Of a stretch of 64,000 nt of DNA, positions 1-64,000 are shown one piece after another. The position numbers and the translations under genes are program-made. The stretch comes from Paraburkholderia ginsengiterrae (GTDB lineage Bacteria > Pseudomonadota > Gammaproteobacteria > Burkholderiales > Burkholderiaceae): positions 1 through 64,000 of the forward strand of contig NZ_LXKA01000055.1 of assembly GCF_001645125.1 (NCBI RefSeq). Direction: 5' to 3'. The notes below the pieces were generated by a model that was not told the origin of the DNA, ran no database searches, and worked only from the letters and a program-made list of their open reading frames with translations. Position 1 is the stretch's first letter. Each line of letters starts with the position of its first letter.

Positions 1-892
1 CCCGCGCGCGCGACGAGCCGCCGAGGGCGTTGCCCGCTTCGCCTTCGGTGCGGGCGGACGGCGCGTCTTCATTGGCAGGCGACTGCCCCATGCCGATTGC
101 GTTGTCTGCCTCGCCGCCGCCGCTTCGCCCGGACGGCGGCGCGTTGGTGGCGTCATGATCGGGCAGCATGGTGTCGTCGTCATCGGGCGGCGCAGCGGGA
201 GCGGCCACCGTTTCCGTGTCGAGGTCCTCAACCGGGTCCGCGGTGAACGCCATGCTGTTGACGTCGCCCGCGGACAACGCCCGTACGCGCGCCACGAAGG
301 CTTCGGCTGCGGCGATGCTGTGCGCGGTCGAGCGGCTCGCACGGGCCTCCTGCAGCACATCCTGCGCGGCATGCAGCGTTGCGAGGAGCGACGGAACCGC
401 TTCGGTTCTCGCCGGCGCTTCGTCCCACAGTGCGCGCTCCACGAGCCAGACCAGCCGGTCGCGCCAATGCAGCTTCGGCCAGCGCTGCCGCACGCGTTCG
501 GCGGCATGCAGGCGCAGTTTGCCGATAAACCAGCGCGCGCCCGGATATTCGTCGAGCAGTTGAGCGCACACACGGCGGTCTTCGATCACTTGCGCGAGCC
601 GCGCGGCGACGCCGGCGGGCAGCGCGTCGAGTTGCGCGAGCGAGGCATGCTTGGCGCGCGCGACCAGCAGATCGAGATAACCGATCAGCACGTCGCGCTC
701 GACGCCGGCATTCAGCTCGTAGTCGGGAATCACAATGCGTCCGGGCTCGACGCGCGGTCCATCCGGACTGAATACGACCGCCACGCCATATTGCCCAGTC
801 AGCACGCGCGCCACCTTGCCGAGCGTCGATTCGAACGCGAAGCCGCGCGTGTCGCGGGCCTCGCGCGTCGCATGCGTGGCGCTCACGTTCAC
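1..892 (-). CDS. CobT-like protein (VWA partner of AAA ATPase), partial
   Basis: Only the N-terminal ~297 residues are present; the gene runs off the left edge. It starts with GTG one base after the TGA of the upstream CobS-like gene, so the two are almost certainly cotranscribed and translationally coupled; a second GTG two codons on is an alternative start. The visible part has an N-terminal domain with a T-R-G-F-A-F-E-S-T-L segment and helical repeats, then an acidic, low-complexity linker (a D-D-D-D run around residue 222, followed by Gly/Ser/Ala-rich sequence). That layout is known from CobT-type partners of CobS, whose metal-binding VWA domain sits C-terminally, here outside the window. 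The role would be as chaperone partner in metal (cobalt) chelation or in remodelling of another complex. The identification rests on the pairing and layout; the diagnostic VWA domain is not visible. Confidence 0.7.
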   Translation of the reverse strand, partial: MNVSATHATREARDTRGFAFESTLGKVARVLTGQYGVAVVFSPDGPRVEPGRIVIPDYELNAGVERDVLIGYLDLLVARAKHASLAQLDALPAGVAARLAQVIEDRRVCAQLLDEYPGARWFIGKLRLHAAERVRQRWPKLHWRDRLVWLVERALWDEAPARTEAVPSLLATLHAAQDVLQEARASRSTAHSIAAAEAFVARVRALSAGDVNSMAFTADPVEDLDTETVAAPAAPPDDDDTMLPDHDATNAPPSGRSGGGEADNAIGMGQSPANEDAPSARTEGEAGNALGGSSRAR

Positions 893-893
893 G

Positions 894-2129
894 TCAGGCG
901 GCCGGGGCGATGTGATGGCGGACAATACCGCGGATCAGCGCGGCGTCTTCCGGGCTGACCTTCGAATAGATGGCCGGTCCGGCGGCGCGTTCGGGGTCGC
1001 CCGTGCGCAACATCAATTCGGCCCAGTCGAGCAGGCGCCGGGTCGAGAACGCGCTGGAAAGATCTTCGCGGGCGAACGCCGCGCGGCAGTCGGCGGCAAT
1101 CGCGGCGAGCGTGGTGGCGAGCGGGCGCGTCATGTGCGGGGCGAGCGTGCTGATCAGCACGTTGGCCTCTTCCGCGGGCGTCAGATAATCGAGCAGATAG
1201 ACCCGCCAGCGGTCGAGAAATGCCTCGTTCATCAGATTGGCGCCCTGATAAAGATGCCGGAACTGACTCATCGCGCCGACCGCATTCGCCGTGGCAAACA
1301 GCCGGAACGCCGGATGCGGCGCGACGATCTCATTGCCTTTTTCTTTCAGCACGAGGCGGCCGCGCGGTTCGAGAACGGCGGTGAGCGCGGCGAGAATGGA
1401 CGGCTCGGCAAAATCGATTTCGTCGACGATCAGCCAGAGGCCTTCGCGCATGGCAGTAGGCAGCACACCGTCGACCCACAGCGTCTCGCCGCCCTTGACC
1501 GTCCAGAAACCGACAAAATCGCCGACGGTGGTCTGGCCGTTCATGTTGGAGCGCAGCACGCCGTGCCGTGAGCGCGCCGCGACCTGTTCGATCAGGCTGG
1601 TCTTGCCGGCGCCGGTGTGGCCGATCAGCATCACGCGGCGGTTTTCGACGATGTCTTCGACAATGTCGTTAAAGCGCTCCGCGAACAGATAGGCAGGATT
1701 GACGGCCGGCACGAGCGCATGACCGGCGCCGCAAGGCACGTCCACGTGGCCGATGCGCACGGTCGTGCCCATGCCGGCGTCGAGGCCGTTCGCCTCGCGC
1801 TGCTTCGCCGCCGCGGCGAGTGCGGCGGCCCGCTGCAACTGCGGCATGAAGGCCACGCGTGCGGCCGTGGAACGTTCGCCCGAGGCGCTGTCCGTGTCGA
1901 TCGCAAACCCTTCGCGGCGCCATTTCTTCAGCTTGGCGCGCAGGTTTTCCGCATCGACCACCAGGTCGATATCCACCGGACCGGGCCCGCTGCCGTTATC
2001 GACGCCATGTTCGAGGCGGTAGGTTTCCGGCCGGTCGGCCACGCTCACGCGCCACCATTCCGCGCCGGCTTCGGTGGCGTGCTGGTAAAGGCCAAGGTTG
2101 TCGTCTTCGGGCAGATCAGGCGCGTTCAT
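894..2129 (-). CDS. CobS-like AAA+ ATPase (MoxR/CobS family)
   Basis: A 411-residue AAA+ ATPase. Walker A is GHTGAGKTS at about residues 170-178, Walker B is LIVDEID at about 238-244, and a sensor-type segment HPAFRLFATANAVG follows. These match the CobS subunit of aerobic cobaltochelatase, which hydrolyses ATP with CobT to drive CobN. Unlike CobS proteins of about 330 residues, this one carries about 150 extra N-terminal residues, so it may serve a different client. The start chosen is the ATG giving MNAPDLPEDD; an in-frame extension of 39 residues exists but looks like untranslated leader. The downstream CobT-like gene begins one base after its stop. It is divergent from the porin gene, sharing a 166-bp intergenic region. 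No CobN is in the window, so a cobalamin role is unproven. Confidence 0.75.
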   Translation of the reverse strand: MNAPDLPEDDNLGLYQHATEAGAEWWRVSVADRPETYRLEHGVDNGSGPGPVDIDLVVDAENLRAKLKKWRREGFAIDTDSASGERSTAARVAFMPQLQRAAALAAAAKQREANGLDAGMGTTVRIGHVDVPCGAGHALVPAVNPAYLFAERFNDIVEDIVENRRVMLIGHTGAGKTSLIEQVAARSRHGVLRSNMNGQTTVGDFVGFWTVKGGETLWVDGVLPTAMREGLWLIVDEIDFAEPSILAALTAVLEPRGRLVLKEKGNEIVAPHPAFRLFATANAVGAMSQFRHLYQGANLMNEAFLDRWRVYLLDYLTPAEEANVLISTLAPHMTRPLATTLAAIAADCRAAFAREDLSSAFSTRRLLDWAELMLRTGDPERAAGPAIYSKVSPEDAALIRGIVRHHIAPAA

Positions 2130-2295
2130 TGCGGGGGATGGTCGATCACAAAAGAGACTGTTCGATTTGGCGGAGGCCGAATGACCGACTATCTTATCTT
2201 GATTGGCTTTCGATGCCCCGTGCGGCGCCTTTCCACCTGCAAGCAACCCGGAAACTGCATGGGGGCTTGCACCAAGAACAATTCACGACAAAACA

Positions 2296-3402
2296 ATGAG
2301 ACTACCAACCCTATTCGCTGCCGCGCTGGCGGTGGCCAGTCCGCTGGCCTGCGCGCAAACCAGCGTGAGTCTGTATGGCCGCCTCGACGCCGGGCTGGAA
2401 TATCTGAATCACATCGCCAATGGCGCGGGTGGCAGTTCGACCCGCTGGAGCGCGGAGGGCGGCGATTGGGGCACCAGCATGCTGGGCCTCAAAGGCAATG
2501 AAGAACTGGGCGGAGGCCTGAGTGCGATCTTCAATCTCGAGACCGGTTTGCAGGTCATGAACGGCACGACGAGCGGCGGACGGCTCTGGTCGCGGCGTGC
2601 GTTCGTCGGGCTGAAGAGCGAGCAGTGGGGCACGCTGCAGGCCGGCCGTAATCTGTTTATCGACAGCGACGGCGTATGGGAATTCGACCCGTTCGTGCAG
2701 GAGGCGTTTTCGTCGGCGTCGCTCGTGCGCGGACGCAACTGGCAGCAGACCAGCAACAACATCGAATATCACAGTCCGGTGTTCCACGGCTTCGACGTGC
2801 AGGGGCAATACTCTTTCGGCAATCAGCCCGGCGCGTTCAACAGCGGTGCCGCGGGCGAGTTCGGCCGCTCGGACGGCATCATGCTGACGTATCACTCGCC
2901 GCTCTTCGATGTGCGCGGCATCTATGACGAACTGCGCGACAACAACGGGCGCTTCAGCAATATTTTCACGGCGTCGCGCGAGTATTTCGTCGGCGCGAAC
3001 GTGCGTTTCGACGCATTCAAGATTCAGGGTGCCTATACGCATTACTCGGCGCCTGATTCACCGGCCGGCGTGGCAGACACCGCCAATTACTATTGGCTCG
3101 GCGCCACCTACAACGTGCAGCCGCGCTGGGCCGTGACGGCGGGCGGCTATTACGTGAAGGTCGGCGACGGCTCGGGCGACACCGCGCACGATCCGTCCGG
3201 CCACGCGATGATGTACGTGCTCGGCACCACCTATAACCTGTCGAAGCGCACTTTTCTGTACGGCACGCTGGGCTACGTGAACAACGGCAGCAACTCGAAT
3301 TTTTCACTTGAAGCGTCGCCGCGCGATGCGGCCGGTAACACGAATCCGCTCGTCGGCGAATCGCAAACCGGCGCTTATGTCGGCGTGCTGCATCAGTTCT
3401 AG
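2296..3402 (+). CDS. Gram-negative general porin (OmpC-like, Burkholderia type)
   Basis: A 368-residue outer-membrane trimeric beta-barrel porin for diffusion of small hydrophilic solutes. The start gives a classic signal peptide (MRLPTLFAAALAVASPLACA) cleaved before QTSVSLYGRLDAG, the first strand typical of betaproteobacterial porins. Further family signs are the LGLKGNEELGGGLSAIFNLE strand pair, the R-R-A-F-V-G-L segment, and the C-terminal strand ending in aromatic Phe (GVLHQF), the BAM recognition signal. In-frame codons upstream (from 2203) are ignored because the signal peptide fixes the start. Transketolase follows 56 bp downstream with its own Shine-Dalgarno sequence. Substrate specificity cannot be read from the sequence. 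Confidence 0.93.
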   Translation: MRLPTLFAAALAVASPLACAQTSVSLYGRLDAGLEYLNHIANGAGGSSTRWSAEGGDWGTSMLGLKGNEELGGGLSAIFNLETGLQVMNGTTSGGRLWSRRAFVGLKSEQWGTLQAGRNLFIDSDGVWEFDPFVQEAFSSASLVRGRNWQQTSNNIEYHSPVFHGFDVQGQYSFGNQPGAFNSGAAGEFGRSDGIMLTYHSPLFDVRGIYDELRDNNGRFSNIFTASREYFVGANVRFDAFKIQGAYTHYSAPDSPAGVADTANYYWLGATYNVQPRWAVTAGGYYVKVGDGSGDTAHDPSGHAMMYVLGTTYNLSKRTFLYGTLGYVNNGSNSNFSLEASPRDAAGNTNPLVGESQTGAYVGVLHQF

Positions 3403-3458
3403 GGCAGCGTCGGCGGCGCGCTCCTGTCATCTCATCCGCCGGAACAAGGAGTGTCCTC

Positions 3459-5531
3459 ATGCAAAACGATCCCGCCCTCGACCAGTTGTGCATCAACACG
3501 ATCCGCACGATCTCGATGGACGCTGTGCAGAAGGCCAATTCCGGTCACCCCGGCACGCCGATGGCGCTGGCGCCGGTGGCCTACCACTTGTGGCAGCACC
3601 ATCTGCGCTACGACCCCGACGAGCCGCACTGGCCGAACCGCGACCGCTTCGTGCTGTCGGTGGGGCATGCGTCGATGCTGCTGTATTCGCTGCTGCATCT
3701 GGCCAACGTCAAAGCCGTGGATGAGGACGGCAAGCCGACCGGCGGGCCCGCGGTATCGCTCGACGACATCGAACATTTCCGCCAGATCGACAGCAAAACG
3801 CCGGGCCACCCCGAGTACCGGCTGACCAGCGGCGTGGAGACCACGACCGGGCCGCTGGGGCAGGGGCTCGGCAACAGTGTCGGCATGGCGATGGCCGCGC
3901 GCTGGTACGAAAGCCGCTTCAATCAGGCGGATGCGGCTTTGTTCGATTATCGCGTCTACGCGCTATGCGGCGACGGCGACCTGATGGAAGGCGTCTCGCA
4001 TGAGGCGGCCTCGCTCGCGGGCCATCTGAAGCTGTCAAATCTGATCTGGATCTACGACAGCAATCGCGTGACGATCGAGGGCCACACCGACCTTGCCTAT
4101 AGCGACGACGTGGAGAGCCGCTTTCGCGGCTACAACTGGCACACGCTGCACGTGAACGACGCGAACGACACCGCCGCGCTGGAAGCCGCGCTCGTCGAAG
4201 CGAAAAGCGTGACGGACCGGCCGACGCTGATCGTGGTGCATAGCATCATCGGCTGGGGTGCGCCGCATAAGCAGGACACCTCGGCGGCACACGGCGAACC
4301 GCTCGGCGCCGACGAAGTGGCGCTCGCCAAGAAGGCGTACGGCTGGCCGGAAGACAAATTCTTCTACGTGCCCGACGGTGTGCACGAACGTTTCGCGCAG
4401 GGCATCGGCGCGCGCGGCAAGGCGGCGCGCGAGCAATGGGAGGCGAACTACGCGTCTTACCAGAAGCGCTACCCGGAACTCGCGCGCGAGTTCGCGCAGA
4501 TCGACGCACACGAATTGCCGGCGGATTGGGACGCCGGCATTCCGACATTCGAGGCGGACCCGAAGGGCATGGCTACGCGCGAATCGTCAGGCAAGGTGCT
4601 CAACGCGATTGCCGCACGCATTCCGTGGATGATTGGCGGCGCGGCCGACCTGTCACCGTCCACCAAGACCAATCTGAAATTCGAAGGCGCGGGCAGTTTC
4701 GAACACGATAGCTACGGCGGGCGCAATCTGCACTTCGGCATTCGCGAGCACGGCATGGGCGCCGCGGTGAATGGCCTCGCGCTGTCGAAACTGCGGCCGT
4801 ACGGTTCGACCTTCCTGATTTTCAGCGACTACATGAAGCCCCCGATCCGCCTCTCGGCGATCATGGAAGTGCCGGCCATTTATGTGTTCACGCACGACTC
4901 GATCGGCCTGGGTGAGGATGGTCCGACGCATCAGCCGATCGAGCAACTCGCTTCGCTACGCGCCGTGCCTGGGTTGACGGTGCTGCGTCCGGGCGATGCC
5001 AACGAAGTGGCTGAGGCGTGGCGTGTCGCGATGGCCGATCCGCACCGTCCGTCGTGCATGGTCGTCACGCGGCAGGCGTTGCCGACGCTCGACCGCAGCC
5101 GCTATGCCGCCGCCAGCGGCACGCGCCGGGGCGCGTATGTGCTTGCCGATGCGCCCGCCGGGCAGAAGCCCAAGGTGATCCTGATGGCGACCGGCAGCGA
5201 ACTCTCGCTCTGTGTCGACGTGTACGAAAAGCTCGCGGGCGAGGGTATTGCGGCGCGCGTCGTGTCCATGCCGTCGTGGGATATCTTCGAGCGCCAGGAC
5301 GCGGCGTATCGGGACTCGGTGCTGCCGCCGGAGGTGGACGCGCGCGTGGCCGTCGAGCAGGCGGCTTCGCTTGGCTGGGACCGCTATACCGGGCGGCTCG
5401 GCGCGCAGGTGGTGATGCGTAGCTTCGGGGCGTCCGCGCCGCTGTCCGATCTGAAGAAGAAGTTCGGGTTCACGCCGGATCACGTGTATGAGGTCGCGAA
5501 GCAGCAGATCGCGCGAGCGCAGTCGGTGTAA
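3459..5531 (+). CDS. tkt: transketolase
   Basis: A 690-residue thiamine-diphosphate enzyme of the non-oxidative pentose phosphate pathway that transfers two-carbon ketol units between sugar phosphates. The N-terminal TPP domain has N-S-G-H-P-G-T-P-M-A and the GDGDLMEG cofactor motif near residue 170; the pyrimidine domain carries GIREHGMGAAVNGL and the transketolase signature GLGEDGPTHQPIEQL; the C-terminal domain follows. Length is slightly above the usual 660-670. An AAGGAG ribosome-binding site sits upstream of the ATG. The gene converges on zapE with only 22 bp between the stops. Burkholderia genomes often have more than one tkt; whether this is the main copy cannot be told here. Aldolase and 6-phosphogluconate dehydrogenase genes lie within 12 kb. 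Confidence 0.97.
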   Translation: MQNDPALDQLCINTIRTISMDAVQKANSGHPGTPMALAPVAYHLWQHHLRYDPDEPHWPNRDRFVLSVGHASMLLYSLLHLANVKAVDEDGKPTGGPAVSLDDIEHFRQIDSKTPGHPEYRLTSGVETTTGPLGQGLGNSVGMAMAARWYESRFNQADAALFDYRVYALCGDGDLMEGVSHEAASLAGHLKLSNLIWIYDSNRVTIEGHTDLAYSDDVESRFRGYNWHTLHVNDANDTAALEAALVEAKSVTDRPTLIVVHSIIGWGAPHKQDTSAAHGEPLGADEVALAKKAYGWPEDKFFYVPDGVHERFAQGIGARGKAAREQWEANYASYQKRYPELAREFAQIDAHELPADWDAGIPTFEADPKGMATRESSGKVLNAIAARIPWMIGGAADLSPSTKTNLKFEGAGSFEHDSYGGRNLHFGIREHGMGAAVNGLALSKLRPYGSTFLIFSDYMKPPIRLSAIMEVPAIYVFTHDSIGLGEDGPTHQPIEQLASLRAVPGLTVLRPGDANEVAEAWRVAMADPHRPSCMVVTRQALPTLDRSRYAAASGTRRGAYVLADAPAGQKPKVILMATGSELSLCVDVYEKLAGEGIAARVVSMPSWDIFERQDAAYRDSVLPPEVDARVAVEQAASLGWDRYTGRLGAQVVMRSFGASAPLSDLKKKFGFTPDHVYEVAKQQIARAQSV

Positions 5532-5553
5532 GGTCAGGCGTGGGGTGGGGCGC

Positions 5554-6699
5554 TCAGGTTTCGTCCGGCCTGTGCGCCGGGATCGCATCCACGTCCTTGC
5601 CCACGCCCGAGAGCGTGCTGCGATAAGCGCGCGATTTCATCTCAGCGAGCCGGCTCAGCGTGCGCGACAGATCGTGCGCGCCTTCGAGGCCGCTGAGCGC
5701 GGCTTCGATAGGGGCATCCGAAGCAATGAACAACGCGCGCTTGCGGTCGTAGAAGATGTCGACCAGCCAGACCAGCCGTTGCAGCGTGTGCGATTGAGCC
5801 AGCCAATCCGTGCGCAGATTGTCGAGAATCAGGCCGTGCCACCGCTCGGCGAGATCCAGATAGTCGAGGTGCGAGCGGCTCGCCACGCACAGGCTTTCGA
5901 AGTCCGCCCACAGCAAGGCCGCTCCCGCCGCGCGTGCGGCGAGCGGCCGGCCTGCCGCGCTCAGCGTGACCGGTTGCAATGTATCGCTGCCTTCGTGGCG
6001 CACGAAAATTTGCCGTAGCGCGTCGCTGTTGGATGGATCGAGCGGCGCGAAGAAACGCGGCGCGTGCGCCTGCTCACCGCCGAAACGATAATCGCGCTCG
6101 CCGTCGAAATGAATCACGGTGAAAAAGCGTTTGATCTGTTCGATGGCCGGCAGGACACGTTCGTGAAACTCCGGGTCGGGGAGCAGGCCGTCGGGCGCAT
6201 CGTTTGACGTGAGCACAATGCGGGTGCCGAGACTGATCGCGGTGTCGAGAAAGCGGCCCATCAGGAACGCGTCGGCGATATCGTGCACGTGGAATTCGTC
6301 GAAACACAGCAGGTCGATACCGTCGAGCCATTGACGCGCGACCGAACCGAGGCGGTCGTCGCCGCGTGGTTCGCTGACGAGCCGCCGGTTCATCTCGCGC
6401 AGAAACTCGTGGAAATGGAGGCGCCGCTTGCGGCATTGAGCCAGTTCGAAAACCGTATCGACCACGAGGCTCTTGCCGCGCCCGGGCAGCCCGTGACAAT
6501 ACACGCCCTGTGGCGCGAGCGCCGTGCCGGGGCGCGCGTGCTTGCCGCTTTCTCCGCTTTCTCCGCTTTCTCCGCTTTTGCCACCCGCGCCACCCACGCC
6601 CGCCAGCCCGACGAGCGCGGCAATCGCGGCGCGCTGGCTCGCATCCGGCACGATGCCGCGCGCCGCCAGTTCACGTGTGACCAGGGCTTCGTCAACCAT
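5554..6699 (-). CDS. zapE: cell division protein ZapE (AFG1-like ATPase)
   Basis: A 381-residue AFG1/LACE1-family P-loop ATPase; in E. coli ZapE acts at the division ring with FtsZ. Walker A is GLPGRGKS at about residues 70-77, Walker B is LLCFDEFHVHD, followed by the family motifs R-F-L-D-T-A and LTSNDAPDGLLPDP and the C-terminal W-L-V-D-I-F-Y-D-R-K segment. An unusual insertion of Ser-Gly-Glu repeats (about residues 42-52) lies just before the Walker A strand and is encoded by a 9-bp tandem repeat. Length fits the family. It sits alone, converging with tkt; no cotranscribed partner is evident. Confidence 0.92.
   Translation of the reverse strand: MVDEALVTRELAARGIVPDASQRAAIAALVGLAGVGGAGGKSGESGESGESGKHARPGTALAPQGVYCHGLPGRGKSLVVDTVFELAQCRKRRLHFHEFLREMNRRLVSEPRGDDRLGSVARQWLDGIDLLCFDEFHVHDIADAFLMGRFLDTAISLGTRIVLTSNDAPDGLLPDPEFHERVLPAIEQIKRFFTVIHFDGERDYRFGGEQAHAPRFFAPLDPSNSDALRQIFVRHEGSDTLQPVTLSAAGRPLAARAAGAALLWADFESLCVASRSHLDYLDLAERWHGLILDNLRTDWLAQSHTLQRLVWLVDIFYDRKRALFIASDAPIEAALSGLEGAHDLSRTLSRLAEMKSRAYRSTLSGVGKDVDAIPAHRPDET
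6545..6578. repeat. 9-bp tandem repeat inside zapE
   Basis: The unit ccgctttct (plus strand) occurs three times in full with a fourth partial copy. It is in frame and encodes Ser-Gly-Glu repeats in ZapE, so copy-number change would lengthen or shorten a flexible linker without a frameshift. Confidence 0.85.
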
Positions 6700-6841
6700 G
6701 GGCTGGCGTGACCAGGGGGCTCAAGACGGCATGAACCGGGAGCGTGGCGAATATGGAAACGATGTGATCGAGCATAGGCAACAGACGGCTGGCGAATATC
6801 GCGTCAGTTTAACAGCCGCATTCACTGGTCAAACGCGCCGC

Positions 6842-9172
6842 TCAAACCCGCTGCCGCGTCAATACGCGCTGCAACGCCCGCGGATCGACGGGCTTCGTGA
6901 AGTGATGATCGAAGCCGGCCGCCTCGGCGGTCTGCTTGTCCTGCTGCTGGCCCCAGCCGGTGACGGCGATCAGGAGGATGCCGGCGTCCGGGTGGCCGAG
7001 GCGAATCCGTCGCGCCACTTCGTAACCGTTCAGGCTCGGCAAGCCGATGTCGAGAATCACCGCATGCGGGGCGAAGGCATCGACCAGATCGAGGCCCGCG
7101 AGACCGTCGCCGGTCGTGCGCACTTCGTGACCTTCGAGTTCGAGCACCATGGCGAGGCTGTCGGCCGCGTCGGCGTTGTCGTCCACGATCACGACACGCA
7201 GGCCGGCCGCCTGCCGCATCTCGGGCGGTGCGCTGTCCGACGGCAGGGCAGCGTCTTTCGACAGCGGCAAGCGAATCACGAACTCGCTGCCCTTGCCCGC
7301 GCCGCCGCTGTACGCCGCGACCGTGCCGCCATGCAGCTCGGCAAGGCCGCGCACCAGCGCGAGGCCGATGCCGAGACCACCTTGCGAGCGATCGAGCGCG
7401 GGTGCGAGTTGCGAAAACATCTCGAACACGCTGTCCAGATGTTCGCGAGGAATACCGATGCCCGAATCGCGCACGATGATCACCGCTTCGTCGCCTTCGC
7501 GTTGCGCGGCGAGCGAGATGCTGCCGCCAGGCGGCGTGTATTTGGCGGCATTGTTCAACAGGTTCAGGATCATCTGCGACAGGCGCGTGGGATCGGCGAT
7601 CAGATAGAGCGGCTCGCGCGGCAGCGTCACGCTCAGATGATGCGACGACGCCTGCACGGTCGGGCGTGCGGCTTCCATGGCCGATTGCATCGCGCGTGCG
7701 AGTTCGAGCCGCTGCTTGCGCAACTCGAGCTTGCCCTGGGTGATGCGCGACACTTCCAGCAGGTCGTCCACCAGATGCGTCATATGCTGCAATTGCCGGT
7801 CGAACACGTCGCGCGACCAGTTCAATTGCGGGTCGGCGAACTCTTTCAGACGCAGAATCTCGAGCACATTGCGCATGGGCGCAAGCGGATTGCGCAGTTC
7901 GTGCGCGAGCGTGGCGAGGAATTCGTCCTTGCGGCGATCGGCTTTCGAGAGTTCGAGATTGAGCCGCTTGAGTTGCTGCTCGGTGCGCCTGCGTTCGGTA
8001 ATGTCGCGATTGATGCTGACCGCGCCGTAGATGTCGCCACGCGCGTTCGCAAGCGGTTTGACCACCGTTTCGCACACGCCGTGCGAACCGTCGCGCCGCA
8101 CGAAGGGCAGTTCGCCGCGCCACGTGCCGTCGGCGGCCAGCGCGGCGAGCGCTTCCCGCCGGATGCGCTGGGCATGCTCAGGCGGGAGGAAGAGCGAGAC
8201 CGGCTTGCCGAGAATTTCGCGCATGCGATAACCCAGCATGCGTTCGCTGCCGCCGTTGAAGTCGGTGATATTGCCGCGCAGATCGGTGATCACGATCGCG
8301 TCGCTCAGGTGCTCGAAAATCGCCGCCTGGCGCAGCAGCCCGGTTTGCGCTTCCTTGCGTTCGGTGATGTCGATGCCGAGGCCGTAGATCATCAGCGGCT
8401 CGCCCTGGGCGTCGTAAGTGGCGCGCCCGCGGCCCTCCATCCAGCACCAGTCACCGCTCGCATGCAGGAAGCGGAATTCGGCGACGTAGTCGTCGCCGGC
8501 TTGCACCGCATGATCGACCGCCTCGTTGAGTGCAAGCAGATCGCCGGGATGAATCAGCTCGAAAAAACCGCGCCGCGTGTTCGCGAGGCGTCCTTCGGCA
8601 TAACCGGCGAGCGCTTCCAGTTCGCGGCTCCACCAGAATTTTCCCGACTTCGGCTCATGCGACCATGCGCCCATGCGCGCGCCACGCATGGCGAGACTTA
8701 ATACGTCGCGGCTTTCCTGCAACTCTTTCTGCGCGCGCTGATGTGCGGCCACCGACGCCTCGGCGTTGCGCCGCGCGAGCAGCAATTCCTGTTCGTACTT
8801 GTGGCGGTCTTCGACCACCACGACCGCCACTTCGTGATAGTCCGTTTCGCCGTGACGGCGGCGCACGGCGTTGAGCAGCATCGGCACCGCATGGCCGTCG
8901 CGATGCATCATGTCGAGCTTGAGTTCGTCCACCGAACCCTGCGTTTGCAGCAGCGGCGCCCAGTGCGTCCGGTAGAGCACCTTGCCGCCGTCGCTCAGCA
9001 AATCCTGGAGTTGCGCACCCTCGGCGAGCTTCGCCGCGCTATAGCCGAGCCAGTCGCAGAAGGTCGCGTTCACGCGCAAGATTCGGCCGTCTGTGTCGGT
9101 CACGAGCAGGCCGCACGCGGCATGTTCGAACAGCGCATCGGCGGAAGGTAACGGGCGGTCCGTGCTTTGCAT
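6842..9172 (-). CDS. hybrid sensor histidine kinase with three PAS domains and a receiver
   Basis: A 776-residue soluble hybrid kinase; no membrane segment is seen. Three PAS/PAC modules lie at about residues 12-125, 155-275 (with a MEGRGR...ITERK PAC end) and 283-395 (ends in DITERR). The HisKA box LAHELRNPL places the phospho-accepting His at about residue 424. The HATPase domain has N-L-L-N-N-A-A-K-Y, D-S-G-I-G-I-P and GGLGIGL. A C-terminal receiver has acidic residues IVDDNAD, phosphoacceptor Asp at about 708 (VILDIGLPSLNG) and the FTKP lysine. It should respond to a cytosolic or redox/energy cue and relay phosphate internally. A stand-alone receiver gene lies divergently 0.7 kb away and is a plausible partner; there is no output domain in this protein. 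Confidence 0.92.
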   Translation of the reverse strand: MQSTDRPLPSADALFEHAACGLLVTDTDGRILRVNATFCDWLGYSAAKLAEGAQLQDLLSDGGKVLYRTHWAPLLQTQGSVDELKLDMMHRDGHAVPMLLNAVRRRHGETDYHEVAVVVVEDRHKYEQELLLARRNAEASVAAHQRAQKELQESRDVLSLAMRGARMGAWSHEPKSGKFWWSRELEALAGYAEGRLANTRRGFFELIHPGDLLALNEAVDHAVQAGDDYVAEFRFLHASGDWCWMEGRGRATYDAQGEPLMIYGLGIDITERKEAQTGLLRQAAIFEHLSDAIVITDLRGNITDFNGGSERMLGYRMREILGKPVSLFLPPEHAQRIRREALAALAADGTWRGELPFVRRDGSHGVCETVVKPLANARGDIYGAVSINRDITERRRTEQQLKRLNLELSKADRRKDEFLATLAHELRNPLAPMRNVLEILRLKEFADPQLNWSRDVFDRQLQHMTHLVDDLLEVSRITQGKLELRKQRLELARAMQSAMEAARPTVQASSHHLSVTLPREPLYLIADPTRLSQMILNLLNNAAKYTPPGGSISLAAQREGDEAVIIVRDSGIGIPREHLDSVFEMFSQLAPALDRSQGGLGIGLALVRGLAELHGGTVAAYSGGAGKGSEFVIRLPLSKDAALPSDSAPPEMRQAAGLRVVIVDDNADAADSLAMVLELEGHEVRTTGDGLAGLDLVDAFAPHAVILDIGLPSLNGYEVARRIRLGHPDAGILLIAVTGWGQQQDKQTAEAAGFDHHFTKPVDPRALQRVLTRQRV

Positions 9173-9184
9173 CGGGTTACAGAC

Positions 9185-9301
9185 TCACTGGAACGGGACA
9201 GCCGCGCAGGTTGACCGCGCGTGCGCCCGCACCATGGTGCGTGTGCCGTTACCGGAAGTCTGTTTGTGATCGTGCTGCTTATCGTGCTGCGTGATGCTCA
9301 T
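9185..9301 (-). CDS. possible 38-residue small ORF upstream of the hybrid kinase
   Basis: This ORF begins with ATG preceded by AGGA at suitable spacing and ends 12 bases before the kinase start codon. The product is hydrophilic with a His/Asp/Lys/Gln-rich N-terminus (SITQHDKQHDHKQT). It has no recognised homology and no membrane segment. It could be a small protein, a translated leader coupling to the kinase, or chance. Low confidence. Confidence 0.25.
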   Translation of the reverse strand: MSITQHDKQHDHKQTSGNGTRTMVRAHARSTCAAVPFQ

Positions 9302-9887
9302 TGTCAGGTCCTGATGTCTGCCGGGATTGAATCGATGATCAGCGAGGCGTGCGCCTCGTCCAGCATCCATGCGAATGTTACCCCAGTCTTTCGATGAAGC
9401 CACGGGCCGCGTGCCATCACGCGCGCTGATGAGTTGCGCCTGACATGCAATCCGCATTGATCCCGCCTGGCTAATTCATGGTGGTTGAAAAATATTTCGC
9501 ATTGCAAATCAAATAACGAAGGCACCTCACGCCATGTGATCTGACATGGCATGCCAAACACGCTAAAAAATTGAACAATTCGCGGCTGCGCGCGGTGTGA
9601 CGATACGGGTGTTTGAAATCGTTTTCGGCGTCCAAGCAGCGTCATGAAGCGGCCGTGAAGGACCCATTTCCATGCATGCTGAATTGACTTTCCAGTCGGC
9701 ATGCCAGCCCCGTGCGGGATAACCCGCTGAGTACAAATCCCTAACGCGTAGACGGGTTTTCGTCACGTTTCGCCATTTTTTCCGCGCATAACGATGGTAG
9801 CCTCACTACAAGAGTCCGATGGCGTGCGCACGGATTGCAGGGTAAAGCGCGCACCGCCACGCATGGAAAAAACCATGGGAGAAGAGG
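9302..9887. other. intergenic region between divergent signalling genes
   Basis: About 590 bp with lower GC than its surroundings, especially 9480-9600. It should hold the promoters of the hybrid kinase (minus) and the receiver gene (plus). ORFs covering it lack family features and are treated as chance. No RNA gene or repeat was recognised. Confidence 0.5.
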
Positions 9888-10364
9888 GTGACGTTCGACG
9901 ACCGAATGGAAGATAGCGACGACGTCGTGGTATGGCGTCCGATCCGCTATGCGATGACATCGCACCGGCGCGTCCTCGTGGTGGACGACTACCGGGAAGC
10001 GGCCGAAGCCTTGCAGATGGTGCTGACGGCTGACGGCTTCGAGTGCCGCGCGCTGGTCGATTCGCTCGCCGTGTGCGACATGGCTCGCGAGTGGCAGCCG
10101 TTCGCGGTCGTGCTGGACATCAAGATGCCCGGGCTCGATGGGCTGGAGTTGGCACGGCGTTTGCGCGCGCATCCGGCAACCTCGCACATGCTGTTGATCG
10201 CCTGTACCGCTTATGCCTCGCGCGACGACCGGGCACGCGCCAAGGCCGCCGGCTTCGACGCGCATTGTGCCAAACCGCTCACGCCTGAACGCCTGTTGCG
10301 GGTGCTTGAATCGGCGGCGGCAGTCCAGGTGGCAGGAGACTGTAAAAGACCGTGCGAGATTTGA
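9888..10364 (+). CDS. stand-alone response regulator (receiver domain only)
   Basis: A 158-residue protein with a single CheY-like receiver: VLVVDDYREAAEAL gives the acidic pocket, VVLDIKMPGLDGLELA the phosphoacceptor Asp, IACTAYAS the switch Thr, and CAKP the conserved Lys. There is no DNA-binding or enzymatic output, so it likely acts as a phosphorelay intermediate or by protein-protein interaction. The start used is GTG with GGGAGAAG upstream; the ATG six codons later is possible. It lies between two hybrid histidine kinases (one divergent, one downstream on the same strand), and either could be its phosphodonor. A short non-conserved N-terminal stretch precedes the receiver. Confidence 0.88.
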   Translation: MTFDDRMEDSDDVVVWRPIRYAMTSHRRVLVVDDYREAAEALQMVLTADGFECRALVDSLAVCDMAREWQPFAVVLDIKMPGLDGLELARRLRAHPATSHMLLIACTAYASRDDRARAKAAGFDAHCAKPLTPERLLRVLESAAAVQVAGDCKRPCEI

Positions 10365-10565
10365 AAGGCAAATTTCTAGGGTAAAACGCGTGGTGCGGAG
10401 TGCCGGTTTCAGGCTTTTTTCACAGCCAATTAATTAGGTATGTTGAGTAAATAACTCCGTGTGGTCCAGGGTTGCCTCAGGCAAGGTTCTGACGGCGGTG
10501 GACCTGGCTGTTGTTTTAAACCAAACGGGGTTCTGCCCGCCTGGCTAGGGCGAACGGCTGAAGTG

Positions 10566-10583
10566 CGGTAAATTCCGGTAAAT
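10566..10583. promoter_or_regulatory. paired CGGTAAAT direct repeats upstream of a sensor kinase
   Basis: Two copies of CGGTAAAT are spaced 10 bp start to start, one helical turn, about 80 bp before the kinase start. Such phasing is typical of response-regulator or dimeric activator sites. The rest of the 297-bp gap (10365-10661) holds a small perfect dyad TTGCCT-C-AGGCAA at 10472-10484 and no gene. Confidence 0.35.
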
Positions 10584-10661
10584 CCTTGGAACGGGAACCA
10601 GCGTGCGCGCAGGGCCTGGCACGCTGCGTGCAATAGCATTCCTGACCTGTATCGACCTTTC

Positions 10662-12824
10662 ATGGAGATCGCCCCCGTGCAGCGTGCGGAACGTGTCACA
10701 GTCGATTTCCCGATGCCGTCGCGCAATTTCGCGGCCACGCGGCGCATGCTGCTGACCGTGCTTGCCGTGTCGATTGTGTTTCCTTTGGTGTGTCTCGCGG
10801 GTTACGGCTATCTGGACTACCAGCGCAGGATTGCCGATTCCAACGACATGATCGACCGCCTGGCACGGGTGACGGAGGAGCAGGCCGTCAAGGTGCTCGA
10901 CCTCGACCAGCAGATGTCCTCGCGCATTGTCGACTTGCTCGGCAACAAAAACGACGCGCAAATCCGCTCGGGTGACGCCTTGTTGCACGACCGTTTGCGG
11001 GCAATCGGCGGCGATTTCCCGCAAGTGTCGTCCATTTTTCTGCTCGGCGTGGACGGCGACCTGCTGGTGTCGAGCCGCACATTTCCCGCGCCGGCCGTGT
11101 CGATTGGTCAGCGCGACGACTTCCTGATGGCGAAAGCGATGCGCCCGCAACCGTATTTTTCGCTGCCAATGGTTGGCCCCGTGTCGCAGAACGACGTGTT
11201 TATCACCTCGACCGGCCGGGTGGGCGCGGACGGCCAGTTCCTCGGGGTGGTCTCGGTGGCGCTGCGCCGCGATTACTTTTCGCGCTTCTATCGTGATCTG
11301 ACGAATGGCGATCCGGCGCTGGCATTGGGCCTGTATCGCCAGGACGGCAATCTGCTGGTGCGTTATCCGCCGTGGCCGGCAGGCGCGAAGCCCACTGCGC
11401 ACAGCGCGTTCACCCAGGCGTTGCGGGACAAGCAGCTGTTCGGCCATGTCCGTCTGAATTCGACGGTAGATGGCGTGGAACGCCTATTGGCGTTTCGCCG
11501 CGTCGGCGATTATCCGCTTTACGTCATGAGCGCTTATGCCACGTCGTCCATTGTCGCCGCGTGGCGCGGGCACTTCATCCTGATCGCCGTGCTCACGGCG
11601 GTGCCCTGCATGGCTATCTGGCTGCTGGTGTTCTTCTCGCTGCGCCAGCTGGAAGGCGAGCGCCGCGCGTGGGAGCGCTGGCAGGGCGAAGTGGCGATGC
11701 GCCTCTCGGCCGAAGCCTCGAGCCGGCAGCTGCAACGCATGGGCGCGCTCGGCAATCTCGTCGCCAACGTCGCGCATGACTTCAACAATCTGCTGATGGT
11801 GGTCTCGGCCAACACCGAGCTTGCGCGGCTCAAGCGCTACACCAACCTTGAAAAGGAAGTGCTCGCGGTGGAGCGCGCCACCGCCACGGCCGAATCGCTG
11901 ACGCGGCGCTTGCTGAGCGTGGCGCGCAAGCAGCCGCTCAAACAGCAGCCGCTCAACCTCGCGAGCTGGCTGCCGGCCGCAGCGCCGCTGATCGACGCGG
12001 CGCTCGGCGACAACATCGAACTGGCGCTGAACCTGGTCGATAACGTGTGGCCGGTGCTGGCCGATCCGACCGACCTCGAATTCGCGATCATGAATCTGGT
12101 CGTCAACGCGCGCGATGCGATGCCGCGCGGCGGCCGCTTCGTGATCCGTTGCCAGAACAACCGGCTGGTCGGCAGCGATACGCTGCTGCCCGATGGCGAA
12201 TACGTGCTGATTGCCTGTTCCGACGACGGCGTCGGCATGCCCGAGGCGGTGGTGCGGCGCGCCTTCGAGCCGCTGTTCACCACCAAGCTGCGCGGGTCGG
12301 GCGCGGGCCTCGGTCTCGCCCAGGTGCTCTCCATGTGCGAACAGGCGGGCGGCACCGCGAAGATCGACAGCGTGCCGGGCAGCGGCACGACCGTCAGGCT
12401 TTATTTGCCGCGCCATCGCAAGCGCCAGGGCGCGGCCGGCGCCGACGCGGCGCAGCCGGCGGTGCCCGCCGCGGCCGGCGTCGTGTTGCTGGTGGAAGAC
12501 AACGAGGACGTGGCGGCAGGGGTGGCTGCCGTGCTGGAAACCTTCGGCTGCGAGGTGCGCCATGAGCCGACTGCCGACCAGGCGTTCGACGTGCTCACGG
12601 GCGGCGCGCGTTTCGAACTCGTGCTGTCCGATATCCAGATGCCGGGCAAGCTCAACGGCATCGACCTCGCGGAGAAAGTGCGCAGCGCATGGCCTTCGCA
12701 GAAGATCGCGCTGATGACCGGCTACGCTGACGAACTCGAACGCGCGCGCCGGCTGGGCGTGGCGATACTCGCCAAACCGTTCAATATCGACGAACTGCAC
12801 GCGCTGGTGGCTTGCGGGCCGTAA
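10662..12824 (+). CDS. membrane hybrid histidine kinase with extracytoplasmic sensor and receiver
   Basis: A 720-residue hybrid kinase. TM1 spans about residues 29-49, a periplasmic dCache-like sensor about 50-300 (with SSIFLLGVDGDLLVSS and a second Y-R-Q-D-G-N-L-L-V repeat), and TM2 about 303-327. A short coiled linker leads to the HisKA box NVAHDFNNLL with His at about 372, of the HWE-independent AHDFNN type. The ATPase domain has MNLVVNARDAMP and GAGLGLAQ. The C-terminal receiver has LVEDNEDVA and phosphoacceptor Asp at about 657 (LVLSDIQMPG). It should sense a small periplasmic ligand. The ATG at 10662 has a poor ribosome-binding site; the GTG at 10677, with GGAG nine bases upstream, is a credible alternative. 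Output partner unknown. Confidence 0.9.
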   Translation: MEIAPVQRAERVTVDFPMPSRNFAATRRMLLTVLAVSIVFPLVCLAGYGYLDYQRRIADSNDMIDRLARVTEEQAVKVLDLDQQMSSRIVDLLGNKNDAQIRSGDALLHDRLRAIGGDFPQVSSIFLLGVDGDLLVSSRTFPAPAVSIGQRDDFLMAKAMRPQPYFSLPMVGPVSQNDVFITSTGRVGADGQFLGVVSVALRRDYFSRFYRDLTNGDPALALGLYRQDGNLLVRYPPWPAGAKPTAHSAFTQALRDKQLFGHVRLNSTVDGVERLLAFRRVGDYPLYVMSAYATSSIVAAWRGHFILIAVLTAVPCMAIWLLVFFSLRQLEGERRAWERWQGEVAMRLSAEASSRQLQRMGALGNLVANVAHDFNNLLMVVSANTELARLKRYTNLEKEVLAVERATATAESLTRRLLSVARKQPLKQQPLNLASWLPAAAPLIDAALGDNIELALNLVDNVWPVLADPTDLEFAIMNLVVNARDAMPRGGRFVIRCQNNRLVGSDTLLPDGEYVLIACSDDGVGMPEAVVRRAFEPLFTTKLRGSGAGLGLAQVLSMCEQAGGTAKIDSVPGSGTTVRLYLPRHRKRQGAAGADAAQPAVPAAAGVVLLVEDNEDVAAGVAAVLETFGCEVRHEPTADQAFDVLTGGARFELVLSDIQMPGKLNGIDLAEKVRSAWPSQKIALMTGYADELERARRLGVAILAKPFNIDELHALVACGP

Positions 12825-12840
12825 AGTCCGCACAGCGGCC

Positions 12841-12949
12841 CGCAACGAAGTTCGCAACGAAGTTCGCAAAACCCGAAGCGCAGGGCGCGCGTCAGTCGGG
12901 CCCGCCGAAGCCAGCTTCGAACCTGGCCTCGAGGTTCGCCTCGAAATTC
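12841..12949. repeat. 12-bp imperfect repeats in a convergent intergenic gap
   Basis: Two exact copies of CGCAACGAAGTT (12841-12864) are followed by a degenerate pair GCCTCGAGGTTC/GCCTCGAAATTC (12926-12949). Within them CGAACCT and AGGTTCG (12918-12938) form a 7-bp stem with a 7-base loop. The position between the convergent kinase and aldolase genes suits a bidirectional terminator, but no T-run follows. Confidence 0.4.
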
Positions 12950-12958
12950 GTCTGTCAG

Positions 12959-13978
12959 TTAGCCCTTTTCCTGCGCAGCCTCATACGTCCCCAGAGCGGC
13001 GGCGCTATTCAGACGCGCGCGTTTGAGCAGCGCCTGCTGCGCGGCGGCGACCTGGCTCGCCTGGCCTTTCCAGGCCTGCAGCGGCGGCTCCTGCAACGCG
13101 CGGCCATACGAGAAGCTCAGATTCCACGGCAGCGGTCCGAGGCGATTCATCGCGTCGAGATTTGCCGTGGCCTCTTCAGGCGTTTGCCCGCCTGACAGGA
13201 ACACGATGCCCGGCACCGCCGATGGCACGGTGCGCTTGAGCACCCGCACGGTATGCGCGGCGATCTCCGCAACCGTCGACGGCTGCGCGTGGTCCAATCC
13301 GGCAATCACCATGCTCGGCTTCAGCAGAATGTGTTCGAGCACCACGCGATGCCGGTGCAAAGCATGGAACACCTCATGCAGCACGGCCTCGGTGACCTCG
13401 GCACTGCGTGCGAGCGTGTGTTCGCCGTCCATCAGCACTTCCGGTTCGACGATCGGCACGATGCCGGCTTCCTGCGAGATGGCCGCGTAGCGCGCGAGCG
13501 AATCTGCATTCGCTTCGATCGCCAGCCGGCTCGGCAGGCTGGCGGTGATGTTGTAGACCGCGCGCCATTTGGCGAAACGCGCGCCTTGCCGTTTGTAGTC
13601 GACGAAACGCCGGGCCAGGCCGTCCAGGCCCTCGGTGATTTCGTCGCCGGGGGCGAGGGCGAGGGGAATCTTGCCGAGGTCAACCTTGATGCCGGGCACG
13701 ATGCCGTTTTTCGCGGCCAGTTGCGGGAACGGCGTGCCGTCGTCCGCCTTCTGGCCGAGCGTTTCCTCGTACAGGATCACGCCGCTGATGAACTCGCCGA
13801 GCCCCGGCGTGGTGAGCAGCAGATTGCGATAGGCGCGGCGGTTTTCCTCGCTTGATTCGAGGCCGATCGTCTTGAAGCGTTTGGCGATGGTCGGGCCGCT
13901 TTCGTCGGCGGCCAGTAGTCCCTTGCCGGGTTGCGCCATGGCTTCGACGGTGGCTTGCAATTCGCTACGGGTGTCCAT
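12959..13978 (-). CDS. fructose-bisphosphate aldolase, class I
   Basis: A 339-residue metal-independent aldolase that cleaves fructose 1,6-bisphosphate through a Schiff base. It is the eukaryote-like class I type: GKGLLAADESGPTIAKRF near residue 18, SGVILYEETLGQ, GIVPIVEPEVLMDGEH, and the Schiff-base segment HILLKPSMVIAG. VFLSGGQTPEEATANLDAMN and NLSFSYGRALQ follow in the C-terminal half. A strong AAGGAG site precedes the ATG. Reading continues into a thioredoxin-like gene on the same strand 112 bp upstream. Many Burkholderiales also have class II Fba, so this may be a condition-specific isozyme. Confidence 0.95.
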   Translation of the reverse strand: MDTRSELQATVEAMAQPGKGLLAADESGPTIAKRFKTIGLESSEENRRAYRNLLLTTPGLGEFISGVILYEETLGQKADDGTPFPQLAAKNGIVPGIKVDLGKIPLALAPGDEITEGLDGLARRFVDYKRQGARFAKWRAVYNITASLPSRLAIEANADSLARYAAISQEAGIVPIVEPEVLMDGEHTLARSAEVTEAVLHEVFHALHRHRVVLEHILLKPSMVIAGLDHAQPSTVAEIAAHTVRVLKRTVPSAVPGIVFLSGGQTPEEATANLDAMNRLGPLPWNLSFSYGRALQEPPLQAWKGQASQVAAAQQALLKRARLNSAAALGTYEAAQEKG

Positions 13979-14090
13979 GAGGTGTGCTCCTTCTGATCCG
14001 GTTGGCGGATGAAATCTTGCAGCAGTCTCTCAACCAAGCATCTTGCGACAGGTAACAGGCGGGCGGCGTGCGCCGCGTCAGGTTGAAAGG

Positions 14091-14411
14091 TCAAAGGGTC
14101 GCGAAAGCGTCCTCGATGTCCGTCGCGCTGGCGGGGCGGACCACCCGCGCGACTTCGGCGCCGTCGCGCATGAGGATCAGCGTGGGCCACAGTTTGACCT
14201 TGAACGAACGCCCGAGCGGCCGGCCGGGACCGTCTTCGATCTTCAGATGCCTCAGGCCCGCGTGAGGTTCGAGCGCTTTCGCAATCGACGCTTGCGCGCC
14301 CTGGCAAATGCCGCACCAGTTCGCGCCGAATTCGACAATGGTGTCGCCCGGCAGGGCGTCGAGTTCGGCTCGGGACGGGGCGTGGGAAGAATAGGCAGTC
14401 GCGGTGGTCAT
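14091..14411 (-). CDS. thioredoxin-family protein with CGIC active site
   Basis: A 106-residue single-domain thioredoxin-fold protein. The active site is WCGIC (Cys 33 and Cys 36), in place of canonical WCGPC, and the cis-proline lies in KLWPTLILMRDG. The GIC dipeptide would alter redox potential relative to thioredoxin. No signal peptide is seen, so it should be cytoplasmic. A GGAG ribosome-binding site precedes the ATG. The aldolase gene follows on the same strand 112 bp later, and cotranscription is possible. The client is unknown. Confidence 0.88.
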   Translation of the reverse strand: MTTATAYSSHAPSRAELDALPGDTIVEFGANWCGICQGAQASIAKALEPHAGLRHLKIEDGPGRPLGRSFKVKLWPTLILMRDGAEVARVVRPASATDIEDAFATL

Positions 14412-14671
14412 GCGTGCTCCGAAGCGGTTTGATCTGTTCAGGCAGGAGAGCGTAGCGTGGTTGGCGCGGCATCCCCTGCCGGTGGATTTGCCAAGAGTAG
14501 CAGCTATGCCGGAGATCGTCAGTGAGCGGGGCGCCGGCCGGAAGATTCAAATTTGGGATAGGGCGATGCGGGTTTACGCGCCCGCAAGCCGGGATGATAA
14601 TGCCCCGGTTATTGCGGCCTCGCAGCCACGAGGTCCGCGGCGCGCCTCGCGCCTTCTGACTCATCGCCCCC

Positions 14672-15994
14672 GTGCTGAAAACCTCACGCTTTTTCGACCT
14701 GCTGCGCATTCCTGGCTTCAAGCCGCTCGCCGCCGCCACCCTCATGCTCGGGGTGGCGATGTCCTTCACCGCGCCGTATCTCTCGCTGTTCGGCGTCGAA
14801 CGCGCCGGCATGACGCCGTTCAGGCTCGGCGTGTTCATGACGCTGATCGCGTCGAGCGGCGTGCTGGCCAGCACGCTCGCGGGCCGCTGGAGCGACGCGA
14901 GCGGACGGCACCGGCCATTGCTGCTGGCGGCGCTGGTGGCCGCCACGCTCGGCTATCTCTGTTTATGCGTGGTGCGTGACTACCGATTGCTGCTGGTGAT
15001 CGGGATCGTTTTTATCGGCGCGGGCGGTTCGGCCATTTCGATGGTGTTCTCGTTCAGCCGCGCCGCATTGCCGGTCGCGGACCCGGCCGAGCGCGTGTTC
15101 GCCAGCGCGACCTTGCGGACCATCCTGTCGGCGGCGTGGGTGTTCGGGCCGTCGGTGGGCGCGCTGGTGCTCGCCGCCAGCAGCTTCTACGGGCTCTTCC
15201 TGTTCGCGGCGGCCAGCTTCGCGGCCTGCGCGACGATCGTGTGGCGCATGCGCGAGCCGCAAGGCCATCTCGGCGATCACACGGTGGAAGATACGGCATC
15301 GGAACCGTCGGCCTCGATCACGGTGCCGCCGCTGACCACGCCCGGCGAAGACGCGCACGAGCACCTGCCCGGCGTCGCGTCGGCCCACGACATTGGCCGC
15401 GCGGTGGCGGCGCTCACCTTGCTCGGGCTCGCCGCGAACGCCACCATGATCGTGCTGCCGCTCTACATCGTGCATGGCCTGAACGGCACGCATCTGGACG
15501 TATCCATCATGCTCGGCCTCGGCGCCCTGATGGAAATTCCGATGATGCTCGCGCTCGGGGCGAAGTCGGCGGTGCTGCACAAGCCGAACTGGCTTGCCGC
15601 GTGCGCCGCCGTGCATGCGTTGTATTTCGTCGGCATGGCGGTGGCGGGCAGTGTCCACGTGCTGATCCCCATGCAGATACTCAACGCGTTCGTGGTGGCC
15701 GTGACCTCGTGCCTCGGCATGACCTATGTGCAGGATCTGATGCCGCGCGCGCCGGGCCGCGCCACGGCATTGTTCTTCAACGCCGCGCGGGTCGGCTCGA
15801 TCCTCTCGGGCGTGTTGTCGGGTTTGCTGGTGCAGGCGTTCAGCTATCGCGGCACCTTTCTGGTCTGCGGCTTGCTGGCACTCGGTGCGCTGGTGCTGTT
15901 CGCCGTGCCGGGCGAGCGTTACCCGCTGATGTGGCAGGCCATCAAGCGTTTTGTGCGCTCGCAATATGAAAAGCTTCAGAGCCGCCGGCAATAG
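14672..15994 (+). CDS. MFS sugar efflux transporter (SetA/SetB type)
   Basis: A 440-residue major facilitator with 12 predicted membrane helices in two blocks split by a hydrophilic loop of about 50 residues (about 195-245). The first block carries FTAPYLSLFGVERAGMTP and GRWSDASGRHRPLLL, the loop 2-3 signature. The second block has GLSGLLVQAFSYRGTFLVCG. The pattern matches the SetA family, which in E. coli exports sugars such as lactose or glucosides and relieves sugar-phosphate stress. The start is GTG; no ATG fits better. It stands upstream of 6-phosphogluconate dehydrogenase with a 153-bp gap. The physiological substrate is inferred only from the family. Confidence 0.85.
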   Translation: MLKTSRFFDLLRIPGFKPLAAATLMLGVAMSFTAPYLSLFGVERAGMTPFRLGVFMTLIASSGVLASTLAGRWSDASGRHRPLLLAALVAATLGYLCLCVVRDYRLLLVIGIVFIGAGGSAISMVFSFSRAALPVADPAERVFASATLRTILSAAWVFGPSVGALVLAASSFYGLFLFAAASFAACATIVWRMREPQGHLGDHTVEDTASEPSASITVPPLTTPGEDAHEHLPGVASAHDIGRAVAALTLLGLAANATMIVLPLYIVHGLNGTHLDVSIMLGLGALMEIPMMLALGAKSAVLHKPNWLAACAAVHALYFVGMAVAGSVHVLIPMQILNAFVVAVTSCLGMTYVQDLMPRAPGRATALFFNAARVGSILSGVLSGLLVQAFSYRGTFLVCGLLALGALVLFAVPGERYPLMWQAIKRFVRSQYEKLQSRRQ

Positions 15995-16147
15995 GGAATA
16001 GCGCCGCAAGATGTGGAGCGCCGGCAACCTCGTGGCGAGCCAAACATCGGCAAAGAGGCGTATCGTCTTTCGATCACTCATGCGGTACAACGAAGCGGTA
16101 CAACGAAGCAGGTCGAGCAGCGAACCAGGTACTTTCAGGAGCGAGCT

Positions 16148-17185
16148 ATGCAGCTAGGCATGATTGGATTGGGACGCATGGGAGCCGACATGGTGCGGCG
16201 CCTGACGAAGGGCGGTCAGCAATGCATCGCTTACGACGTGCAAACGGCGGCGGTGGACAAGCTGAAACAGGAGGGCGTGGCCGGTGCCGCGTCGCTGCAG
16301 GAGCTGGTCGCGCAACTCGAGAAGCCGCGCGCGGTGTGGCTGATGGTGCCGGCCGGCGTGGTCGACGCAACGCTCGACAAACTGGTGCCGCTGCTGGAGC
16401 CGGGCGATATCGTGATCGACGGCGGCAATTCCTACTATCACGACGACATTCGCCGCGGCGCCGAACTGGCCGCGCGCCAGCTTCATTATGTGGACGTCGG
16501 CACGAGCGGCGGCGTGGCGGGCCGTGAACGCGGCTACTGCCTGATGATCGGCGGCGAGCCCGAGGTCGTGAAGCGGCTCGAGCCGATTTTCGCGACGCTC
16601 GCGCCAGGCGCGGGCGCAGCTCCAGCCACGCCTGGCCGGGCCGCCGGCGCGAGCACGGCAGAGCAGGGCTTCCTGCACTGCGGGCCGCAGGGCGCGGGAC
16701 ATTTCGTGAAGATGGTCCACAACGGCATCGAGTACGGCATGATGGCCGCGTATGCAGAGGGCCTGAACATCCTGCACCACGCCGACGCCGGTAAACACGC
16801 GCGGGAGGTCGACGCCGAAACATCGCCGCTGCGCCGCCCCGAGTTGTACCAGTACGATCTGAATCTCGCGGACGTCACCGAAGTCTGGCGGCGCGGCAGC
16901 GTGATCGGATCGTGGCTGCTCGATCTGATCGCGGGCTCGCTCGTCAGCGACGCCAGGCTGCAGAGCTACGCAGGACGCGTATCGGATTCGGGCGAGGGGC
17001 GCTGGACGGTCGCGGCCGCCATCGACGAGGGCGTGCCCACGCCGGTGCTGAGCGCGGCGCTGTTTGCGCGCTTCAGTTCGCGTGGCGAGGATGATTTTGC
17101 GAACCGGGTGCTCTCGGCGATGCGCCACGATTTCGGCGGACACGTCGAGAAAGCGGCCACGCCGTCTAACGGACAAAAAAGCTGA
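16148..17185 (+). CDS. gnd: 6-phosphogluconate dehydrogenase, decarboxylating (NAD-type)
   Basis: A 345-residue short-form enzyme making ribulose 5-phosphate and CO2 from 6-phosphogluconate. The start is the ATG giving [15 protein letters not shown], with the GxGxxG dinucleotide motif at once; in-frame codons from 16013 are not needed. An acidic residue (Asp 30) ends the second strand, which in this family favours NAD over NADP. Further signatures are [34 protein letters not shown] and [13 protein letters not shown] (catalytic Lys 188). An Ala/Gly/Pro-rich insertion near 152-170 is a local addition. The HAD gene follows after 14 bp with a good ribosome-binding site, so the two form an operon. 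Confidence 0.95.
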
Positions 17186-17199
17186 CACGAGGAGACACG

Positions 17200-17892
17200 A
17201 TGCAAGCCACCACCTCCACGCCGCATGACGTTGTGTTTCTGTTCGACTGCGACAACACCTTGCTCGACAACGATCATGTGCTTGCGGACCTGCGCGGGCA
17301 CATGATGGCGGAGTTCGGCGAAGAGAACGCCGCGCGGTACTGGCAAATCTTCGAGGACTTGCGCGGAGTGCTCGGCTACGCCGACTACCTGGGCGCGTTG
17401 CAGCGCTACCGGCAGGAGCATCCACGGGACACGCGGCTGTTGCTGATGTCGTCGTTCCTGATCGATTACCCGTTCGCGAACCGGCTGTATCCGGGCGCGC
17501 TGGATGCGCTCCGCCATGTGGCCACGCGCGGACCCACGGTGATTCTCTCGGATGGCGACGTGGTGTTCCAGCCGCGCAAGATCGCCCGCTCGGGCTTATG
17601 GGACGAAGTCGAGGGGCGGGTGCTGATCTACATCCACAAAGAGCTGATGCTCGACCAGGTCATGGCGTGCTATCCGGCGCGCCACTACGTGATGGTGGAT
17701 GACAAGCTGCGCATCCTGTCGGCCATGAAGAAGGCGTGGGGCGACAAGCTGACCACGGTTTTTCCGCGCCAGGGGCACTATGCGCACGACCCGAAAGAGA
17801 TATTGAGCAATCAGCCCGCGGACGTCTCAATCGAGCGGATCGGCGAACTGGCGGAGATCGACATCGAGTCGCTCCTGGGCGGCAAAGGGTAA
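17200..17892 (+). CDS. HAD-family hydrolase
   Basis: A 230-residue HAD phosphatase-like protein. Motif I is FLFDCDNTLLDND (nucleophile Asp 16, general acid Asp 18), motif II the Ser in VILSDGD, and motif III YVMVDDKLRIL. A helical cap lies between motifs I and II. Ribosome binding by GAGGAG upstream of ATG. It is 14 bp downstream of gnd in the same operon, so a sugar phosphate or phosphogluconate-related substrate is plausible, but the substrate cannot be read from the sequence. Confidence 0.9.
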   Translation: MQATTSTPHDVVFLFDCDNTLLDNDHVLADLRGHMMAEFGEENAARYWQIFEDLRGVLGYADYLGALQRYRQEHPRDTRLLLMSSFLIDYPFANRLYPGALDALRHVATRGPTVILSDGDVVFQPRKIARSGLWDEVEGRVLIYIHKELMLDQVMACYPARHYVMVDDKLRILSAMKKAWGDKLTTVFPRQGHYAHDPKEILSNQPADVSIERIGELAEIDIESLLGGKG

Positions 17893-17962
17893 GGAGGGCG
17901 GCTCAGGCGCCGGGTACCCTCACGCGTGCCCGCGCATATTGGCGGCACGCACGCGGCGGCGT

Positions 17963-18088
17963 TCAGCCGTGCCCGAACAGCCGGATCAGCAATCCGAATA
18001 CGCCGACCAGCACGGCGATGCCGGCAGACAACAGCACGAGGGAGAGTACGGCGATCAAGGCTGTTTTGAAGCTGCTGGGTGTCGACAT
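17963..18088 (-). CDS. small single-pass membrane protein (41 residues)
   Basis: The ATG chosen gives MSTPSSFKTALIAVLSLVLL, then a continuous hydrophobic stretch to Leu and a GHG end, a single membrane helix with short tails. Codons further upstream add a Cys/Arg-rich stretch that looks untranslated. The ribosome-binding site is weak. It is convergent with the HAD gene. No family assigned; small hypothetical membrane proteins of this kind are common near stress genes. Confidence 0.5.
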   Translation of the reverse strand: MSTPSSFKTALIAVLSLVLLSAGIAVLVGVFGLLIRLFGHG

Positions 18089-18216
18089 GGTTGTACGTTC
18101 AGGTAAGGGCCGGGCAAGGCGGGATGTGCCATATGCGGCCAGATGCGGTTCGTCAACGCGCATGCGGCACCAACAGGCTAGACGCCTAAACTTAATACGC
18201 ACTTAAAGCATGGCGC

Positions 18217-18252
18217 AAGTGCCGCGGCGTGAAATTCGCGCCGCTTGCACTT
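18217..18252. terminator. candidate hairpin downstream of the BON-protein gene
   Basis: Arms AAGTGC/GCACTT and CGGCG/CGCCG stack around a small internal loop with a 9-base apical loop. The motif GCACTTAAA also appears as a direct repeat at 18200 and 18247. Its place just past the stop of the minus-strand BON gene suits a terminator; there is only a short A/T run. Confidence 0.35.
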
Positions 18253-18299
18253 AAATGGAAATGTAAGGTCTTCAGCATGCTGACGCGGATCGGCTGACG

Positions 18300-18569
18300 T
18301 CATTTCGCCTTGACGACCGTGTGATCCGCGACGCCTGTCACGCCGTAAAGGCGCGTCACGTCTTCAAGCGCCGCCATGCGTTGCCAATCGCCTCGCAGTT
18401 CGCCGCGCAGCGTAATACGGCCGCGCGAGACCTGGACTTTCACCGCGTTGCGCGGGACCGCGGCATCCCAGGCGAGACGCCGCGTCACTTCCGCGGCGAT
18501 CTGCGCATCGCTCATGCGGGCGTTGCCGGCGCGCTCCGCGTGGTGCTTCGCTACCCGGACGTGTGCCAT
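18300..18569 (-). CDS. BON-domain protein
   Basis: An 89-residue protein with one BON domain: MSDAQIAAEVTRRLAWDAAV, then VKVQVSRGRITLRGELRGDW and a TRLYGVTGVADH end. The BON fold is known from OsmY and other envelope proteins and binds phospholipid or protein. No signal peptide is seen from the ATG chosen (MAHVRVAKHH), which has GGAG at good spacing; an internal Met at MSDAQ would be a shorter alternative. The longer upstream reading frame overlaps dadA out of frame and is rejected. Likely stress-related; exact role unknown. Confidence 0.75.
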   Translation of the reverse strand: MAHVRVAKHHAERAGNARMSDAQIAAEVTRRLAWDAAVPRNAVKVQVSRGRITLRGELRGDWQRMAALEDVTRLYGVTGVADHTVVKAK

Positions 18570-18699
18570 GAGTTCTCCACCGACGTGATGCGGTTGGAAG
18601 AACACTAGCAGATAGAGATCATTTTGCCGTGCTTCACGGCGATCGCGACGGCGCCCGCGGCGGCAGTGAGCCGCCACAGGCCATGCCGCCGGGCCGGGC

Positions 18700-19911
18700 T
18701 TACTGAATCGCGCTCGCCAAAGCCTGCGCCGTCGCTGCGGAGAGCGTCCACCCCAGGTGTCCGTGCCCGGTGTTGTAGAACACACCTCGCCGCTTCCCTT
18801 GGCCGACCTTGGGCAGCATGCTCGGCAGCATGGGGCGCAAACCGGCCCAGGGAATCACGCGCGCGGTCGACACCTCGGGGAAATAACGGCGCGTCCAATC
18901 GACCAGCGGCGCGATCCGGTCCGAGCGGATATCCCGATTGAAGCCGTTGATCTCCGCCGTGCCCGCCACGCGGAAACGGTCCGCGCCGAGCCGGCTCGTG
19001 ACGATTTTCGCGCTGTCGTCGAGCAGGCTCACCCACGGCGCTCGCTGCTGGCTGATTTCGTCGTCGAGGCAGACCGTGATCGAATAGCCTTTGACCGGGT
19101 AGATGTTCACGTGGTCGCCCAGCATCGTCGCGAAGTCGCGGCTCTTCACGCCGGCGCAGACGACGATGCGCTCGAAACCGAAGCGCTGCGATTCGCCTTC
19201 GAGATCGACCATCAGCGAGAACTGTCCTTCGGTGGGCTGTTCGATCGACGTGATCTGCGCGTCGTAATGAAACTGAACGCCGTGCCGCTCGCATGCCTGA
19301 GCCAGTCCGCGCGTGAACTTGTGAATATCGCCGGTCGAATCGGAAGGCGTGAAAAAGCCGCCGAAAAAGTCGCCTTGCAGCGTGGGTTCGATGCGCTGCA
19401 ACTCGCTTGCCGTGACCGGGCTGCGGTCGAGTCCGCCCTCGCGCAGCAGTTCGTTCACCTTGCTGGCGGCGTCGAATTCCTTGCGGGTCTTGTAGATGTG
19501 CAGAATGCCGCGCCGTTCGAGATCGAAGTCGATGCCTTCCTTCTCGGCGATCGAAAACAGGTGCTCGCGCGCGGCAATCGCGAGGCGTACGGTTTCGACG
19601 GTATTCGCGCGATAGTGCGGAATCTGCCGCAGGAATTCACCCATCCACGAGTACTTGTGCCAGGTGGGCGCGGGATTGAGCAGCAGTGGGGCGTCGCGTG
19701 TGAGCATCCAGCGCAGGCCCTTCAGCACGGTGGCCGCGCTGTTCCAGACTTCGGCATTGCTGGCCGATAGCTGGCCGCCGTTGGCGAACGATGTTTCCAT
19801 TGCCGCATAGCGATGGCGTTCGAACACGGTGACGTGGTGGCCGCGTTGGGCGAGGGCGTGCGCGGTCGTGACGCCGGTAATGCCGGCGCCGATAATGGCG
19901 ATTCGTGACAT
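18700..19911 (-). CDS. FAD-dependent D-amino acid dehydrogenase (DadA family)
   Basis: A 403-residue flavoprotein that oxidatively deaminates amino acids and passes electrons to the respiratory chain. The N-terminal FAD-binding motif is IAIIGAGITGVTTAHALAQR, followed by METSFANGGQLSASNAEVWN, a DadA signature. The middle holds KFTRGLAQACERHG and GFERIVVCAGVKS, and the C-terminal FAD contact is FYNTGHGHLGWTLS. It is about 25 residues shorter than E. coli DadA. A tandem glycine riboswitch lies directly upstream, so glycine or a related small amino acid is a likely substrate or signal; activity on glycine (ThiO-like) is inference. No alanine racemase (dadX) gene is nearby. Confidence 0.88.
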   Translation of the reverse strand: MSRIAIIGAGITGVTTAHALAQRGHHVTVFERHRYAAMETSFANGGQLSASNAEVWNSAATVLKGLRWMLTRDAPLLLNPAPTWHKYSWMGEFLRQIPHYRANTVETVRLAIAAREHLFSIAEKEGIDFDLERRGILHIYKTRKEFDAASKVNELLREGGLDRSPVTASELQRIEPTLQGDFFGGFFTPSDSTGDIHKFTRGLAQACERHGVQFHYDAQITSIEQPTEGQFSLMVDLEGESQRFGFERIVVCAGVKSRDFATMLGDHVNIYPVKGYSITVCLDDEISQQRAPWVSLLDDSAKIVTSRLGADRFRVAGTAEINGFNRDIRSDRIAPLVDWTRRYFPEVSTARVIPWAGLRPMLPSMLPKVGQGKRRGVFYNTGHGHLGWTLSAATAQALASAIQ

Positions 19912-19964
19912 GTCATGGTCCAGAGTAGTTGAGCATCACCGGTGTCGATTTCGTGTCGAAACCG

Positions 19965-20195
19965 GCGTCGATGCCCCATCTGTCCATGTACCTGAGAGTT
20001 TCTTCCCGCGGCAGTCGGACCCATTGTGTGATAGCAGGCCGTATGCGGGGAATCCCCTTCGGTGGGCGCACGGGGTCATTCCATGCGCCGCTCTCCAGAT
20101 GTTCCTGCTGCGCGGTCCTTTTGCCTGAGAGTTTCCGGGGCGGTTGCTCCGTCGGCGTCGTCACGAACGTCTGACGATCTCTCCCGCGCTGCATT
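19965..20195 (-). promoter_or_regulatory. tandem glycine riboswitch
   Basis: Read on the minus strand, two aptamers occur in series. Aptamer 1 has GGGAGAGAT, then CGCCGACGGAGCAA, then AAACTCTCAGGCAAAAGGAC. Aptamer 2 has CTGGAGAGC, then CGCCCACCGAAGGGG, then AAACTCTCAGGTACATGGAC. These are the conserved cores of the gcvT-type glycine riboswitch, with its short linker. An expression-platform stem of CCGGT/ACCGG with flanking repeats follows about 50 bases before the start of the DadA-type gene. Glycine binding normally turns the downstream gene on, usually for glycine catabolism. Confidence 0.93.
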
Positions 20196-20316
20196 GCAGA
20201 ACGGTGTGACAATACCTTTCAAAAAGATCGGCCGCAAGTGTTTCGTGCGATGCAGTGCGCAATCGGTTTTGTCTGCGGATCTATCAGATTCCGCGCCCGC
20301 TCAGCGGCGCGGCGTG

Positions 20317-20859
20317 TCATCCGCCTGGCGTTTTGTACATGATGGTGGTCGCGTCGAACGCTTGATGATGCGGGTCGCGCGCGTAGCCTGGAATCACCCC
20401 GGCCGTCCGATATCCCAGCGCGGTATAAAGCGGCTCGGCGTGATCGCCGGTTCGGGTGTCGAGCGTGAGCAGGCTGCGTTGCAGTGCATGCGCATGGCGC
20501 TCCAGTTCGGTCATCAAGGCTCTCGCGATGCCTTGGCGGCGGAATGCGGGGTGAACCAGCAGCTTGCGCACCTCCGCGCGATGCCGCTGATTCGGCATCG
20601 TGTCGTAATCGAGTTGCACGGTGCCGGCAATCGCGTCGCCCTGACGCGCGACGAACAGCATCAACCCGCCCGCGCGCAACGAAGGCAACACCTTGCCGCG
20701 CCAGAACGCTTCGCTCTCATCGACGCCGAACGGCATCACAAAGCCGACGCTGGCGCCGTTGTGGACGCAGGCCTGCAACAAGGCGCCGAGTTCGGCTAGA
20801 TGCTGTACGAGGTCATTGTCCGAAAAGGTGGCGATGGTCGTGACGGTAGAGACGCTCAT
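20317..20859 (-). CDS. GNAT-family N-acetyltransferase
   Basis: A 180-residue GNAT acyltransferase. The acetyl-CoA binding motif A is LLVHPAFRRQGIARALM, preceded by the beta-4 strand with GTVQLDYDTMPN and followed by LLTLDTRTGDHAEPLYTALG with Tyr in the terminal motif. It starts 7 bp after the stop of the XRE-cupin regulator and is probably in its operon. The substrate may be a small molecule toxin or amino acid; none can be named. The gene ends before the riboswitch region of the DadA gene, which is read in the same direction. Confidence 0.87.
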   Translation of the reverse strand: MSVSTVTTIATFSDNDLVQHLAELGALLQACVHNGASVGFVMPFGVDESEAFWRGKVLPSLRAGGLMLFVARQGDAIAGTVQLDYDTMPNQRHRAEVRKLLVHPAFRRQGIARALMTELERHAHALQRSLLTLDTRTGDHAEPLYTALGYRTAGVIPGYARDPHHQAFDATTIMYKTPGG

Positions 20860-20865
20860 GCTGGC

Positions 20866-21438
20866 TCACACGATAAAGAGAAGGTAGCGGGCCGCGCTGT
20901 GCGCGGGCGTCATGAAAGCGCTGGGGCCGAATAGCTGATAGCGCAGGCAGTCGCCTGGCCGCAGGTCATGGCTATGGCCGTCGACCGTGATTTGCAGTTG
21001 CCCTTCGAGCAGCAGTAGGTGATGTTCGAGGCCGGGCCGCGGCGAGGCGTCGTACGTGATGTGCACACCGGCATCGAGCTCGCACTCCAGTACCTCCCCG
21101 CTCAGCGCCTGCGCAGGCGGCGATACCGAGCGCCGCCTGAAGCCGACGCCGGGGTCCGTCCAGAGCGGCTGCGTGGCGCGTGGCACCAGCGGCGCGAAGT
21201 CCTCTTCGACCATGTGCATGAGGCGCGACATCGGCAAGCCGTACGCGACGCAGAGCTTGCCGAGCACGCTCGCCGTGGGGCTGACGGCGGCGTTCTCCAG
21301 GCGTGACAGGGTGGCGCGGCTGACGCCGCTGAGCCGCGCGAGGTCGTCGAGCGACCAGTTGCGCTCGGCGCGCAGCGCCCGCAGACGCTGGGCAATGCGA
21401 CGGTCGATGGTGTCGTCGTCGGAAGGTGTGATTTCCAT
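20866..21438 (-). CDS. XRE-family regulator with C-terminal cupin domain
   Basis: A 190-residue repressor-like protein. The N-terminal HTH (about residues 12-66) reads LRALRAERNWSLDDLARLSG then VSRATLSRLENAAVSPTA. The C-terminal half is a cupin: L-E-C-E-L-D-A-G, H-H-L-L-L-L-E-G-Q and the R-P-G-D-C segment. Such proteins sense small ligands such as amino acids or polyamines. The ATG chosen (MEITPSDDD) lies inside a 29-bp palindrome; a TTG 12 codons upstream is actually the likely -35 box. The transcript would therefore begin at or next to the ATG, giving a leaderless or near-leaderless, self-regulated gene. The GNAT gene follows in the same operon. Confidence 0.87.
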   Translation of the reverse strand: MEITPSDDDTIDRRIAQRLRALRAERNWSLDDLARLSGVSRATLSRLENAAVSPTASVLGKLCVAYGLPMSRLMHMVEEDFAPLVPRATQPLWTDPGVGFRRRSVSPPAQALSGEVLECELDAGVHITYDASPRPGLEHHLLLLEGQLQITVDGHSHDLRPGDCLRYQLFGPSAFMTPAHSAARYLLFIV

Positions 21439-21474
21439 ATTCGGGAAATTATCCTGAATATGGAAAATAGTCAA
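21435..21474 (-). promoter_or_regulatory. promoter and 29-bp palindromic operator of the XRE-cupin gene
   Basis: On the minus strand, TTGACT (21474-21469) and TAATTT (21451-21446) are spaced 17 bp, with the ATG only 7 bases beyond. A near-perfect dyad at 21435-21463 (outer arms CCATATTC/GAATATGG, inner GGA/TCC) covers the -10 box and the start codon. This is the expected arrangement for autorepression. Confidence 0.6.
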
Positions 21475-21483
21475 TGCACGGAT

Positions 21484-22008
21484 CTACAACGCCGCCACAT
21501 CGCGCGAGAAGGTCCACCCCTCCTTGGACTGAGGACGCAAGAGCAGGTAGAACGCCACGAAGTGCGTGATCATCAGCAGCGGCACGTAGAGGATGGGAAT
21601 CCCGTACATCGAGCCCAGCTGCCCCGCCATGGAAGGCAGGTCGATCCGGGTCGCGTGGTAATAGTCGACGAGGATGTCGACCGCCCCCACGAGATTGAAC
21701 GCGACCACCAGAACCCAGAAGAGCGGACGGATCCTGAAGGCGAGCAGCGCCAGCATCGCCAGCACGCCGGTTGCGAAGTCGCCATAAGCGGCGAACTGCG
21801 TGAAGCTGGCCGGCAGGCTGGGGCCGACCACGCCGGGCAGCATGAAGACCAGCCCGAAGAAGCGGAAGCTATGCAGCGTCGCGATGGCGCGTTGCGCGTC
21901 GGCGCGATCCATCGACTTGAGCCTGGGCAGCCCATACGGCACGAAGCAAAGCAGCCAGGCAACGTAGCCCAGAACGAGATGGATGCGGAAAAGCGTTTCG
22001 GTCGACAT
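21484..22008 (-). CDS. conserved membrane protein, function unknown
   Basis: A 174-residue protein with four or five predicted membrane helices: FRIHLVLGYVAWLLCFVPYG, LVFMLPGVVG, TGVLAMLALLAFRI, FWVLVVAFNLVGAVDILVDY and IPILYVPLLMITHFVAFYLL. The charged loops are short. It begins 13 bp after the end of the broken methyltransferase gene and should be cotranscribed with it. No family with known function is recognised; a quinone-, lipid- or stress-related role would be a guess. Confidence 0.8.
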   Translation of the reverse strand: MSTETLFRIHLVLGYVAWLLCFVPYGLPRLKSMDRADAQRAIATLHSFRFFGLVFMLPGVVGPSLPASFTQFAAYGDFATGVLAMLALLAFRIRPLFWVLVVAFNLVGAVDILVDYYHATRIDLPSMAGQLGSMYGIPILYVPLLMITHFVAFYLLLRPQSKEGWTFSRDVAAL

Positions 22009-22021
22009 GGCGGAACTCCTG

Positions 22022-22852
22022 TCAGGAATGGGTCGACGCGGCCTCGAACACCGCGCTCAGGATGCCGAGCCGGCCTTCCATGAGATTGCGTCCGAGGTTG
22101 GCGGCAAGTTGTGCAAATTCCGGCCCCATGACCACGCCGAGATTGGGCGACGGCGCGGGCCCCGACGCGCGCATTTGAAGCGCCCAGTCTTTGGCGGCCT
22201 CGGTGTCGTCTTGCTAGGTCAGCGTGCGGAAACCGGCCGCTTCGATTGCCTCGCGCGTCACCCCGGCCTCGAGGAGCCAGCTCGTTGCCGGCGTGCGTGC
22301 CCACGGAAGCGGATAATGAGGTTCGCCGCCCTTCAGCACGACGTCGTACGTCGCAAACCTGCCGCCTGGCTTCAGCACGCGCCGCATCTCGCGGTAGAGC
22401 TGCGCACGGTCGGCGATGTTCATCGCCACATGCTGAAGCAGCACGACATCGAAGCGGGCGTCGTCGAAGGGAAGCTCCAGTGCACTGGCGGTCTGGAACG
22501 CCACCTGCGCGCTTTGTCCGGTGCGCGTGGTCAGGTAGCGCGCGGCGTCCACGAAGGGCTCGCTGAGGTCGACGCCGGTCACCTTGCAGCCATAGGCCGC
22601 GGCCAGAAAGCGTGCCGGCCCGCCGACGCCCGAACCGACGTCGAGCACCGCACTGCCGGCCGTAATCCCGGCGAGCCTGGCAAGCTCGACGGTCGCGGCG
22701 AGCCCGCGGGTGTGAAACTGGTCGAGCGTGCCCAGCTGCTGGGGCGTGAGCGGTTGGTCCTCCGGGCCAAAGGCAGCGAGCACCGCTTTCAGCCGCTCGG
22801 TGAGGCCGGTTGCGCGGTAGTGGTCGCGCACGCCATCAAGGCGATCAGTCAT
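22022..22852 (-). pseudogene. SAM-dependent methyltransferase interrupted by an in-frame amber codon
   Basis: The reading frame from MTDRLDGVRDHY encodes a class I methyltransferase: SAM motif VLDVGSGVGGPARFLA, then VTGVDLSEPFV, and post-motif DVVLLQHVAMNIAD with RVLKPGGRFA. After 212 residues (FRTLT) a TAG at 22214-22216 stops it, but the same frame continues for another 63 codons starting QDDTEAAKDWALQMRASGPA and ends at TGA. The extension keeps protein-like composition (L-G-V-V-M-G-P-E-F...L-M-E-G-R-L-G-I-L) typical of this family's C-terminus, so the ancestral protein was about 276 residues. TGG or CAG to TAG would explain it. Either a recent pseudogene, a sequencing error, or amber readthrough. 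The N-terminal part could still fold. Confidence 0.8.
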
Positions 22853-22980
22853 TGCAGGTTACCTCGTCAATTCAGGAGCTATCGGTGATCGGAGTCCGGC
22901 AGAGCGCGGAATTCCCGATCCGCAAGCTCAGTGTAGGATCGCTTCCTGCGAGTGACTATCCACGCTAATATCGACGCGTT

Positions 22981-23964
22981 ATGAAGCAAAACTTCACAGT
23001 CCGGCAAGGCGCGCTCGACGGCGTCGAGGCGTTCCTGAGTGTTGTCCAGCACCGCAGTTTTCGGCGGGCGGCGGCAGCACTTGGCGTCACGCCTTCGGCA
23101 ATCAGTCAGACGGTGCGCGTACTCGAGTCGCGCATCGGCGCAGCGCTCTTCGTTCGCACAACGCGTAGTGTCGGCCTGACCGAAGCCGGCGAACGGTTCC
23201 TGTCGCGGGCCAAGCCCGCCTTCGAGGAACTCGTCGCGGCAGGCGAGGTGGCGCGTGAACTCGGGCAGCGGCCGTCCGGGCTGCTGCGCCTCTCGGTGCC
23301 GAGTTCCGTCATGCCCACGGTGCTCGAGCCGCTGGTCGCGTCCTTCTGCCGTGCCTATCCCGAGGTCGAAGTCGAGATCGTTGCCAACGCGAAGTTCGTC
23401 GATCTCGCTGCGGAAGGGTTTGACGCAGGCGTCCGGATGGGCCAGTTCATCGAGGCCGACATGGTCGCGGTACGGCTGACGCCGCCGTTTCCGTTCGAGG
23501 TAGTTGGCAGCCCGGAGTATCTGACGGGGCGGACGCGGCCGGAGCGCATCGAGGATCTGCGTGACCATGCCTGTCTGCGCTTGCGCCGCACGAACGGGTC
23601 GATCGCGCCCTGGTCTTTCGTCGACGGCAACAAGCCGGTCGAGGCCATCGTCGCGGGCCCGCTCATCGCGCAGGACTATCCGACACTCGTCGGCGCGGCG
23701 ATTCGAGGGGTGGGGCTCGCACAGGTGCCGCGCCCGGTTGCCGCCGCGGCGCTTGCGGACGGGCGTTTGCAGGCGTTGCTAACGCCCTTCGCGGTGATCA
23801 CGCCAGGCGTATTTCTGTACCACTCTGGCAGAAATCAGGTCTTGCCCAAACTGCGCGCGTTCATCGACCACGTCAAATTCCGCGGCGCTGACGCGGGGGA
23901 TGCCGGACCAACTAGTGAGCGGCGCGCAACGCCTCGTCCGCCACCGCCAGCCGGGAAGCCATGA
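22981..23964 (+). CDS. LysR-family transcriptional regulator
   Basis: A 327-residue LysR regulator. The N-terminal winged HTH reads LDGVEAFLSVVQHRSFRRAA then LGVTPSAISQTVRVLESRIG with F-V-R-T-T-R-S-V-G-L-T. The effector domain contains L-R-L-S-V-P-S and SLV-type strands through GVGLAQVPRP. It is divergent from the methyltransferase/membrane-protein operon, the usual place for a LysR target. The C-terminal ~25 residues (Pro/Arg-rich) extend beyond the common LysR end and overlap the SulP gene on the other strand by 53 bp. No clear Shine-Dalgarno sequence precedes the ATG. Confidence 0.9.
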   Translation: MKQNFTVRQGALDGVEAFLSVVQHRSFRRAAAALGVTPSAISQTVRVLESRIGAALFVRTTRSVGLTEAGERFLSRAKPAFEELVAAGEVARELGQRPSGLLRLSVPSSVMPTVLEPLVASFCRAYPEVEVEIVANAKFVDLAAEGFDAGVRMGQFIEADMVAVRLTPPFPFEVVGSPEYLTGRTRPERIEDLRDHACLRLRRTNGSIAPWSFVDGNKPVEAIVAGPLIAQDYPTLVGAAIRGVGLAQVPRPVAAAALADGRLQALLTPFAVITPGVFLYHSGRNQVLPKLRAFIDHVKFRGADAGDAGPTSERRATPRPPPPAGKP

Positions 23965-26161
23965 CCTTGACGACAAAGCGATGAATCTGCTGGGCGGTCA
24001 CCGGATCGTCGCGTTCGAGCGTATGCAGCGACTCGAGCGTCAAACGCCGGACGCGCGCGGGCCCCTCGGCGAGCACATCCGCACTGCGCGCCTGCTGCGT
24101 GTACACCGCCATTTCGCCGACTATCGTCCCCTGTCCGAACGAGCGCAGCCTGAGAGACCGGCCGCGCGCAAGCGGCAATAACACCGTCACCCGGCCGCGC
24201 TCGACAAAGTACATCGCATCGCCGGGTTCGCCTTGACGGAACACCGCTTGCCCCGCATCGAGTTCGCGCACCTCCAGAAGGGTCAACAACTTGTTTAGCG
24301 CTTCTGACGTGAAATGCGGCGCGAGAAGTGCCTCGAAGTCCATATTGCCCTCGCTGACATCGGGCGCAGCGAGAGGGTCCGACGCCAGCAACGTATCTTC
24401 GACCCATTCCAGTCCCGCATCCAGCGTAGCGAATTCGTGAATCCGCAGGTTCAGCGTGCCGGTTTTCATGAGCAACTCACGCGAGCGTGCGGGCAGTCCC
24501 ATCAGCACCAGGTCCGCGTCGCGCGTCGCGCATAGCTGCCTGAGCTTGACGAAGCTGAGCGATACCGACGCGTCCATGCCGGAGGTCGAAGCGAAGTCGA
24601 GGACAACGAAACGTATGCGTTTCGGACCGTGTGCGGTCAGCCTTTCGCGCACGCGCTGCAAGATCGAATTGGCCGTGCCGAAGAAGAGGAATCCTTGCAG
24701 GCACGTTCCACACACCTGCGTACCGAGTTCGCGTAGCCGTTGCGTTGCTTCGATACTGCGCTCGACATTCGACGTGCGCGTGCTGCCGTCGAACTCCATG
24801 CGCACGCAACTGACGCGGCCATACAAGAGTGCGAACATCACGCATGCGGCAATGATGCCGGCTATCACACCGGCGACGACGCCGTAGAACGCAATGGCGC
24901 CCAGAATGAGCGGCACGAGCAGATACTCGTGCCAGTTGAGCTTGCTATACGCACCGACCAGCCACTGGATCAGCAGCCGCAGTCCCATGAATAACTGCAG
25001 CCCAACCAGCACCGGCACCGGAAAAAGCGCAACCAGGCCGGGCCAGACGGCCAGCACGAGCAGGCACGCAAGGGAGGCGAATACGCCCGCCATGCGGCTC
25101 GACGCGCCGGCGCGCGCGTTGAGCATCGACCGGTTGTACGACTGGTAGCCGACCATCCCACCCAACATTCCGCTCGCGATGTTGGCGATGCCGGCCGCGC
25201 GCATCTCGCGGTTCAGGTCGATGTCTTCGCCGGTGGCCGCGCCAATCGCCGTCGAATTCATCAGGATCGTGATCGCCGAGATCGACGTGACCATGAGCGT
25301 CTCCGGCAAGTGCGCGGCGATGGCTGACCAGTCGACGCCGCCATGTGCCAGGGATCCCAGCGATGTAGGCAGATGCAACTCAGGAAGACGGAACGGATGT
25401 GCCGCCACGCGCGGCAGCAGTAACCCGGCGCTGCGGGCGTCGTCGATCGACAGGCCGGCAACAGGCAGTAGCAGGTAAAACAGCGCGACGCCGAATGCCA
25501 GCGTAATCGGCAGGGCAGCGGCGTGTTTCGAGGTGCGCGCCAGCAGCGTGGCCAACGCACAGACCAGCACGGCGGGTGTCCACATCAGCCAGTTCAGATG
25601 CGTCACCAGCGCCAGGCTGTGCCAGTTCAATGGCTCGCCGGTCACGACGCGAAACGCGCCCGCCATCAGCAGATAGCCGGTGCCGGCGAGGAAGCCTCCC
25701 AGCACCGGGTAGGGGAGGAATTGCAGCGAACGGCTGCGCCTCGAAGAACCAACCGCATACAGAATGATTCCCGTCACCACCGAACACAGCGCGATGGTAA
25801 TCAGCACCGTTAGCAGAATCGTCTGCGGCGTCCCGCCGTCGGCCCGCACACTGCTGGCGACACCGGCCGCCACACCGGCAAGAAACGCCGTTGCGTTGCC
25901 GTCGGGTCCGCCGATGTTCACGCGCATCGAGCTCGTCAGCGAGATCACCAGCGCCGTCACCACGCAACTGATGAACGCCGTGGGAACACCAAGCCCGGCG
26001 TAACGGGCGAGATCCGCGCTGAAGATCAGCGTGCCCAGGCTCATGGCGTAGCAGAGCATGACCAGGGTCGATACCATGCCGGCCGACAGGTCGCCGAGCA
26101 GGCCCGTCATGCGCGGCCCGGCGCGGGCATCGGGTGACGGAACTGTCGTGGCTGGCTTCAC
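23912..26161 (-). CDS. SulP-family anion transporter with STAS and cyclic-nucleotide-binding domains
   Basis: A 749-residue inner-membrane SulP (SLC26) transporter. The membrane part (about residues 19-450) includes YAMSLGTLIFSADLARYAGL and VNIGGPDGNATAFLAG, the N-terminal SulP signature, and GMLGGMVGYQSYNRSMLNAR. A STAS domain follows (VLDFASTSGMDASVSLSFVK), then a cNMP-binding domain in the last 130 residues with RQGEPGDAMYFVERGRVTVL and the phosphate-binding cassette GEMAVYTQQARSADV (Glu 683, Arg 692). Both cassette residues needed for cAMP/cGMP are present. The start is GTG with GGGGAG at correct spacing, which fixes the start over a longer upstream frame. Transport of sulfate, bicarbonate or a dicarboxylate cannot be told apart. 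It is divergent from an adenylate cyclase gene. Confidence 0.9.
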   Translation of the reverse strand: MKPATTVPSPDARAGPRMTGLLGDLSAGMVSTLVMLCYAMSLGTLIFSADLARYAGLGVPTAFISCVVTALVISLTSSMRVNIGGPDGNATAFLAGVAAGVASSVRADGGTPQTILLTVLITIALCSVVTGIILYAVGSSRRSRSLQFLPYPVLGGFLAGTGYLLMAGAFRVVTGEPLNWHSLALVTHLNWLMWTPAVLVCALATLLARTSKHAAALPITLAFGVALFYLLLPVAGLSIDDARSAGLLLPRVAAHPFRLPELHLPTSLGSLAHGGVDWSAIAAHLPETLMVTSISAITILMNSTAIGAATGEDIDLNREMRAAGIANIASGMLGGMVGYQSYNRSMLNARAGASSRMAGVFASLACLLVLAVWPGLVALFPVPVLVGLQLFMGLRLLIQWLVGAYSKLNWHEYLLVPLILGAIAFYGVVAGVIAGIIAACVMFALLYGRVSCVRMEFDGSTRTSNVERSIEATQRLRELGTQVCGTCLQGFLFFGTANSILQRVRERLTAHGPKRIRFVVLDFASTSGMDASVSLSFVKLRQLCATRDADLVLMGLPARSRELLMKTGTLNLRIHEFATLDAGLEWVEDTLLASDPLAAPDVSEGNMDFEALLAPHFTSEALNKLLTLLEVRELDAGQAVFRQGEPGDAMYFVERGRVTVLLPLARGRSLRLRSFGQGTIVGEMAVYTQQARSADVLAEGPARVRRLTLESLHTLERDDPVTAQQIHRFVVKVMASRLAVADEALRAAH

Positions 26162-26511
26162 AGTGCTCCCCGGTAAGGGCGGACGGAATCTCGCCTCGGC
26201 CGTGCGGTTCGCGTGGCGCGCTGCCGTTGGGTCTTGGTCGACCCTCACCGATCGTTCCGGAGGACGAACGACTGCACGTTGCGTCTCGCGACTCGAGTGT
26301 GCGCCTCCGGACACCATGGCCGGTACACGATGCAGTATCCGGCGTCGCCGCAACCAGTGTCAAACCCGGCGTCTGGTGTGCTGCGGCAAGCCACCGTGGT
26401 TTTGGCCGAATCGGCATCCACGTCGTCGCCGGTACCCCGTATCCGCCTCCTTCACGTTGGACGTACACTGCCCGGTATGGGTGGTCGAGCGTACCGGATT
26501 GGGCGGCGGCG
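26162..26511. promoter_or_regulatory. divergent promoter region of SulP and adenylate cyclase genes
   Basis: A 350-bp region between two divergent starts. It is GC-rich with no obvious -10 box and no TGTGA-N6-TCACA Crp site. Longer reading frames on both strands cross it but lack family features. It presumably carries both promoters. Confidence 0.4.
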
Positions 26512-29500
26512 ATGGATATCGGTCAGTGGCTGCAGGCGTTGGGCCTCGAGCAATACGCAGCGGCATTTGCCGACAACGACATCGACTTCGCGATGCTGGC
26601 GCAGCTCGACGACGCCGATCTGAAAGAGCTCGGCGTTCTCTCGCTCGGGCACCGCAAACGCCTGCTGGCGGCGATCGCCGCGCAGCACGGCGCTCCGCCG
26701 GGCGCGCAACCGGCCGCGGTGAATTCACCCGCGAGCGAGCGCCGGCAAGTCACCATTCTCTTTGCCGATCTGTGCGGTTTTACCGCGCTGTCGCAAACGC
26801 TCGATCCCGAAGAGTTGCGCGAATTGACAGGGCGTTATACGGCACTCGTCGACGGGATCGTCCTCGGTTATGGCGGGACGATCGACAAGCACATCGGCGA
26901 CGCCGTGATGGCGATTTTCGGCGCACCGCGCGCGCACGACACCGATCCGCTGCGCGCCGTGCGTGCCGCGCTGGAGATTCATGAGGCACTTAATGGACTG
27001 TGCGAGCGCGCGTCGCCGCAGCTGAGAGCGCACGTCGGCATCGCGAGCGGCGAAGTTCTGGCGGGGCCGCTGGAACGGGCGGACGTGCGCGACTACACGG
27101 TGCTGGGCGACTCCGTGAATCTGGCTGCCCGGCTGGTTGCCGCCGCCGGTCCCGGAGAAACGCTGCTCTCGGAGAGCGTGCATCGCGCGCTCGGTGAGGG
27201 CGTGCTGTGCGACGCCGGCGGCGCGATGAGCTTCAAGGGCATCGATTCGCCGGTGCGCGTGTGGCGCTTGCGCGGTCTCGCCTTTGAACCCGTCACGGCA
27301 AGCCGCAGCGTGTTTGTCGGCCGCAAGGCCGAACTCGAGCAGTTCAAGGGCCTCGCCCGCGCGTGCCTCGAACAGCGGGCGGGCCATGTCGTCTATGTCC
27401 GAGGCGAAGCGGGCATCGGCAAGACGCGGCTCGTGGATGAGATGCGCCGTTTCGTCGAAACGCTGGGCTTTGCCAGCCACCGCGCGCTCGTGCTGGATTT
27501 CGGCGTGGGCAAGGGCCAGGATCCGGTGCGCGCCATTGTCGGCAGCCTGCTGGACCTGCGGCCCGCGGACGGGCCGGATGAACAGCGCGCGGCTGCCGCA
27601 CGGCTTGCCGCATCGGGGGCCGTCGGCGCCGATCAGCTGATGTTTCTCCACGACATTCTCGACCTCGCGCAAACCGGCGAATGGCGCACGCTCTACGACG
27701 CCATGGACAACGCCGCGCGCACACGCGGCAAGCGCGCGGTCATCGCGGCGATCACTGCGGACGTATGCCGGCGCAGGCCGATCATGATCGTCGTGGAGGA
27801 CCTGCATTGGGCCGATCCGCAGGTGCTCGGCGATCTGGGCGCGCTCGCCGCGGCGATTGCGGGCGGTCCGGGGCTGCTGGTGATGACCTCGCGCGTAGAG
27901 GGCGATCCGCTCGACGCGGCATGGCGCGCAGGTTGCCGTGGCACTCCTTTCGCCACGATCGACCTCGGCCCGCTGCGCGGCGATGAAGCGCTGAGCCTCG
28001 CCGGCACGTATATCGATGCCACCGAGCGTGTCGCGCTTGCCTGCGTCGCGCGAGCCGGCGGCAATCCGCTGTTCCTCGAGCAGCTGCTGCACAACGCCGA
28101 GGAGGGCAGTGAGGAGGCGGTTCCCGCGACGATCCAGAGCCTCGTGCTGGCGCGCATGGACCGGCTGACGGCCCGCGACCGCGAAGCCTTCCAGGCCGCC
28201 GCGGTCATCGGGCAGCGTTTCGGACTTGCCTTGCTGCGGCGCTTGATCAATGAGCCGGACTACGTGTGCCACGGACTCGTCGCCAACGCGCTCGTCTTGC
28301 CGGAAGGCGAAGATTATCTGTTCGCCCACGCGCTCATTCAGGAGAGTGCCTACTCGACGCTGCTGCGCTCGCGCCGGCGCGACCTGCATCGCCTCGCCGC
28401 CGACTGGTTTGCGGCGACCGATCCCGTGCTGCGTGCCCAGCATCTCGACCGCGCCGAAGACGAGCGGGCGCCTCGCGCGTATCTGGACGCAGCCGTAGCG
28501 CAACGCGCGGCCTATTTCACCGACGCGGCATTCCGGCTGGTCGAGCGCGGTCTGCAAATCGTGCAAGGCGATGAGGATCGCCACGCGCTGATTTGCATCA
28601 AGGGCGAATTGCAGCGCGATCTGGGCGACATTGCCGCCTCGATCGCGACTTACCGTGAAGCGGTTGCCGGCGCGCCGGACGAAGCCAGTCTTTGCCAATC
28701 CCAGCTTGGGCTCGCCGAAGGGCTGCGGGTCAGCGAAGGCCTCGCGGAAGCGCTTACGCTGCTCGACGCGGCTCAGCAAGTGGCGCACCGGCTGGATCGC
28801 GTGCCGGAACTCGCGCGGCTGCATCACCTGCGCGGCAACATCCTGTTTCCGCTTGGCCGGATCGACGATTGCCGCGCCGAACATGAGCGCGGACTCGCCT
28901 ATGCAAGGCGCCTCGGCTTGCCGGAAGCGGAGGCGCGTGCGCTCGGCGGTCTTGCGGACGCCGCCTACGCGCAAGGACGCATGCGCACCGCCTTCGAACA
29001 TTTCAGCCAATGCGTTGCGTTGAGCCGCGAACACGGCTTCGGCCGCATCGAGGTCGCCAATCGCTCGATGACCGGCTTCAGCCGGATCTATCTCAATCAG
29101 GCCCGCGCCGCGCGCGAGGAAGCCAATGCCGCCGCGCGCGCCGCGGCGCTGGTCGGTCAGCCCCGGGCGCAGATGCTGTGCGAAACGTTAGGGGTTTTTG
29201 TCTGCTGCGAAATGGGCGATCTGCCGGCTACGCTGATCCATCTCGAGCGTGAGACGCAGATCATCCGTCAACTCGGGGCGCGCCGTTTCGAGGCGCAGAA
29301 TCTGGAAATGCGCGCGCGGGTGCTGCTCGACAGCGGGCGTCTGCGGGAGGCGGCCGAATTGCTGCGCGAAGCGCTGAAGATTTGCCACGAGGTGGGGCCG
29401 CAGTTCAGCGCACCCAAGACGGTGAGCGCACTGAGCCGTGCCGTCGATGACGACGGCGAGCGCGCAAGCCTGCTCGCCGAAGGCGCGCGGATGTTGCAGC

Positions 29501-29796
29501 GCGGCGCGGTGGGCCACAATCATTTGTGGTACTACCGCGACGCGATCGAAGCGACGTTGTCCGCCGGCGACGCGGAAGGCGCCTTGCGCTATGCCGCGGC
29601 GCTCGAAGATTACACCCGCGTCGAGCCGCTGCCGTGGGCGGAACTGTTCGTCATGCGCGGCCGCGCGCTGGCCCACGTGCTGCAGGACGGTTCGAGCAAG
29701 GATGCGCTGAGTGAACTCGCGCGGGCACGCGTGGCGCTCGTCGAAGCCGGGTTCAGCAACTATCTGCCCGCGGTGGACGCGGCGCTTGCCGCGTAG
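26512..29796 (+). CDS. class III adenylate cyclase with SAM, AAA ATPase and TPR-like regions (soluble-cyclase type)
   Basis: A 1094-residue multidomain protein. Residues 1-60 are a SAM domain (IGQWLQALGLEQYAAAFADN). The cyclase homology domain spans about 75-230: metal Asp 86 (FADLCGFT) and Asp 130 (HIGDAVMAIFG), adenine-selecting Lys 126 and Asp 194 (DYTVLGDSVN), transition-state Asn 203 and Arg 207 (NLAARL). All are present, so it should make cAMP. An AAA/STAND-type ATPase follows with Walker A GEAGIGKT (299-306) and Walker B MIVVEDLHWAD, then alpha-helical TPR-like repeats to the end. This layout resembles mammalian soluble adenylate cyclase, which bicarbonate activates. The start is the ATG before DIGQWLQ; the ribosome-binding site is weak. 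Divergent from the SulP/cNMP transporter. A cupin gene follows 51 bp on. Confidence 0.92.
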   Translation: MDIGQWLQALGLEQYAAAFADNDIDFAMLAQLDDADLKELGVLSLGHRKRLLAAIAAQHGAPPGAQPAAVNSPASERRQVTILFADLCGFTALSQTLDPEELRELTGRYTALVDGIVLGYGGTIDKHIGDAVMAIFGAPRAHDTDPLRAVRAALEIHEALNGLCERASPQLRAHVGIASGEVLAGPLERADVRDYTVLGDSVNLAARLVAAAGPGETLLSESVHRALGEGVLCDAGGAMSFKGIDSPVRVWRLRGLAFEPVTASRSVFVGRKAELEQFKGLARACLEQRAGHVVYVRGEAGIGKTRLVDEMRRFVETLGFASHRALVLDFGVGKGQDPVRAIVGSLLDLRPADGPDEQRAAAARLAASGAVGADQLMFLHDILDLAQTGEWRTLYDAMDNAARTRGKRAVIAAITADVCRRRPIMIVVEDLHWADPQVLGDLGALAAAIAGGPGLLVMTSRVEGDPLDAAWRAGCRGTPFATIDLGPLRGDEALSLAGTYIDATERVALACVARAGGNPLFLEQLLHNAEEGSEEAVPATIQSLVLARMDRLTARDREAFQAAAVIGQRFGLALLRRLINEPDYVCHGLVANALVLPEGEDYLFAHALIQESAYSTLLRSRRRDLHRLAADWFAATDPVLRAQHLDRAEDERAPRAYLDAAVAQRAAYFTDAAFRLVERGLQIVQGDEDRHALICIKGELQRDLGDIAASIATYREAVAGAPDEASLCQSQLGLAEGLRVSEGLAEALTLLDAAQQVAHRLDRVPELARLHHLRGNILFPLGRIDDCRAEHERGLAYARRLGLPEAEARALGGLADAAYAQGRMRTAFEHFSQCVALSREHGFGRIEVANRSMTGFSRIYLNQARAAREEANAAARAAALVGQPRAQMLCETLGVFVCCEMGDLPATLIHLERETQIIRQLGARRFEAQNLEMRARVLLDSGRLREAAELLREALKICHEVGPQFSAPKTVSALSRAVDDDGERASLLAEGARMLQRGAVGHNHLWYYRDAIEATLSAGDAEGALRYAAALEDYTRVEPLPWAELFVMRGRALAHVLQDGSSKDALSELARARVALVEAGFSNYLPAVDAALAA

Positions 29797-29847
29797 CGGA
29801 GCCGGGCGGAGCATACTCGCCGGAATCCCGGCCCCGGAGCGGCGATC

Positions 29848-30174
29848 ATGAGCGCGCAACAAGAAGCGGCATTCACCTTCACCGACAGCAACGTCGCGCC
29901 ATGGCTGGACTCGAAAGCAGCCCGTGGGGTCACGGTGAAAAATCTCGGCAAGGTGAATGGACGCGCAATGCAGTTAGTACGCTTCGAGCCTGGCGTGGTC
30001 TTTCCGGATCATCGGCATGATGGGCCCGAGTTTATCTTCATGCTGGAAGGCGAGGCGATTCAGAACGGGCACGTGTTGGCGGGCGGCTGGAGCGGTGTCG
30101 CGGCGCAAGGCACGGTCGACGAGCGGTTCCGTAGCGATACCGGCTGTCTGTTCCTGCTCTGTTACGCTGTGTGA
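29848..30174 (+). CDS. cupin-domain protein (ChrR-like)
   Basis: A 108-residue single cupin. Metal-binding motif 1 is the run FEPGVVFPDHRHDGPEFIFM-L-E-G-E with two His and a Glu; motif 2 is weaker (T-G-C-L-F-L-L). It resembles anti-sigma ChrR cupins in sequence but is a lone domain. A GGAG site precedes the ATG. It lies 51 bp behind the adenylate cyclase gene, so cotranscription is possible. Function unknown. Confidence 0.8.
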   Translation: MSAQQEAAFTFTDSNVAPWLDSKAARGVTVKNLGKVNGRAMQLVRFEPGVVFPDHRHDGPEFIFMLEGEAIQNGHVLAGGWSGVAAQGTVDERFRSDTGCLFLLCYAV

Positions 30175-30214
30175 TGCCGCGCCAGCGATATAACAACAAC
30201 GGATGGAGATTCGA

Positions 30215-30622
30215 GTGAACAGCCGTTCCTTGCCTGAGATTGAAAGATTGATCGCAACGTTCTATGCCGCCTTCGACAATCGAAATTCGCGACCGCCGGC
30301 GATCGCGGAACTTCGCCAAATGTTCACCGCCCAGGCCACGATTACACGCCTGACGCCCGATCGCATCGAAACATGGACGACAGACGCTTTTATCGCGCCA
30401 CGCGCCGCCATGCTTTCAGACGGGACGCTCACGGAATTCCACGAGTGGGAAGTCGATGGCCAGACAACCGCATTCGACAGCATTGCCAGCCACTGCTCTC
30501 ACTACAGAAAAGCGGGCATGCTGAATGGCGCACCCTACGGTGGCGAGGGGCGCAAGTTCATCCAGCTTTGTCGGATCGATGACCGCTGGCTGATCAGTTC
30601 GATTCTTTGGCAGGACGTCTGA
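30215..30622 (+). CDS. NTF2-like/SnoaL-fold protein, function unknown
   Basis: A protein of about 135 residues starting at GTG (MNSRSLPEIERLI); GGAG lies at good spacing before it, better than the ATG four codons upstream at 30203. The pattern I-E-R-L-I-A-T-F-Y-A-A-F-D-N-R, then a W-T-T-D-A-F-I-A-P-R segment and a C-terminal KFIQLCRIDDRWLISSILWQ strand fit the cone-shaped NTF2-like/SnoaL fold. Such proteins can be isomerases, hydrolases or non-enzymatic binders. It follows the cupin gene on the same strand by 40 bp, so it may be the third gene of that operon. Confidence 0.72.
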   Translation: MNSRSLPEIERLIATFYAAFDNRNSRPPAIAELRQMFTAQATITRLTPDRIETWTTDAFIAPRAAMLSDGTLTEFHEWEVDGQTTAFDSIASHCSHYRKAGMLNGAPYGGEGRKFIQLCRIDDRWLISSILWQDV

Positions 30623-30683
30623 TTGCACGTCCCCTACACAAACCGCATCCGCCATAAGTCGGTCACAGGCCTCGTCGCGCGCT

Positions 30684-31124
30684 TTACCTGACGCTCCCCG
30701 GCAGCACGACAAAGTCTTCGATCTTGTCGATCTTGTCGAGCGCCCGCAGCAAGGGTTCGGGTGGGGACGTGAGCTTACGGTTGGTCAGATCGAGCCAGCC
30801 TACTGTGGACGTGACCCGCGCGGCCAGCGTCTCACCCCGAAAGAACTCATTGCGGATGACCATCCGGCTGCCGTCGTTCGAAAGACCCGCCATCGTCAGG
30901 CGTACGGTCATGCGATCGAGCAGGTGAAATTCGCGAAAATATTCGATCTCGTCTTTCATGACGACGGGACCGATGCGCAGCCGCATGAACTCCGTCATGG
31001 AGAACCCTTGCTCCGCGAAGTAAAGCATTCGAACGTCGGCGGACTTGTCGAGATAGGCCGTGTTCTTCATGTGCGAATTGAAGTCCATGTCCCCCCAGCC
31101 GGCGAACAGTTCCTGCTCGAACAT
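30684..31124 (-). CDS. acyl-CoA thioesterase (4HBT hotdog family)
   Basis: A 146-residue hotdog-fold protein. The sequence WGDMDFNSHMKNTAYLDKSA carries the 4HBT-type catalytic Asp followed by N-x-H-M. IEYFREFHLLDRMTVRLTMA and V-I-R-N-E-F-F-R-G-E are the central strands, and V-G-W-L-D-L closes the fold. It should hydrolyse an acyl-CoA or related thioester. The ABM-type gene ends up upstream on the same strand with a 15-bp gap, so the two form an operon. The substrate is not defined. Confidence 0.87.
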   Translation of the reverse strand: MFEQELFAGWGDMDFNSHMKNTAYLDKSADVRMLYFAEQGFSMTEFMRLRIGPVVMKDEIEYFREFHLLDRMTVRLTMAGLSNDGSRMVIRNEFFRGETLAARVTSTVGWLDLTNRKLTSPPEPLLRALDKIDKIEDFVVLPGSVR

Positions 31125-31139
31125 GCTTTCTCTCCCTGG

Positions 31140-31451
31140 TTATCCCTGTACCGCCTGGTTCTTCAGACCGAGCACGTCGATCGGCTCGATGACCGGCGGG
31201 CTGGCAAGCAATTCACCCGCGTGCGCCATCAGTGCCTGCGCAATGGGACCGTTCAGGTGTGCCTGCCGGTCGGCTTCGGAGGAAAACGCGTCGAATATGC
31301 CAAAGGTGGTGGGTGAGAGGCGCAAAGCGAACCAGATCGGGGTGGTGGCCTCCTGATTGGCCAGATCGAGACCGGCCGCGAGAAAGTCCGCGACGGCCTG
31401 CTCCTTGCCGGGTTTTGCTTCGAGCCGTGCAAACAATGCATGTTTGATCAT
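31140..31451 (-). CDS. putative quinol monooxygenase (ABM domain)
   Basis: A 103-residue ferredoxin-like alpha/beta protein of the antibiotic-biosynthesis-monooxygenase family: KHALFARLEAKPGKEQAVAD at the start and IWFALRLSPTTFGIFDAFSS in the middle, then the A-H-L-N-G-P-I-A helix. Such proteins act as dimers on quinols or small aromatics without a bound cofactor. The ATG has GGAGAGCAGAG upstream, which decides against the 12-codon-longer frame. It is the first gene of a two-gene operon with the thioesterase. Confidence 0.85.
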   Translation of the reverse strand: MIKHALFARLEAKPGKEQAVADFLAAGLDLANQEATTPIWFALRLSPTTFGIFDAFSSEADRQAHLNGPIAQALMAHAGELLASPPVIEPIDVLGLKNQAVQG

Positions 31452-31685
31452 CTCTGCTCTCCAGAATCCGCGCCCAGGCGGGTGCAAAGCGCACAGCGAG
31501 TTGCCGTGCCGGTTCCCATGCTACCGCGTCAGGACGATGACGACGCAACCGCGGCCGTGCGCCGCGCCGTTGCGCAGATTCGTGCCCGGCCACGGCTCGG
31601 GCCGTTTATGATAGAGCCCACCCATCAGAAGGCGCCGCCCGGCCCATCATCCACGAGCTCCGGCGACTGTGCCGCAACGTCATCC

Positions 31686-32402
31686 ATGAATTCCACTCCT
31701 GACGCCACCTCCCGTCCTTCGATTCGCGCGTTGACCTTGCTTGAAGGGCGCGTGCTCGGCGTGCTCGTCGAAAAGCAGCACACGGTGCCGGACAGTTATC
31801 CGCTGTCGCTGAACGCGCTGACCCTGGGCTGCAATCAGAAAACCGGCCGCTCGCCGGTCATGAACGCCACCGAAGCCGAAGTGCTGACAGCCGTCGACGG
31901 CTTGAAGCGGCTGAGCCTGGTGATGGAGGGCAGCAGCAGCCGCGTGCCGCGCTTCGAGCACAACCTGAACCGGGTGCTGGGTTTGCCGAGCCAGTCGGCG
32001 GCGTTGCTCACCACCTTGCTGCTGCGCGGGCCGCAAACGGCTGCCGAACTGCGCCTGAACAGCGCGCGGCTGCATGGCTTTGCCGATATCTCATCGGTCG
32101 AAGCCTTTCTCGACGAACTCGCCGCCAACGAACCGCCACGAGTCGTGAAGCTCGCGCGCACGCCGGGCGAGCGTGAGAATCGCTGGATGCATCTGCTCTG
32201 CGGGGAAGTCAGCGCGGCCGAGCTGGCGCAGCCAGGGGGTGAAGACGAGGAGGTGCCTTTGTCCGCGTTCGAGGCAGTGAAGGCCGAACAGAAACGGCTC
32301 GCCGACGAAGTGAGCCGGCTTCAGGCCGTGGTGCGCCGCATGGCCGCAGAGTTGGGGATCGACGCGAGCGATCTCACGGCGGGCGAATCAGCCGCCGAAT
32401 AA
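31686..32402 (+). CDS. yceH: YceH family protein (DUF480)
   Basis: A 238-residue conserved protein of the UPF0502/YceH family. Signatures are LLEGRVLGVLVEKQHTVPDS and YPLSLNALTLGCNQKTGRSP near the N-terminus, which lie in paired winged-helix-like domains, then LLLRGPQTAAELRLNSARLH and a C-terminal coiled segment LADEVSRLQAVVRRMAAELG. Function is not firmly known. The ATG chosen starts MNSTPDATSR; an upstream ATG at 31608 would add 26 low-complexity residues. It is divergent from the ABM/thioesterase operon. Confidence 0.92.
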   Translation: MNSTPDATSRPSIRALTLLEGRVLGVLVEKQHTVPDSYPLSLNALTLGCNQKTGRSPVMNATEAEVLTAVDGLKRLSLVMEGSSSRVPRFEHNLNRVLGLPSQSAALLTTLLLRGPQTAAELRLNSARLHGFADISSVEAFLDELAANEPPRVVKLARTPGERENRWMHLLCGEVSAAELAQPGGEDEEVPLSAFEAVKAEQKRLADEVSRLQAVVRRMAAELGIDASDLTAGESAAE

Positions 32403-32467
32403 GACCTCCTTCGCCTTTTGCTCACACTGAACCCGCAAAAGGCGAATCGCCAACAGAAAGTCGCGGC

Positions 32468-33343
32468 TTAAAACTTGTAGTTCACGGAAGCGATCGTATT
32501 CAGCTCGAAGCGCTTTTCGGTGATCGGGCTATTCGCCGCGTTATGTTCGAGGCGCCCGAAAGTTGCGGCCACCGAGCCGTTCCAGTGGCGGGAAAAATCA
32601 TACGTCACCTGGGCGTTCAGATGAACGTCCCGTATTCCGGCGCTGGTGTTGTACGTGGGCAATCCCGAGGCCGCGCTTTGCTGTCCCGAGACGCCGAAAA
32701 ACGTCCGCGTGTACGTGCCGTTCGCCCACGTCACACCCGGGCCGACGGAAAACAGCCAGCCGCCCACCGGCGCCGAGGCCACCAGGTCGGTACTGACCGT
32801 CGTGCCCTGGTGATTCCCCGCAATGTCCTGATACAGCTGCACCGAGCCAGTGAACGCCCACCACGTATAGTCGGCGAACAGGCGCAGCTTGGGACCGCCG
32901 TCCACATCGCCGAGACCATGCAGGTGCTGCGGATCGTCCGACTCCTTGCGCGACTGGAAATCGAAGCTCAGCGAAGCGCCCACGTGATACGCCGGCCCGC
33001 GCAGCACATTCACGCCGAGCACGTCCGGGCCTTGCGAGAAAAACCGGTCGTCGTAAGAGATGTCGAGCGCCGGGAACGGTATGTAGCTCAACTGCCGCGA
33101 GCCCGGATATCTCGGCGTGATCACGAGGCCGGGGCCGACACCGATTTTCCATTTGCTCTCGGTGGACGCGCCCGTGCCGGTGGTCGGGCTCGAGTCCGTG
33201 CTCGTACCTGCATTCGTGCCCGCCGCTGCATCGTCCGCATGGGCGGCTTGCGCGGCGCCGAGACCCAGCGCCGCGGCCACCAGCAACGACAGCCTCGACA
33301 CCTGCGCCCCGCGCACCGCCTTGTACTGCGTGAGCGCCCTCAT
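32468..33343 (-). CDS. MipA/OmpV-family outer-membrane protein
   Basis: A 291-residue outer-membrane protein. A signal peptide is clear (LSLLVAAALGLGAAQAAHAD). Then come the family's PGLVITPRYPGSRQLSYIPF strand and alternating beta-barrel strands to a final aromatic residue (SVNYKF). MipA scaffolds murein synthase with transglycosylase in E. coli, while OmpV-type proteins have other roles. The start ATG overlaps the TGA of the esterase gene by 4 bp (ATGA), so it is translationally coupled. It is the last gene of a three-gene operon. Confidence 0.9.
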   Translation of the reverse strand: MRALTQYKAVRGAQVSRLSLLVAAALGLGAAQAAHADDAAAGTNAGTSTDSSPTTGTGASTESKWKIGVGPGLVITPRYPGSRQLSYIPFPALDISYDDRFFSQGPDVLGVNVLRGPAYHVGASLSFDFQSRKESDDPQHLHGLGDVDGGPKLRLFADYTWWAFTGSVQLYQDIAGNHQGTTVSTDLVASAPVGGWLFSVGPGVTWANGTYTRTFFGVSGQQSAASGLPTYNTSAGIRDVHLNAQVTYDFSRHWNGSVAATFGRLEHNAANSPITEKRFELNTIASVNYKF

Positions 33344-34224
33344 GCGCGCTCCTTGCCGAGCGCGGCGAGCTGCCGGAGGCGGCGCGCGAGCGCCTTCGAA
33401 ACGACCTGCTTGCCGTTGTCGTCGCCGCTGCGGGCGGCTTCACTTTCGCGAAGGAACAGCGCGGTTTCGCGCGCGACGATTTCGCGCTCGTTGTCCGACG
33501 TAATCATGTGATACGAATCATCCAGCCAGATTGTGCGTAAGAAGGCCGCGCCGATATGGCGGGCCACGAAGCGGGCATTGCGCGGGCTCGAGGTTTCGTC
33601 GTCGATCGCGTGGACGATCAGGCAGTCTGTCCTGACGTCATGCACGAGCGTGCGCACCTTCGACGCGAGGCGGCTCGCCTCATGCAACGCCGGCAGCGAG
33701 ATCGTGGACGGCCCGACTTCGCTGAAGTCGCTGCGCTGCATCGCGCGCGCGATCTTGGCCCGCAGCGCCTCGTTGCGCAGGCCGAACGGCGCCTGCTCGC
33801 GGTAGCGCCAGTGCTTGCGCATCGGCGTGTAATACGCCCAGTTGAGCAGGAAGCGGTACCACGGGATCGCCCAGCCGTCGTACGAGAGCGTGAGCGACAG
33901 CAGCACGAGCGACTGCGCCTGTGGCCGGCGCTGTGCCAGCGCAAGCGCGAGCGCCGCGCCGATCGACAGCCCGCAAATCGACACGCGCTCAAACCGCGCG
34001 GCGAGCGCGTCGTACTCGCGCACGGCGGCCTCGATCCAGACTTCCATCGCGGCTTCGTCGGAACCCGCGCTATAGCCGGACAACAGGGGCGCGCAGATCG
34101 TGAAACCTTCCGCGTTCAGAAAGCGCGCGAGAAAACGCAATTCCAGCGGCGAACTCGACAGGCCGTGCAACATCAGCACGGCGTGACCATCGCCGTCGAG
34201 GAAGAGGGGGCTCGGTTGATTCAC
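33340..34224 (-). CDS. alpha/beta-hydrolase (carboxylesterase-like)
   Basis: A 294-residue alpha/beta-fold hydrolase. The oxyanion segment is AVLMLHGLSSSPLELRFLA, the nucleophile elbow is CGLSIGAALALALA (G-L-S-I-G), a lid follows, and the acid and base are in LIVHAIDDETSSP and WLDDSYHMITSDNE. It resembles monoglyceride lipase/carboxylesterases. GTG is chosen as start because GGAG lies 9 bp before it and it follows the stop of the DUF4118 gene by 4 bp. Its stop overlaps the MipA start. It lacks a signal peptide. Confidence 0.9.
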   Translation of the reverse strand: MNQPSPLFLDGDGHAVLMLHGLSSSPLELRFLARFLNAEGFTICAPLLSGYSAGSDEAAMEVWIEAAVREYDALAARFERVSICGLSIGAALALALAQRRPQAQSLVLLSLTLSYDGWAIPWYRFLLNWAYYTPMRKHWRYREQAPFGLRNEALRAKIARAMQRSDFSEVGPSTISLPALHEASRLASKVRTLVHDVRTDCLIVHAIDDETSSPRNARFVARHIGAAFLRTIWLDDSYHMITSDNEREIVARETALFLRESEAARSGDDNGKQVVSKALARRLRQLAALGKERA

Positions 34225-34228
34225 GTTG

Positions 34229-34999
34229 TCAGGCTCCGATCCGCAGCACGAGGAAGTCGCCCGCATGGGTCGTGAACCGCTCGCACATACAATCGGTCAG
34301 CTTCAATGCGCCGTCGCCGGTTTTCAGGCGCACGCGATGGCTGCCTGGGTACAGTGCCTTGCTCAGGCGGTGAATGTCGTCGGGATGCACATCCGCAAAG
34401 CGCGGGCCGGGGGCGATCTCGTTGGGCAGGCGCGGCAGCGCGCCGTGCGGTTTGCCCTCCGCCGACGGCTGCAATGCATTGCGCTCGAGCGCCTGAATGA
34501 AAATGAAGGTCCGGTGGTGATGCGAGAGGTGCCGCAGCAGGCGGTGCGTTTCGTCCACCGCGCGGCGCGCGAGCATGCGTTCGTTATCGTGGCGCAGCAG
34601 CATTTCATAGCGCGACTGCGCCACCGAGGCGATCAGTTCCGCGCGAAACTGCGAGCGCCGCAACCGCTCGATCAACGCGATGACCAGCAGCGTGACCAGC
34701 GGATAGGAAATCAGCAGAACCAGATCCGCGCGATCGAACACGGTGATGACCGCGTAAGGGGGCACGAACAGATAGTCGGCAATGCACAGGCCGAGCAGCA
34801 TGACGACCAGCGCCGGCGCCAGGCCAAAAAAATACTCGATCAACGAGGCCGCGATACAAAACGCGGTGCCCGGCAGGAACGGGCCGATAAACGGGTGGAG
34901 CAACAGGCGCAAGCCGCCGGCAATCGCCAATGCAGCGGCTGCCGCGAGCCAGGCGCGCGTTCCCCGAGGTGCCCAGCGTCGGGCGTTTTGTACTTCCAT
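34229..34999 (-). CDS. DUF4118 membrane sensor-like protein
   Basis: A 256-residue protein with four membrane helices in the first ~115 residues (AWLAAAAALAIAGGLRLLL, AFCIAASLIEYFFGLAPALV, LLGLCIADYLFV, LVLLISYPLVTLLVIALIE). The KdpD-like DUF4118 pattern of paired helices with a P-P-Y-A turn fits. The cytoplasmic part has a helical linker and a PAS-like end (FADVHPDDIHRLSKALYPGS). It lacks kinase residues, so it is a sensor or adaptor without catalysis. It is the first gene of the esterase/MipA operon; TTAAAAAAATATC precedes its ATG. Confidence 0.82.
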   Translation of the reverse strand: MEVQNARRWAPRGTRAWLAAAAALAIAGGLRLLLHPFIGPFLPGTAFCIAASLIEYFFGLAPALVVMLLGLCIADYLFVPPYAVITVFDRADLVLLISYPLVTLLVIALIERLRRSQFRAELIASVAQSRYEMLLRHDNERMLARRAVDETHRLLRHLSHHHRTFIFIQALERNALQPSAEGKPHGALPRLPNEIAPGPRFADVHPDDIHRLSKALYPGSHRVRLKTGDGALKLTDCMCERFTTHAGDFLVLRIGA

Positions 35000-35298
35000 G
35001 ATATTTTTTTAAGGGCGCAATGACGCTGCCCGATTGAGTGTGACACGCGCGTTAAAGCGCAGGTCGGACAATACCATAAGCACTTGAATGCAATGGCAAG
35101 GCAGCTGTAACTTCACGCGTTCAGGAGCGCGAATATTGCCTTTCGATTGGATAACGGCCGGCGCGCGAATGAAATGAGGCCATCCGACCATAGCCGATGG
35201 TGCGGGACGTTACCTTAAGTAACGCTTAAGCGACCGCCCGGCGATGTTGCCGCCAGGCCTGAATGCGGGCAGCCGGCACGGCGAGCGGAAGGGTGGGC
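35000..35298. other. intergenic region with operon promoter
   Basis: About 300 bp upstream of the DUF4118 gene. It is AT-richer near 35000-35170 than the surrounding genes, as expected for a promoter. No gene or RNA is recognised; the reading frames here are chance. Confidence 0.4.
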
Positions 35299-35817
35299 TC
35301 AGACGTCGCGGCTGCGCTGCGGGTTCGTGGAGAGCGTGCGCTGGGTGCGATGGAAGATGCGCGGCGGCACGTTCGGCGAGTCTTCGGCGAGCCGGTCGAG
35401 TTCGTCGCGGATCGCGGTGAGATAGTGGCCGTCGCGCGCATCGGCGTCGCCGGAGTAGATTGCTTCGAGTCTGCGGCGCACGGCGCCGTAGCGCGCGCCG
35501 GCAGCGCGGTGCTTCTCCGCGCGCTCGGCGTAGCGCAGAAACGTCTGCAGCGCGGCGGACACAGTGGCCGTCACGCTCACGAGTCCGACCGCGATCCGCA
35601 GTTGCGGCGAGACCGCGGCCGAATTCAGCGAGGCAAACACCGCCGTTCCCACGAAGGCGGTCAGCGCGGTCACCAGCCAGCCGACCTGGCGGTCGCGCGC
35701 CGAGAGCAGGTCGGCCATGTCGTAGTGGCTCATCTGGGATTCGCGCGCGCGGCGGATCCATTTCAGCAGTAGCTCGTTTTCGTCAACCGGGGGCGCGTAG
35801 GCCGGCAGATTCTTCAT
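35299..35817 (-). CDS. SLATT-domain two-helix membrane protein
   Basis: A 172-residue protein. The N-terminal amphipathic part LLLKWIRRARESQMSHYDMA leads to two membrane helices (VGWLVTALTAFVGTAVFASL and LRIAVGLVSVTATVSAALQT), followed by FLRYAERAEKHRAAGARYGA and a charged helical tail. The F-L-x(3)-E-R-A-E-K-H-R-x-A-A-x-x-Y pattern is the hallmark of SLATT (DUF4231) proteins, predicted pore-forming effectors associated with SLOG and SMODS nucleotide systems. Here no nucleotidyltransferase or SLOG gene is adjacent, so it stands alone. ATG at MKNLPAYAPP chosen; the frame extends 21 codons further upstream. Ribosome-binding site weak. Confidence 0.75.
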   Translation of the reverse strand: MKNLPAYAPPVDENELLLKWIRRARESQMSHYDMADLLSARDRQVGWLVTALTAFVGTAVFASLNSAAVSPQLRIAVGLVSVTATVSAALQTFLRYAERAEKHRAAGARYGAVRRRLEAIYSGDADARDGHYLTAIRDELDRLAEDSPNVPPRIFHRTQRTLSTNPQRSRDV

Positions 35818-35918
35818 GTCGCTCGTCAGGGCTGTTGGGTGGCGCAAGCTTGGCGCATGCGTCTGACGATACTGTGCCACATGAAGACGGCGCGCCGCGC
35901 GCCGCCATAGCGTTGGCG

Positions 35919-37178
35919 CTACTGCACCGGCGCCGCTTGCCGTGCCACGCCGAAGCGCTCGTCATGCGCCTTGCCGTTCAGATAGAAGCCGCCGATCGCG
36001 GCCTCGCGGATGATGGCCGGATTATGCGATGCGAGCACGCGCGCGTTGCGCCAGTAGCGGTCGAAGCGGCGCGTCTCGCTGGTGGCCGTGGCGCCGCCCA
36101 CCTCGAACAGCAGGGTGGCCGCCTGCAGCGTCTGCTCGATGGCGATCTGCTGAGCCTGGAAGGTCTGGATATCGAGGTGAATATAAGTCTGCTCGCCGGT
36201 GCGGCCCGCCTGCCGCGCCACCGTCACGTCTTCGAGCGCCTGTGCAAGTGACGCGCTGACGCTCTGCGTCGAGTAAGCGAGGCTCGCCAGACGGCCTATC
36301 ACGCGCTGCACCAGCGGGTTGTCGCGCGGACTCGATTCACCCGGCATGCCGAAGGTGCGGGTTTTGGCTTGCGTGAAGGCGACCGCATCGCGCAGCGCCG
36401 CGCGGCTGATGCCCGCGAGATTCGCCACATGCAAAGCCTGGTAATACGCGGTGAGCAGGCTGTTGCGGCGCGGCTCGGACGCGTCATACCGGCGGTAGAG
36501 ATTCTCTTGCGAGACCGGCACGTGCGTGAAGCGCGTGGTGCCGCTGCCGGTGAGGCGTTGCCCGAAACCATCCCAGTCGTCGATGCGTTCGAGCCCCGGC
36601 GCGTCGGTTTTGACCAGCACGCGCACGTCGCTCACGCCGTCGTGCGCGGTGACGTCGACCCAATCCGCGTAGAGCGTGCCGGTGGTGTAGTACTTCTCGC
36701 CGTCGAGATGCCACGCATCGCCGGTTTGCGTGAGACGCACGCTGTTGCCGGTGATCTCGGTGCGCTCGGACACCGCGCCGCCGATAATCGCCCCTTGCGC
36801 GATCCGCGTGAGCCAGCGCTCGCGCAGCGCTTCATCGTCCTGTTCGAGCAGCGATTCGATAAAGGCGCCATGCACGCGCAGAATTTGCGGCAGATTCGAA
36901 TCCGCTTCGCCGAGACGGGTCACGAGCGCGAAGAACTCCGTGAGCGAGATGCCTTCGCCGCCATACTGTTTGGGCACGCGCAGTCTGGTGTAGCCCGCTT
37001 CACGGAGCCACTCCACCGGTGCGTAAGCGAGTTCGCGATCCTGCTCGCGCTTGACCGCGCCTTCGGCAATGCGGGCGAAGACCGGCGCGAAGCGGCGGGT
37101 CAGCGGGTCGTCGCCGAAAAGTTGCGCGGCGTCGGCGACGGTGTGAGCCGGGTTCGTGGGCGATTCAACTGCGGACAT
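35919..37178 (-). CDS. acyl-CoA dehydrogenase-like flavoprotein (SfnB/DszC family)
   Basis: A 419-residue acyl-CoA dehydrogenase-fold protein. Signature pieces are REAGYTRLRVPKQYGGEGIS, GAIIGGAVSERTEITGNSVR, TGDAWHLDGEKYYTTGTLYA and SGTTRFTHVPVSQENL, with a C-terminal helical bundle IAIEQTLQAATLLFEVGGAT. It lacks the acyl-CoA dehydrogenase catalytic Glu context and is closest in pattern to SfnB/DszC-type flavin-dependent monooxygenases used for organosulfur compounds. The start is the second Met (MSAVESPTNP). It is a single gene, same strand as mreB. Sulfur role is by family only. Confidence 0.8.
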   Translation of the reverse strand: MSAVESPTNPAHTVADAAQLFGDDPLTRRFAPVFARIAEGAVKREQDRELAYAPVEWLREAGYTRLRVPKQYGGEGISLTEFFALVTRLGEADSNLPQILRVHGAFIESLLEQDDEALRERWLTRIAQGAIIGGAVSERTEITGNSVRLTQTGDAWHLDGEKYYTTGTLYADWVDVTAHDGVSDVRVLVKTDAPGLERIDDWDGFGQRLTGSGTTRFTHVPVSQENLYRRYDASEPRRNSLLTAYYQALHVANLAGISRAALRDAVAFTQAKTRTFGMPGESSPRDNPLVQRVIGRLASLAYSTQSVSASLAQALEDVTVARQAGRTGEQTYIHLDIQTFQAQQIAIEQTLQAATLLFEVGGATATSETRRFDRYWRNARVLASHNPAIIREAAIGGFYLNGKAHDERFGVARQAAPVQ

Positions 37179-37342
37179 GGGTTCTCCGAAAATAGAGCGC
37201 GCGGGGCGCAATCAGAGAACGGTACGGGAGGAGGCAAGCCGCGAGCAACGAAGTATTTGGCCGATTCTTAGCAGCCGGCGTGCAATGGATGGGAATGGGC
37301 GGGAACGGGCAAGGCAGCGCGAGTGCCTTGCCCGTTCCAGGC

Positions 37343-38512
<1,170 letters not shown>

Positions 38513-38672
38513 TCAGCCGCGAGACTGACGCCGCAACGGCGAATCCGGCGCCACGCCGACGCACAGCGTACGCCGCCGCACACAGCGCAATGCCGGCTCG
38601 GCGCATGCTTTTATCATCCGTTTCTGTCCGCGCCGGCGGCGTCCTGCTCGAAGACACGCAAGCGGACACGGC

Positions 38673-39872
38673 ATGATGCGAGGCAACATGGACGGGACAA
38701 CCCAGTCTGCGCGGCGCTACGAGGTGATCAGCGGCGAAGCTGAATTTCGCGCCTTGCAGTCCGAATGGGATGCGCTGTGGTCGCAGGCTCACGGTTACGC
38801 CTATCAGTCATTCGGCTTTTGCTGGCTGGCATGGAAGTACGTGTCGAAGCCGCATGGGCGCAAGCTCAAGTGCATCGTCTGCCGCGACGACGGCAAGCTG
38901 GTGCTGGTCTGGCCGCTCGCCACCATCAGGCGCCTGCTGTGGCGCTGTCTCGTGCCGCTCGGACCCGAGGGCGGCGACCTGACGAGCGTGCTCGTCGAGG
39001 ACAACGAATTAACCGGGGAACTCGTGGCCGGCGCGTGGGACGTCGCGCGCAAGCGTTGCGGCGCCGATTTCATTCACCTGTCCTACGTGCGCGAGGGGCT
39101 CGAACTGTGGTCGCTGGTGTCGCGCGAGCGCAGGGTGCTGGTTGCCGAGCCGTACACCGTGTCCGCCGCGACATTGCGCGGGCAGGGCAGCTGGGACGAC
39201 TATTGCCGGACGCTCGGCACCTTGTTTGGCAAGCGGCCCGGCGGCTTCGCGAAGAAGTTGTCCAAGGAAGGCACGGTTGCCGTGCGCATGCTCGATCCGG
39301 CCGAAGAAAGCGAAACGGCGGCCATTATCGAATGGATGCTCAAATGCAAGCGCGTCTGGAGCGAGCGAACCGGCAAGTGGAGCGAGTGGCTCGATTCGCC
39401 CGAGTTCGAGCGCTTCCTCGGCAAACTGATCTATTCCAGCGAGGTGCCGTCGATCGCGCGCCTGATCGTGGTCACGCTCGACGAAACGCCGGTATCCGCG
39501 ATTGTCGTGACCTTGGGGAATCCGTGTGCCAGCGCGGTCATTGCCGGCTTCGATCCGCACTACGGTAAATGCTGCCCGGGACTGATCACGATCGAGCAAT
39601 GCGTCAAGTGGGCCTTCGAGAGCGGCTACGACCTCGATTTCGGCGTGGGCAACGAGGACTTCAAGATTTACTGGTCTCGCGGTCAGACCAGCACCGCGTG
39701 GACCGTGCGCACCATCAATACGCACTGGGGCCTGCTGGCGGCGCATGCGCGCAATGCGGTGCGGGGTCTCATCGCGCACGCAAAGACGCCGTGGCGGCCC
39801 GGCGCTGCGGCGCCGCACGCAGATGAGCCAGGCTCGTCTCACGCGCCGGCCATGCCGTCCCACAGAGCGTAA
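38673..39872 (+). CDS. GNAT-family acyltransferase (BcsL/CelD type)
   Basis: A 399-residue protein of the GNAT/FemAB-like acetyltransferase group used for exopolysaccharide or cellulose modification. YEVISGEAEFRALQSEWDAL opens the first domain; the second contains IARLIVVTLDETPVSAIVVT and SAVIAGFDPHYGKCCPGLIT, then W-A-F-E-S-G-Y-D-L-D-F-G-V-G-N-E-D-F-K-I-Y-W typical of the acetyl-CoA site. No cellulose synthase genes are nearby. It is divergent from mreB, 286 bp away. Two adjacent Met codons at 38673 are possible starts. Substrate unknown. Confidence 0.82.
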   Translation: MMRGNMDGTTQSARRYEVISGEAEFRALQSEWDALWSQAHGYAYQSFGFCWLAWKYVSKPHGRKLKCIVCRDDGKLVLVWPLATIRRLLWRCLVPLGPEGGDLTSVLVEDNELTGELVAGAWDVARKRCGADFIHLSYVREGLELWSLVSRERRVLVAEPYTVSAATLRGQGSWDDYCRTLGTLFGKRPGGFAKKLSKEGTVAVRMLDPAEESETAAIIEWMLKCKRVWSERTGKWSEWLDSPEFERFLGKLIYSSEVPSIARLIVVTLDETPVSAIVVTLGNPCASAVIAGFDPHYGKCCPGLITIEQCVKWAFESGYDLDFGVGNEDFKIYWSRGQTSTAWTVRTINTHWGLLAAHARNAVRGLIAHAKTPWRPGAAAPHADEPGSSHAPAMPSHRA

Positions 39873-39976
39873 CGACGCAGCCGACGCAGCCGGCTTGACA
39901 CCCAGAACATCCGCGGCACAGGTGGCGCGCTGCGCCAGCCGCTTTCCTTACGGGATCGTTACCATCCGCCGGCGTG

Positions 39977-40002
39977 CTTGACGGTATCATTTCACCGTCA
40001 AG
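39977..40002. promoter_or_regulatory. inverted repeat in the leader of the metal-type response regulator
   Basis: Perfect 9-bp arms CTTGACGGT and ACCGTCAAG surround an 8-base loop, ending 17 bp before the response-regulator ATG. It may be an operator for autoregulation or an mRNA hairpin near the ribosome-binding site (GGAG in between). The TTGACG sequence within it could also be a -35 box. Confidence 0.5.
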
Positions 40003-40019
40003 AAACGGCGGAGCAATCG

Positions 40020-40697
40020 ATGCGTATCCTGGTGATCGAGGACGAGCTGAAAACAGCGGCGTACCTGAAGAAAGGTCTGGAAGAATCCGGCTACGCGGTC
40101 GACGTGGCGAATGACGGCCCGCAAGGGCTGATCCTCGCCCAGGAAGAAGACTACGACGTGATCGTGCTCGACGTGATGCTGCCCGGCATGGACGGCTGGA
40201 CGATCGTCAAAACGTTGCGCAGCACGCGCACCACGCCGGTGCTGTTCCTGACCGCACGCGACGACGTCGACGACCGCGTGCGCGGCCTCGAGCTCGGCGC
40301 GGACGACTATCTCGTCAAACCCTTTGCCTTCGTCGAATTGCTGGCGCGCGTGCGCACGCTCGCGCGCCGCGGCCCGCCGCGCGAAAGCGAACTGATCAAG
40401 GTAGGCGATCTGGAGATGGACGTGAATCGCCGCCGCGTGAAGCGGGGCGGCACGCGCATCGATCTCACGCCGCGTGAATTTTCGCTGCTGCAACTGCTGG
40501 CGCGCCGTCAGGGCGAAGTGCTGAGCCGCACGCAGATCGCCTCGTATGTGTGGGATATGAATTTCGACAGCGACACCAACGTGGTCGAAGTCGCAATCCG
40601 CCGGTTGCGCACCAAGATCGACGATAACTTCGACGTGAAGCTGATCCACACCGTGCGCGGCGTGGGCTACGTGCTCGAACTGAAGGACGCGGCTTGA
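40020..40697 (+). CDS. OmpR-family response regulator (heavy-metal CusR/IrlR type)
   Basis: A 225-residue response regulator. The receiver has [20 protein letters not shown], phosphoacceptor [20 protein letters not shown], switch Thr FLTARDD and LVKPFAF. The C-terminal winged helix reads [20 protein letters not shown] then V-L-S-R-T-Q-I-A and [26 protein letters not shown]. These match the CusR/CopR/IrlR group. The ATG (MRILVIED) is chosen over a longer frame. Its stop overlaps the kinase start (TGATG), giving tight coupling. The likely target is the RND operon in the convergent position. Confidence 0.93.
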
Positions 40698-42169
40698 TGC
40701 GCGGCCGCTCGCTCGCCGCGGCGCTCGCGCTGGCGTTCGGCGCGACTACCCTGGCGGTTTTCGTGCTCGTCGGCAGCTTCCTGTACCTCGCGCTCGAGAA
40801 GCAGATCAAGGCGCAGGACGATCTCGACATCGTGCTCGCCGCGCGCCACGCCCGGCGCCTCGCGGAAGAACTGGAGTCGCCTCTGGGCATTCGCGAGCAT
40901 GATGAGCGTTTGAGCAGCATCGTGCTCGGCAACGCAGCCATGTCGATGGAAGTGTTCGATCCCAGCGGCAACCGCGCGCTCGAACACAATATCGCGGCGT
41001 CGTTCGCGATGCCCGCTACGGCCAGCGGCGCGGCGACCTTCACCACCACGTTTGCGGCATTGCCGCAGCTCAAGCGCGTGGCCGCAGCCGACCGTATTAC
41101 CGAAGCCGACATCGGCGAATGGACCGGCCGCAATGGTGCGCCGATTCGCGGCATTCTCACGGACGCGCGCCTCGGCAACGGCGAAACGGCCAGCGTGCTG
41201 GTGGCGCGCAACATGAGCGACCGCTGGCGGCTGCTGGACCAGTACCGCGACAAACTCCATATCGCGGGCGTGTCCGGCGTGCTGCTGTCCATGCTGCTCG
41301 GCTACCTGCTGATCCGCGCCGCGCTGCGCCCGGTACGGGACATCGCGGCAAGCGCGAGCCTCGTGACCGTGAACCGCCTCAACACGCGCATTGCGGTGGC
41401 GCGCGTGCCGCAAGAGCTCGAGGCGCTGGTGGAGTCGCTGAACGCGATGCTCGCGCGGGTCGAGCGCGGCTTTCAGAACCTGTCGCGCTTCACCGCCGAT
41501 CTGGCGCACGACATGCGCACGCCGCTTAGCAATATGCGCGGCGCCGCCGAAGTGGCGCTCGCGCGGCCGCGCTCCGTCGACGAATACGAGTCGTTGCTCG
41601 CCTCGAATGTGGAGGAATGCGACCGGCTGTCGAGAATGATCGAAAACGTGCTGTTTCTCGCGCGCGCCGAGCATCCGCAGTTCGTCAAGCACATGCGCGA
41701 GTTCGACGCAGGTCAGGAGTTGCACCATATCGCCGACTACTTCGAAGGAATCGCGGACGAAGCCGGTGTGCGCCTACGTGTCAGCGGCACGGCGAGCGTG
41801 ACGGCGGATCTCGAACTGTTCCGCCGGGCGGTGAGCAATCTGCTGGCCAATGCGATTCGCTATACGCCACAGGGTGGGGAGATTGTGCTGGACGCGAGCG
41901 CCACGGTCGACCAGGTGCGCGTGAGCGTGGAGAACCCGGGGCAGCCGATCCCCGCCGAACATCTCGAGCGCATTTTCGACCGCTTCTACCGGGTCGATCC
42001 GTCACGCAGTGCGCTGCCGTCATCGGGCCTGTCGCAAGGCTCGACGGGATCGACGGGGCTCGGGCTTGCCATCGTGCGATCGATCATGGAGCTGCATGGC
42101 GGCTCGGTGCAGGCACAGAGCGACGCGAAGAGTACGCGCTTCGTGCTGACGTTCCGGCGCGGCGGGTGA
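40697..42169 (+). CDS. heavy-metal sensor histidine kinase (CusS/IrlS type)
   Basis: A 490-residue membrane kinase. TM1 spans about residues 9-30 and TM2 about 190-210 (SGVLLSMLLGYLLIRAALRP), enclosing a ~160-residue periplasmic domain, then a HAMP segment. The HisKA box FTADLAHDMRTPLSNMRGAA gives the phospho-His, followed by N-L-L-A-N-A-I-R-Y-T and GSTGLGLAIVRSIMELHGGS. It matches the heavy-metal sensor kinase family (CusS, IrlS, CzcS). Start at ATG overlapping the regulator's TGA; a TTG one codon upstream is ignored. The periplasmic ligand is not obvious. Convergent with the RND operon. Confidence 0.93.
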   Translation: MRGRSLAAALALAFGATTLAVFVLVGSFLYLALEKQIKAQDDLDIVLAARHARRLAEELESPLGIREHDERLSSIVLGNAAMSMEVFDPSGNRALEHNIAASFAMPATASGAATFTTTFAALPQLKRVAAADRITEADIGEWTGRNGAPIRGILTDARLGNGETASVLVARNMSDRWRLLDQYRDKLHIAGVSGVLLSMLLGYLLIRAALRPVRDIAASASLVTVNRLNTRIAVARVPQELEALVESLNAMLARVERGFQNLSRFTADLAHDMRTPLSNMRGAAEVALARPRSVDEYESLLASNVEECDRLSRMIENVLFLARAEHPQFVKHMREFDAGQELHHIADYFEGIADEAGVRLRVSGTASVTADLELFRRAVSNLLANAIRYTPQGGEIVLDASATVDQVRVSVENPGQPIPAEHLERIFDRFYRVDPSRSALPSSGLSQGSTGSTGLGLAIVRSIMELHGGSVQAQSDAKSTRFVLTFRRGG

Positions 42170-42181
42170 CGCCTGCCGCGC
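42157..42181. terminator. GC-rich hairpin at the sensor-kinase stop codon
   Basis: A 10-bp stem (GCGCGGCGGG with CCTGCCGCGC, one G-U pair) and 5-base loop overlap the TGA. It lies between convergent genes, but no T-run follows, so Rho-independent function is uncertain. Confidence 0.4.
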
Positions 42182-42220
42182 ACACGGCCAGTGTGCCTCC
42201 GGTTGTGCCGAGGGGGGTAA

Positions 42221-43651
42221 CTACGCACCCCACGTTCCGCCCAGCGCCTTGACCAGCAACACACTTGACTCCAGTTGCCGCGCGGCGATCTGATCCGCGG
42301 TGCGCTCATTCGTCAACGCAATCGTCTGCGCGGTCACCACGTCGAGATAGCTCACGGCGCCCGCGTTGAAGCGATTCGTCGTGAGCTTCAACGACAGATC
42401 GGCGGCGGTGGTGGCGCGCTGCTGGCTGGCGGCTTCATCGGAGAGCGCGTGCAGCGCGGAGAGATTGTCCTCGACCTGCTGGAACGCCACCAGCACCGAT
42501 TGACGATAGTCGGCCACCGCGCCGTCGTATTGCGCCGTTGCGCCGTGCAGGGTCGCTTTGCGCTGACCGCCGTCGAACAAGGTGCCGGCCAGTTGCGAGC
42601 CGAGCGACCAGAAGAGACTGGGCGCCGTCAGCCAAGGCGCAAAAAATGTGCTTTCCAGCCCGGCGCTCGCCGACAGCACCAGATTCGGATAGAACGCCGC
42701 GTGCGCCACGCCGATACGGGCATTGGCCGACGCCACGCGCCGTTCGGCGGCGGCGATATCGGGGCGGCGTTCCAGCAGTTGCGACGGTACGCCAACCGGA
42801 ATGATCGGCGCCGCGACAGCCGAGCCGTTCGGCGGCAGCGTGAAAGTCGACGCCGGTTCGCCGATCAGCGTGGCGATCGCGTGCTCCATTTGCGAGCGTG
42901 TCACGTCGATGTCGGTATCCTGCGTGCGCGTCGCTTCGAGTTGCGCCGTGGCCTGGGCGACGGCGGAAGCGTCGATGGCACCGTTCTTTAGCTGCTGCTG
43001 CAACAGGTTCAACGCCGCAGCGTAGGCCTTCACGCTGTCGTCGAGCAGCTTCTTCTGCGTGTCGAGCGAGCGCAGCGAGAAATAGTCGATGGCAAGATCG
43101 GCGCTCATCGAGAGGCGCACGCCTTCGAGGTCCGCCTCGCTCGCCTGGGCGTCGGCTTTCGCGCCGGCCACGCTGTCGCGGATCCGGCCGAAGAGATCCG
43201 GCTCCCAGCTCGCCGCCACGCCGGCGGAATAATCCGGCACGGTCTGGCCCGCGAGCGATTTTCCTTCGACATTCTGCGAAAGCCGCGTGCGGTCCACCCC
43301 GACGCCGGCGGTCACCGTCGGGACGAAGCCGGCGTGCTGATAGTCCACCATCGAACGCGCCTGCTGAACCTGTGCGACCGCCTTGAGCACGGTTTGATTC
43401 GACACGTCGATGCGCGCTTCGAGCTGGTTCAGAACAGGGTCGCCGAAGATCGTCCACCATGGGCCGCGCGGCGCCGCATCGGCCGGTGCGGCCTGGGTCC
43501 AGCCGGCCGCCGTGCCTGCGTACTGCGCGGGGATCTCGGCGCTTGGACGCTGATAGGGCGGCAGGGTCGTGCACGCGCTGAGCAGCGTGCCGATAATCGC
43601 GGCGGCGAGCGTGCGGCGCACCATCGGCCGTGAAAAAGACAGGGAAAACAT
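42221..43651 (-). CDS. RND efflux outer-membrane lipoprotein (OprM/NodT family)
   Basis: A 476-residue TolC-like outer-membrane factor. A lipoprotein signal (MVRRTLAAAIIGTLLSACTT, Cys in L-S-A-C) is followed by LPPYQRPSAEIPAQYAG and two homologous TolC repeats (LEARIDVSNQTVLKAVAQVQ, and R-P-D-I-A-A-A-E-R-R-V-A-S-A-N-A-R-I-G-V-A-H-A-A-F-Y-P in the second half). It forms the outer-membrane exit duct for the RND pump. It is the last gene of the three-gene operon, 15 bp after the adaptor stop. Confidence 0.93.
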   Translation of the reverse strand: MFSLSFSRPMVRRTLAAAIIGTLLSACTTLPPYQRPSAEIPAQYAGTAAGWTQAAPADAAPRGPWWTIFGDPVLNQLEARIDVSNQTVLKAVAQVQQARSMVDYQHAGFVPTVTAGVGVDRTRLSQNVEGKSLAGQTVPDYSAGVAASWEPDLFGRIRDSVAGAKADAQASEADLEGVRLSMSADLAIDYFSLRSLDTQKKLLDDSVKAYAAALNLLQQQLKNGAIDASAVAQATAQLEATRTQDTDIDVTRSQMEHAIATLIGEPASTFTLPPNGSAVAAPIIPVGVPSQLLERRPDIAAAERRVASANARIGVAHAAFYPNLVLSASAGLESTFFAPWLTAPSLFWSLGSQLAGTLFDGGQRKATLHGATAQYDGAVADYRQSVLVAFQQVEDNLSALHALSDEAASQQRATTAADLSLKLTTNRFNAGAVSYLDVVTAQTIALTNERTADQIAARQLESSVLLVKALGGTWGA

Positions 43652-43666
43652 CGCCGGATCCTCCTT

Positions 43667-44926
43667 TTAACGGCGCACTTGGCTGTGCGTGGCGGGCGCG
43701 ATCTGCACCATCTGACCGGAGCTCAGCGAATCGCCGGGGTTGTCGATCACGCGGTCGGTGGCGGCGAGGCCCGTGGTGATCTCCACGTGCGTGCCGAAAT
43801 CGCGCCCGATATGCACGGTCTTCAACTGCGCGCGGCCCTGGCTGTCGACTACGGCGACCGTCACACCGTCCGGCCGGAACAGCAGGGCGCTGACGGGCAG
43901 ATCGAGCGCTGGCGTGGCCGATTGCAACTGCAGATGCACCTGCACGTAAGCACCGGGCAGCAGCGCGTGATCCTTGTTGTCGACATCCACCTCGACGCGC
44001 AGCGTACGGCTAGACGGATCGATCGAGCCGGTGCTGCGCGCGACCTTCGCGGCGATATGGCGGCCCGGATACTGTTGCGCCGTGAGATACACCTGGGTGT
44101 CCGGCGTGACGTACGGCGCCTCGTTCTGCGGCACGTCGACAAAGACCCGCAGCTCGGCGGTCTGCTGGATGTGGAACAGCTCGCCCGTCATGCCCGCGGT
44201 GCCCGGCGTGCCGCCCGCCGTGACCAGCGCACCGACGTCGACGTTGCGCGCGGTGATCACGCCGTCGAACGGCGCGGTGATCTTCTCGTACGAGACCAGT
44301 TCTGCGAGACGCGCGACATTGGCCTGCGCCGATGCGAGCATCGCGCGGCGCGCCTCCATGTCGCTGACTTTGGTGTCGGCGTCCTGCTGCGCGACGGACT
44401 GCGTTTTCAGCATCGCCTGCCAGCGGTCCGAGGTGGTCTTCGCGTAGTCGAAGTTGGCTTGCGCGGTGGCTTCGTCGGCGCGGGCCTGGCGCAGTTGCGC
44501 GTCGAGGTCCGGCGCCTCGATCGTCGCGAGGGTCTGGCCGCTCTTGACCTCGGTGCCAATGTCGGTGTTCCAGTGCGCCAGATAGCCGCTCGTGCGCGCG
44601 TAGATCGAGGCATCCGCGAATGGCGTGACGGCGCCGGGCAGCAGCAGTTCGTTGGAGGTCGGCGCGGCGCGCGGCGTGACGACTGACACGCTGACCATGC
44701 TTTGCGCCTGCGTTTGCTGAGTCAGTGCGGCGCTGGCATGCAGACGCGGCACGATGCCGACGATCAGCAACGCCGCGGCGAGTCCGGCCAGCGCGAACGG
44801 CCAGAGCCGGCGGCGCGGTGCCTGGGTGCCGGGCTCGGTACCGGGTTGAGCACTGGATTGCGTGGTGGATCCGGCCGCCTCGGCGGTCCGCTCGTCCAGC
44901 TCCGGCGGAAGTGATGAATCGTTCAT
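43667..44926 (-). CDS. RND efflux periplasmic adaptor (MFP)
   Basis: A 419-residue membrane-fusion protein. A single N-terminal membrane anchor (WPFALAGLAAALLIVGIVPR) follows a hydrophilic 45-residue leader. The lipoyl halves are V-T-P-F-A-D-A-S-I-Y-A-R-T-S-G-Y and VSYEKITAPFDGVITARNVD, with a coiled-coil hairpin QARADEATAQANFDYAKTTS between. The beta-barrel domain follows (L-R-V-F-V-D-V-P-Q-N-E-A-P). It links the inner-membrane pump and outer-membrane factor. ATG at MNDSSLPPEL is chosen. It starts 19 bp after the permease gene. Confidence 0.92.
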   Translation of the reverse strand: MNDSSLPPELDERTAEAAGSTTQSSAQPGTEPGTQAPRRRLWPFALAGLAAALLIVGIVPRLHASAALTQQTQAQSMVSVSVVTPRAAPTSNELLLPGAVTPFADASIYARTSGYLAHWNTDIGTEVKSGQTLATIEAPDLDAQLRQARADEATAQANFDYAKTTSDRWQAMLKTQSVAQQDADTKVSDMEARRAMLASAQANVARLAELVSYEKITAPFDGVITARNVDVGALVTAGGTPGTAGMTGELFHIQQTAELRVFVDVPQNEAPYVTPDTQVYLTAQQYPGRHIAAKVARSTGSIDPSSRTLRVEVDVDNKDHALLPGAYVQVHLQLQSATPALDLPVSALLFRPDGVTVAVVDSQGRAQLKTVHIGRDFGTHVEITTGLAATDRVIDNPGDSLSSGQMVQIAPATHSQVRR

Positions 44927-44945
44927 GGACAGGGTCTCGTCGTAA

Positions 44946-47900
44946 TCAAAGGGTGCGGGCCGGAAGGCCGGATTCGTGTTTATCAGCGCGGGCCGCGCGG
45001 CGTTTGTCCAGCCACGCATGCACCATCCCGTAGACCACGGGGACGAACAACAGCGTCGACACGGTGCCGAGCGCGAGGCCGCCGATCACGGCGCGGCCGA
45101 GCGGCGCGTTCTGTTCGCCGCCGTCGCCGAGGCCGAGCGCCATCGGCAGCATGCCGATCAGCATGGCGAGCGCGGTCATCAGCACGGGACGGAAGCGGCT
45201 GAACCCGGCTTCGAGCGCGGCCTGCAGCGGCGGCTTGCCGCCGTGGTGGAATTCACGCGCGGTGTTGATGACCAGAATGCTGTTGGCCGTGGCGATGCCG
45301 ATACACAGAATGGTGCCGGTGAGCGCCGGCACGCTCAGGCTCGTGCCGGTGCTGAACAGCATCCACGCGATACCGGCGAGCGAGCCCGGCAAGCCGCTGA
45401 TGATGATGAAAGGATCGAGCCACGACTGGAAGTTGACGACCATCAGCAGATAGACGAGCGCGATGGCGAATACGAGCCCGCTCGCGAGGCCGCTGAACGA
45501 ATCGTGCATGGCCTGCACCTGGCCGCGCACGACGATCGACGCGCCCGGCGGCAGTTGCGGCCGGATCTGGTCGACGAGCCGCGTCACGTCCGTAGCCACG
45601 CCGCCGAGATCGCGGCCCTGTGCGGACGCGAAAATATCGAGCACCGGCTGCACGTTGTAGTGCGAGACGACCGCTTGCTGCGTGCCGCGGTTCAGCGTGC
45701 TCAGCGCGCCGAGCAGGTTCTGCGGCGCCGGGGCGCCTGGAATGGCCGGGCCCGACGTGCCCGCGGCATTGGCGCCGCCGCTCGGTGCGACCGGAATGTT
45801 GGCGAGCGACTGCAGCGAGTTGATGTCGTACTGCGGCATCATCGCCACGAGCGGATAGCTCACGCCGTTTTTCGGATCCAGCCAGAAGTTCGGCGAAGTC
45901 TGCGAGCTGCCCGACAAGGCGGTCAGGAGATTCTGCGACACGTCGCGCTGCAACAGGCCGGCCTGAATCGCCCGCGTGCGGTCGACGTTGACGTTGATCG
46001 CGGGAGCGTCGCCGGGCTGCTGGATCCGTGCGTCGACAAGGCCGCGCACGCCGCGCAGCTGCTCGAGCAGGCGGTTCGCCACGGCGCGGTTGGCGTCGAG
46101 CTTATTGCCGACAATCTGGATATCGATCGGCGCGGGCAAGCCGAAGTTGAGAATCTGGCTGACGATGTCGGCCGGCAGGAACGCAAACGTCACGCCGGGG
46201 AAATCCTTGGCGAGCGTAGTGCGCAGCGTCGCCACGTATTGCGCGGTAGGGCGGTGCTTCGGCGCGAGCGTGATCATCACTTCGGCGTCTTCCGGGCCGA
46301 TCGGGTCGGATGAGTCGTAAGTCAGATTGATGCCGCTCACCGGCACGCCGATGTTGTCGAGCATGGCCGCCAGTTCCTGTTTCGGAATCACGTCGCGCAC
46401 CCGCGCTTCAACTTCGTCGGTGATGCGCGCGGTGTCTTCGATACGCGTGCCGGTCGGCGCGCGCAGATGCAGGCGGATTTCGCCGGTATCGACGGCGGGG
46501 AAGAAATCGCGGCCCGCGAAGGGCACCAGCGCGAGCGAGCCGATGCACAGCAGCAGGAAGATCGCGACGAAGCGGCGCGGGCTCGCGATCGCCGCACCGA
46601 GCACACCACGATAACGGGCGCGCAGCAGTTCGAAACGATGTTCAAAGCCGGCCTGAAAGCGGACCAGACGCGCAATCGGCCCGTTGCCGGTCACCGGCGC
46701 GTTGCTGCGTGCGCGCATCAGGTACATCGCGAGCGTCGGCACCAGCGTGCGCGAAAAGAAGTACGACGCGATCATCGCGAACACCACCGCTTCGGCGAGC
46801 GGAACGAACAGATAACGCGCGACACCGGAGAGCAGGAACATCGGCACGAACACGATACAGATCGACAACGTGGAGACGAAGGTCGGCACCGCGATTTCAC
46901 CCGAGCCGTTCAGGATCGCGTCGTGCAGCGGCTCGCCGTTCTCCAGATGGTGCGTGATGTTTTCAATGGCGACCGTGGCGTCGTCCACCAATATGCCCAC
47001 GGCAAGCGCGAGGCCGCCGAGCGTCATGATGTTGATGGTCTGCCCGAGCGCGGACAACGCGATCAGCGAGGTCAGCACGGCGAGCGGAATCGACACCGCG
47101 ATGATCAGCGTGGCGCGCCAGCTGCCGAGAAACAGCAGGATCATCAGCGCGGTGAGGGCGGCGGCGATCACCGCTTCGCGCGCCACGCCCGCAACCGCTG
47201 ACTTCACGAACACCGATTGATCCGAGAGCGCCGTGATATGCAGCGCGCTCGGCAGACCGGCCGCGATATGCGGCAGCATCGCCTTGACCTGCTGGATGAT
47301 GGTGAGCGTCGAGGTGCTGCCGGATTTTTCCACCGTGAGCAGCGCGGCGCGTTTGCCGTCGCTGCGCACGATGTTGGTCTGCGGCGCGTAGCCGTCGCGC
47401 ACGTGGGCCACGTCGCGCACATACACCACGCCGCCGGCCGAGGTTTTGATCGGCAGATTGTTGAGCGCGGCCACGGTGTCGGTGCTGCCGTTCATCTGCA
47501 CGTTGTATTCCTTCGTGCCGATCTTCGCGGTGCCGCCCGGCAGGATCAGGTTCTGTGCATTGACGGCGTTGACCACGTCGAGCGGCGCGAGGCCTTTGGC
47601 CTGCAACGCGGCCGGATCGATATCGACCATGATCTGCCGCACCTTGCCGCCGAACGGCAGCGGCACCGAGGCGCCTTGCACCGTCGCCAGCTGCGTGCGG
47701 ATCTGGCTGTTGCCGAGGTCGTAGAGCTGCTGTTCGGAGAGCGTGTCGCTGGACAGGCCGAGCTGCAGGATCGGCACCGTCGAGGCGTTATACGTGATGA
47801 TGTTCGGCGGCAGCGTGCCCGGCGGCAGCACGCGCAGGATCGACGCGGAGTTGGAGGCGGCCTCGGCGATCGCGCGATTGATATCGGCGCCCGGATGAAA

Positions 47901-48185
47901 AAAGATCTTCACCACCGAGACGCCGTTTAGCGATTGCGATTCGATGTGCTCGATATCGTCGACGTCGGAGGTCAGCGCGCGCTCGTAGTTGGACGTGATG
48001 CGATTGGCCATGTCCTGCGCGGAAAAGCCGTTATACGTCCAGACGATGCTGACCACCGGGATATCGATGTTCGGAAAGATATCGGTCGGCGTGCGCAAGA
48101 TGGCGAGCGGACCGACGATAAAGATCAGCACGGAGAGGACCACGAAGGTATAGGGGCGGCGCAGCGCGAGCTTGACGATCCACAT
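44946..48185 (-). CDS. RND multidrug/metal efflux permease
   Basis: A 1079-residue RND transporter with 12 membrane helices in two repeats. Signatures: RPYTFVVLSVLIFIVGPLAI at TM1, DIFPNIDIPVVSIVWTYNGF, G-L-A-L-A-V-G-I-L-V-D-D-A-T-V-A-I-E-N-I at TM4 with the proton-relay Asp pair, and GTILCIGIATANSILVINTA at TM10. It is of the HAE/broad type by pattern, not clearly CusA. It is the first gene of its operon (permease, adaptor, outer-membrane factor), which is an uncommon order. The start ATG begins MWIVKLAL. The upstream region holds two inverted 18-bp boxes. Proton-driven extrusion of an unknown substrate; metal or organic. Confidence 0.95.
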   Translation of the reverse strand: MWIVKLALRRPYTFVVLSVLIFIVGPLAILRTPTDIFPNIDIPVVSIVWTYNGFSAQDMANRITSNYERALTSDVDDIEHIESQSLNGVSVVKIFFHPGADINRAIAEAASNSASILRVLPPGTLPPNIITYNASTVPILQLGLSSDTLSEQQLYDLGNSQIRTQLATVQGASVPLPFGGKVRQIMVDIDPAALQAKGLAPLDVVNAVNAQNLILPGGTAKIGTKEYNVQMNGSTDTVAALNNLPIKTSAGGVVYVRDVAHVRDGYAPQTNIVRSDGKRAALLTVEKSGSTSTLTIIQQVKAMLPHIAAGLPSALHITALSDQSVFVKSAVAGVAREAVIAAALTALMILLFLGSWRATLIIAVSIPLAVLTSLIALSALGQTINIMTLGGLALAVGILVDDATVAIENITHHLENGEPLHDAILNGSGEIAVPTFVSTLSICIVFVPMFLLSGVARYLFVPLAEAVVFAMIASYFFSRTLVPTLAMYLMRARSNAPVTGNGPIARLVRFQAGFEHRFELLRARYRGVLGAAIASPRRFVAIFLLLCIGSLALVPFAGRDFFPAVDTGEIRLHLRAPTGTRIEDTARITDEVEARVRDVIPKQELAAMLDNIGVPVSGINLTYDSSDPIGPEDAEVMITLAPKHRPTAQYVATLRTTLAKDFPGVTFAFLPADIVSQILNFGLPAPIDIQIVGNKLDANRAVANRLLEQLRGVRGLVDARIQQPGDAPAINVNVDRTRAIQAGLLQRDVSQNLLTALSGSSQTSPNFWLDPKNGVSYPLVAMMPQYDINSLQSLANIPVAPSGGANAAGTSGPAIPGAPAPQNLLGALSTLNRGTQQAVVSHYNVQPVLDIFASAQGRDLGGVATDVTRLVDQIRPQLPPGASIVVRGQVQAMHDSFSGLASGLVFAIALVYLLMVVNFQSWLDPFIIISGLPGSLAGIAWMLFSTGTSLSVPALTGTILCIGIATANSILVINTAREFHHGGKPPLQAALEAGFSRFRPVLMTALAMLIGMLPMALGLGDGGEQNAPLGRAVIGGLALGTVSTLLFVPVVYGMVHAWLDKRRAARADKHESGLPARTL

Positions 48186-48306
48186 GACGATTTCCTGATG
48201 AGAGGCGGGTGGAGGCGGGCGTCGGTCCGGCGTGGCCGGAATGCGTGACGCGTGCTTCTTGAGTCAGGAGTGTGGCGGGGAGGCGCTTACGGGCTGCGGA
48301 CGGCTA

Positions 48307-48398
48307 GATTACCGTTTTGTCATCTGAATGGCGGTGCGAACGGGCGGTGGAACGCGGGGAGTTGGACGAGGCGAGGGCTGGATAACAAAACCGTAATC
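48307..48398. promoter_or_regulatory. two inverted copies of an 18-bp dyad motif in the RND/DUF4148 intergenic region
   Basis: Copies are GATTACCGTTTTGTCATC (48307-48324) and GATAACAAAACCGTAATC (48381-48398). The second is the reverse complement of the first with two mismatches. Each is itself a dyad GATnAC-N6-GTnATC. One copy lies near each of the two divergent starts (permease minus, DUF4148 plus). This is the expected design for an OmpR-type regulator site, the neighbouring CusR-like regulator being a candidate. The 300-bp gap holds no gene. Confidence 0.6.
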
Positions 48399-48486
48399 TT
48401 CGGGTCAGTACCCGGACAGGTGAAATGACAAGAATGGGAAGCGTTGTTCAGCCCACTCATTTCTTGCACATTACCGGAGAGACATC

Positions 48487-48774
48487 ATGAAACTGTTTAC
48501 CGCCTTTGCCATTACCGCACTCAGTTTGACGTTCGGCGCGAATGCCTTCGCGCAAACCACCTCGTCGGGGCTCACGCACGCCGAAGTGATCCAGCAGTTG
48601 CAGCAGGCCCAGGCCGAAGGGCTGGTGCCGACGTCCAAGAGCGACTATCCGCCCTCGGATGCCGAGATCGCGCGTAACCGGGAGATTTATGCGATCCAGC
48701 ATCACACGGACGGCGCCAGCGCGGTCAGCACAGCCGGCGTGCCGGTGGCGAATCCGGCTTCGGCTGCCAATTGA
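48487..48774 (+). CDS. DUF4148 exported protein
   Basis: A 95-residue secreted protein: signal peptide MKLFTAFAITALSLTFGANA with cleavage near F-A-Q-T, then the DUF4148 helix LTHAEVIQQLQQAQAEGLVP and K-S-D-Y-P-P-S-D-A-E-I-A-R-N, and a low-complexity end. This family is common and multi-copy in Burkholderia; function unknown. A GGAGAG site lies upstream. It is divergent from the RND operon and carries one of the two dyad boxes in its leader, so it may be co-regulated by the same metal or stress signal. Confidence 0.9.
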   Translation: MKLFTAFAITALSLTFGANAFAQTTSSGLTHAEVIQQLQQAQAEGLVPTSKSDYPPSDAEIARNREIYAIQHHTDGASAVSTAGVPVANPASAAN

Positions 48775-48789
48775 TCCGCTCAGCGGACC

Positions 48790-49569
48790 TCAGCTGTGCG
48801 AGGATGCGGCGTCGACGGCCCAGTCCAGCGCCGCATCGAACAGGCTCGTCCCGGCCGGCGAGAGGTTGCCGAACGTGTCGTTGTTCAGGAAAAACATCAC
48901 TCGGCGTGCCGGCGCCAGTGACTCATAGTCCATCGTCGCGCCTTTCTCGTACGCGAAAATCGCCGCTTTCTCCGGCTGACCGTAGAGAGTGGCGATGATT
49001 GCCGCGCCGAGGCCGGGCTTGCCCCAGCTCACCGCGGCCTGTTTGCCGTAGACGTTCGTCACGCCCGCCGGCAAGCCCGCCGCGATCGGGTGAGGCGCAT
49101 TGACGAGCCACAGGTAGCGCTCCTTGTCCGCCTCGCCGAAATCGACGTCGTGCCGCTTGCCCGTCATCGCGAAGTCGTCGAGCAGATCGTTTTCCCAGGT
49201 CAGCAGTGGCTTGGCCAGATAGCGCCAGCCGCTCGCCACCTGTTTGGACGATACCGTCGACGAGATCATCACCAGATCCGCATCGCCTGCCGCTTCGGGC
49301 GGCGCGGCCTGATCGATCAGGCGCACGCTGTAACCGCGTGCGCCGAGGTGTGCGGCGATCTTCTGATCGACGGCGAGGTTTGGGCCATTCAGTTGAATGA
49401 CCATCACAACGGCTTTGCCCGCACCGGGTCTTCCGCGCGACGCTGCCCGTGCGGCTGGTGGCGTGACGGTGAGCAAGACGCCGAGGCCCGCAGCGGCAAC
49501 GGTAAGCAAGCGGCGGCGTTGGCGGGTGAACGCAAGGCCGGGCTCGGTGCGGCACTTCAGAAGCTTCAT
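48790..49569 (-). CDS. Tat-exported protein of unknown function, ThuA-like
   Basis: A 259-residue protein with an N-terminal R-Q-R-R-R-L-L-T-V-A-A-A-G run and hydrophobic segment ending A-A-R-A, a twin-arginine-like signal. The mature part has VVMVIQLNGPNLAVDQKIAA, then A-D-L-V-M-I-S-S-T-V-S-S and L-T-W-E-N-D-L-L-D-D, an alternating alpha/beta pattern resembling ThuA-type Rossmann-like proteins. It lacks catalytic residues I can name. It begins 62 bp after the TonB receptor on the same strand, so it may be the last gene of the iron-regulated operon. The start is ambiguous (ATG at 49569 or 49581). Confidence 0.6.
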   Translation of the reverse strand: MKLLKCRTEPGLAFTRQRRRLLTVAAAGLGVLLTVTPPAARAASRGRPGAGKAVVMVIQLNGPNLAVDQKIAAHLGARGYSVRLIDQAAPPEAAGDADLVMISSTVSSKQVASGWRYLAKPLLTWENDLLDDFAMTGKRHDVDFGEADKERYLWLVNAPHPIAAGLPAGVTNVYGKQAAVSWGKPGLGAAIIATLYGQPEKAAIFAYEKGATMDYESLAPARRVMFFLNNDTFGNLSPAGTSLFDAALDWAVDAASSHS

Positions 49570-49630
49570 GGCATGTCCCATTCCAGGTTGATCGATCGAA
49601 CGCGCAGTTGTTGCGCACGGTTCTCGTGGC

Positions 49631-52147
49631 TCAGAACTCGAGCGTGGAAAGCAGCGACACCTGGCGTGCGTCGCCGACCGAGACAAAATACTTGTTGACG
49701 CTCGACGGGTAGTAAGTTGTATTGAACAGATTCTTCACGTTGAGTTGGAACGATAGATGGCGGTTGCCGAGCTTCGTGTCGTAGGTGGCGAAGGCGTTCG
49801 CGACCGTATACGAAGGCAGCGTGAAGCTATTGGCCGAGTCGCCCGGCCGCGCGCCGACGTAATGTGCGCCCGCGCCCACGCGCAACTGGTCGCCGCCGAG
49901 GATCGCGCCGAAGTCATAGACCGCCGCGAGCGAAGCCGTCTGGTTCGGCGCATTCCAGAGCCGGTTGCCCGCATAGAGCGGATCTTCGGTGGTCTTCGCG
50001 TCGAGGTAGGCGTAGCTCGCGATCACGCTCCAGTGCTGGCCGATCTGTCCGGCCACATCGAGCTCCACGCCGCGCGATCGCGCGCGGCCGGCGGTGCGCC
50101 AGTCGGTCTGCTTGGTCGTGTCGTTGTACTGCTGCACCAGCACGTTTTTCTTGTCGATATTGAAGAGCGCCAGCGTGCCGGTCAGGCCGCCTGGCATCGC
50201 CATTTTCGCGCCTAACTCCCAGGAGGTAGCTTCCTCAGGCTGCACCGACGAGTCGATCACGACGCCCGACGAAAGCGGCGCGATGGTCGAGGTCGGCTTG
50301 AGCGACTGCGTGTAGCTGCCATACAGCGACACCGTGTCGGTCCACTTGTACACCACGCCCGCGCGCGGCAGCCACTTGTTGCCGTTGATATCCGTGTTGA
50401 CGACGAACGGCCGGCCCTTGCCCGCGATCTGGTTGTAGCTCAGAAAGCGTGCGCCGCCGATCAGAATCCACTTGTCGGTGAGATGCAGGCTGTCCTGGAC
50501 GAAGATCGACCGGTCGTGCAGCGTGTCGGTCTGATCGCTGTCGCTCGCCGACACCGTGGTCGCCGGGCTTTCCCGTCCGTAGATCGGATTGAAATAGTTG
50601 AAGGGGTATTTCGTGGCCTGGCGCAGCAGGTCGCGGCGATAGATGCGCCGGTATTCATCGTCGACGCCAACTTGGAGATCGTTGCGCAATCCGCCGATGT
50701 CGAAATGACCGTCCACATAGGCAATCGCATAGCTGTCCGTGCTCAGCGCACCGTGGGTCGCGTCGTTGCTGCGCGACACGGCGCCCGTGGTGCTGTTGAT
50801 GCCCTGCACGCGCAGCTGGTTCGCGTCATAGGTTTCGCGGTTGTAGCTGTAGCCGGCATGCGCCTTCCAGTCTGCGTTGATCTGATGATCGACGCTGAGC
50901 TGTGCAAGATGCGATTCGCCGTCCATCTCGTTGAAGGGCTCGTCCAGACGTTCGCGGCTCGAGATCGCAAGCGGCTTGTTGGTCTTCGGATCGAGCGCGG
51001 TGCCACGATCGAACGGATACATGAAGTTGCGATATTCATACGACGCGACCACCTGCGTATCGCGCCCGTACCATGCGAGCGACGGCGCCACGAGCGTCTC
51101 GCGATGCTCGCCGAAGTTGCGCCAGTACTGGTCTTCGGCTTCGTCCACGATCAGCCGGTAGGCGAGGCCCGAACCGCCGATCGGGCCTGTCGTGTCGAGC
51201 GTCGCGCCCGCGCCGTTGCGGCCGTGGCCGTAGGTCGAACCGAGTACGGAGATCGCGTGATAGGGCGTGAGCAGGGGCTGCTTGCTCACCACGTTGACGA
51301 CGCCGCCGGGGTCCATGATCCCGTACAGCAGCGAAGTTGGCCCCTTGAGCACCTCGACGCTGTCGGCCGCCGCGTTCAGGCCGCGTCCCTGCACGAGCGG
51401 CATGCCGTTGTGCATGATCGAGCCGTCGCGATTGCCGCCGAAGCCGCGCTTGAGCAGCGTGTCCTGCGTGCCCGCGAGCGTATTGCCTTGCACAATGCCG
51501 CTCACGTTCGCGAGCGCTTCGTCGAGATTGCGCGGACGCTGGTCGCGCAGCACTTGCGCGGGCACCACGTTGACGGCTTGTGCCGTATCGAGCACGGGCG
51601 TGTCCGAGCGCGTCACGTTGGCTTCGGCGGGCGGCCGGTAGCTGCCGGCTTTCACCAGTTGCGAGGTGACGGCCACGGCGGGGAGGGTGGTGCCCGGGTT
51701 GTCCGGGCTATCGTTCGCCGCTGAGGGGGCATGTTCGACGAGCGTAAAACCACCGTTGGGCTGTTGCACCGCGCCGAGTCCCGTGCCGCGCAGCAGGTGC
51801 TCGAGCGCTTGCGGTACGGCGTAATCGCCATGCAGGCCTTCGCTCGTGCGCCCCGCCGTCAGCGCGGCCGGGAACGACAGCAGCAGTCCGGTCTCACGGC
51901 CGAAGCGATTGAGCGCGCCTTCCAGCGGTCCGGCCGGAATGTCGTAGCTCCTGCGCTGCGGTGCTCCGTTCGCTGCCGGAGCATTGGCGGTGGGTTCGGC
52001 CGCGAGCGTCGCGTTGAACGGCAGCCCGGTCGAAAGCAGCGCAGCCGTTGCGAGTTGCCGTGCGAAGCGGGCCGGCGGCCGCATGCGTAACGCGCCACGA
52101 CTGCCGCGCCTGCCTCGGCCGGCGCCGGTCTTTCGATACTGTCCCAT
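49631..52147 (-). CDS. TonB-dependent ferric-siderophore receptor with signalling domain
   Basis: An 838-residue outer-membrane transporter. A signal peptide ends near L-A-A-E-P. Then a secretin/TonB N-terminal (STN) domain RRSYDIPAGPLEGALNRFGR, a plug domain with D-T-A-Q-A-V-N-V-V-P-A-Q-V-L-R-D-Q and VEVLKGPTSLLYGIMDPGGV (FpvA/FhuE-like), and a 22-strand barrel ending V-S-L-L-S-T-L-E-F. The STN domain identifies a transducer that signals through FecR to the ECF sigma factor. It lies downstream of the sigma and FecR genes on the same strand, 125 bp after FecR. Ligand is likely a ferric siderophore, unnamed. Weak ribosome-binding site; the start MGQYRKTG is chosen over a longer frame. Confidence 0.92.
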   Translation of the reverse strand: MGQYRKTGAGRGRRGSRGALRMRPPARFARQLATAALLSTGLPFNATLAAEPTANAPAANGAPQRRSYDIPAGPLEGALNRFGRETGLLLSFPAALTAGRTSEGLHGDYAVPQALEHLLRGTGLGAVQQPNGGFTLVEHAPSAANDSPDNPGTTLPAVAVTSQLVKAGSYRPPAEANVTRSDTPVLDTAQAVNVVPAQVLRDQRPRNLDEALANVSGIVQGNTLAGTQDTLLKRGFGGNRDGSIMHNGMPLVQGRGLNAAADSVEVLKGPTSLLYGIMDPGGVVNVVSKQPLLTPYHAISVLGSTYGHGRNGAGATLDTTGPIGGSGLAYRLIVDEAEDQYWRNFGEHRETLVAPSLAWYGRDTQVVASYEYRNFMYPFDRGTALDPKTNKPLAISSRERLDEPFNEMDGESHLAQLSVDHQINADWKAHAGYSYNRETYDANQLRVQGINSTTGAVSRSNDATHGALSTDSYAIAYVDGHFDIGGLRNDLQVGVDDEYRRIYRRDLLRQATKYPFNYFNPIYGRESPATTVSASDSDQTDTLHDRSIFVQDSLHLTDKWILIGGARFLSYNQIAGKGRPFVVNTDINGNKWLPRAGVVYKWTDTVSLYGSYTQSLKPTSTIAPLSSGVVIDSSVQPEEATSWELGAKMAMPGGLTGTLALFNIDKKNVLVQQYNDTTKQTDWRTAGRARSRGVELDVAGQIGQHWSVIASYAYLDAKTTEDPLYAGNRLWNAPNQTASLAAVYDFGAILGGDQLRVGAGAHYVGARPGDSANSFTLPSYTVANAFATYDTKLGNRHLSFQLNVKNLFNTTYYPSSVNKYFVSVGDARQVSLLSTLEF

Positions 52148-52272
52148 GTTCAAAGCTCGCAGGAAGATAGACGATGTGTTGCTCTCATCTCCCTTGTCAC
52201 GCGAGATTCGAAAACAGCTCACAGTTCTTTGAATTTTTTGCGCGGGTGACGCGAGAGCGGTGCCCGTGAGTC

Positions 52273-53262
52273 TCAAGCCGCGCGCACGGTGACCCAGTAG
52301 CGCGTGATGAATACGACCTCGACGGGCAAGGTGCGGGCAACGGTGTCGAGCACGCGGCCGGTATCCACGAGCGGGAAGGTGCCCGACAGGCGCAGACCGG
52401 CCACGGCCTCCTCGCAGCTCAGGTGCCCCGCGCGATAGCGCCCGAGTTCGCTGACGAAATCGCCGAGCCGCATGCCGCTCGCAACGATCAGGCCGTCGGT
52501 CCACGCCGCCTCGTTTTCGCTGATCGACTTCGGCGCGCCGACGACGGCGCGCGTGAAGCGGACGCGCTGCCCGGCACGCACGATCGGTGCGAGACCGGGT
52601 GCGTCGGCTGGTTCGATCCGGACCGCGCCTTCGAATACGTCGAGACGGCACAGCATGCTTTGCTGTCTGACCGCGAAGCGCGTGCCGAGCGGCTGCAGAT
52701 TGCCTTGCGCGGTCTCGACGATGAATGGCCGCTGCTCGCCGCCCGCATGTCCGGTCGTGACCATGATTTCGCCGCTGACGAGACGCAAGCGCCGTTGGGT
52801 CGCGGTAAAGCGCACGTCGATTGCGGTGTCTGTGTTCAACGTGATGCGCGTGCCGTCCGCGAGAGTGAGCGTGCGGCGTTCGCCAAGCGCGGTGTGTACA
52901 TCGGCATTCCATGCGCGCCACGGCACGTGTTCACTCGCCATCCATGCCGCGCCACCGGTGAGCAGAAGCGTCGCGAGGGCCTTGACGCTGGAACGGCGCC
53001 GAGCCGTGCCAGCGTGCGTGAGTGCAGCGCGTGCGGCGGCCGGGCCATGATGGTCGCCGGTGGCGTCGGCGAGACCGCGGAAACGGCCGCCGACATGGCA
53101 GATATGCTGCCAGGCGCGTTCGTGATCGGGATGCTCGGCGCGCCACTGCGCGAGCGCTATCTGTTGCGCGCGCATGTCCCGGCCGGATTGCAGCTCCATC
53201 CACCACTCGACGGCGCGCATGGCGATGTGCCGCGGAATGTCGGGGCGCACGCTAGCGTTCAT
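52273..53262 (-). CDS. FecR-type anti-sigma/transmembrane sensor
   Basis: A 329-residue regulator of a FecI-type sigma factor. The N-terminal cytoplasmic DUF4880 part has [20 protein letters not shown] then [16 protein letters not shown] membrane segment around [19 protein letters not shown] follows. The periplasmic FecR domain has [20 protein letters not shown] and [10 protein letters not shown]-type strands. It transmits the occupied-receptor signal across the inner membrane. It starts 12 bp after the sigma gene and lies upstream of the TonB receptor, a standard FecIRA layout. Confidence 0.93.
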
Positions 53263-53274
53263 GCGGCACGCGCG

Positions 53275-53787
53275 TCACGCCACGCTCAACGCGAAGAAAC
53301 ACTGCGCGCCGGCGCGCACCAGGTGGCGCTTTACCGTGGCAATGGAAATTTTCAGTTGCTCGGCGATGTCGGCGTGGCTCAAACCGTCCAGCTGGGCGAG
53401 CAGGAACGCACGCTTGACGGCCACCGGCAGGCGCTCCAGCAAGCTGTCGATCTCGCACAGTGCTTCGAGCAGCAGCGCGCGCTCCTCCGGTGACGGTGCG
53501 AACTGTTCCGGCACGTGGGCCAATGCCTCCCGATACGCGCGTTCGATCTGCTCGCGGCGCCAGTGATTGGCCATCACACGTTGCGCGACCGTGGTCAGGA
53601 AGGCCCGCGGTTCGTGCAAGACGAGCGGCTCGTCACGGGCAAGCAGGCGCAGAAACGTGTCGTGCGCGAGGTCGGCGGCGCGATGCGTGCAGCCGATCTT
53701 CTTGCGCAGCCAGGCGTGAAGCCAGCCGTGATGATCGCTGTAGAGCGCCTGCATCTCGTGATGCAGAGTCGAAGGGTTTGCCGACAT
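53275..53787 (-). CDS. ECF sigma factor, FecI family
   Basis: A 170-residue extracytoplasmic-function sigma factor. Region 2 reads LRKKIGCTHRAADLAHDTFL and R-L-L-A-R-D-E; region 4 reads LPVAVKRAFLLAQLDGLSHA then DIAEQLKISIATVKRHLVRA, with the FecI-type helix-turn-helix. It directs RNA polymerase to the receptor promoter. It is first in the operon, followed by FecR and the receptor. The upstream region carries a strong Fur-like site at 53831-53849, so it should be repressed by iron. Confidence 0.94.
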   Translation of the reverse strand: MSANPSTLHHEMQALYSDHHGWLHAWLRKKIGCTHRAADLAHDTFLRLLARDEPLVLHEPRAFLTTVAQRVMANHWRREQIERAYREALAHVPEQFAPSPEERALLLEALCEIDSLLERLPVAVKRAFLLAQLDGLSHADIAEQLKISIATVKRHLVRAGAQCFFALSVA

Positions 53788-53830
53788 GGCTTGCCGTGTG
53801 CGCCAGACCGGTTGATGTGGCGTCTTTGTA

Positions 53831-53849
53831 AATGAGAATGATTCGCATC
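53831..53849. promoter_or_regulatory. predicted Fur box upstream of the FecI-type sigma gene
   Basis: The 19-mer AATGAGAATGATTCGCATC matches 17 of 19 positions of the common betaproteobacterial box AATGAGAATGATTCTCATT. It sits 44 bp before the sigma gene start, where it would cover the promoter. Confidence 0.75.
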
Positions 53850-53956
53850 ATATCACGGCAATTTGTAAGGTGGGAGTGGGGTTTTGTCAGGTTGTGCGTC
53901 TTGTGCGGCGCCCGGTGGGGGAGCCGCACAGACCTAAGGTGTTGGGATGACGCCGC

Positions 53957-54361
53957 TCAGGCAACGTCATCCGACTCCAACTCGAAACCTTCATCGATCC
54001 AGCCGGTTATCCCGCCTGCCATGATCTTCACCGGAAATCCCAGCCGCGCCAGTTGCGCAGCGGCACGCGCGGCACCGTTGCAATGCGGGCCGGCGCAGTA
54101 CGTAACGAAAAACGTGTCGCTTGGGTAAGCGCCCATGCGGGACGCGACAATCTTCCCTCGCGGAAGATTGATTGCACCGGGAACGTGTCCCCTGGCAAAC
54201 ATGGCAGGACTCCGAACGTCCAGCAGGATGAATCCGGGTTCGGGACTGCGCATGGCGTCATGCGTATCCCAGCAATCGGTTTCGAACATGAGTTCCGACT
54301 CGAAGTGCTGAATGGCAAGCTCCGACGGTGCGGCTGGAACGAGGGTTACCGCGTTGGACAT
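53957..54361 (-). CDS. rhodanese-like protein
   Basis: A 134-residue single rhodanese domain. PGFILLDVRSPAMFARGHVP and GAINLPRGKI are the classic strands, and the active-site loop starts at Cys 89 (TYCAGPHCNGA), long enough for the sulfur-transfer type. A second Cys lies at 94. It transfers sulfane sulfur or acts in thiol stress. It is divergent from the FtrA-type regulator with a 90-bp gap, a pairing seen in Burkholderia and Pseudomonas. No signal peptide. Confidence 0.9.
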   Translation of the reverse strand: MSNAVTLVPAAPSELAIQHFESELMFETDCWDTHDAMRSPEPGFILLDVRSPAMFARGHVPGAINLPRGKIVASRMGAYPSDTFFVTYCAGPHCNGAARAAAQLARLGFPVKIMAGGITGWIDEGFELESDDVA

Positions 54362-54450
54362 GGTGTATCTCCTGGGTGGCTGACGGTCACTATTGTTTCA
54401 ACAGGGCCCGGCGTGCACAATTGGCGAAATCGCCGTTTAACGATCAAATC

Positions 54451-55437
54451 ATGCCAAAGCGAGTCAAGCAGTCCGCAGCCTTCAATCCGCTCGTGGCCGC
54501 GTTGGTTTACGACGGCCTGTGCGTATTTGAATTTTCCTGTGCGGCGGAAGTGTTCGGCTTGCCCCGGCCGGAGTTCGAGCCGCACTGGTACCGCTTCGAA
54601 AGCTGTTCAGTCGACCGAAAGAAGGTGAAGAGCCAGTATGGCCTGACCATCGAGAGCGACGGCGCCGCGGATCGGCTGGTCACGGCGGGCACGATCATCA
54701 TCCCGGGATGGCGAAGTCCCGACGATCCCGTTCCGACGCGGGTCATCGAGTCGCTGCGCGAAGCACACAGCCGCGGCGCACGTCTGCTATCCATCTGCTC
54801 AGGCGCATTCGTGCTGGCGGCAACCGGTCTGCTAGACGGCAAGCGCGCGACGACCCATTGGCGATACGCCGAAGCCTTGCGACGCCGTTACCCGCTGATT
54901 CAAGTGGACCCGGACGTGCTTTATGTCGACGAAGGCCAGATCCTGACATCGGCGGGGAGTGCGGCCGGCCTGGATCTTTGTCTGCATCTCGTTCGACGCG
55001 ATTTCGGGCCCGCGCGCGCCAATCAGGTGGCGCGCAGGCTGGTCATATCTCCTCACCGTGACGGCGGACAGGCGCAGTTTGTGGAAACGCCGGTCAACAG
55101 GCGTGATGCCGGATCGCTGTCACCGTTGCTGGATTCAATGCGGGCCCGGATCGATCAGCCGATGCGGATCGTCGATCTCGCCCGGTTGGCCGCGATGAGC
55201 GAGCGGACGTTCCTGCGCCGCTTTCAGGCAACGACTGGCCTGACGCCGGCGGAATGGATAACTCGCACGCGCCTGGATGTCGCCCGTGAACTCCTGGAGA
55301 GTTCAAAACTTTCGATCGAGCAGATCGCGACGCGCGCGGGCCTCGGAACAGCGACCACCATGCGTCATCACTTTCGCAGGAAAGTCGGTGTCAGCCCGGC
55401 GGAGTACCGCCGGCAGTTTGTCCAGACCGACGCATGA
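54451..55437 (+). CDS. ftrA: GlxA/FtrA-type AraC-family transcriptional regulator
   Basis: A 328-residue regulator with an N-terminal DJ-1/PfpI-like (glutamine amidotransferase-fold) domain and a C-terminal AraC helix-turn-helix. The first domain has ALVYDGLCVFEFSCAAEVFG and LLSICSGAFVLAATGLLDGK with the nucleophile-elbow Cys. The AraC part reads RIVDLARLAAMSERTFLRRF then ATGLTPAEWITRTRLDVARE and LSIEQIATRAGLGTATTMRH. This is the FtrA pattern. It is divergent from the rhodanese gene, its likely target. The chosen start is MPKRVKQSAA; a longer upstream frame overlaps the rhodanese gene. Confidence 0.88.
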   Translation: MPKRVKQSAAFNPLVAALVYDGLCVFEFSCAAEVFGLPRPEFEPHWYRFESCSVDRKKVKSQYGLTIESDGAADRLVTAGTIIIPGWRSPDDPVPTRVIESLREAHSRGARLLSICSGAFVLAATGLLDGKRATTHWRYAEALRRRYPLIQVDPDVLYVDEGQILTSAGSAAGLDLCLHLVRRDFGPARANQVARRLVISPHRDGGQAQFVETPVNRRDAGSLSPLLDSMRARIDQPMRIVDLARLAAMSERTFLRRFQATTGLTPAEWITRTRLDVARELLESSKLSIEQIATRAGLGTATTMRHHFRRKVGVSPAEYRRQFVQTDA

Positions 55438-55534
55438 AAGACCGAAAAGGCGCGACGCCGACGGCAAGCGCCGGGTGGTAGGATCATCCATGCAGGGCAT
55501 TTGACCGGCACTACCCGACACCAGGAGTGCACCC

Positions 55535-56221
55535 ATGTGCGGCCGTTACGCTCGAGCCCGGTACGGGATCGACTACCTGATTCCCCTTGCAAGCGACCGC
55601 GACAATCGCTGGCCGCTCCTGAACGACGCGCCGCCCGCTGATACCCCAAGCTGGAATGCCGCGCCGGGTAGCCGGCAGCCCGTTATCTATCCCGACGGCA
55701 TCGTCAGACTGGTGCATTGGGGCTATCGACCCGCATGGGCCGTCGCAAAGGGCATTCCGCAGATGGTCAATGCCAAGCTCGAAAAAGCGGGGAGTTCGGC
55801 ATGGGCGGCGATGTGGAAAAACGGGCGCATCCTCGTGCCGGCCGACTACTGGTATGAATGGAAGACCGAGAGCAACGGCAAGCAGCCCTATGCCATTCAA
55901 GCGAAAAGCGGCGAACCGCTGTATGTCGCCGGTCTGACAAATGTTCTCCCGGACAGGGAGCCACGGGAATTCGACGGTTTCGTGATCGTGACAGCGGAGG
56001 CGGGCGCCGGTCTGGTGGACGTCCACGACCGGCGGCCAGTCGTGTTCTCGGCAGATGTCGCTCGCGAGTACCTGAATCCTGAAACGTCTGCGGAACGTGC
56101 GGTTCAACTTGCGGAAACAAAGGCGCAGCCGCCTGAGGCGTTCATCTGGTTTCCTGTGTCACGCAAGGTTAACCGGCCCGGTCCGGATGGGCCGGACCTC
56201 GTCGAGCCGATACAGGAATAG
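55535..56221 (+). CDS. SOS response-associated peptidase (SRAP, YedK/HMCES)
   Basis: A 228-residue SRAP protein that covalently shields abasic sites in single-stranded DNA. The catalytic Cys is the second residue (MCGRYARARY). The active-site Asn is in SWNAAPGSRQ, Glu in VPADYWYEWKTES, and His in VDVHDRRPVVFS. The start is fixed by the need for Cys 2 after Met removal, with ATG preceded by GGAG. It stands alone between ftrA and kup. No LexA box was found in the short upstream gap. Confidence 0.93.
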   Translation: MCGRYARARYGIDYLIPLASDRDNRWPLLNDAPPADTPSWNAAPGSRQPVIYPDGIVRLVHWGYRPAWAVAKGIPQMVNAKLEKAGSSAWAAMWKNGRILVPADYWYEWKTESNGKQPYAIQAKSGEPLYVAGLTNVLPDREPREFDGFVIVTAEAGAGLVDVHDRRPVVFSADVAREYLNPETSAERAVQLAETKAQPPEAFIWFPVSRKVNRPGPDGPDLVEPIQE

Positions 56222-56264
56222 GCATACAAGACCAAACCAGAGGAGGCGGGCGTTCACCGCACCC

Positions 56265-58187
56265 TCAGACCAGATCCAGCCGCCCTCCCATCTCGACGAC
56301 ACGGTTGGGCGGCAAGCCCAGGTGCGCCGTTGCATCCAGCTCATTCTTGCGCAGCCGGCTGAACAGGCTCAACAGCATGTGCCGTAACGGGCGCTGCTTC
56401 GTCTGTACCGCAAGCGACTCGCGCCCCAGATAGAACGTGGTCATCATCGCCTCATAGGCCGGACATCCCGCGCACTGCAGGGCCTGCGCGAGCAGTTGCG
56501 GCACGTCGAGCATTTCGAGGTAGCCGTAACGGCCTTCGATCCGTACAAAGCCCTGTTCCAGCCGCTTCACCGTGAAGCGTTCGGCGGGCTCAACGCGTGG
56601 GATTTCCTCGGTCAGCAAGGTGAGAAGCACGACCTGTTCGTGAAGTATCTGATTGTGCTTGAGGTGATGCAGCAAGGTGACGGGGACCGAGTTACCCGCG
56701 GCCATCAGAAACACGCCCGTGCCGCTCACTCGATGGGGCGGGGCAGCGGCGATGCTCGCAATGAATGCGTCCAGCGGCAGCCCCGAATCCCGGCGTGCCT
56801 CTTGCAACGCCCTCAGCCCTATAAGCCAGGACGTCGACACGAGGAACGTGACTGCGCCGATGCTGAGCGGAAGCCAGCCGCCATCCGCGAATTTCATGGC
56901 GTTCGCCGCGACAAACGCCAGATCCACCACCATGAACACGCCGGCGACCAGTGCGATGCGCCACACCGGCCACTGCAGCCGGACGCGCGCATAGGCGGCA
57001 AACAGCATGGTGGTGATCGCCATGGTTGTCGACACGGCAATGCCGAACGCGGCCGCCAGGCTATCCGAGGTACGGAACCCCAACACGACGGCAATGGTGC
57101 CGATCATCAGCACCCAGTTGAGGCCCGGCAGATAGATCTGCCCGGCGGTGCTGGACGAGGTGTGCCTGATCGTCACACGAGGCGACAGGCCGAGTTGCGC
57201 GGCCTGCCGCGTCAGGGAGAACACCGCCGAGATCAGCGCTTGAGCCGCCACAATGGTGGCAAGCGTGGCCAGCACCACCATCGGATACAGCAGCGACGGA
57301 GGCACGGTCGTATAGAACGGACGGGCTGCGGCGCTCGGATCGCGCAGCAGCAATGCGCCTTGCCCCAGGTAGCTGACGGTGAGCGCCGGCAACGCGAGGC
57401 AATACCAGGCGAGGCGGATCGGCCGCGCGCCGAAGTGCCCCATGTCGGCGTATAGAGCCTCGCCACCCGTGAGGCACAGCACCACCGCGCCCAAAGCAAC
57501 AAAGCCCTTGAACCCGTTATGAGCGAAGAATGTAATGCCGTTAAGCGGGTTGAAAGCGGCTAGGATGGCAGGCGTCTTCGCCAACGATATGAGTCCCAGC
57601 GCGAAGATGACCACGAACCAGATGGCAAGGATCGGACCGAATGCCACGCCGACGCGGCCGGAGCCCAACGGCTGGACCGCGAACAGCATGACCAGGATGA
57701 CCACCGTAATCGGCACCGTGTAATGCGCGAACGTGGGGGTAGCCACTTCAACGCCTTCGATCGCGCTCAGCACCGAGATCGCGGGAGTAATGACGCCATC
57801 GCCGTACAGCATGGCGGTACCGAACATCGCCATGAATACCCACGGCAGGGCGCCACGCCGGGTCACGCGCCCGCTGCGCTCTCCGACAAGCAACGCCAGC
57901 AAGGCCAGCAGTCCGCCTTCGCCGTGATTGTCGGCCTGCATCAGCACCAGCACGTACTTGATGCTCACCATCAGGATCAGCGACCACAGGAACAGCGAGA
58001 CGATGCCGATCACGTTGGCATGCGTCGGCGTCACCCCAAGCGCGCCACCGAATGAGGCCTGTAGCGCGTAGAGAGGACTGGTGCCCAGATCGCCGAATAC
58101 AATGCCGAGCGCGGAAAGCGCCAACGCCATCGTTCCACGAGTTCCGCTCGAAGACTGCGGAGTCTGCAGCGCACGCACGTTGTTCAT
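56265..58187 (-). CDS. kup: Kup-family potassium uptake protein
   Basis: A 640-residue inner-membrane K+/H+ symporter with about 12 helices, then a ~150-residue cytoplasmic tail. Family signatures are LGIVFGDLGTSPLYALQASF at the start, EGGLLALLALLVG, and M-L-Y-G-D-G-V-I-T-P-A-I-S-V-L-S-A-I-E-G-V in the second helix pair. The C-terminus has L-H-H-L-K-H-N-Q-I-L-H-E-Q-V-V-L-L-T and ends L-D-L-V. Length is near that of other Kup proteins. It converges with the SRAP gene, 43 bp between. The upstream 422 bp is AT-rich. Confidence 0.95.
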   Translation of the reverse strand: MNNVRALQTPQSSSGTRGTMALALSALGIVFGDLGTSPLYALQASFGGALGVTPTHANVIGIVSLFLWSLILMVSIKYVLVLMQADNHGEGGLLALLALLVGERSGRVTRRGALPWVFMAMFGTAMLYGDGVITPAISVLSAIEGVEVATPTFAHYTVPITVVILVMLFAVQPLGSGRVGVAFGPILAIWFVVIFALGLISLAKTPAILAAFNPLNGITFFAHNGFKGFVALGAVVLCLTGGEALYADMGHFGARPIRLAWYCLALPALTVSYLGQGALLLRDPSAAARPFYTTVPPSLLYPMVVLATLATIVAAQALISAVFSLTRQAAQLGLSPRVTIRHTSSSTAGQIYLPGLNWVLMIGTIAVVLGFRTSDSLAAAFGIAVSTTMAITTMLFAAYARVRLQWPVWRIALVAGVFMVVDLAFVAANAMKFADGGWLPLSIGAVTFLVSTSWLIGLRALQEARRDSGLPLDAFIASIAAAPPHRVSGTGVFLMAAGNSVPVTLLHHLKHNQILHEQVVLLTLLTEEIPRVEPAERFTVKRLEQGFVRIEGRYGYLEMLDVPQLLAQALQCAGCPAYEAMMTTFYLGRESLAVQTKQRPLRHMLLSLFSRLRKNELDATAHLGLPPNRVVEMGGRLDLV

Positions 58188-58609
58188 GGAATGTAGGATG
58201 GGTAGAAATGGCGGTTGGAGTCTGATGCGGCGTTGAAATACGCTGGCCCAGCTTCGATCGATCCAGGCAGGTTCAGTAGATTGTGCATCAATTGCAGACG
58301 GCGATGAGCTGATTCGATTGTCGATGGAACGGGTCGTCGACGATCAAGCTAGTGTTATGACGTGACATTTGTATTTAGCGGAAACACGACATCTGAACTT
58401 TGGACTAACACCTAAAATGTTGATAATTTATATTATGTCAAGTAATATTTACCCGACATAGCTCCAATGCCTTCACCCGTTGGTTCGTACAAATGCGTTC
58501 CTGGATTTGGCATAAATTTGTGTACGACTCAAGCAAACTTGACCACTTCAGACAGCCGCTTTTCCTCAAAGCGGCCGCCTGGAATAGTTGGCCATGCGTT
58601 AGGCCCAAT
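58188..58609. other. AT-rich intergenic region upstream of kup, start of lower-GC stretch
   Basis: This gap between kup and the SDR gene drops sharply in GC around 58350-58460. TTGAC/ATAATAT-like elements and a weak TTGA...TCAA dyad around 58420-58445 could form promoters for kup. The 58438-58824 minus frame that runs through into the SDR is chance. No RNA structure was recognised. Confidence 0.45.
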
Positions 58610-59473
58610 TCAATGCGTCGGAAACGTGGGAACTGAACCAACAGCATCCACGTCCGTAGAGATGCTAACGGCTTGCCACCGATCTGCATCGGCTGCTCTC
58701 GCTTGCTCCGCCTGACGTGCAAAATGAAAAGCATCGCTTCCGAGCAGAATGTGTGGCGGCACCGTCTCAGTGTCGGCAATCTTGAGAACAACCTGTGCGA
58801 CTTTGACGGGGTCCCCTGACTCATTGCCCCAATAGCCTTCCAACTGTTTCACGCTTGCGCCGACTGAGGGCTCGTAGTCCGGCAACAAGACCGGTCGATC
58901 TGCGTTCGCACGCTTTCCCCAATTGGTACGCATTCCGCCTGGCTCAAGTGCGGTAACCTTGACGCCGAACGGTGCAGTCTCCTGCGCCAGACCTTCGGTG
59001 AAGCCACCGACGGCCCACTTCGACGCGAAATAGGCGGCGTTGCCCGGGAACGCCGTACGGCCACCCAACGAAGAAATCTGGATGATGTGTCCGCTACGCT
59101 GCCGCCGCATGATCGGAAGCGCCGCGCGAGAGAGATTCACAACACCGAAAAAGCACGTCTCAACCAGTTGGCGAAACTCGTTCGAGGGAACCTGCTCGAA
59201 CGGGCGTGTATCCCCGTACCCTGCATTATTCACGAGCACGTCAAGTCGCCCGAACCCATCGATCGCCGATTCGACGGCCGCCTGCCCCTGGGACTCGTCC
59301 GTGACGTCGAGCTCGACCACCCGGACATTCTCGCCGTATTGCGCTATCAGGTCGTCCAACTGGCGGACGTTACGGGCGGTCGCGACGACTTGGTTTCCGG
59401 CGGCCAGCACCGTCTCGGCAATGATTCGACCCAGACCACTTCCGCTTCCTGTAATTAGCCAAACTTTAGACAT
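58610..59473 (-). CDS. short-chain dehydrogenase/reductase
   Basis: A 287-residue SDR. The NAD(P)-binding motif is VWLITGSGSGLGRIIAETVL, with V-L-V-N-N-A-G-Y-G in the fourth strand region and the catalytic Ser plus YxxxK in ISSLGGRTAFPGNAAYFASK. The C-terminal substrate part is E-P-G-G-M-R-T-N-W-G. R-N-V-R near the second strand end suggests NADP use. It lies in a region of lower GC and is probably accessory. AGAGGAAATGTAGG precedes its ATG. Substrate unknown; many such SDRs act on secondary alcohols or aldehydes. Confidence 0.93.
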   Translation of the reverse strand: MSKVWLITGSGSGLGRIIAETVLAAGNQVVATARNVRQLDDLIAQYGENVRVVELDVTDESQGQAAVESAIDGFGRLDVLVNNAGYGDTRPFEQVPSNEFRQLVETCFFGVVNLSRAALPIMRRQRSGHIIQISSLGGRTAFPGNAAYFASKWAVGGFTEGLAQETAPFGVKVTALEPGGMRTNWGKRANADRPVLLPDYEPSVGASVKQLEGYWGNESGDPVKVAQVVLKIADTETVPPHILLGSDAFHFARQAEQARAADADRWQAVSISTDVDAVGSVPTFPTH

Positions 59474-59519
59474 CCTACATTTCCTCTTCGGTAAATACTC
59501 GATCGATCAACTTGACCAT

Positions 59520-59879
59520 TCAGGGTTTCGCGGTATGCCATACCCCTTTGACGCCATCCCCACCCGCCTGGCCAGGCTGCGTGTCTTTAGAAAAACGGTA
59601 CAACGGGTGCCCCTTATAGGCCCACTGTTTCTGGCCATCGACTGCGGTCACGAAACTCCAGTCACCGCTCGCCCTTTCATCAGCATGGGCCATCGCGGCC
59701 GGCCAAATGGTCGCGCACTCGTCCTTACATGCGCTCTTACCTGGTTCGGTATCCTTATCGAATGTGTAGAGTGTCATACCATTTTCGTCGGCCATCACGC
59801 TATTCGACACGTGGGGAGCCTCCGCATATGAAGCAAGGGGAACAGCACAAGCAACGAAGCAAAGCAAAGTCTTGATCAT
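59520..59879 (-). CDS. secreted repeat protein (Lipoprotein_15-like)
   Basis: A 119-residue exported protein. The signal peptide is MIKTLLCFVACAVPLASYAE. Two copies of the secreted-repeat unit follow: A-D-E-N-G-M-T-L-Y-T-F-D-K-D-T-E-P-G-K-S-A-C and Y-K-G-H-P-L-Y-R-F-S-K-D-T-Q-P-G-Q, with C-x(3)-C-A-T-I-W-P. This COG4315-type protein is widespread and of unknown function. It runs on the same strand as the SDR, 46 bp upstream of it, so they may be cotranscribed. A decayed transposase piece lies just upstream. Confidence 0.88.
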   Translation of the reverse strand: MIKTLLCFVACAVPLASYAEAPHVSNSVMADENGMTLYTFDKDTEPGKSACKDECATIWPAAMAHADERASGDWSFVTAVDGQKQWAYKGHPLYRFSKDTQPGQAGGDGVKGVWHTAKP

Positions 59880-59907
59880 GATATCCGTCCATATAGTTGC
59901 GACAATG

Positions 59908-60159
59908 TCACCCGGGCACGTGACTTTTGATTACCCGAACCGACGTACTTTCCTGCGTCTCCAGGAATTCCAACGGGCTTACCTCATGCGCGCCAGACAT
60001 CACGTCCACGCCGAGCGATCCAGTCGCATCGCGACACGCAAGCAAACCGGGTGCGTAGATCAAGGTGGCGTCGATTGCGGACCCTGCCCTCAGCATCAAG
60101 CTTTTCTCACCAGGAATCCCATTGACCGGTGTGAGCATCCGCGCGGCCATGCCGTGCGG
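59908..60159 (-). pseudogene. decayed IS5-like transposase fragment
   Basis: The minus-strand frame reads H-G-M-A-A-R-M-L-T-P-V-N-G, then GEKSLMLRAGSAIDATLIYA, which fits the conserved run of IS5-group DDE transposases (L-x-x-V-N-x(4)-E-K-G-L-M-L-R-x-G-S-x-x-D-A-T-L-I-x-A-P). The following S-L-G-V-D-V-M-S-G-A-H-E-V matches the next block after a deletion. A stop codon sits upstream and the whole is only ~80 codons, so it is a remnant. No inverted-repeat ends or target duplication were found. It supports past mobile-element activity here. Confidence 0.6.
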
Positions 60160-60255
60160 TTAGTGGGTCCGTACTGTATTCATAGGGGTGAACATCTTGT
60201 TCAGGCAGATATTCCAATGTCTGTACTTTTTCGAGAATGAGTCAGTTCATTCACC

Positions 60256-60795
60256 TTACGCACGCTCACCTGTCTGGCCGGGCTCATGGTTGCGTGTCGA
60301 GAATTCGTAGCAAAACCGTTCATAGAGAACTGCACAAAGCAGGAAGAACACCATGTGAGCGCATGCGAAATACAACATGCCTCCCACGCTTAGAACCCGA
60401 TATCCTGCGACGCCCTGATGGATCGCCGGCAGGACAATACAAGCATTTACCAACCAAATTAGCACCCCGTAGGTCACGCCTTTTTTCCACGCGCTACCAC
60501 GAAGACGCGCAAACAAGATGGCGTAGACAATACCCATGACAATCCCGACCGCAACATGAAAAGCCTGCTGGAAACCATATGTCTGGTAAACGGGGCTAAC
60601 GGAGACGTATCTGCGCGCTTCCCGGAGAAGCAGAGAAAGAAGCCCGCCTCGAGCAGTGACGAGATGAAAAAAATCCGCAACTGAAAGCAAGGCTGTGTTC
60701 ACGGCAATTGCGATAGCTGACGCGGCGAACGCGCACCCAAGCCGGGCGACGATACCGGAGTCGGCGGAACGGCCGCCTGCAAAAAGTTTATACAT
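60256..60795 (-). CDS. four-helix membrane protein, function unknown
   Basis: A 179-residue inner-membrane protein with four or five hydrophobic helices: LGCAFAASAIAIAVNTALLS, AFHVAVGIVMGIVYAILFAR, VTYGVLIWLVNACIVLPAI and GGMLYFACAHMVFFLLCAVL. A polar segment with several Tyr residues lies between helices one and two. Layout resembles small DUF6789/DUF1440-like proteins. No known function. Alone on the minus strand between an IS remnant and the solute-binding gene. Confidence 0.75.
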   Translation of the reverse strand: MYKLFAGGRSADSGIVARLGCAFAASAIAIAVNTALLSVADFFHLVTARGGLLSLLLREARRYVSVSPVYQTYGFQQAFHVAVGIVMGIVYAILFARLRGSAWKKGVTYGVLIWLVNACIVLPAIHQGVAGYRVLSVGGMLYFACAHMVFFLLCAVLYERFCYEFSTRNHEPGQTGERA

Positions 60796-61206
60796 CGGAT
60801 TTCTCGGGAATCGAGTCGACTGAACGCGAACACGCAGTTGCGCTGTCTATTCCATCCTTGTGGATTTCTCTGTGATTTTCCCCGTGTGTCGAAGGCCTCA
60901 CGCGACGCAACGCCTCTTTCCCTCAGGGATAGCTCACCGCCATCGAGTCGTCCTTGGCCGGTTGCCCGTCGCAATGATCTGCCGAGTGATTCCGAGTCTC
61001 ATCCTGGTCCGGAGTAGAAAATTGGAATAAACATCGTCGACCGCTGTTTGCCCAATGTCTGGATCGTGCATAGGGTCCATGAGCGGCACGAGTGACAGTC
61101 AGGAGGTCTGAACTGCCCTGCCCTGCGCTATCGCCGCTGTAAAACATCGCCCGTTCGATGTTAACGCGCCTGTGGGCAATAGTTATCTTGTTTTGGAGCA
61201 CTCTCC
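60796..61206. other. intergenic region upstream of the solute-binding gene
   Basis: About 410 bp with no supported gene; the minus-strand frames here look like chance. The ribosome-binding site for the downstream gene (GGAG at 61197-61200) lies at its end. No repeat or RNA structure seen. Confidence 0.45.
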
Positions 61207-62295
61207 ATGTACAACTTGAGAAAAAATCTGCTCATGTACGCGCTCAGTGCGGCAACTGCACTTGCAACGCAGCTCGCCTATGCCGCCGGGGGTGTTGCAG
61301 CGACACCTTCCAAGACAACCGAGCTCGATTCTCCGCCGTGGCAACAAGGTGCGAACAACGACGCAACCGAACGAGGTCTGTCGTTCACTGAGCCTGATGC
61401 GGATAACCTTGCGGATTTCCACGGCGATCCGATCCATCTCGCGCTCGCACTGTATGTCGGTGGCAACTATTTTTTTGCAATGGCTCCGCTTGTCTACGCG
61501 TTCGAAGCGCATTATCCGCAGTACAGGGGGCATGTCTATTGGGAGACTCTCCCGCCGGGGCTGCTTATCAAGCAGATAGAGTCGGGCGGCGTGGTGACCG
61601 TCGGTAACATGACGTGGACCGTCGCGCCCGATGTCTACCTTGCAGGCCTGAAAACGGTGCAGAGGGAGATCGACGCGGGCCTGCTGCAGGCGCCGGCGGT
61701 GCCTTACGTGAAGAACACGTTGACTATCATGGTGCCGAAGAACAATCCCGCGCATGTCGAAAGACTCGCGGATCTCGGCGAACCGGGTGTTCGACTCGCA
61801 ATGCCAAATCCGGCGTTCGAAGGGATCGCCCGACAAATAAAAATCGCACTCGAAAACGCCGGTGGCGACGCCCTCGTCAAGGCGGTATACGACACGAAGG
61901 TCAACGACGGCTCAACGACACTCACCCACATCCATTACCGGCAGACACCTCTGTGGATCATGCAGGGCAAGGCCGACGCAGGCATCACGTGGCAGTCGGA
62001 GGCAGTTTTCCAGGAGCAGGCCGGGCACCCGGTGGCTCACGTCGACATCCCTGTAGCAGACAATGCGACAGCGATCTACGGCGGTGCCATCGCCAAGGGT
62101 GCATCGCATGTGCAGGCCGCGCGGCGCTGGCTCGCCTTTATCCGCTCCCCGGAAGCATTGTCGATTTTTGAACGTTACGGCTTCACACCGTTCCAGCCGG
62201 ACACCACCGCGAGCACAGTCCGATTCCTTCGCCAGCAGCGTGGCCACCCGGAACAGGCCCCGGACGTCTCCAACTCAGTGCATACGAAGATTTGA
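61207..62295 (+). CDS. ABC-type extracellular solute-binding protein (ModA-like fold)
   Basis: A 362-residue periplasmic protein. The signal peptide is MYNLRKNLLMYALSAATALA ending T-Q-L-A-Y-A-A. A ~50-residue linker precedes the type II binding-protein fold: Y-V-G-G-N-Y-F-F-A-M-A-P-L-V-Y-A-F-E, T-V-G-N-M-T-W-T-V-A-P-D-V-Y, and D-A-G-I-T-W-Q-S-E-A-V-F in the second lobe, as in molybdate/iron/substrate-binding proteins. No permease or ATPase gene is nearby, so it may pair with a transporter elsewhere or act as a sensor input. A Gly-Asn-Met in the ligand pocket region argues against simple molybdate. Substrate unknown. Confidence 0.8.
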   Translation: MYNLRKNLLMYALSAATALATQLAYAAGGVAATPSKTTELDSPPWQQGANNDATERGLSFTEPDADNLADFHGDPIHLALALYVGGNYFFAMAPLVYAFEAHYPQYRGHVYWETLPPGLLIKQIESGGVVTVGNMTWTVAPDVYLAGLKTVQREIDAGLLQAPAVPYVKNTLTIMVPKNNPAHVERLADLGEPGVRLAMPNPAFEGIARQIKIALENAGGDALVKAVYDTKVNDGSTTLTHIHYRQTPLWIMQGKADAGITWQSEAVFQEQAGHPVAHVDIPVADNATAIYGGAIAKGASHVQAARRWLAFIRSPEALSIFERYGFTPFQPDTTASTVRFLRQQRGHPEQAPDVSNSVHTKI

Positions 62296-62547
62296 TTTTG
62301 CCATCTCTTCACATCATCGAATTCGCGACTGGCATGAATACTCTCAACGCTTGTGCAATCGGCGAATCTTGCACGCTAGTTACGGCGCTTCAAGGTTTAT
62401 TCGGAACATAACTTGGCGCGCCTTTGCCCGGATTTTTCATTTATATATTTAGGATATCAAATTTATTATCAATATTAAATAACGCATACCACGTCGCGCA
62501 ATCTTTACGCGCTCTTTCTATGCCAATCCAAAAGTGGAGAAGTAAAA
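62296..62547. other. short AT-rich leader of the hydrolase gene
   Basis: A strikingly AT-rich block at 62430-62490 contains several TATA/TTGA-like elements and would be a strong promoter region for the hydrolase. No gene found. Confidence 0.45.
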
Positions 62548-63600
62548 ATGTCAGAAAATGTTGATTCCCGCCGTCGCGGCTTCCTAGGCACTGCGGTCAC
62601 GGCTCTTGCAGCTGCACAGTTCGGAATGTCAGGTTCCGCAAGGGCACAATCCAGCAATGCAGAAGGCACTCGTTTTCCCGCCGTCAAGCCGGGGACACAC
62701 ACATCATTCGGTCCACTCAAGCAGATCGACGCCGGCCTGCTGAACGTCGGCTACGCAGAGGCGGGTCCGGCCGACGGTCCCGTGGTGATTCTGTTACATG
62801 GCTGGCCCTACGACATTTACAGCTTCGTCGATGTCGCGCCCCTGCTAGCGTCGGCTGGGTACCGGGTGATTGTTCCGTACATGCGCGGCCATGGCACGAC
62901 GCGCTTTCTTTCAGACGCTACATTCCGGAATGGCCAGCAGGCCGCTGCCGCAGTGGACGTCATCGCGCTGATGGATGCCCTGAAGATCCCGAAGGCGACC
63001 ATTGCGGGCTTTGACCTGGGAGGGCGATCGGCCTGCATCATCGCAGCCCTCTGGCCCGAGCGCTGCAAGGCGCTCGTGGCAGTGAGTGGCTATCTGATCA
63101 ACAACCTTGATTTCAACACAATGCCGCTGCCACCCAAAGCCGAGTATGCATGGTGGTACCAATACTACTTCGCCACCGAGCGCGGCGTAGTGGGGTACGG
63201 GAAGTATCGGCGCGAATTCGGGAAGCTCATTTGGCAGATTGCATCGCCGAAGTGGGCATTCGACGACGCGACGTTCGATCGCACAGCAACAGCCTTCGAT
63301 CACCCGGACTATGTCAGTATTGTGATCCACAACTACCGGTGGAGGCAGAGCCTGGCCGCAGGCGAGCCGAAATACGACGATCTGGAAAAGCGGCTGGCGC
63401 AAGGTCCGCTCATCACCATACCCACGATCACTCTTGAAGGTGATGCCAATGGTGCACCGCACGCGGACGGCGCAGCCTATGCCGGGAAGTTTTCGGGCAA
63501 ATACACCCACCGGATCATCAAGGGCGGTATCGGGCACAACCTTCCTCAGGAAGCGCCACGGGAGTTCGCCGCGGCGGTAGTCGAAGTTGACTCCTACTGA
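62548..63600 (+). CDS. Tat-exported alpha/beta-hydrolase with Asp nucleophile (epoxide-hydrolase/haloacid-dehalogenase type)
   Basis: A 350-residue hydrolase. The N-terminus has S-R-R-R-G-F-L-G-T-A-V-T-A-L-A-A-A and an A-R-A cut site at 31-33, a twin-arginine signal. The oxyanion motif is LLHGWPYD (HGxP of epoxide hydrolases, residues 83-90). The nucleophile elbow is AGFDLGGRSA: the usual Ser is replaced by Asp 156, as in epoxide hydrolases and haloalkane/fluoroacetate dehalogenases. The base is in GGIGHNLPQEAP near the C-terminus. GGAG precedes the ATG. It follows the solute-binding gene by 252 bp. Substrate not defined; a periplasmic detoxifying or catabolic role is likely. Confidence 0.88.
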   Translation: MSENVDSRRRGFLGTAVTALAAAQFGMSGSARAQSSNAEGTRFPAVKPGTHTSFGPLKQIDAGLLNVGYAEAGPADGPVVILLHGWPYDIYSFVDVAPLLASAGYRVIVPYMRGHGTTRFLSDATFRNGQQAAAAVDVIALMDALKIPKATIAGFDLGGRSACIIAALWPERCKALVAVSGYLINNLDFNTMPLPPKAEYAWWYQYYFATERGVVGYGKYRREFGKLIWQIASPKWAFDDATFDRTATAFDHPDYVSIVIHNYRWRQSLAAGEPKYDDLEKRLAQGPLITIPTITLEGDANGAPHADGAAYAGKFSGKYTHRIIKGGIGHNLPQEAPREFAAAVVEVDSY

Positions 63601-63942
63601 GGGGTGACGGGTCGACGGCACGTCGGGGCTTCAGTTTCCAGCCGTGTTTAGATCCTTCATCGTCCCCGCAATGCCGGGCCGTTAGCGCAGCGTCGCCGTC
63701 GCGCACTCGTTCGCGTTGCTCGCTTATCGACATGCCGGTACGAACGGTCCAGCTTGCGCGCGTCGCTCCAGAATTAGGGTGTAACCGTATTCAGGAAGGC
63801 GCGAATGGTGCCTAAACTCCACTTGGCTACCCATTGGATTCCGAACTATAAGGTCCACAGGTTCCGACTGTTCCATCCCGGGTAACCCGATCGGCCCTCC
63901 GGTCGACCAGGTCGGCGGTTTTCAGATGGTGGGAACACAATC
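63601..63942. other. intergenic region downstream of the hydrolase
   Basis: About 340 bp with no supported gene; the minus-strand frames here lack family features. A weak GGTGGGA lies just before the ATG of the next, partial gene. No RNA or repeat recognised. Confidence 0.45.
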
Positions 63943-64000
63943 ATGAAACTTCAGCCTGACACGATGGACGGGCGGCGCCGCATAATCCTGCGCGGCATCG
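63943..64000 (+). CDS. start of a gene encoding a likely Tat-exported protein, partial
   Basis: Only 19 codons are in the window, starting MKLQPDTMDGRRRIILRG. The run of three Arg followed by hydrophobic residues resembles a twin-arginine signal, as in the hydrolase upstream. An internal Met (eighth codon) is another possible start. Family cannot be assigned. Confidence 0.5.
   Translation, partial: MKLQPDTMDGRRRIILRGI

Follow-up and report, generated by a model that had tools for sequence, protein, structure and literature searches.

A SulP transporter gene with a cNMP-binding domain and its exchangeable adenylate cyclase partners in Burkholderiaceae

A gene for a SulP-family transporter ending in a cNMP-binding domain lies divergently beside a class III adenylate cyclase gene in Paraburkholderia, and the two are paired in many genomes of the genus. 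The pairing is real: every sampled genome of the genus that encodes the transporter also encodes a cyclase of one of two types, and accidental adjacency of the two genes is very unlikely. We favour, as the probable explanation, a mobile signalling cassette in which cAMP made locally by the cyclase gates the transporter. In related loci the partner cyclase belongs to other types, and at one class of loci a putative phosphodiesterase gene is added. We found no description of a SulP–cNMP transporter together with a cyclase in the titles and abstract openings listed by searches of open-access full text. The cNMP-gated channels and class IIIb cyclases themselves are already known.

Anatomy of the two divergent genes

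The window, by which we mean the whole stretch of 64,000 nucleotides that was analyzed, had been described in a sequence-only reading as containing a SulP transporter with an intact C-terminal cNMP cassette and, divergent from it, a catalytically intact class III cyclase with SAM, STAND-type ATPase and TPR-like parts. Each of these elements is borne out (Table 1). The transporter matches the Pfam families Sulfate_transp (PF00916; 3.8e-36, 125.1 bits against a cut-off of 23.2), STAS (PF01740; 5.6e-9, 36.2 bits against 22.6) and cNMP_binding (PF00027; 1.4e-17, 63.9 bits against 27.5). It thus contains both of the domains, Sulfate_transp and STAS, by which the SulP/SLC26 superfamily is recognized, and both the Glu and the Arg of the cNMP cassette are intact. 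The cyclase matches SAM_1 (1.6e-17), Guanylate_cyc (1.9e-21), AAA_16 (5.9e-14) and TPR_12 (9.5e-12). All of its catalytic residues listed in Table 1 are intact, as is the Walker A Lys of the AAA_16 region, and they comprise the complete class IIIb set: two metal-binding Asp, the purine-site Lys and Thr, an Asn and an Arg, roles which we presume for these positions.

Table 1. Coordinates of the transporter gene, the cyclase gene and the region between them, in window positions
Feature	Position	Strand	Basis
SulP-family transporter, STAS + C-terminal cNMP-binding domain, 749 aa, GTG start	23912..26161	-	Pfam, translation, orthologue start
Sulfate_transp membrane domain, residues 21-400	24962..26101	-	Pfam
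Asp87 codon	25901-25903	-	SulP membrane domain
Thr298 codon	25268-25270	-	SulP membrane domain
STAS domain, residues 488-571	24449..24700	-	Pfam
cNMP-binding domain, residues 632-715	24017..24268	-	Pfam
cNMP cassette Glu683 codon	24113-24115	-	
cNMP cassette Arg692 codon	24086-24088	-	
Divergent intergenic region, 350 bp	26162..26511	.	
Promoter-like site TTGACA-18-GATACT facing SulP	26334..26363	-	Kept in 8/10 aligned regions, window included
Class IIIb adenylate cyclase, SAM + catalytic + AAA_16 (STAND-like) + TPR, 1094 aa, ATG start	26512..29796	+	
SAM domain	26512..26679	+	Pfam
Class III cyclase catalytic domain	26737..27249	+	Asp86, Lys126, Asp130, Thr196, Asn203, Arg207
AAA_16 NTPase region, Walker A Lys304 present	27313..27858	+	Pfam
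TPR repeats, residues about 695-958	28594..29385	+	Pfam

Many orthologue matches to the transporter begin at residue 1 of the reading from GTG 26161, and the GTGAAG at this start is kept in all ten aligned intergenic regions, the window included; GTG 26161 is therefore the likely start, which makes a TTG ORF reaching 26353 an upstream in-frame extension. The start ATG 26512 of the cyclase is also kept in these ten regions, and the start pattern was not found at an eleventh locus (L110). As judged from this alignment, the cyclase likely begins at ATG 26512 and not at GTG 26134. With these conserved starts the two genes do not overlap, and the longer overlapping ORFs on the program-made list are in-frame extensions of both genes. 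The promoter-like site facing the transporter was found once, against 0.7 occurrences expected in shuffled sequences.

Known proteins resemble both partners in part. The cyclase matches chains of ADCY10, the mammalian soluble adenylyl cyclase (sAC), and its closest relatives of known structure are 2w01 and CyaB (3r5g). It shares with ADCY10 the class IIIb residues, including the Thr, as well as the NTPase and TPR-like C-terminus of the sAC layout. It differs in having a single catalytic domain where mammalian sAC has a tandem C1–C2 arrangement, and in bearing an N-terminal SAM domain that ADCY10 lacks. The combination of a membrane transport unit with a C-terminal cNMP domain is also seen in the cyclic-nucleotide-gated bacterial K+ channel MlotiK1 (mll3241), whose cNMP domain matches that of the window transporter by sequence; MlotiK1 is a channel, whereas the window protein belongs to a secondary transporter family and is encoded beside a cyclase.

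Pairing of the genes and exchange of the cyclase

In a sample of 98 genomes of the genus, the transporter, counted at 70% identity or more, is present in 44, including one genome where it is split into two ORFs (G035) and leaving out a 26% match in another (G068). A cyclase of type A or B accompanies it in 44/44 of these genomes, against 1/54 of the genomes without it, and these absences hold at the depth of the search, since only the best first-look candidates were scored (at most 11 per genome for the transporter and 7 for the cyclase). Cyclase A (69–100% identity) occurs in 41 genomes, every one of them with the transporter; the remaining three transporter genomes carry a type B cyclase (42–46% identity) adjoining it. 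The sole genome with a type B cyclase and no transporter is G066. By coordinates, the two genes are adjacent in 39/44 genomes, 35 with type A and four with type B; in one of the latter (G075) the cyclase is convergent with the transporter rather than divergent. Five genomes keep both the transporter and cyclase A, but far apart. A gyrB tree covers 95 of the 98 genomes (G060 and G071 gave no match and G063 a partial one); on it, 17 independent pairs of genomes differ in the transporter, and the cyclase differs in the same direction in a mean of 16.9 of them and in the opposite direction in none (p about 1.5e-5), a co-occurrence that is not fully independent evidence, because adjacent genes can be transferred jointly and thereby inflate it.

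A comparison of 49 named loci, among them some stretches cut short by a contig end and two strains of one species, separates the cyclase from the rest of the neighbourhood. Within 8 kb on each side, and at no less than 35% identity over 60% of the length, the cyclase is near the transporter in 37/49 loci, whereas each of the other 12 neighbouring genes of the window (18700–33343) is near it in 0/49. Twelve named loci, from Caballeronia and two genomes titled Burkholderia, show this transporter but no cyclase in the stretch examined; each of the 12 genomes has a cyclase of type A or B at another place, in one case (G871) as two pieces split between two contigs. The named relatives nearest to the window transporter, as seen in a contig scan that gave the best 80 of 517 places with a related sequence, are Paraburkholderia. 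The pair is found among differing neighbours from genome to genome, as expected of a mobile segment.

SulP–cNMP proteins are widespread in the wider genome searches and the contig scan, and their association with a cyclase falls off with distance from the window transporter. A cyclase lies within 1.5 kb in 43/60 loci at 70% identity or more, in 13/20 at 40–70% (including L134 at 69.9%), in 0/28 at 31–40% and in 4/67 below 31%. These counts cover 175 distinct proteins kept of 180, and leave out transporter ORFs shorter than 600 aa (such as the split one of L056/L156) or weaker than 1e-60 to the profile. The loci are a non-random set: odd and unlinked loci of the genus were deliberately included, 40/45 and 40/77 rows were taken from two wider searches with the two best candidates per genome, and the contig scan contributed the best 80 of its 517 places. 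By these counts, not every SulP–cNMP protein is paired with a cyclase; the pairing characterizes Burkholderiaceae and a few others, and a universal pairing was rejected, as order- and phylum-wide sampling found few cases. The expectation that the two genes are conserved as neighbours holds for the genus (39/44), but the arrangement is rare outside close kin (4/95 below 40% identity).

In Caballeronia, Trinickia, Burkholderia and Paraburkholderia, transporter paralogues at 45–51% identity are followed immediately by a cyclase gene of the same orientation, and the two ORFs mostly overlap. The three of these cyclases that were scanned with Pfam (L150, L054 and L171) are CHASE2-cyclases, and the catalytic domains of the others fall into the same clade. 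Further arrangements include CHASE2 cyclases upstream of the transporter (L069 and L190), two transporter–cyclase pairs within one cluster (L134) and a REC-cyclase that overlaps the transporter after the CheA, CheB and CheR genes and beside flagellin (L070). A SAM-AAA cyclase at L052 (the same locus as L157) has its purine-site Lys, Thr and Asn replaced, and is probably inactive. In the transporter tree (73/105 rows, with the main clade thinned at random), the transporters beside cyclase B are nested in the clade of those beside cyclase A, and the transporter beside a D-type cyclase is nested in the clade of those beside CHASE2-type cyclases. In the tree of catalytic domains (43 rows, thinned likewise), A and B, which are sister groups, the CHASE2 type and the D type form separate clades. 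Not every copy is intact: Arg stands at the position of the purine Lys in six type A rows, the cyclase of type D is a degenerate one, and the L069 transporter, which stands beside a cyclase and a putative phosphodiesterase, has no cassette Arg.

The CHASE2-type loci commonly include one more gene. The gene that follows the CHASE2-type cyclase encodes a metallo-beta-lactamase-fold protein in 9/11 Burkholderiaceae loci; it was not found at the other two (L150 and L134), nor at L190, and L069 has the transporter, CHASE2 cyclase and putative phosphodiesterase genes in a different order. Pfam PDEase_II scores over its cut-off, by a partial match, in 5/5 of the CHASE2-locus proteins tested, and the best PDB match of one of them is 3',5'-cyclic-nucleotide phosphodiesterase 1 (4ojv). 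RNase Z models score above the NCBIfam phosphodiesterase model for the CHASE2-locus protein, all of them below cut-off. The protein is probably a class II cAMP phosphodiesterase, an identity kept short of certain by the partial Pfam match and the stronger RNase Z models. The putative phosphodiesterase gene stands beside 0/10 cyclases that lie away from a transporter (nine of them with CHASE2; flanks of about 4–7 kb), and it was not found in the searched loci of the window's own pair type.

Transporter site and cargo

BicA, SLC26Dg and prestin share with the window transporter, by sequence, the SulP membrane domain and STAS; the cNMP domain is an addition of the latter. The TM8 carboxylate of BicA and SLC26Dg is replaced by Thr298, which aligns in HMMER with Glu241 of SLC26Dg and with the TM8 Asp of BicA (chain index 257 here). 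A study of the yeast protein Vsb1 numbers the BicA residue 258 and reports an important role in the exchange of Na+ or H+ for the TM8 carboxylates of both proteins (PMC13160679). The window transporter has an acidic residue, Asp87, at the start of TM3, unlike BicA, whose chain has Thr there by a weak alignment (i-Evalue 53), and transporters with the TM8 acid show a BicA-like motif at the start of TM3. Among the 175 distinct SulP–cNMP proteins, the acid is present at position 87 only in 104, at position 298 only in 58, at neither in 13 and at both in none. Both cassette residues of the cNMP domain, Glu and Arg, persist in 102/104 of the TM3-acid transporters against 38/58 of the TM8-acid ones, and Arg344, in TM10, is kept in 103/104 against 7/58. 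Arg344 aligns with prestin residue 399, which we take to be the Arg of an SLC26A3-A6-type anion site. A cyclase is nearby in 15/44 of the transporters below 70% identity that have the TM3 acid, against 2/71 of those that do not (Fisher 7e-6, uncorrected for kinship or sampling).

Vsb1 (YGR125W) itself, with SulP, STAS and a C-terminal RmlC-like domain, offers a partial parallel to the layout of the window transporter. According to the same study, it is a vacuolar SulP protein that moves cationic amino acids, it requires the RmlC-like domain for activity, and it has an essential carboxylate, Glu-278, at the N-terminus of TM3 (PMC13160679). That study also describes Vsb1 as being without the anion-site Arg, which the window transporter has as Arg344, and its authors regard nucleotide binding by the RmlC-like domain as unlikely (PMC13160679). 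Going by this description, Asp87 would fit the place of Glu-278. The places of Asp-223 and Tyr-227 in TM1 of Vsb1 are presumably those of Tyr38 and Leu42 in the window transporter, as placed through an SLC26 motif, and in this comparison by description the two residues would argue against a Vsb1 type. A reading of the transporter as Vsb1-like and probably cationic was withdrawn because Arg344 aligns with the prestin-site Arg that Vsb1 lacks.

The window transporter reaches neither the cut-off of the sulfate permease model TIGR00815 (sulP; 96 bits against 380.45) nor that of the BicA model NF050096 (44.2 bits against 880). As to cargo, Arg344 would point to an anion, and Asp87, with its place at the start of TM3, away from one. 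An Asp87–Arg344 pair at the substrate site, together with the missing TM8 carboxylate, would be compatible with a zwitterionic cargo, for instance an amino acid, or with an anion, Asp87 then serving as the coupling residue.

A cyclic-nucleotide link and its alternatives

In the probable cassette, a cytoplasmic signal would engage the SAM, STAND-like and TPR parts of the cyclase, and the cyclase, which its single catalytic domain suggests to work as a homodimer, would then make cAMP. This cAMP would bind the C-terminal cNMP domain of the transporter dimer and alter transport through the STAS domain, and in some relatives the putative phosphodiesterase would reset the signal. The observed basis of this reading consists of the anatomy of the genes, their intact residues, the conserved pairing, co-inheritance, the switching of cyclase type and the putative phosphodiesterase of the CHASE2 loci. 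Of these, the switching of partners and the added gene are best accounted for by a cyclic-nucleotide link. Other observations run against it: a cyclase near the transporter is rare outside close kin, and five genomes of the genus have the genes far apart. To these are added the type A rows with Arg for Lys, the degenerate D partner, the L069 transporter with no cassette Arg, and the loci L150, L134 and L190 with no phosphodiesterase gene found.

The sequence-only reading had gone further, and proposed that bicarbonate or another anion activates the cyclase, whose cAMP gates a transporter of the same anion. The linkage of the genes and the cyclic-nucleotide connection survive from that proposal, on the strength of the co-occurrence, the gyrB pairs, the 37/49 neighbours, the switching of partners and the putative phosphodiesterase gene; bicarbonate as the signal and a BicA-type target are not supported, and the loop as a whole is decidedly unlikely. 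In its favour, Thr196 of class IIIb is present in the cyclase, and a study of cyclases takes a purine-site Thr as predictive of activation by bicarbonate (PMC3383692); by this class membership, activation of the cyclase by bicarbonate is possible. The SulP proteins, moreover, belong to a superfamily classically called anion transporters, according to the Vsb1 study (PMC13160679), and Arg344 with its near-complete conservation in TM3-acid transporters fits such a cargo. The purine-site Thr, however, is not specific to a bicarbonate pairing, being shared across types A, B and CHASE2, and no common anion input is visible, since the modules on the input side of the partner cyclases are unrelated to one another (SAM-AAA-TPR, CHASE2 and a response regulator). 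The low score against the BicA equivalog model, the absence of the TM8 carboxylate and the acid at the start of TM3 likewise speak against a bicarbonate carrier. A feedback loop between cyclase and transporter is conceivable.

Three further explanations were weighed. The flow of information could be reversed, with the transporter acting as a transceptor whose occupancy, or whose buffering of cAMP, controls the cyclase; the pairing and the switching of partners are compatible with either direction, but the cassette intact in nearly all TM3-acid transporters points to the transporter as the receiver, which leaves this reading unlikely. It is quite unlikely that the cyclase does no more than supply CRP-type regulators of the cell with cAMP, the transporter being CRP-regulated or merely sharing the promoter region. 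The 8.53 Mb source genome (G000), which has four SulP matches, was searched for class I and PF00211 class III cyclases; no class I cyclase was found, and the cyclase of the window is the only PF00211 one. The genome has 18 cNMP-domain matches, 17 besides the window transporter, which is therefore not the only candidate receiver of the cAMP. Yet type A and B cyclases are almost absent from genomes without the transporter (1/54), unlike a housekeeping cyclase, for which reason this reading is set low, and a simple pattern search found no CRP-type palindrome in ten aligned intergenic regions. Chance linkage, or joint transfer with no regulatory link, would agree with the differing surroundings of the pair across genomes, as of a mobile segment; it is highly improbable given that cyclases of other types take the neighbouring place in related loci, that both genes are retained when unlinked, and that the CHASE2 loci add a putative phosphodiesterase gene.

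Beyond the probable cassette, we tentatively suggest a wider class, which is doubtful as a whole: transporters that have a pair of Asp in TM3 and Arg in TM10 instead of a carboxylate in TM8 may be second-messenger-gated solute transporters, perhaps for zwitterions such as amino acids. In Burkholderiaceae they would form plug-in cassettes with an exchangeable cyclase, be it SAM-STAND-TPR, CHASE2 or, in one genome, a REC-cyclase in a chemotaxis operon, and the signal might be reset by an encoded phosphodiesterase.

In bacteria, cyclic AMP is known above all for binding to transcription factors. The locus also cautions against an automatic reading of SulP proteins as carriers of inorganic anions. 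If the cassette reading is true, a cyclase and a transporter that reads its cAMP would make up a complete post-translational cAMP circuit in an exchangeable unit, joined in some relatives by a phosphodiesterase, and the pair would provide a simple genetic system for the gating of SulP/SLC26 proteins through the STAS domain.

Placement of the acidic residue in SulP-cNMP proteins

None of the 175 SulP-cNMP proteins has an acidic residue both at the start of TM3 and within TM8: the acid occupies one place or the other, never the two together. The TM3 acid is accompanied by the TM10 arginine in nearly every case (103 of the 104 proteins that have it). The difference between the TM3-acid/TM10-Arg and TM8-acid patterns possibly reflects altered coupling and an altered substrate site.

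Features in the window and in loci fetched from other genomes (L-numbers; coordinates within the locus)
Source	Coordinates	Feature
Window	25901-25903	SulP codon, acid place at TM3 start
Window	25268-25270	SulP codon, acid place in TM8
Window	42221-48185	Typical RND efflux operon, encoding an outer membrane factor, an HlyD-type adaptor and an AcrB-type pump
L134	4531-14729	Two SulP-cyclase pairs in one cluster
L105	37-3678	Second SAM cyclase-like protein
L106	1-3657	Second SAM cyclase-like protein
L107	379-4065	Second SAM cyclase-like protein
L111	10755-12290	Extra cyclase gene
L114	6832-8298	Extra cyclase gene
L056 (= L156)	6866-9120	SulP orthologue in two overlapping ORFs
L150	3107-12370	TpsA, TpsB and FecR-domain genes (Pfam), SulP paralogue, CHASE2-type cyclase
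L149	1200-12400	TpsA (Pfam), SulP paralogue, CHASE2-type cyclase
L070	1052-9173	CheA, CheB, CheR, response-regulator cyclase, SulP-cNMP

Additional cyclases and a split transporter

In L134, a SAM cyclase divergent from SulP is followed by another SulP, which has a CHASE2-type cyclase as its partner. The second SAM cyclase-like proteins of L105, L106 and L107, encoded a few kilobases away from the SulP pair, have their purine-site residues replaced and are probably inactive as cyclases. The extra genes of L111 and L114 flank SulP opposite the divergent cyclase; Pfam assigns the former as a DUF5939-cyclase, and the catalytic domains of the two are nearly identical. The split SulP of Paraburkholderia saeva adjoins a cyclase with an open frame; either the gene is broken or the sequence contains an error.

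Secretion and chemotaxis genes beside the transporters

Two-partner secretion genes (TpsA and TpsB) and a FecR-domain gene precede the CHASE2-type pair of L150, and Pfam identifies TpsA in L149 as well; members of these sequence families are present in several of L134, L151-L154, L160, L171 and L054. The L070 genes are all co-directional, with a flagellin gene adjoining, an arrangement that suggests a cAMP-read transporter under chemotaxis control.
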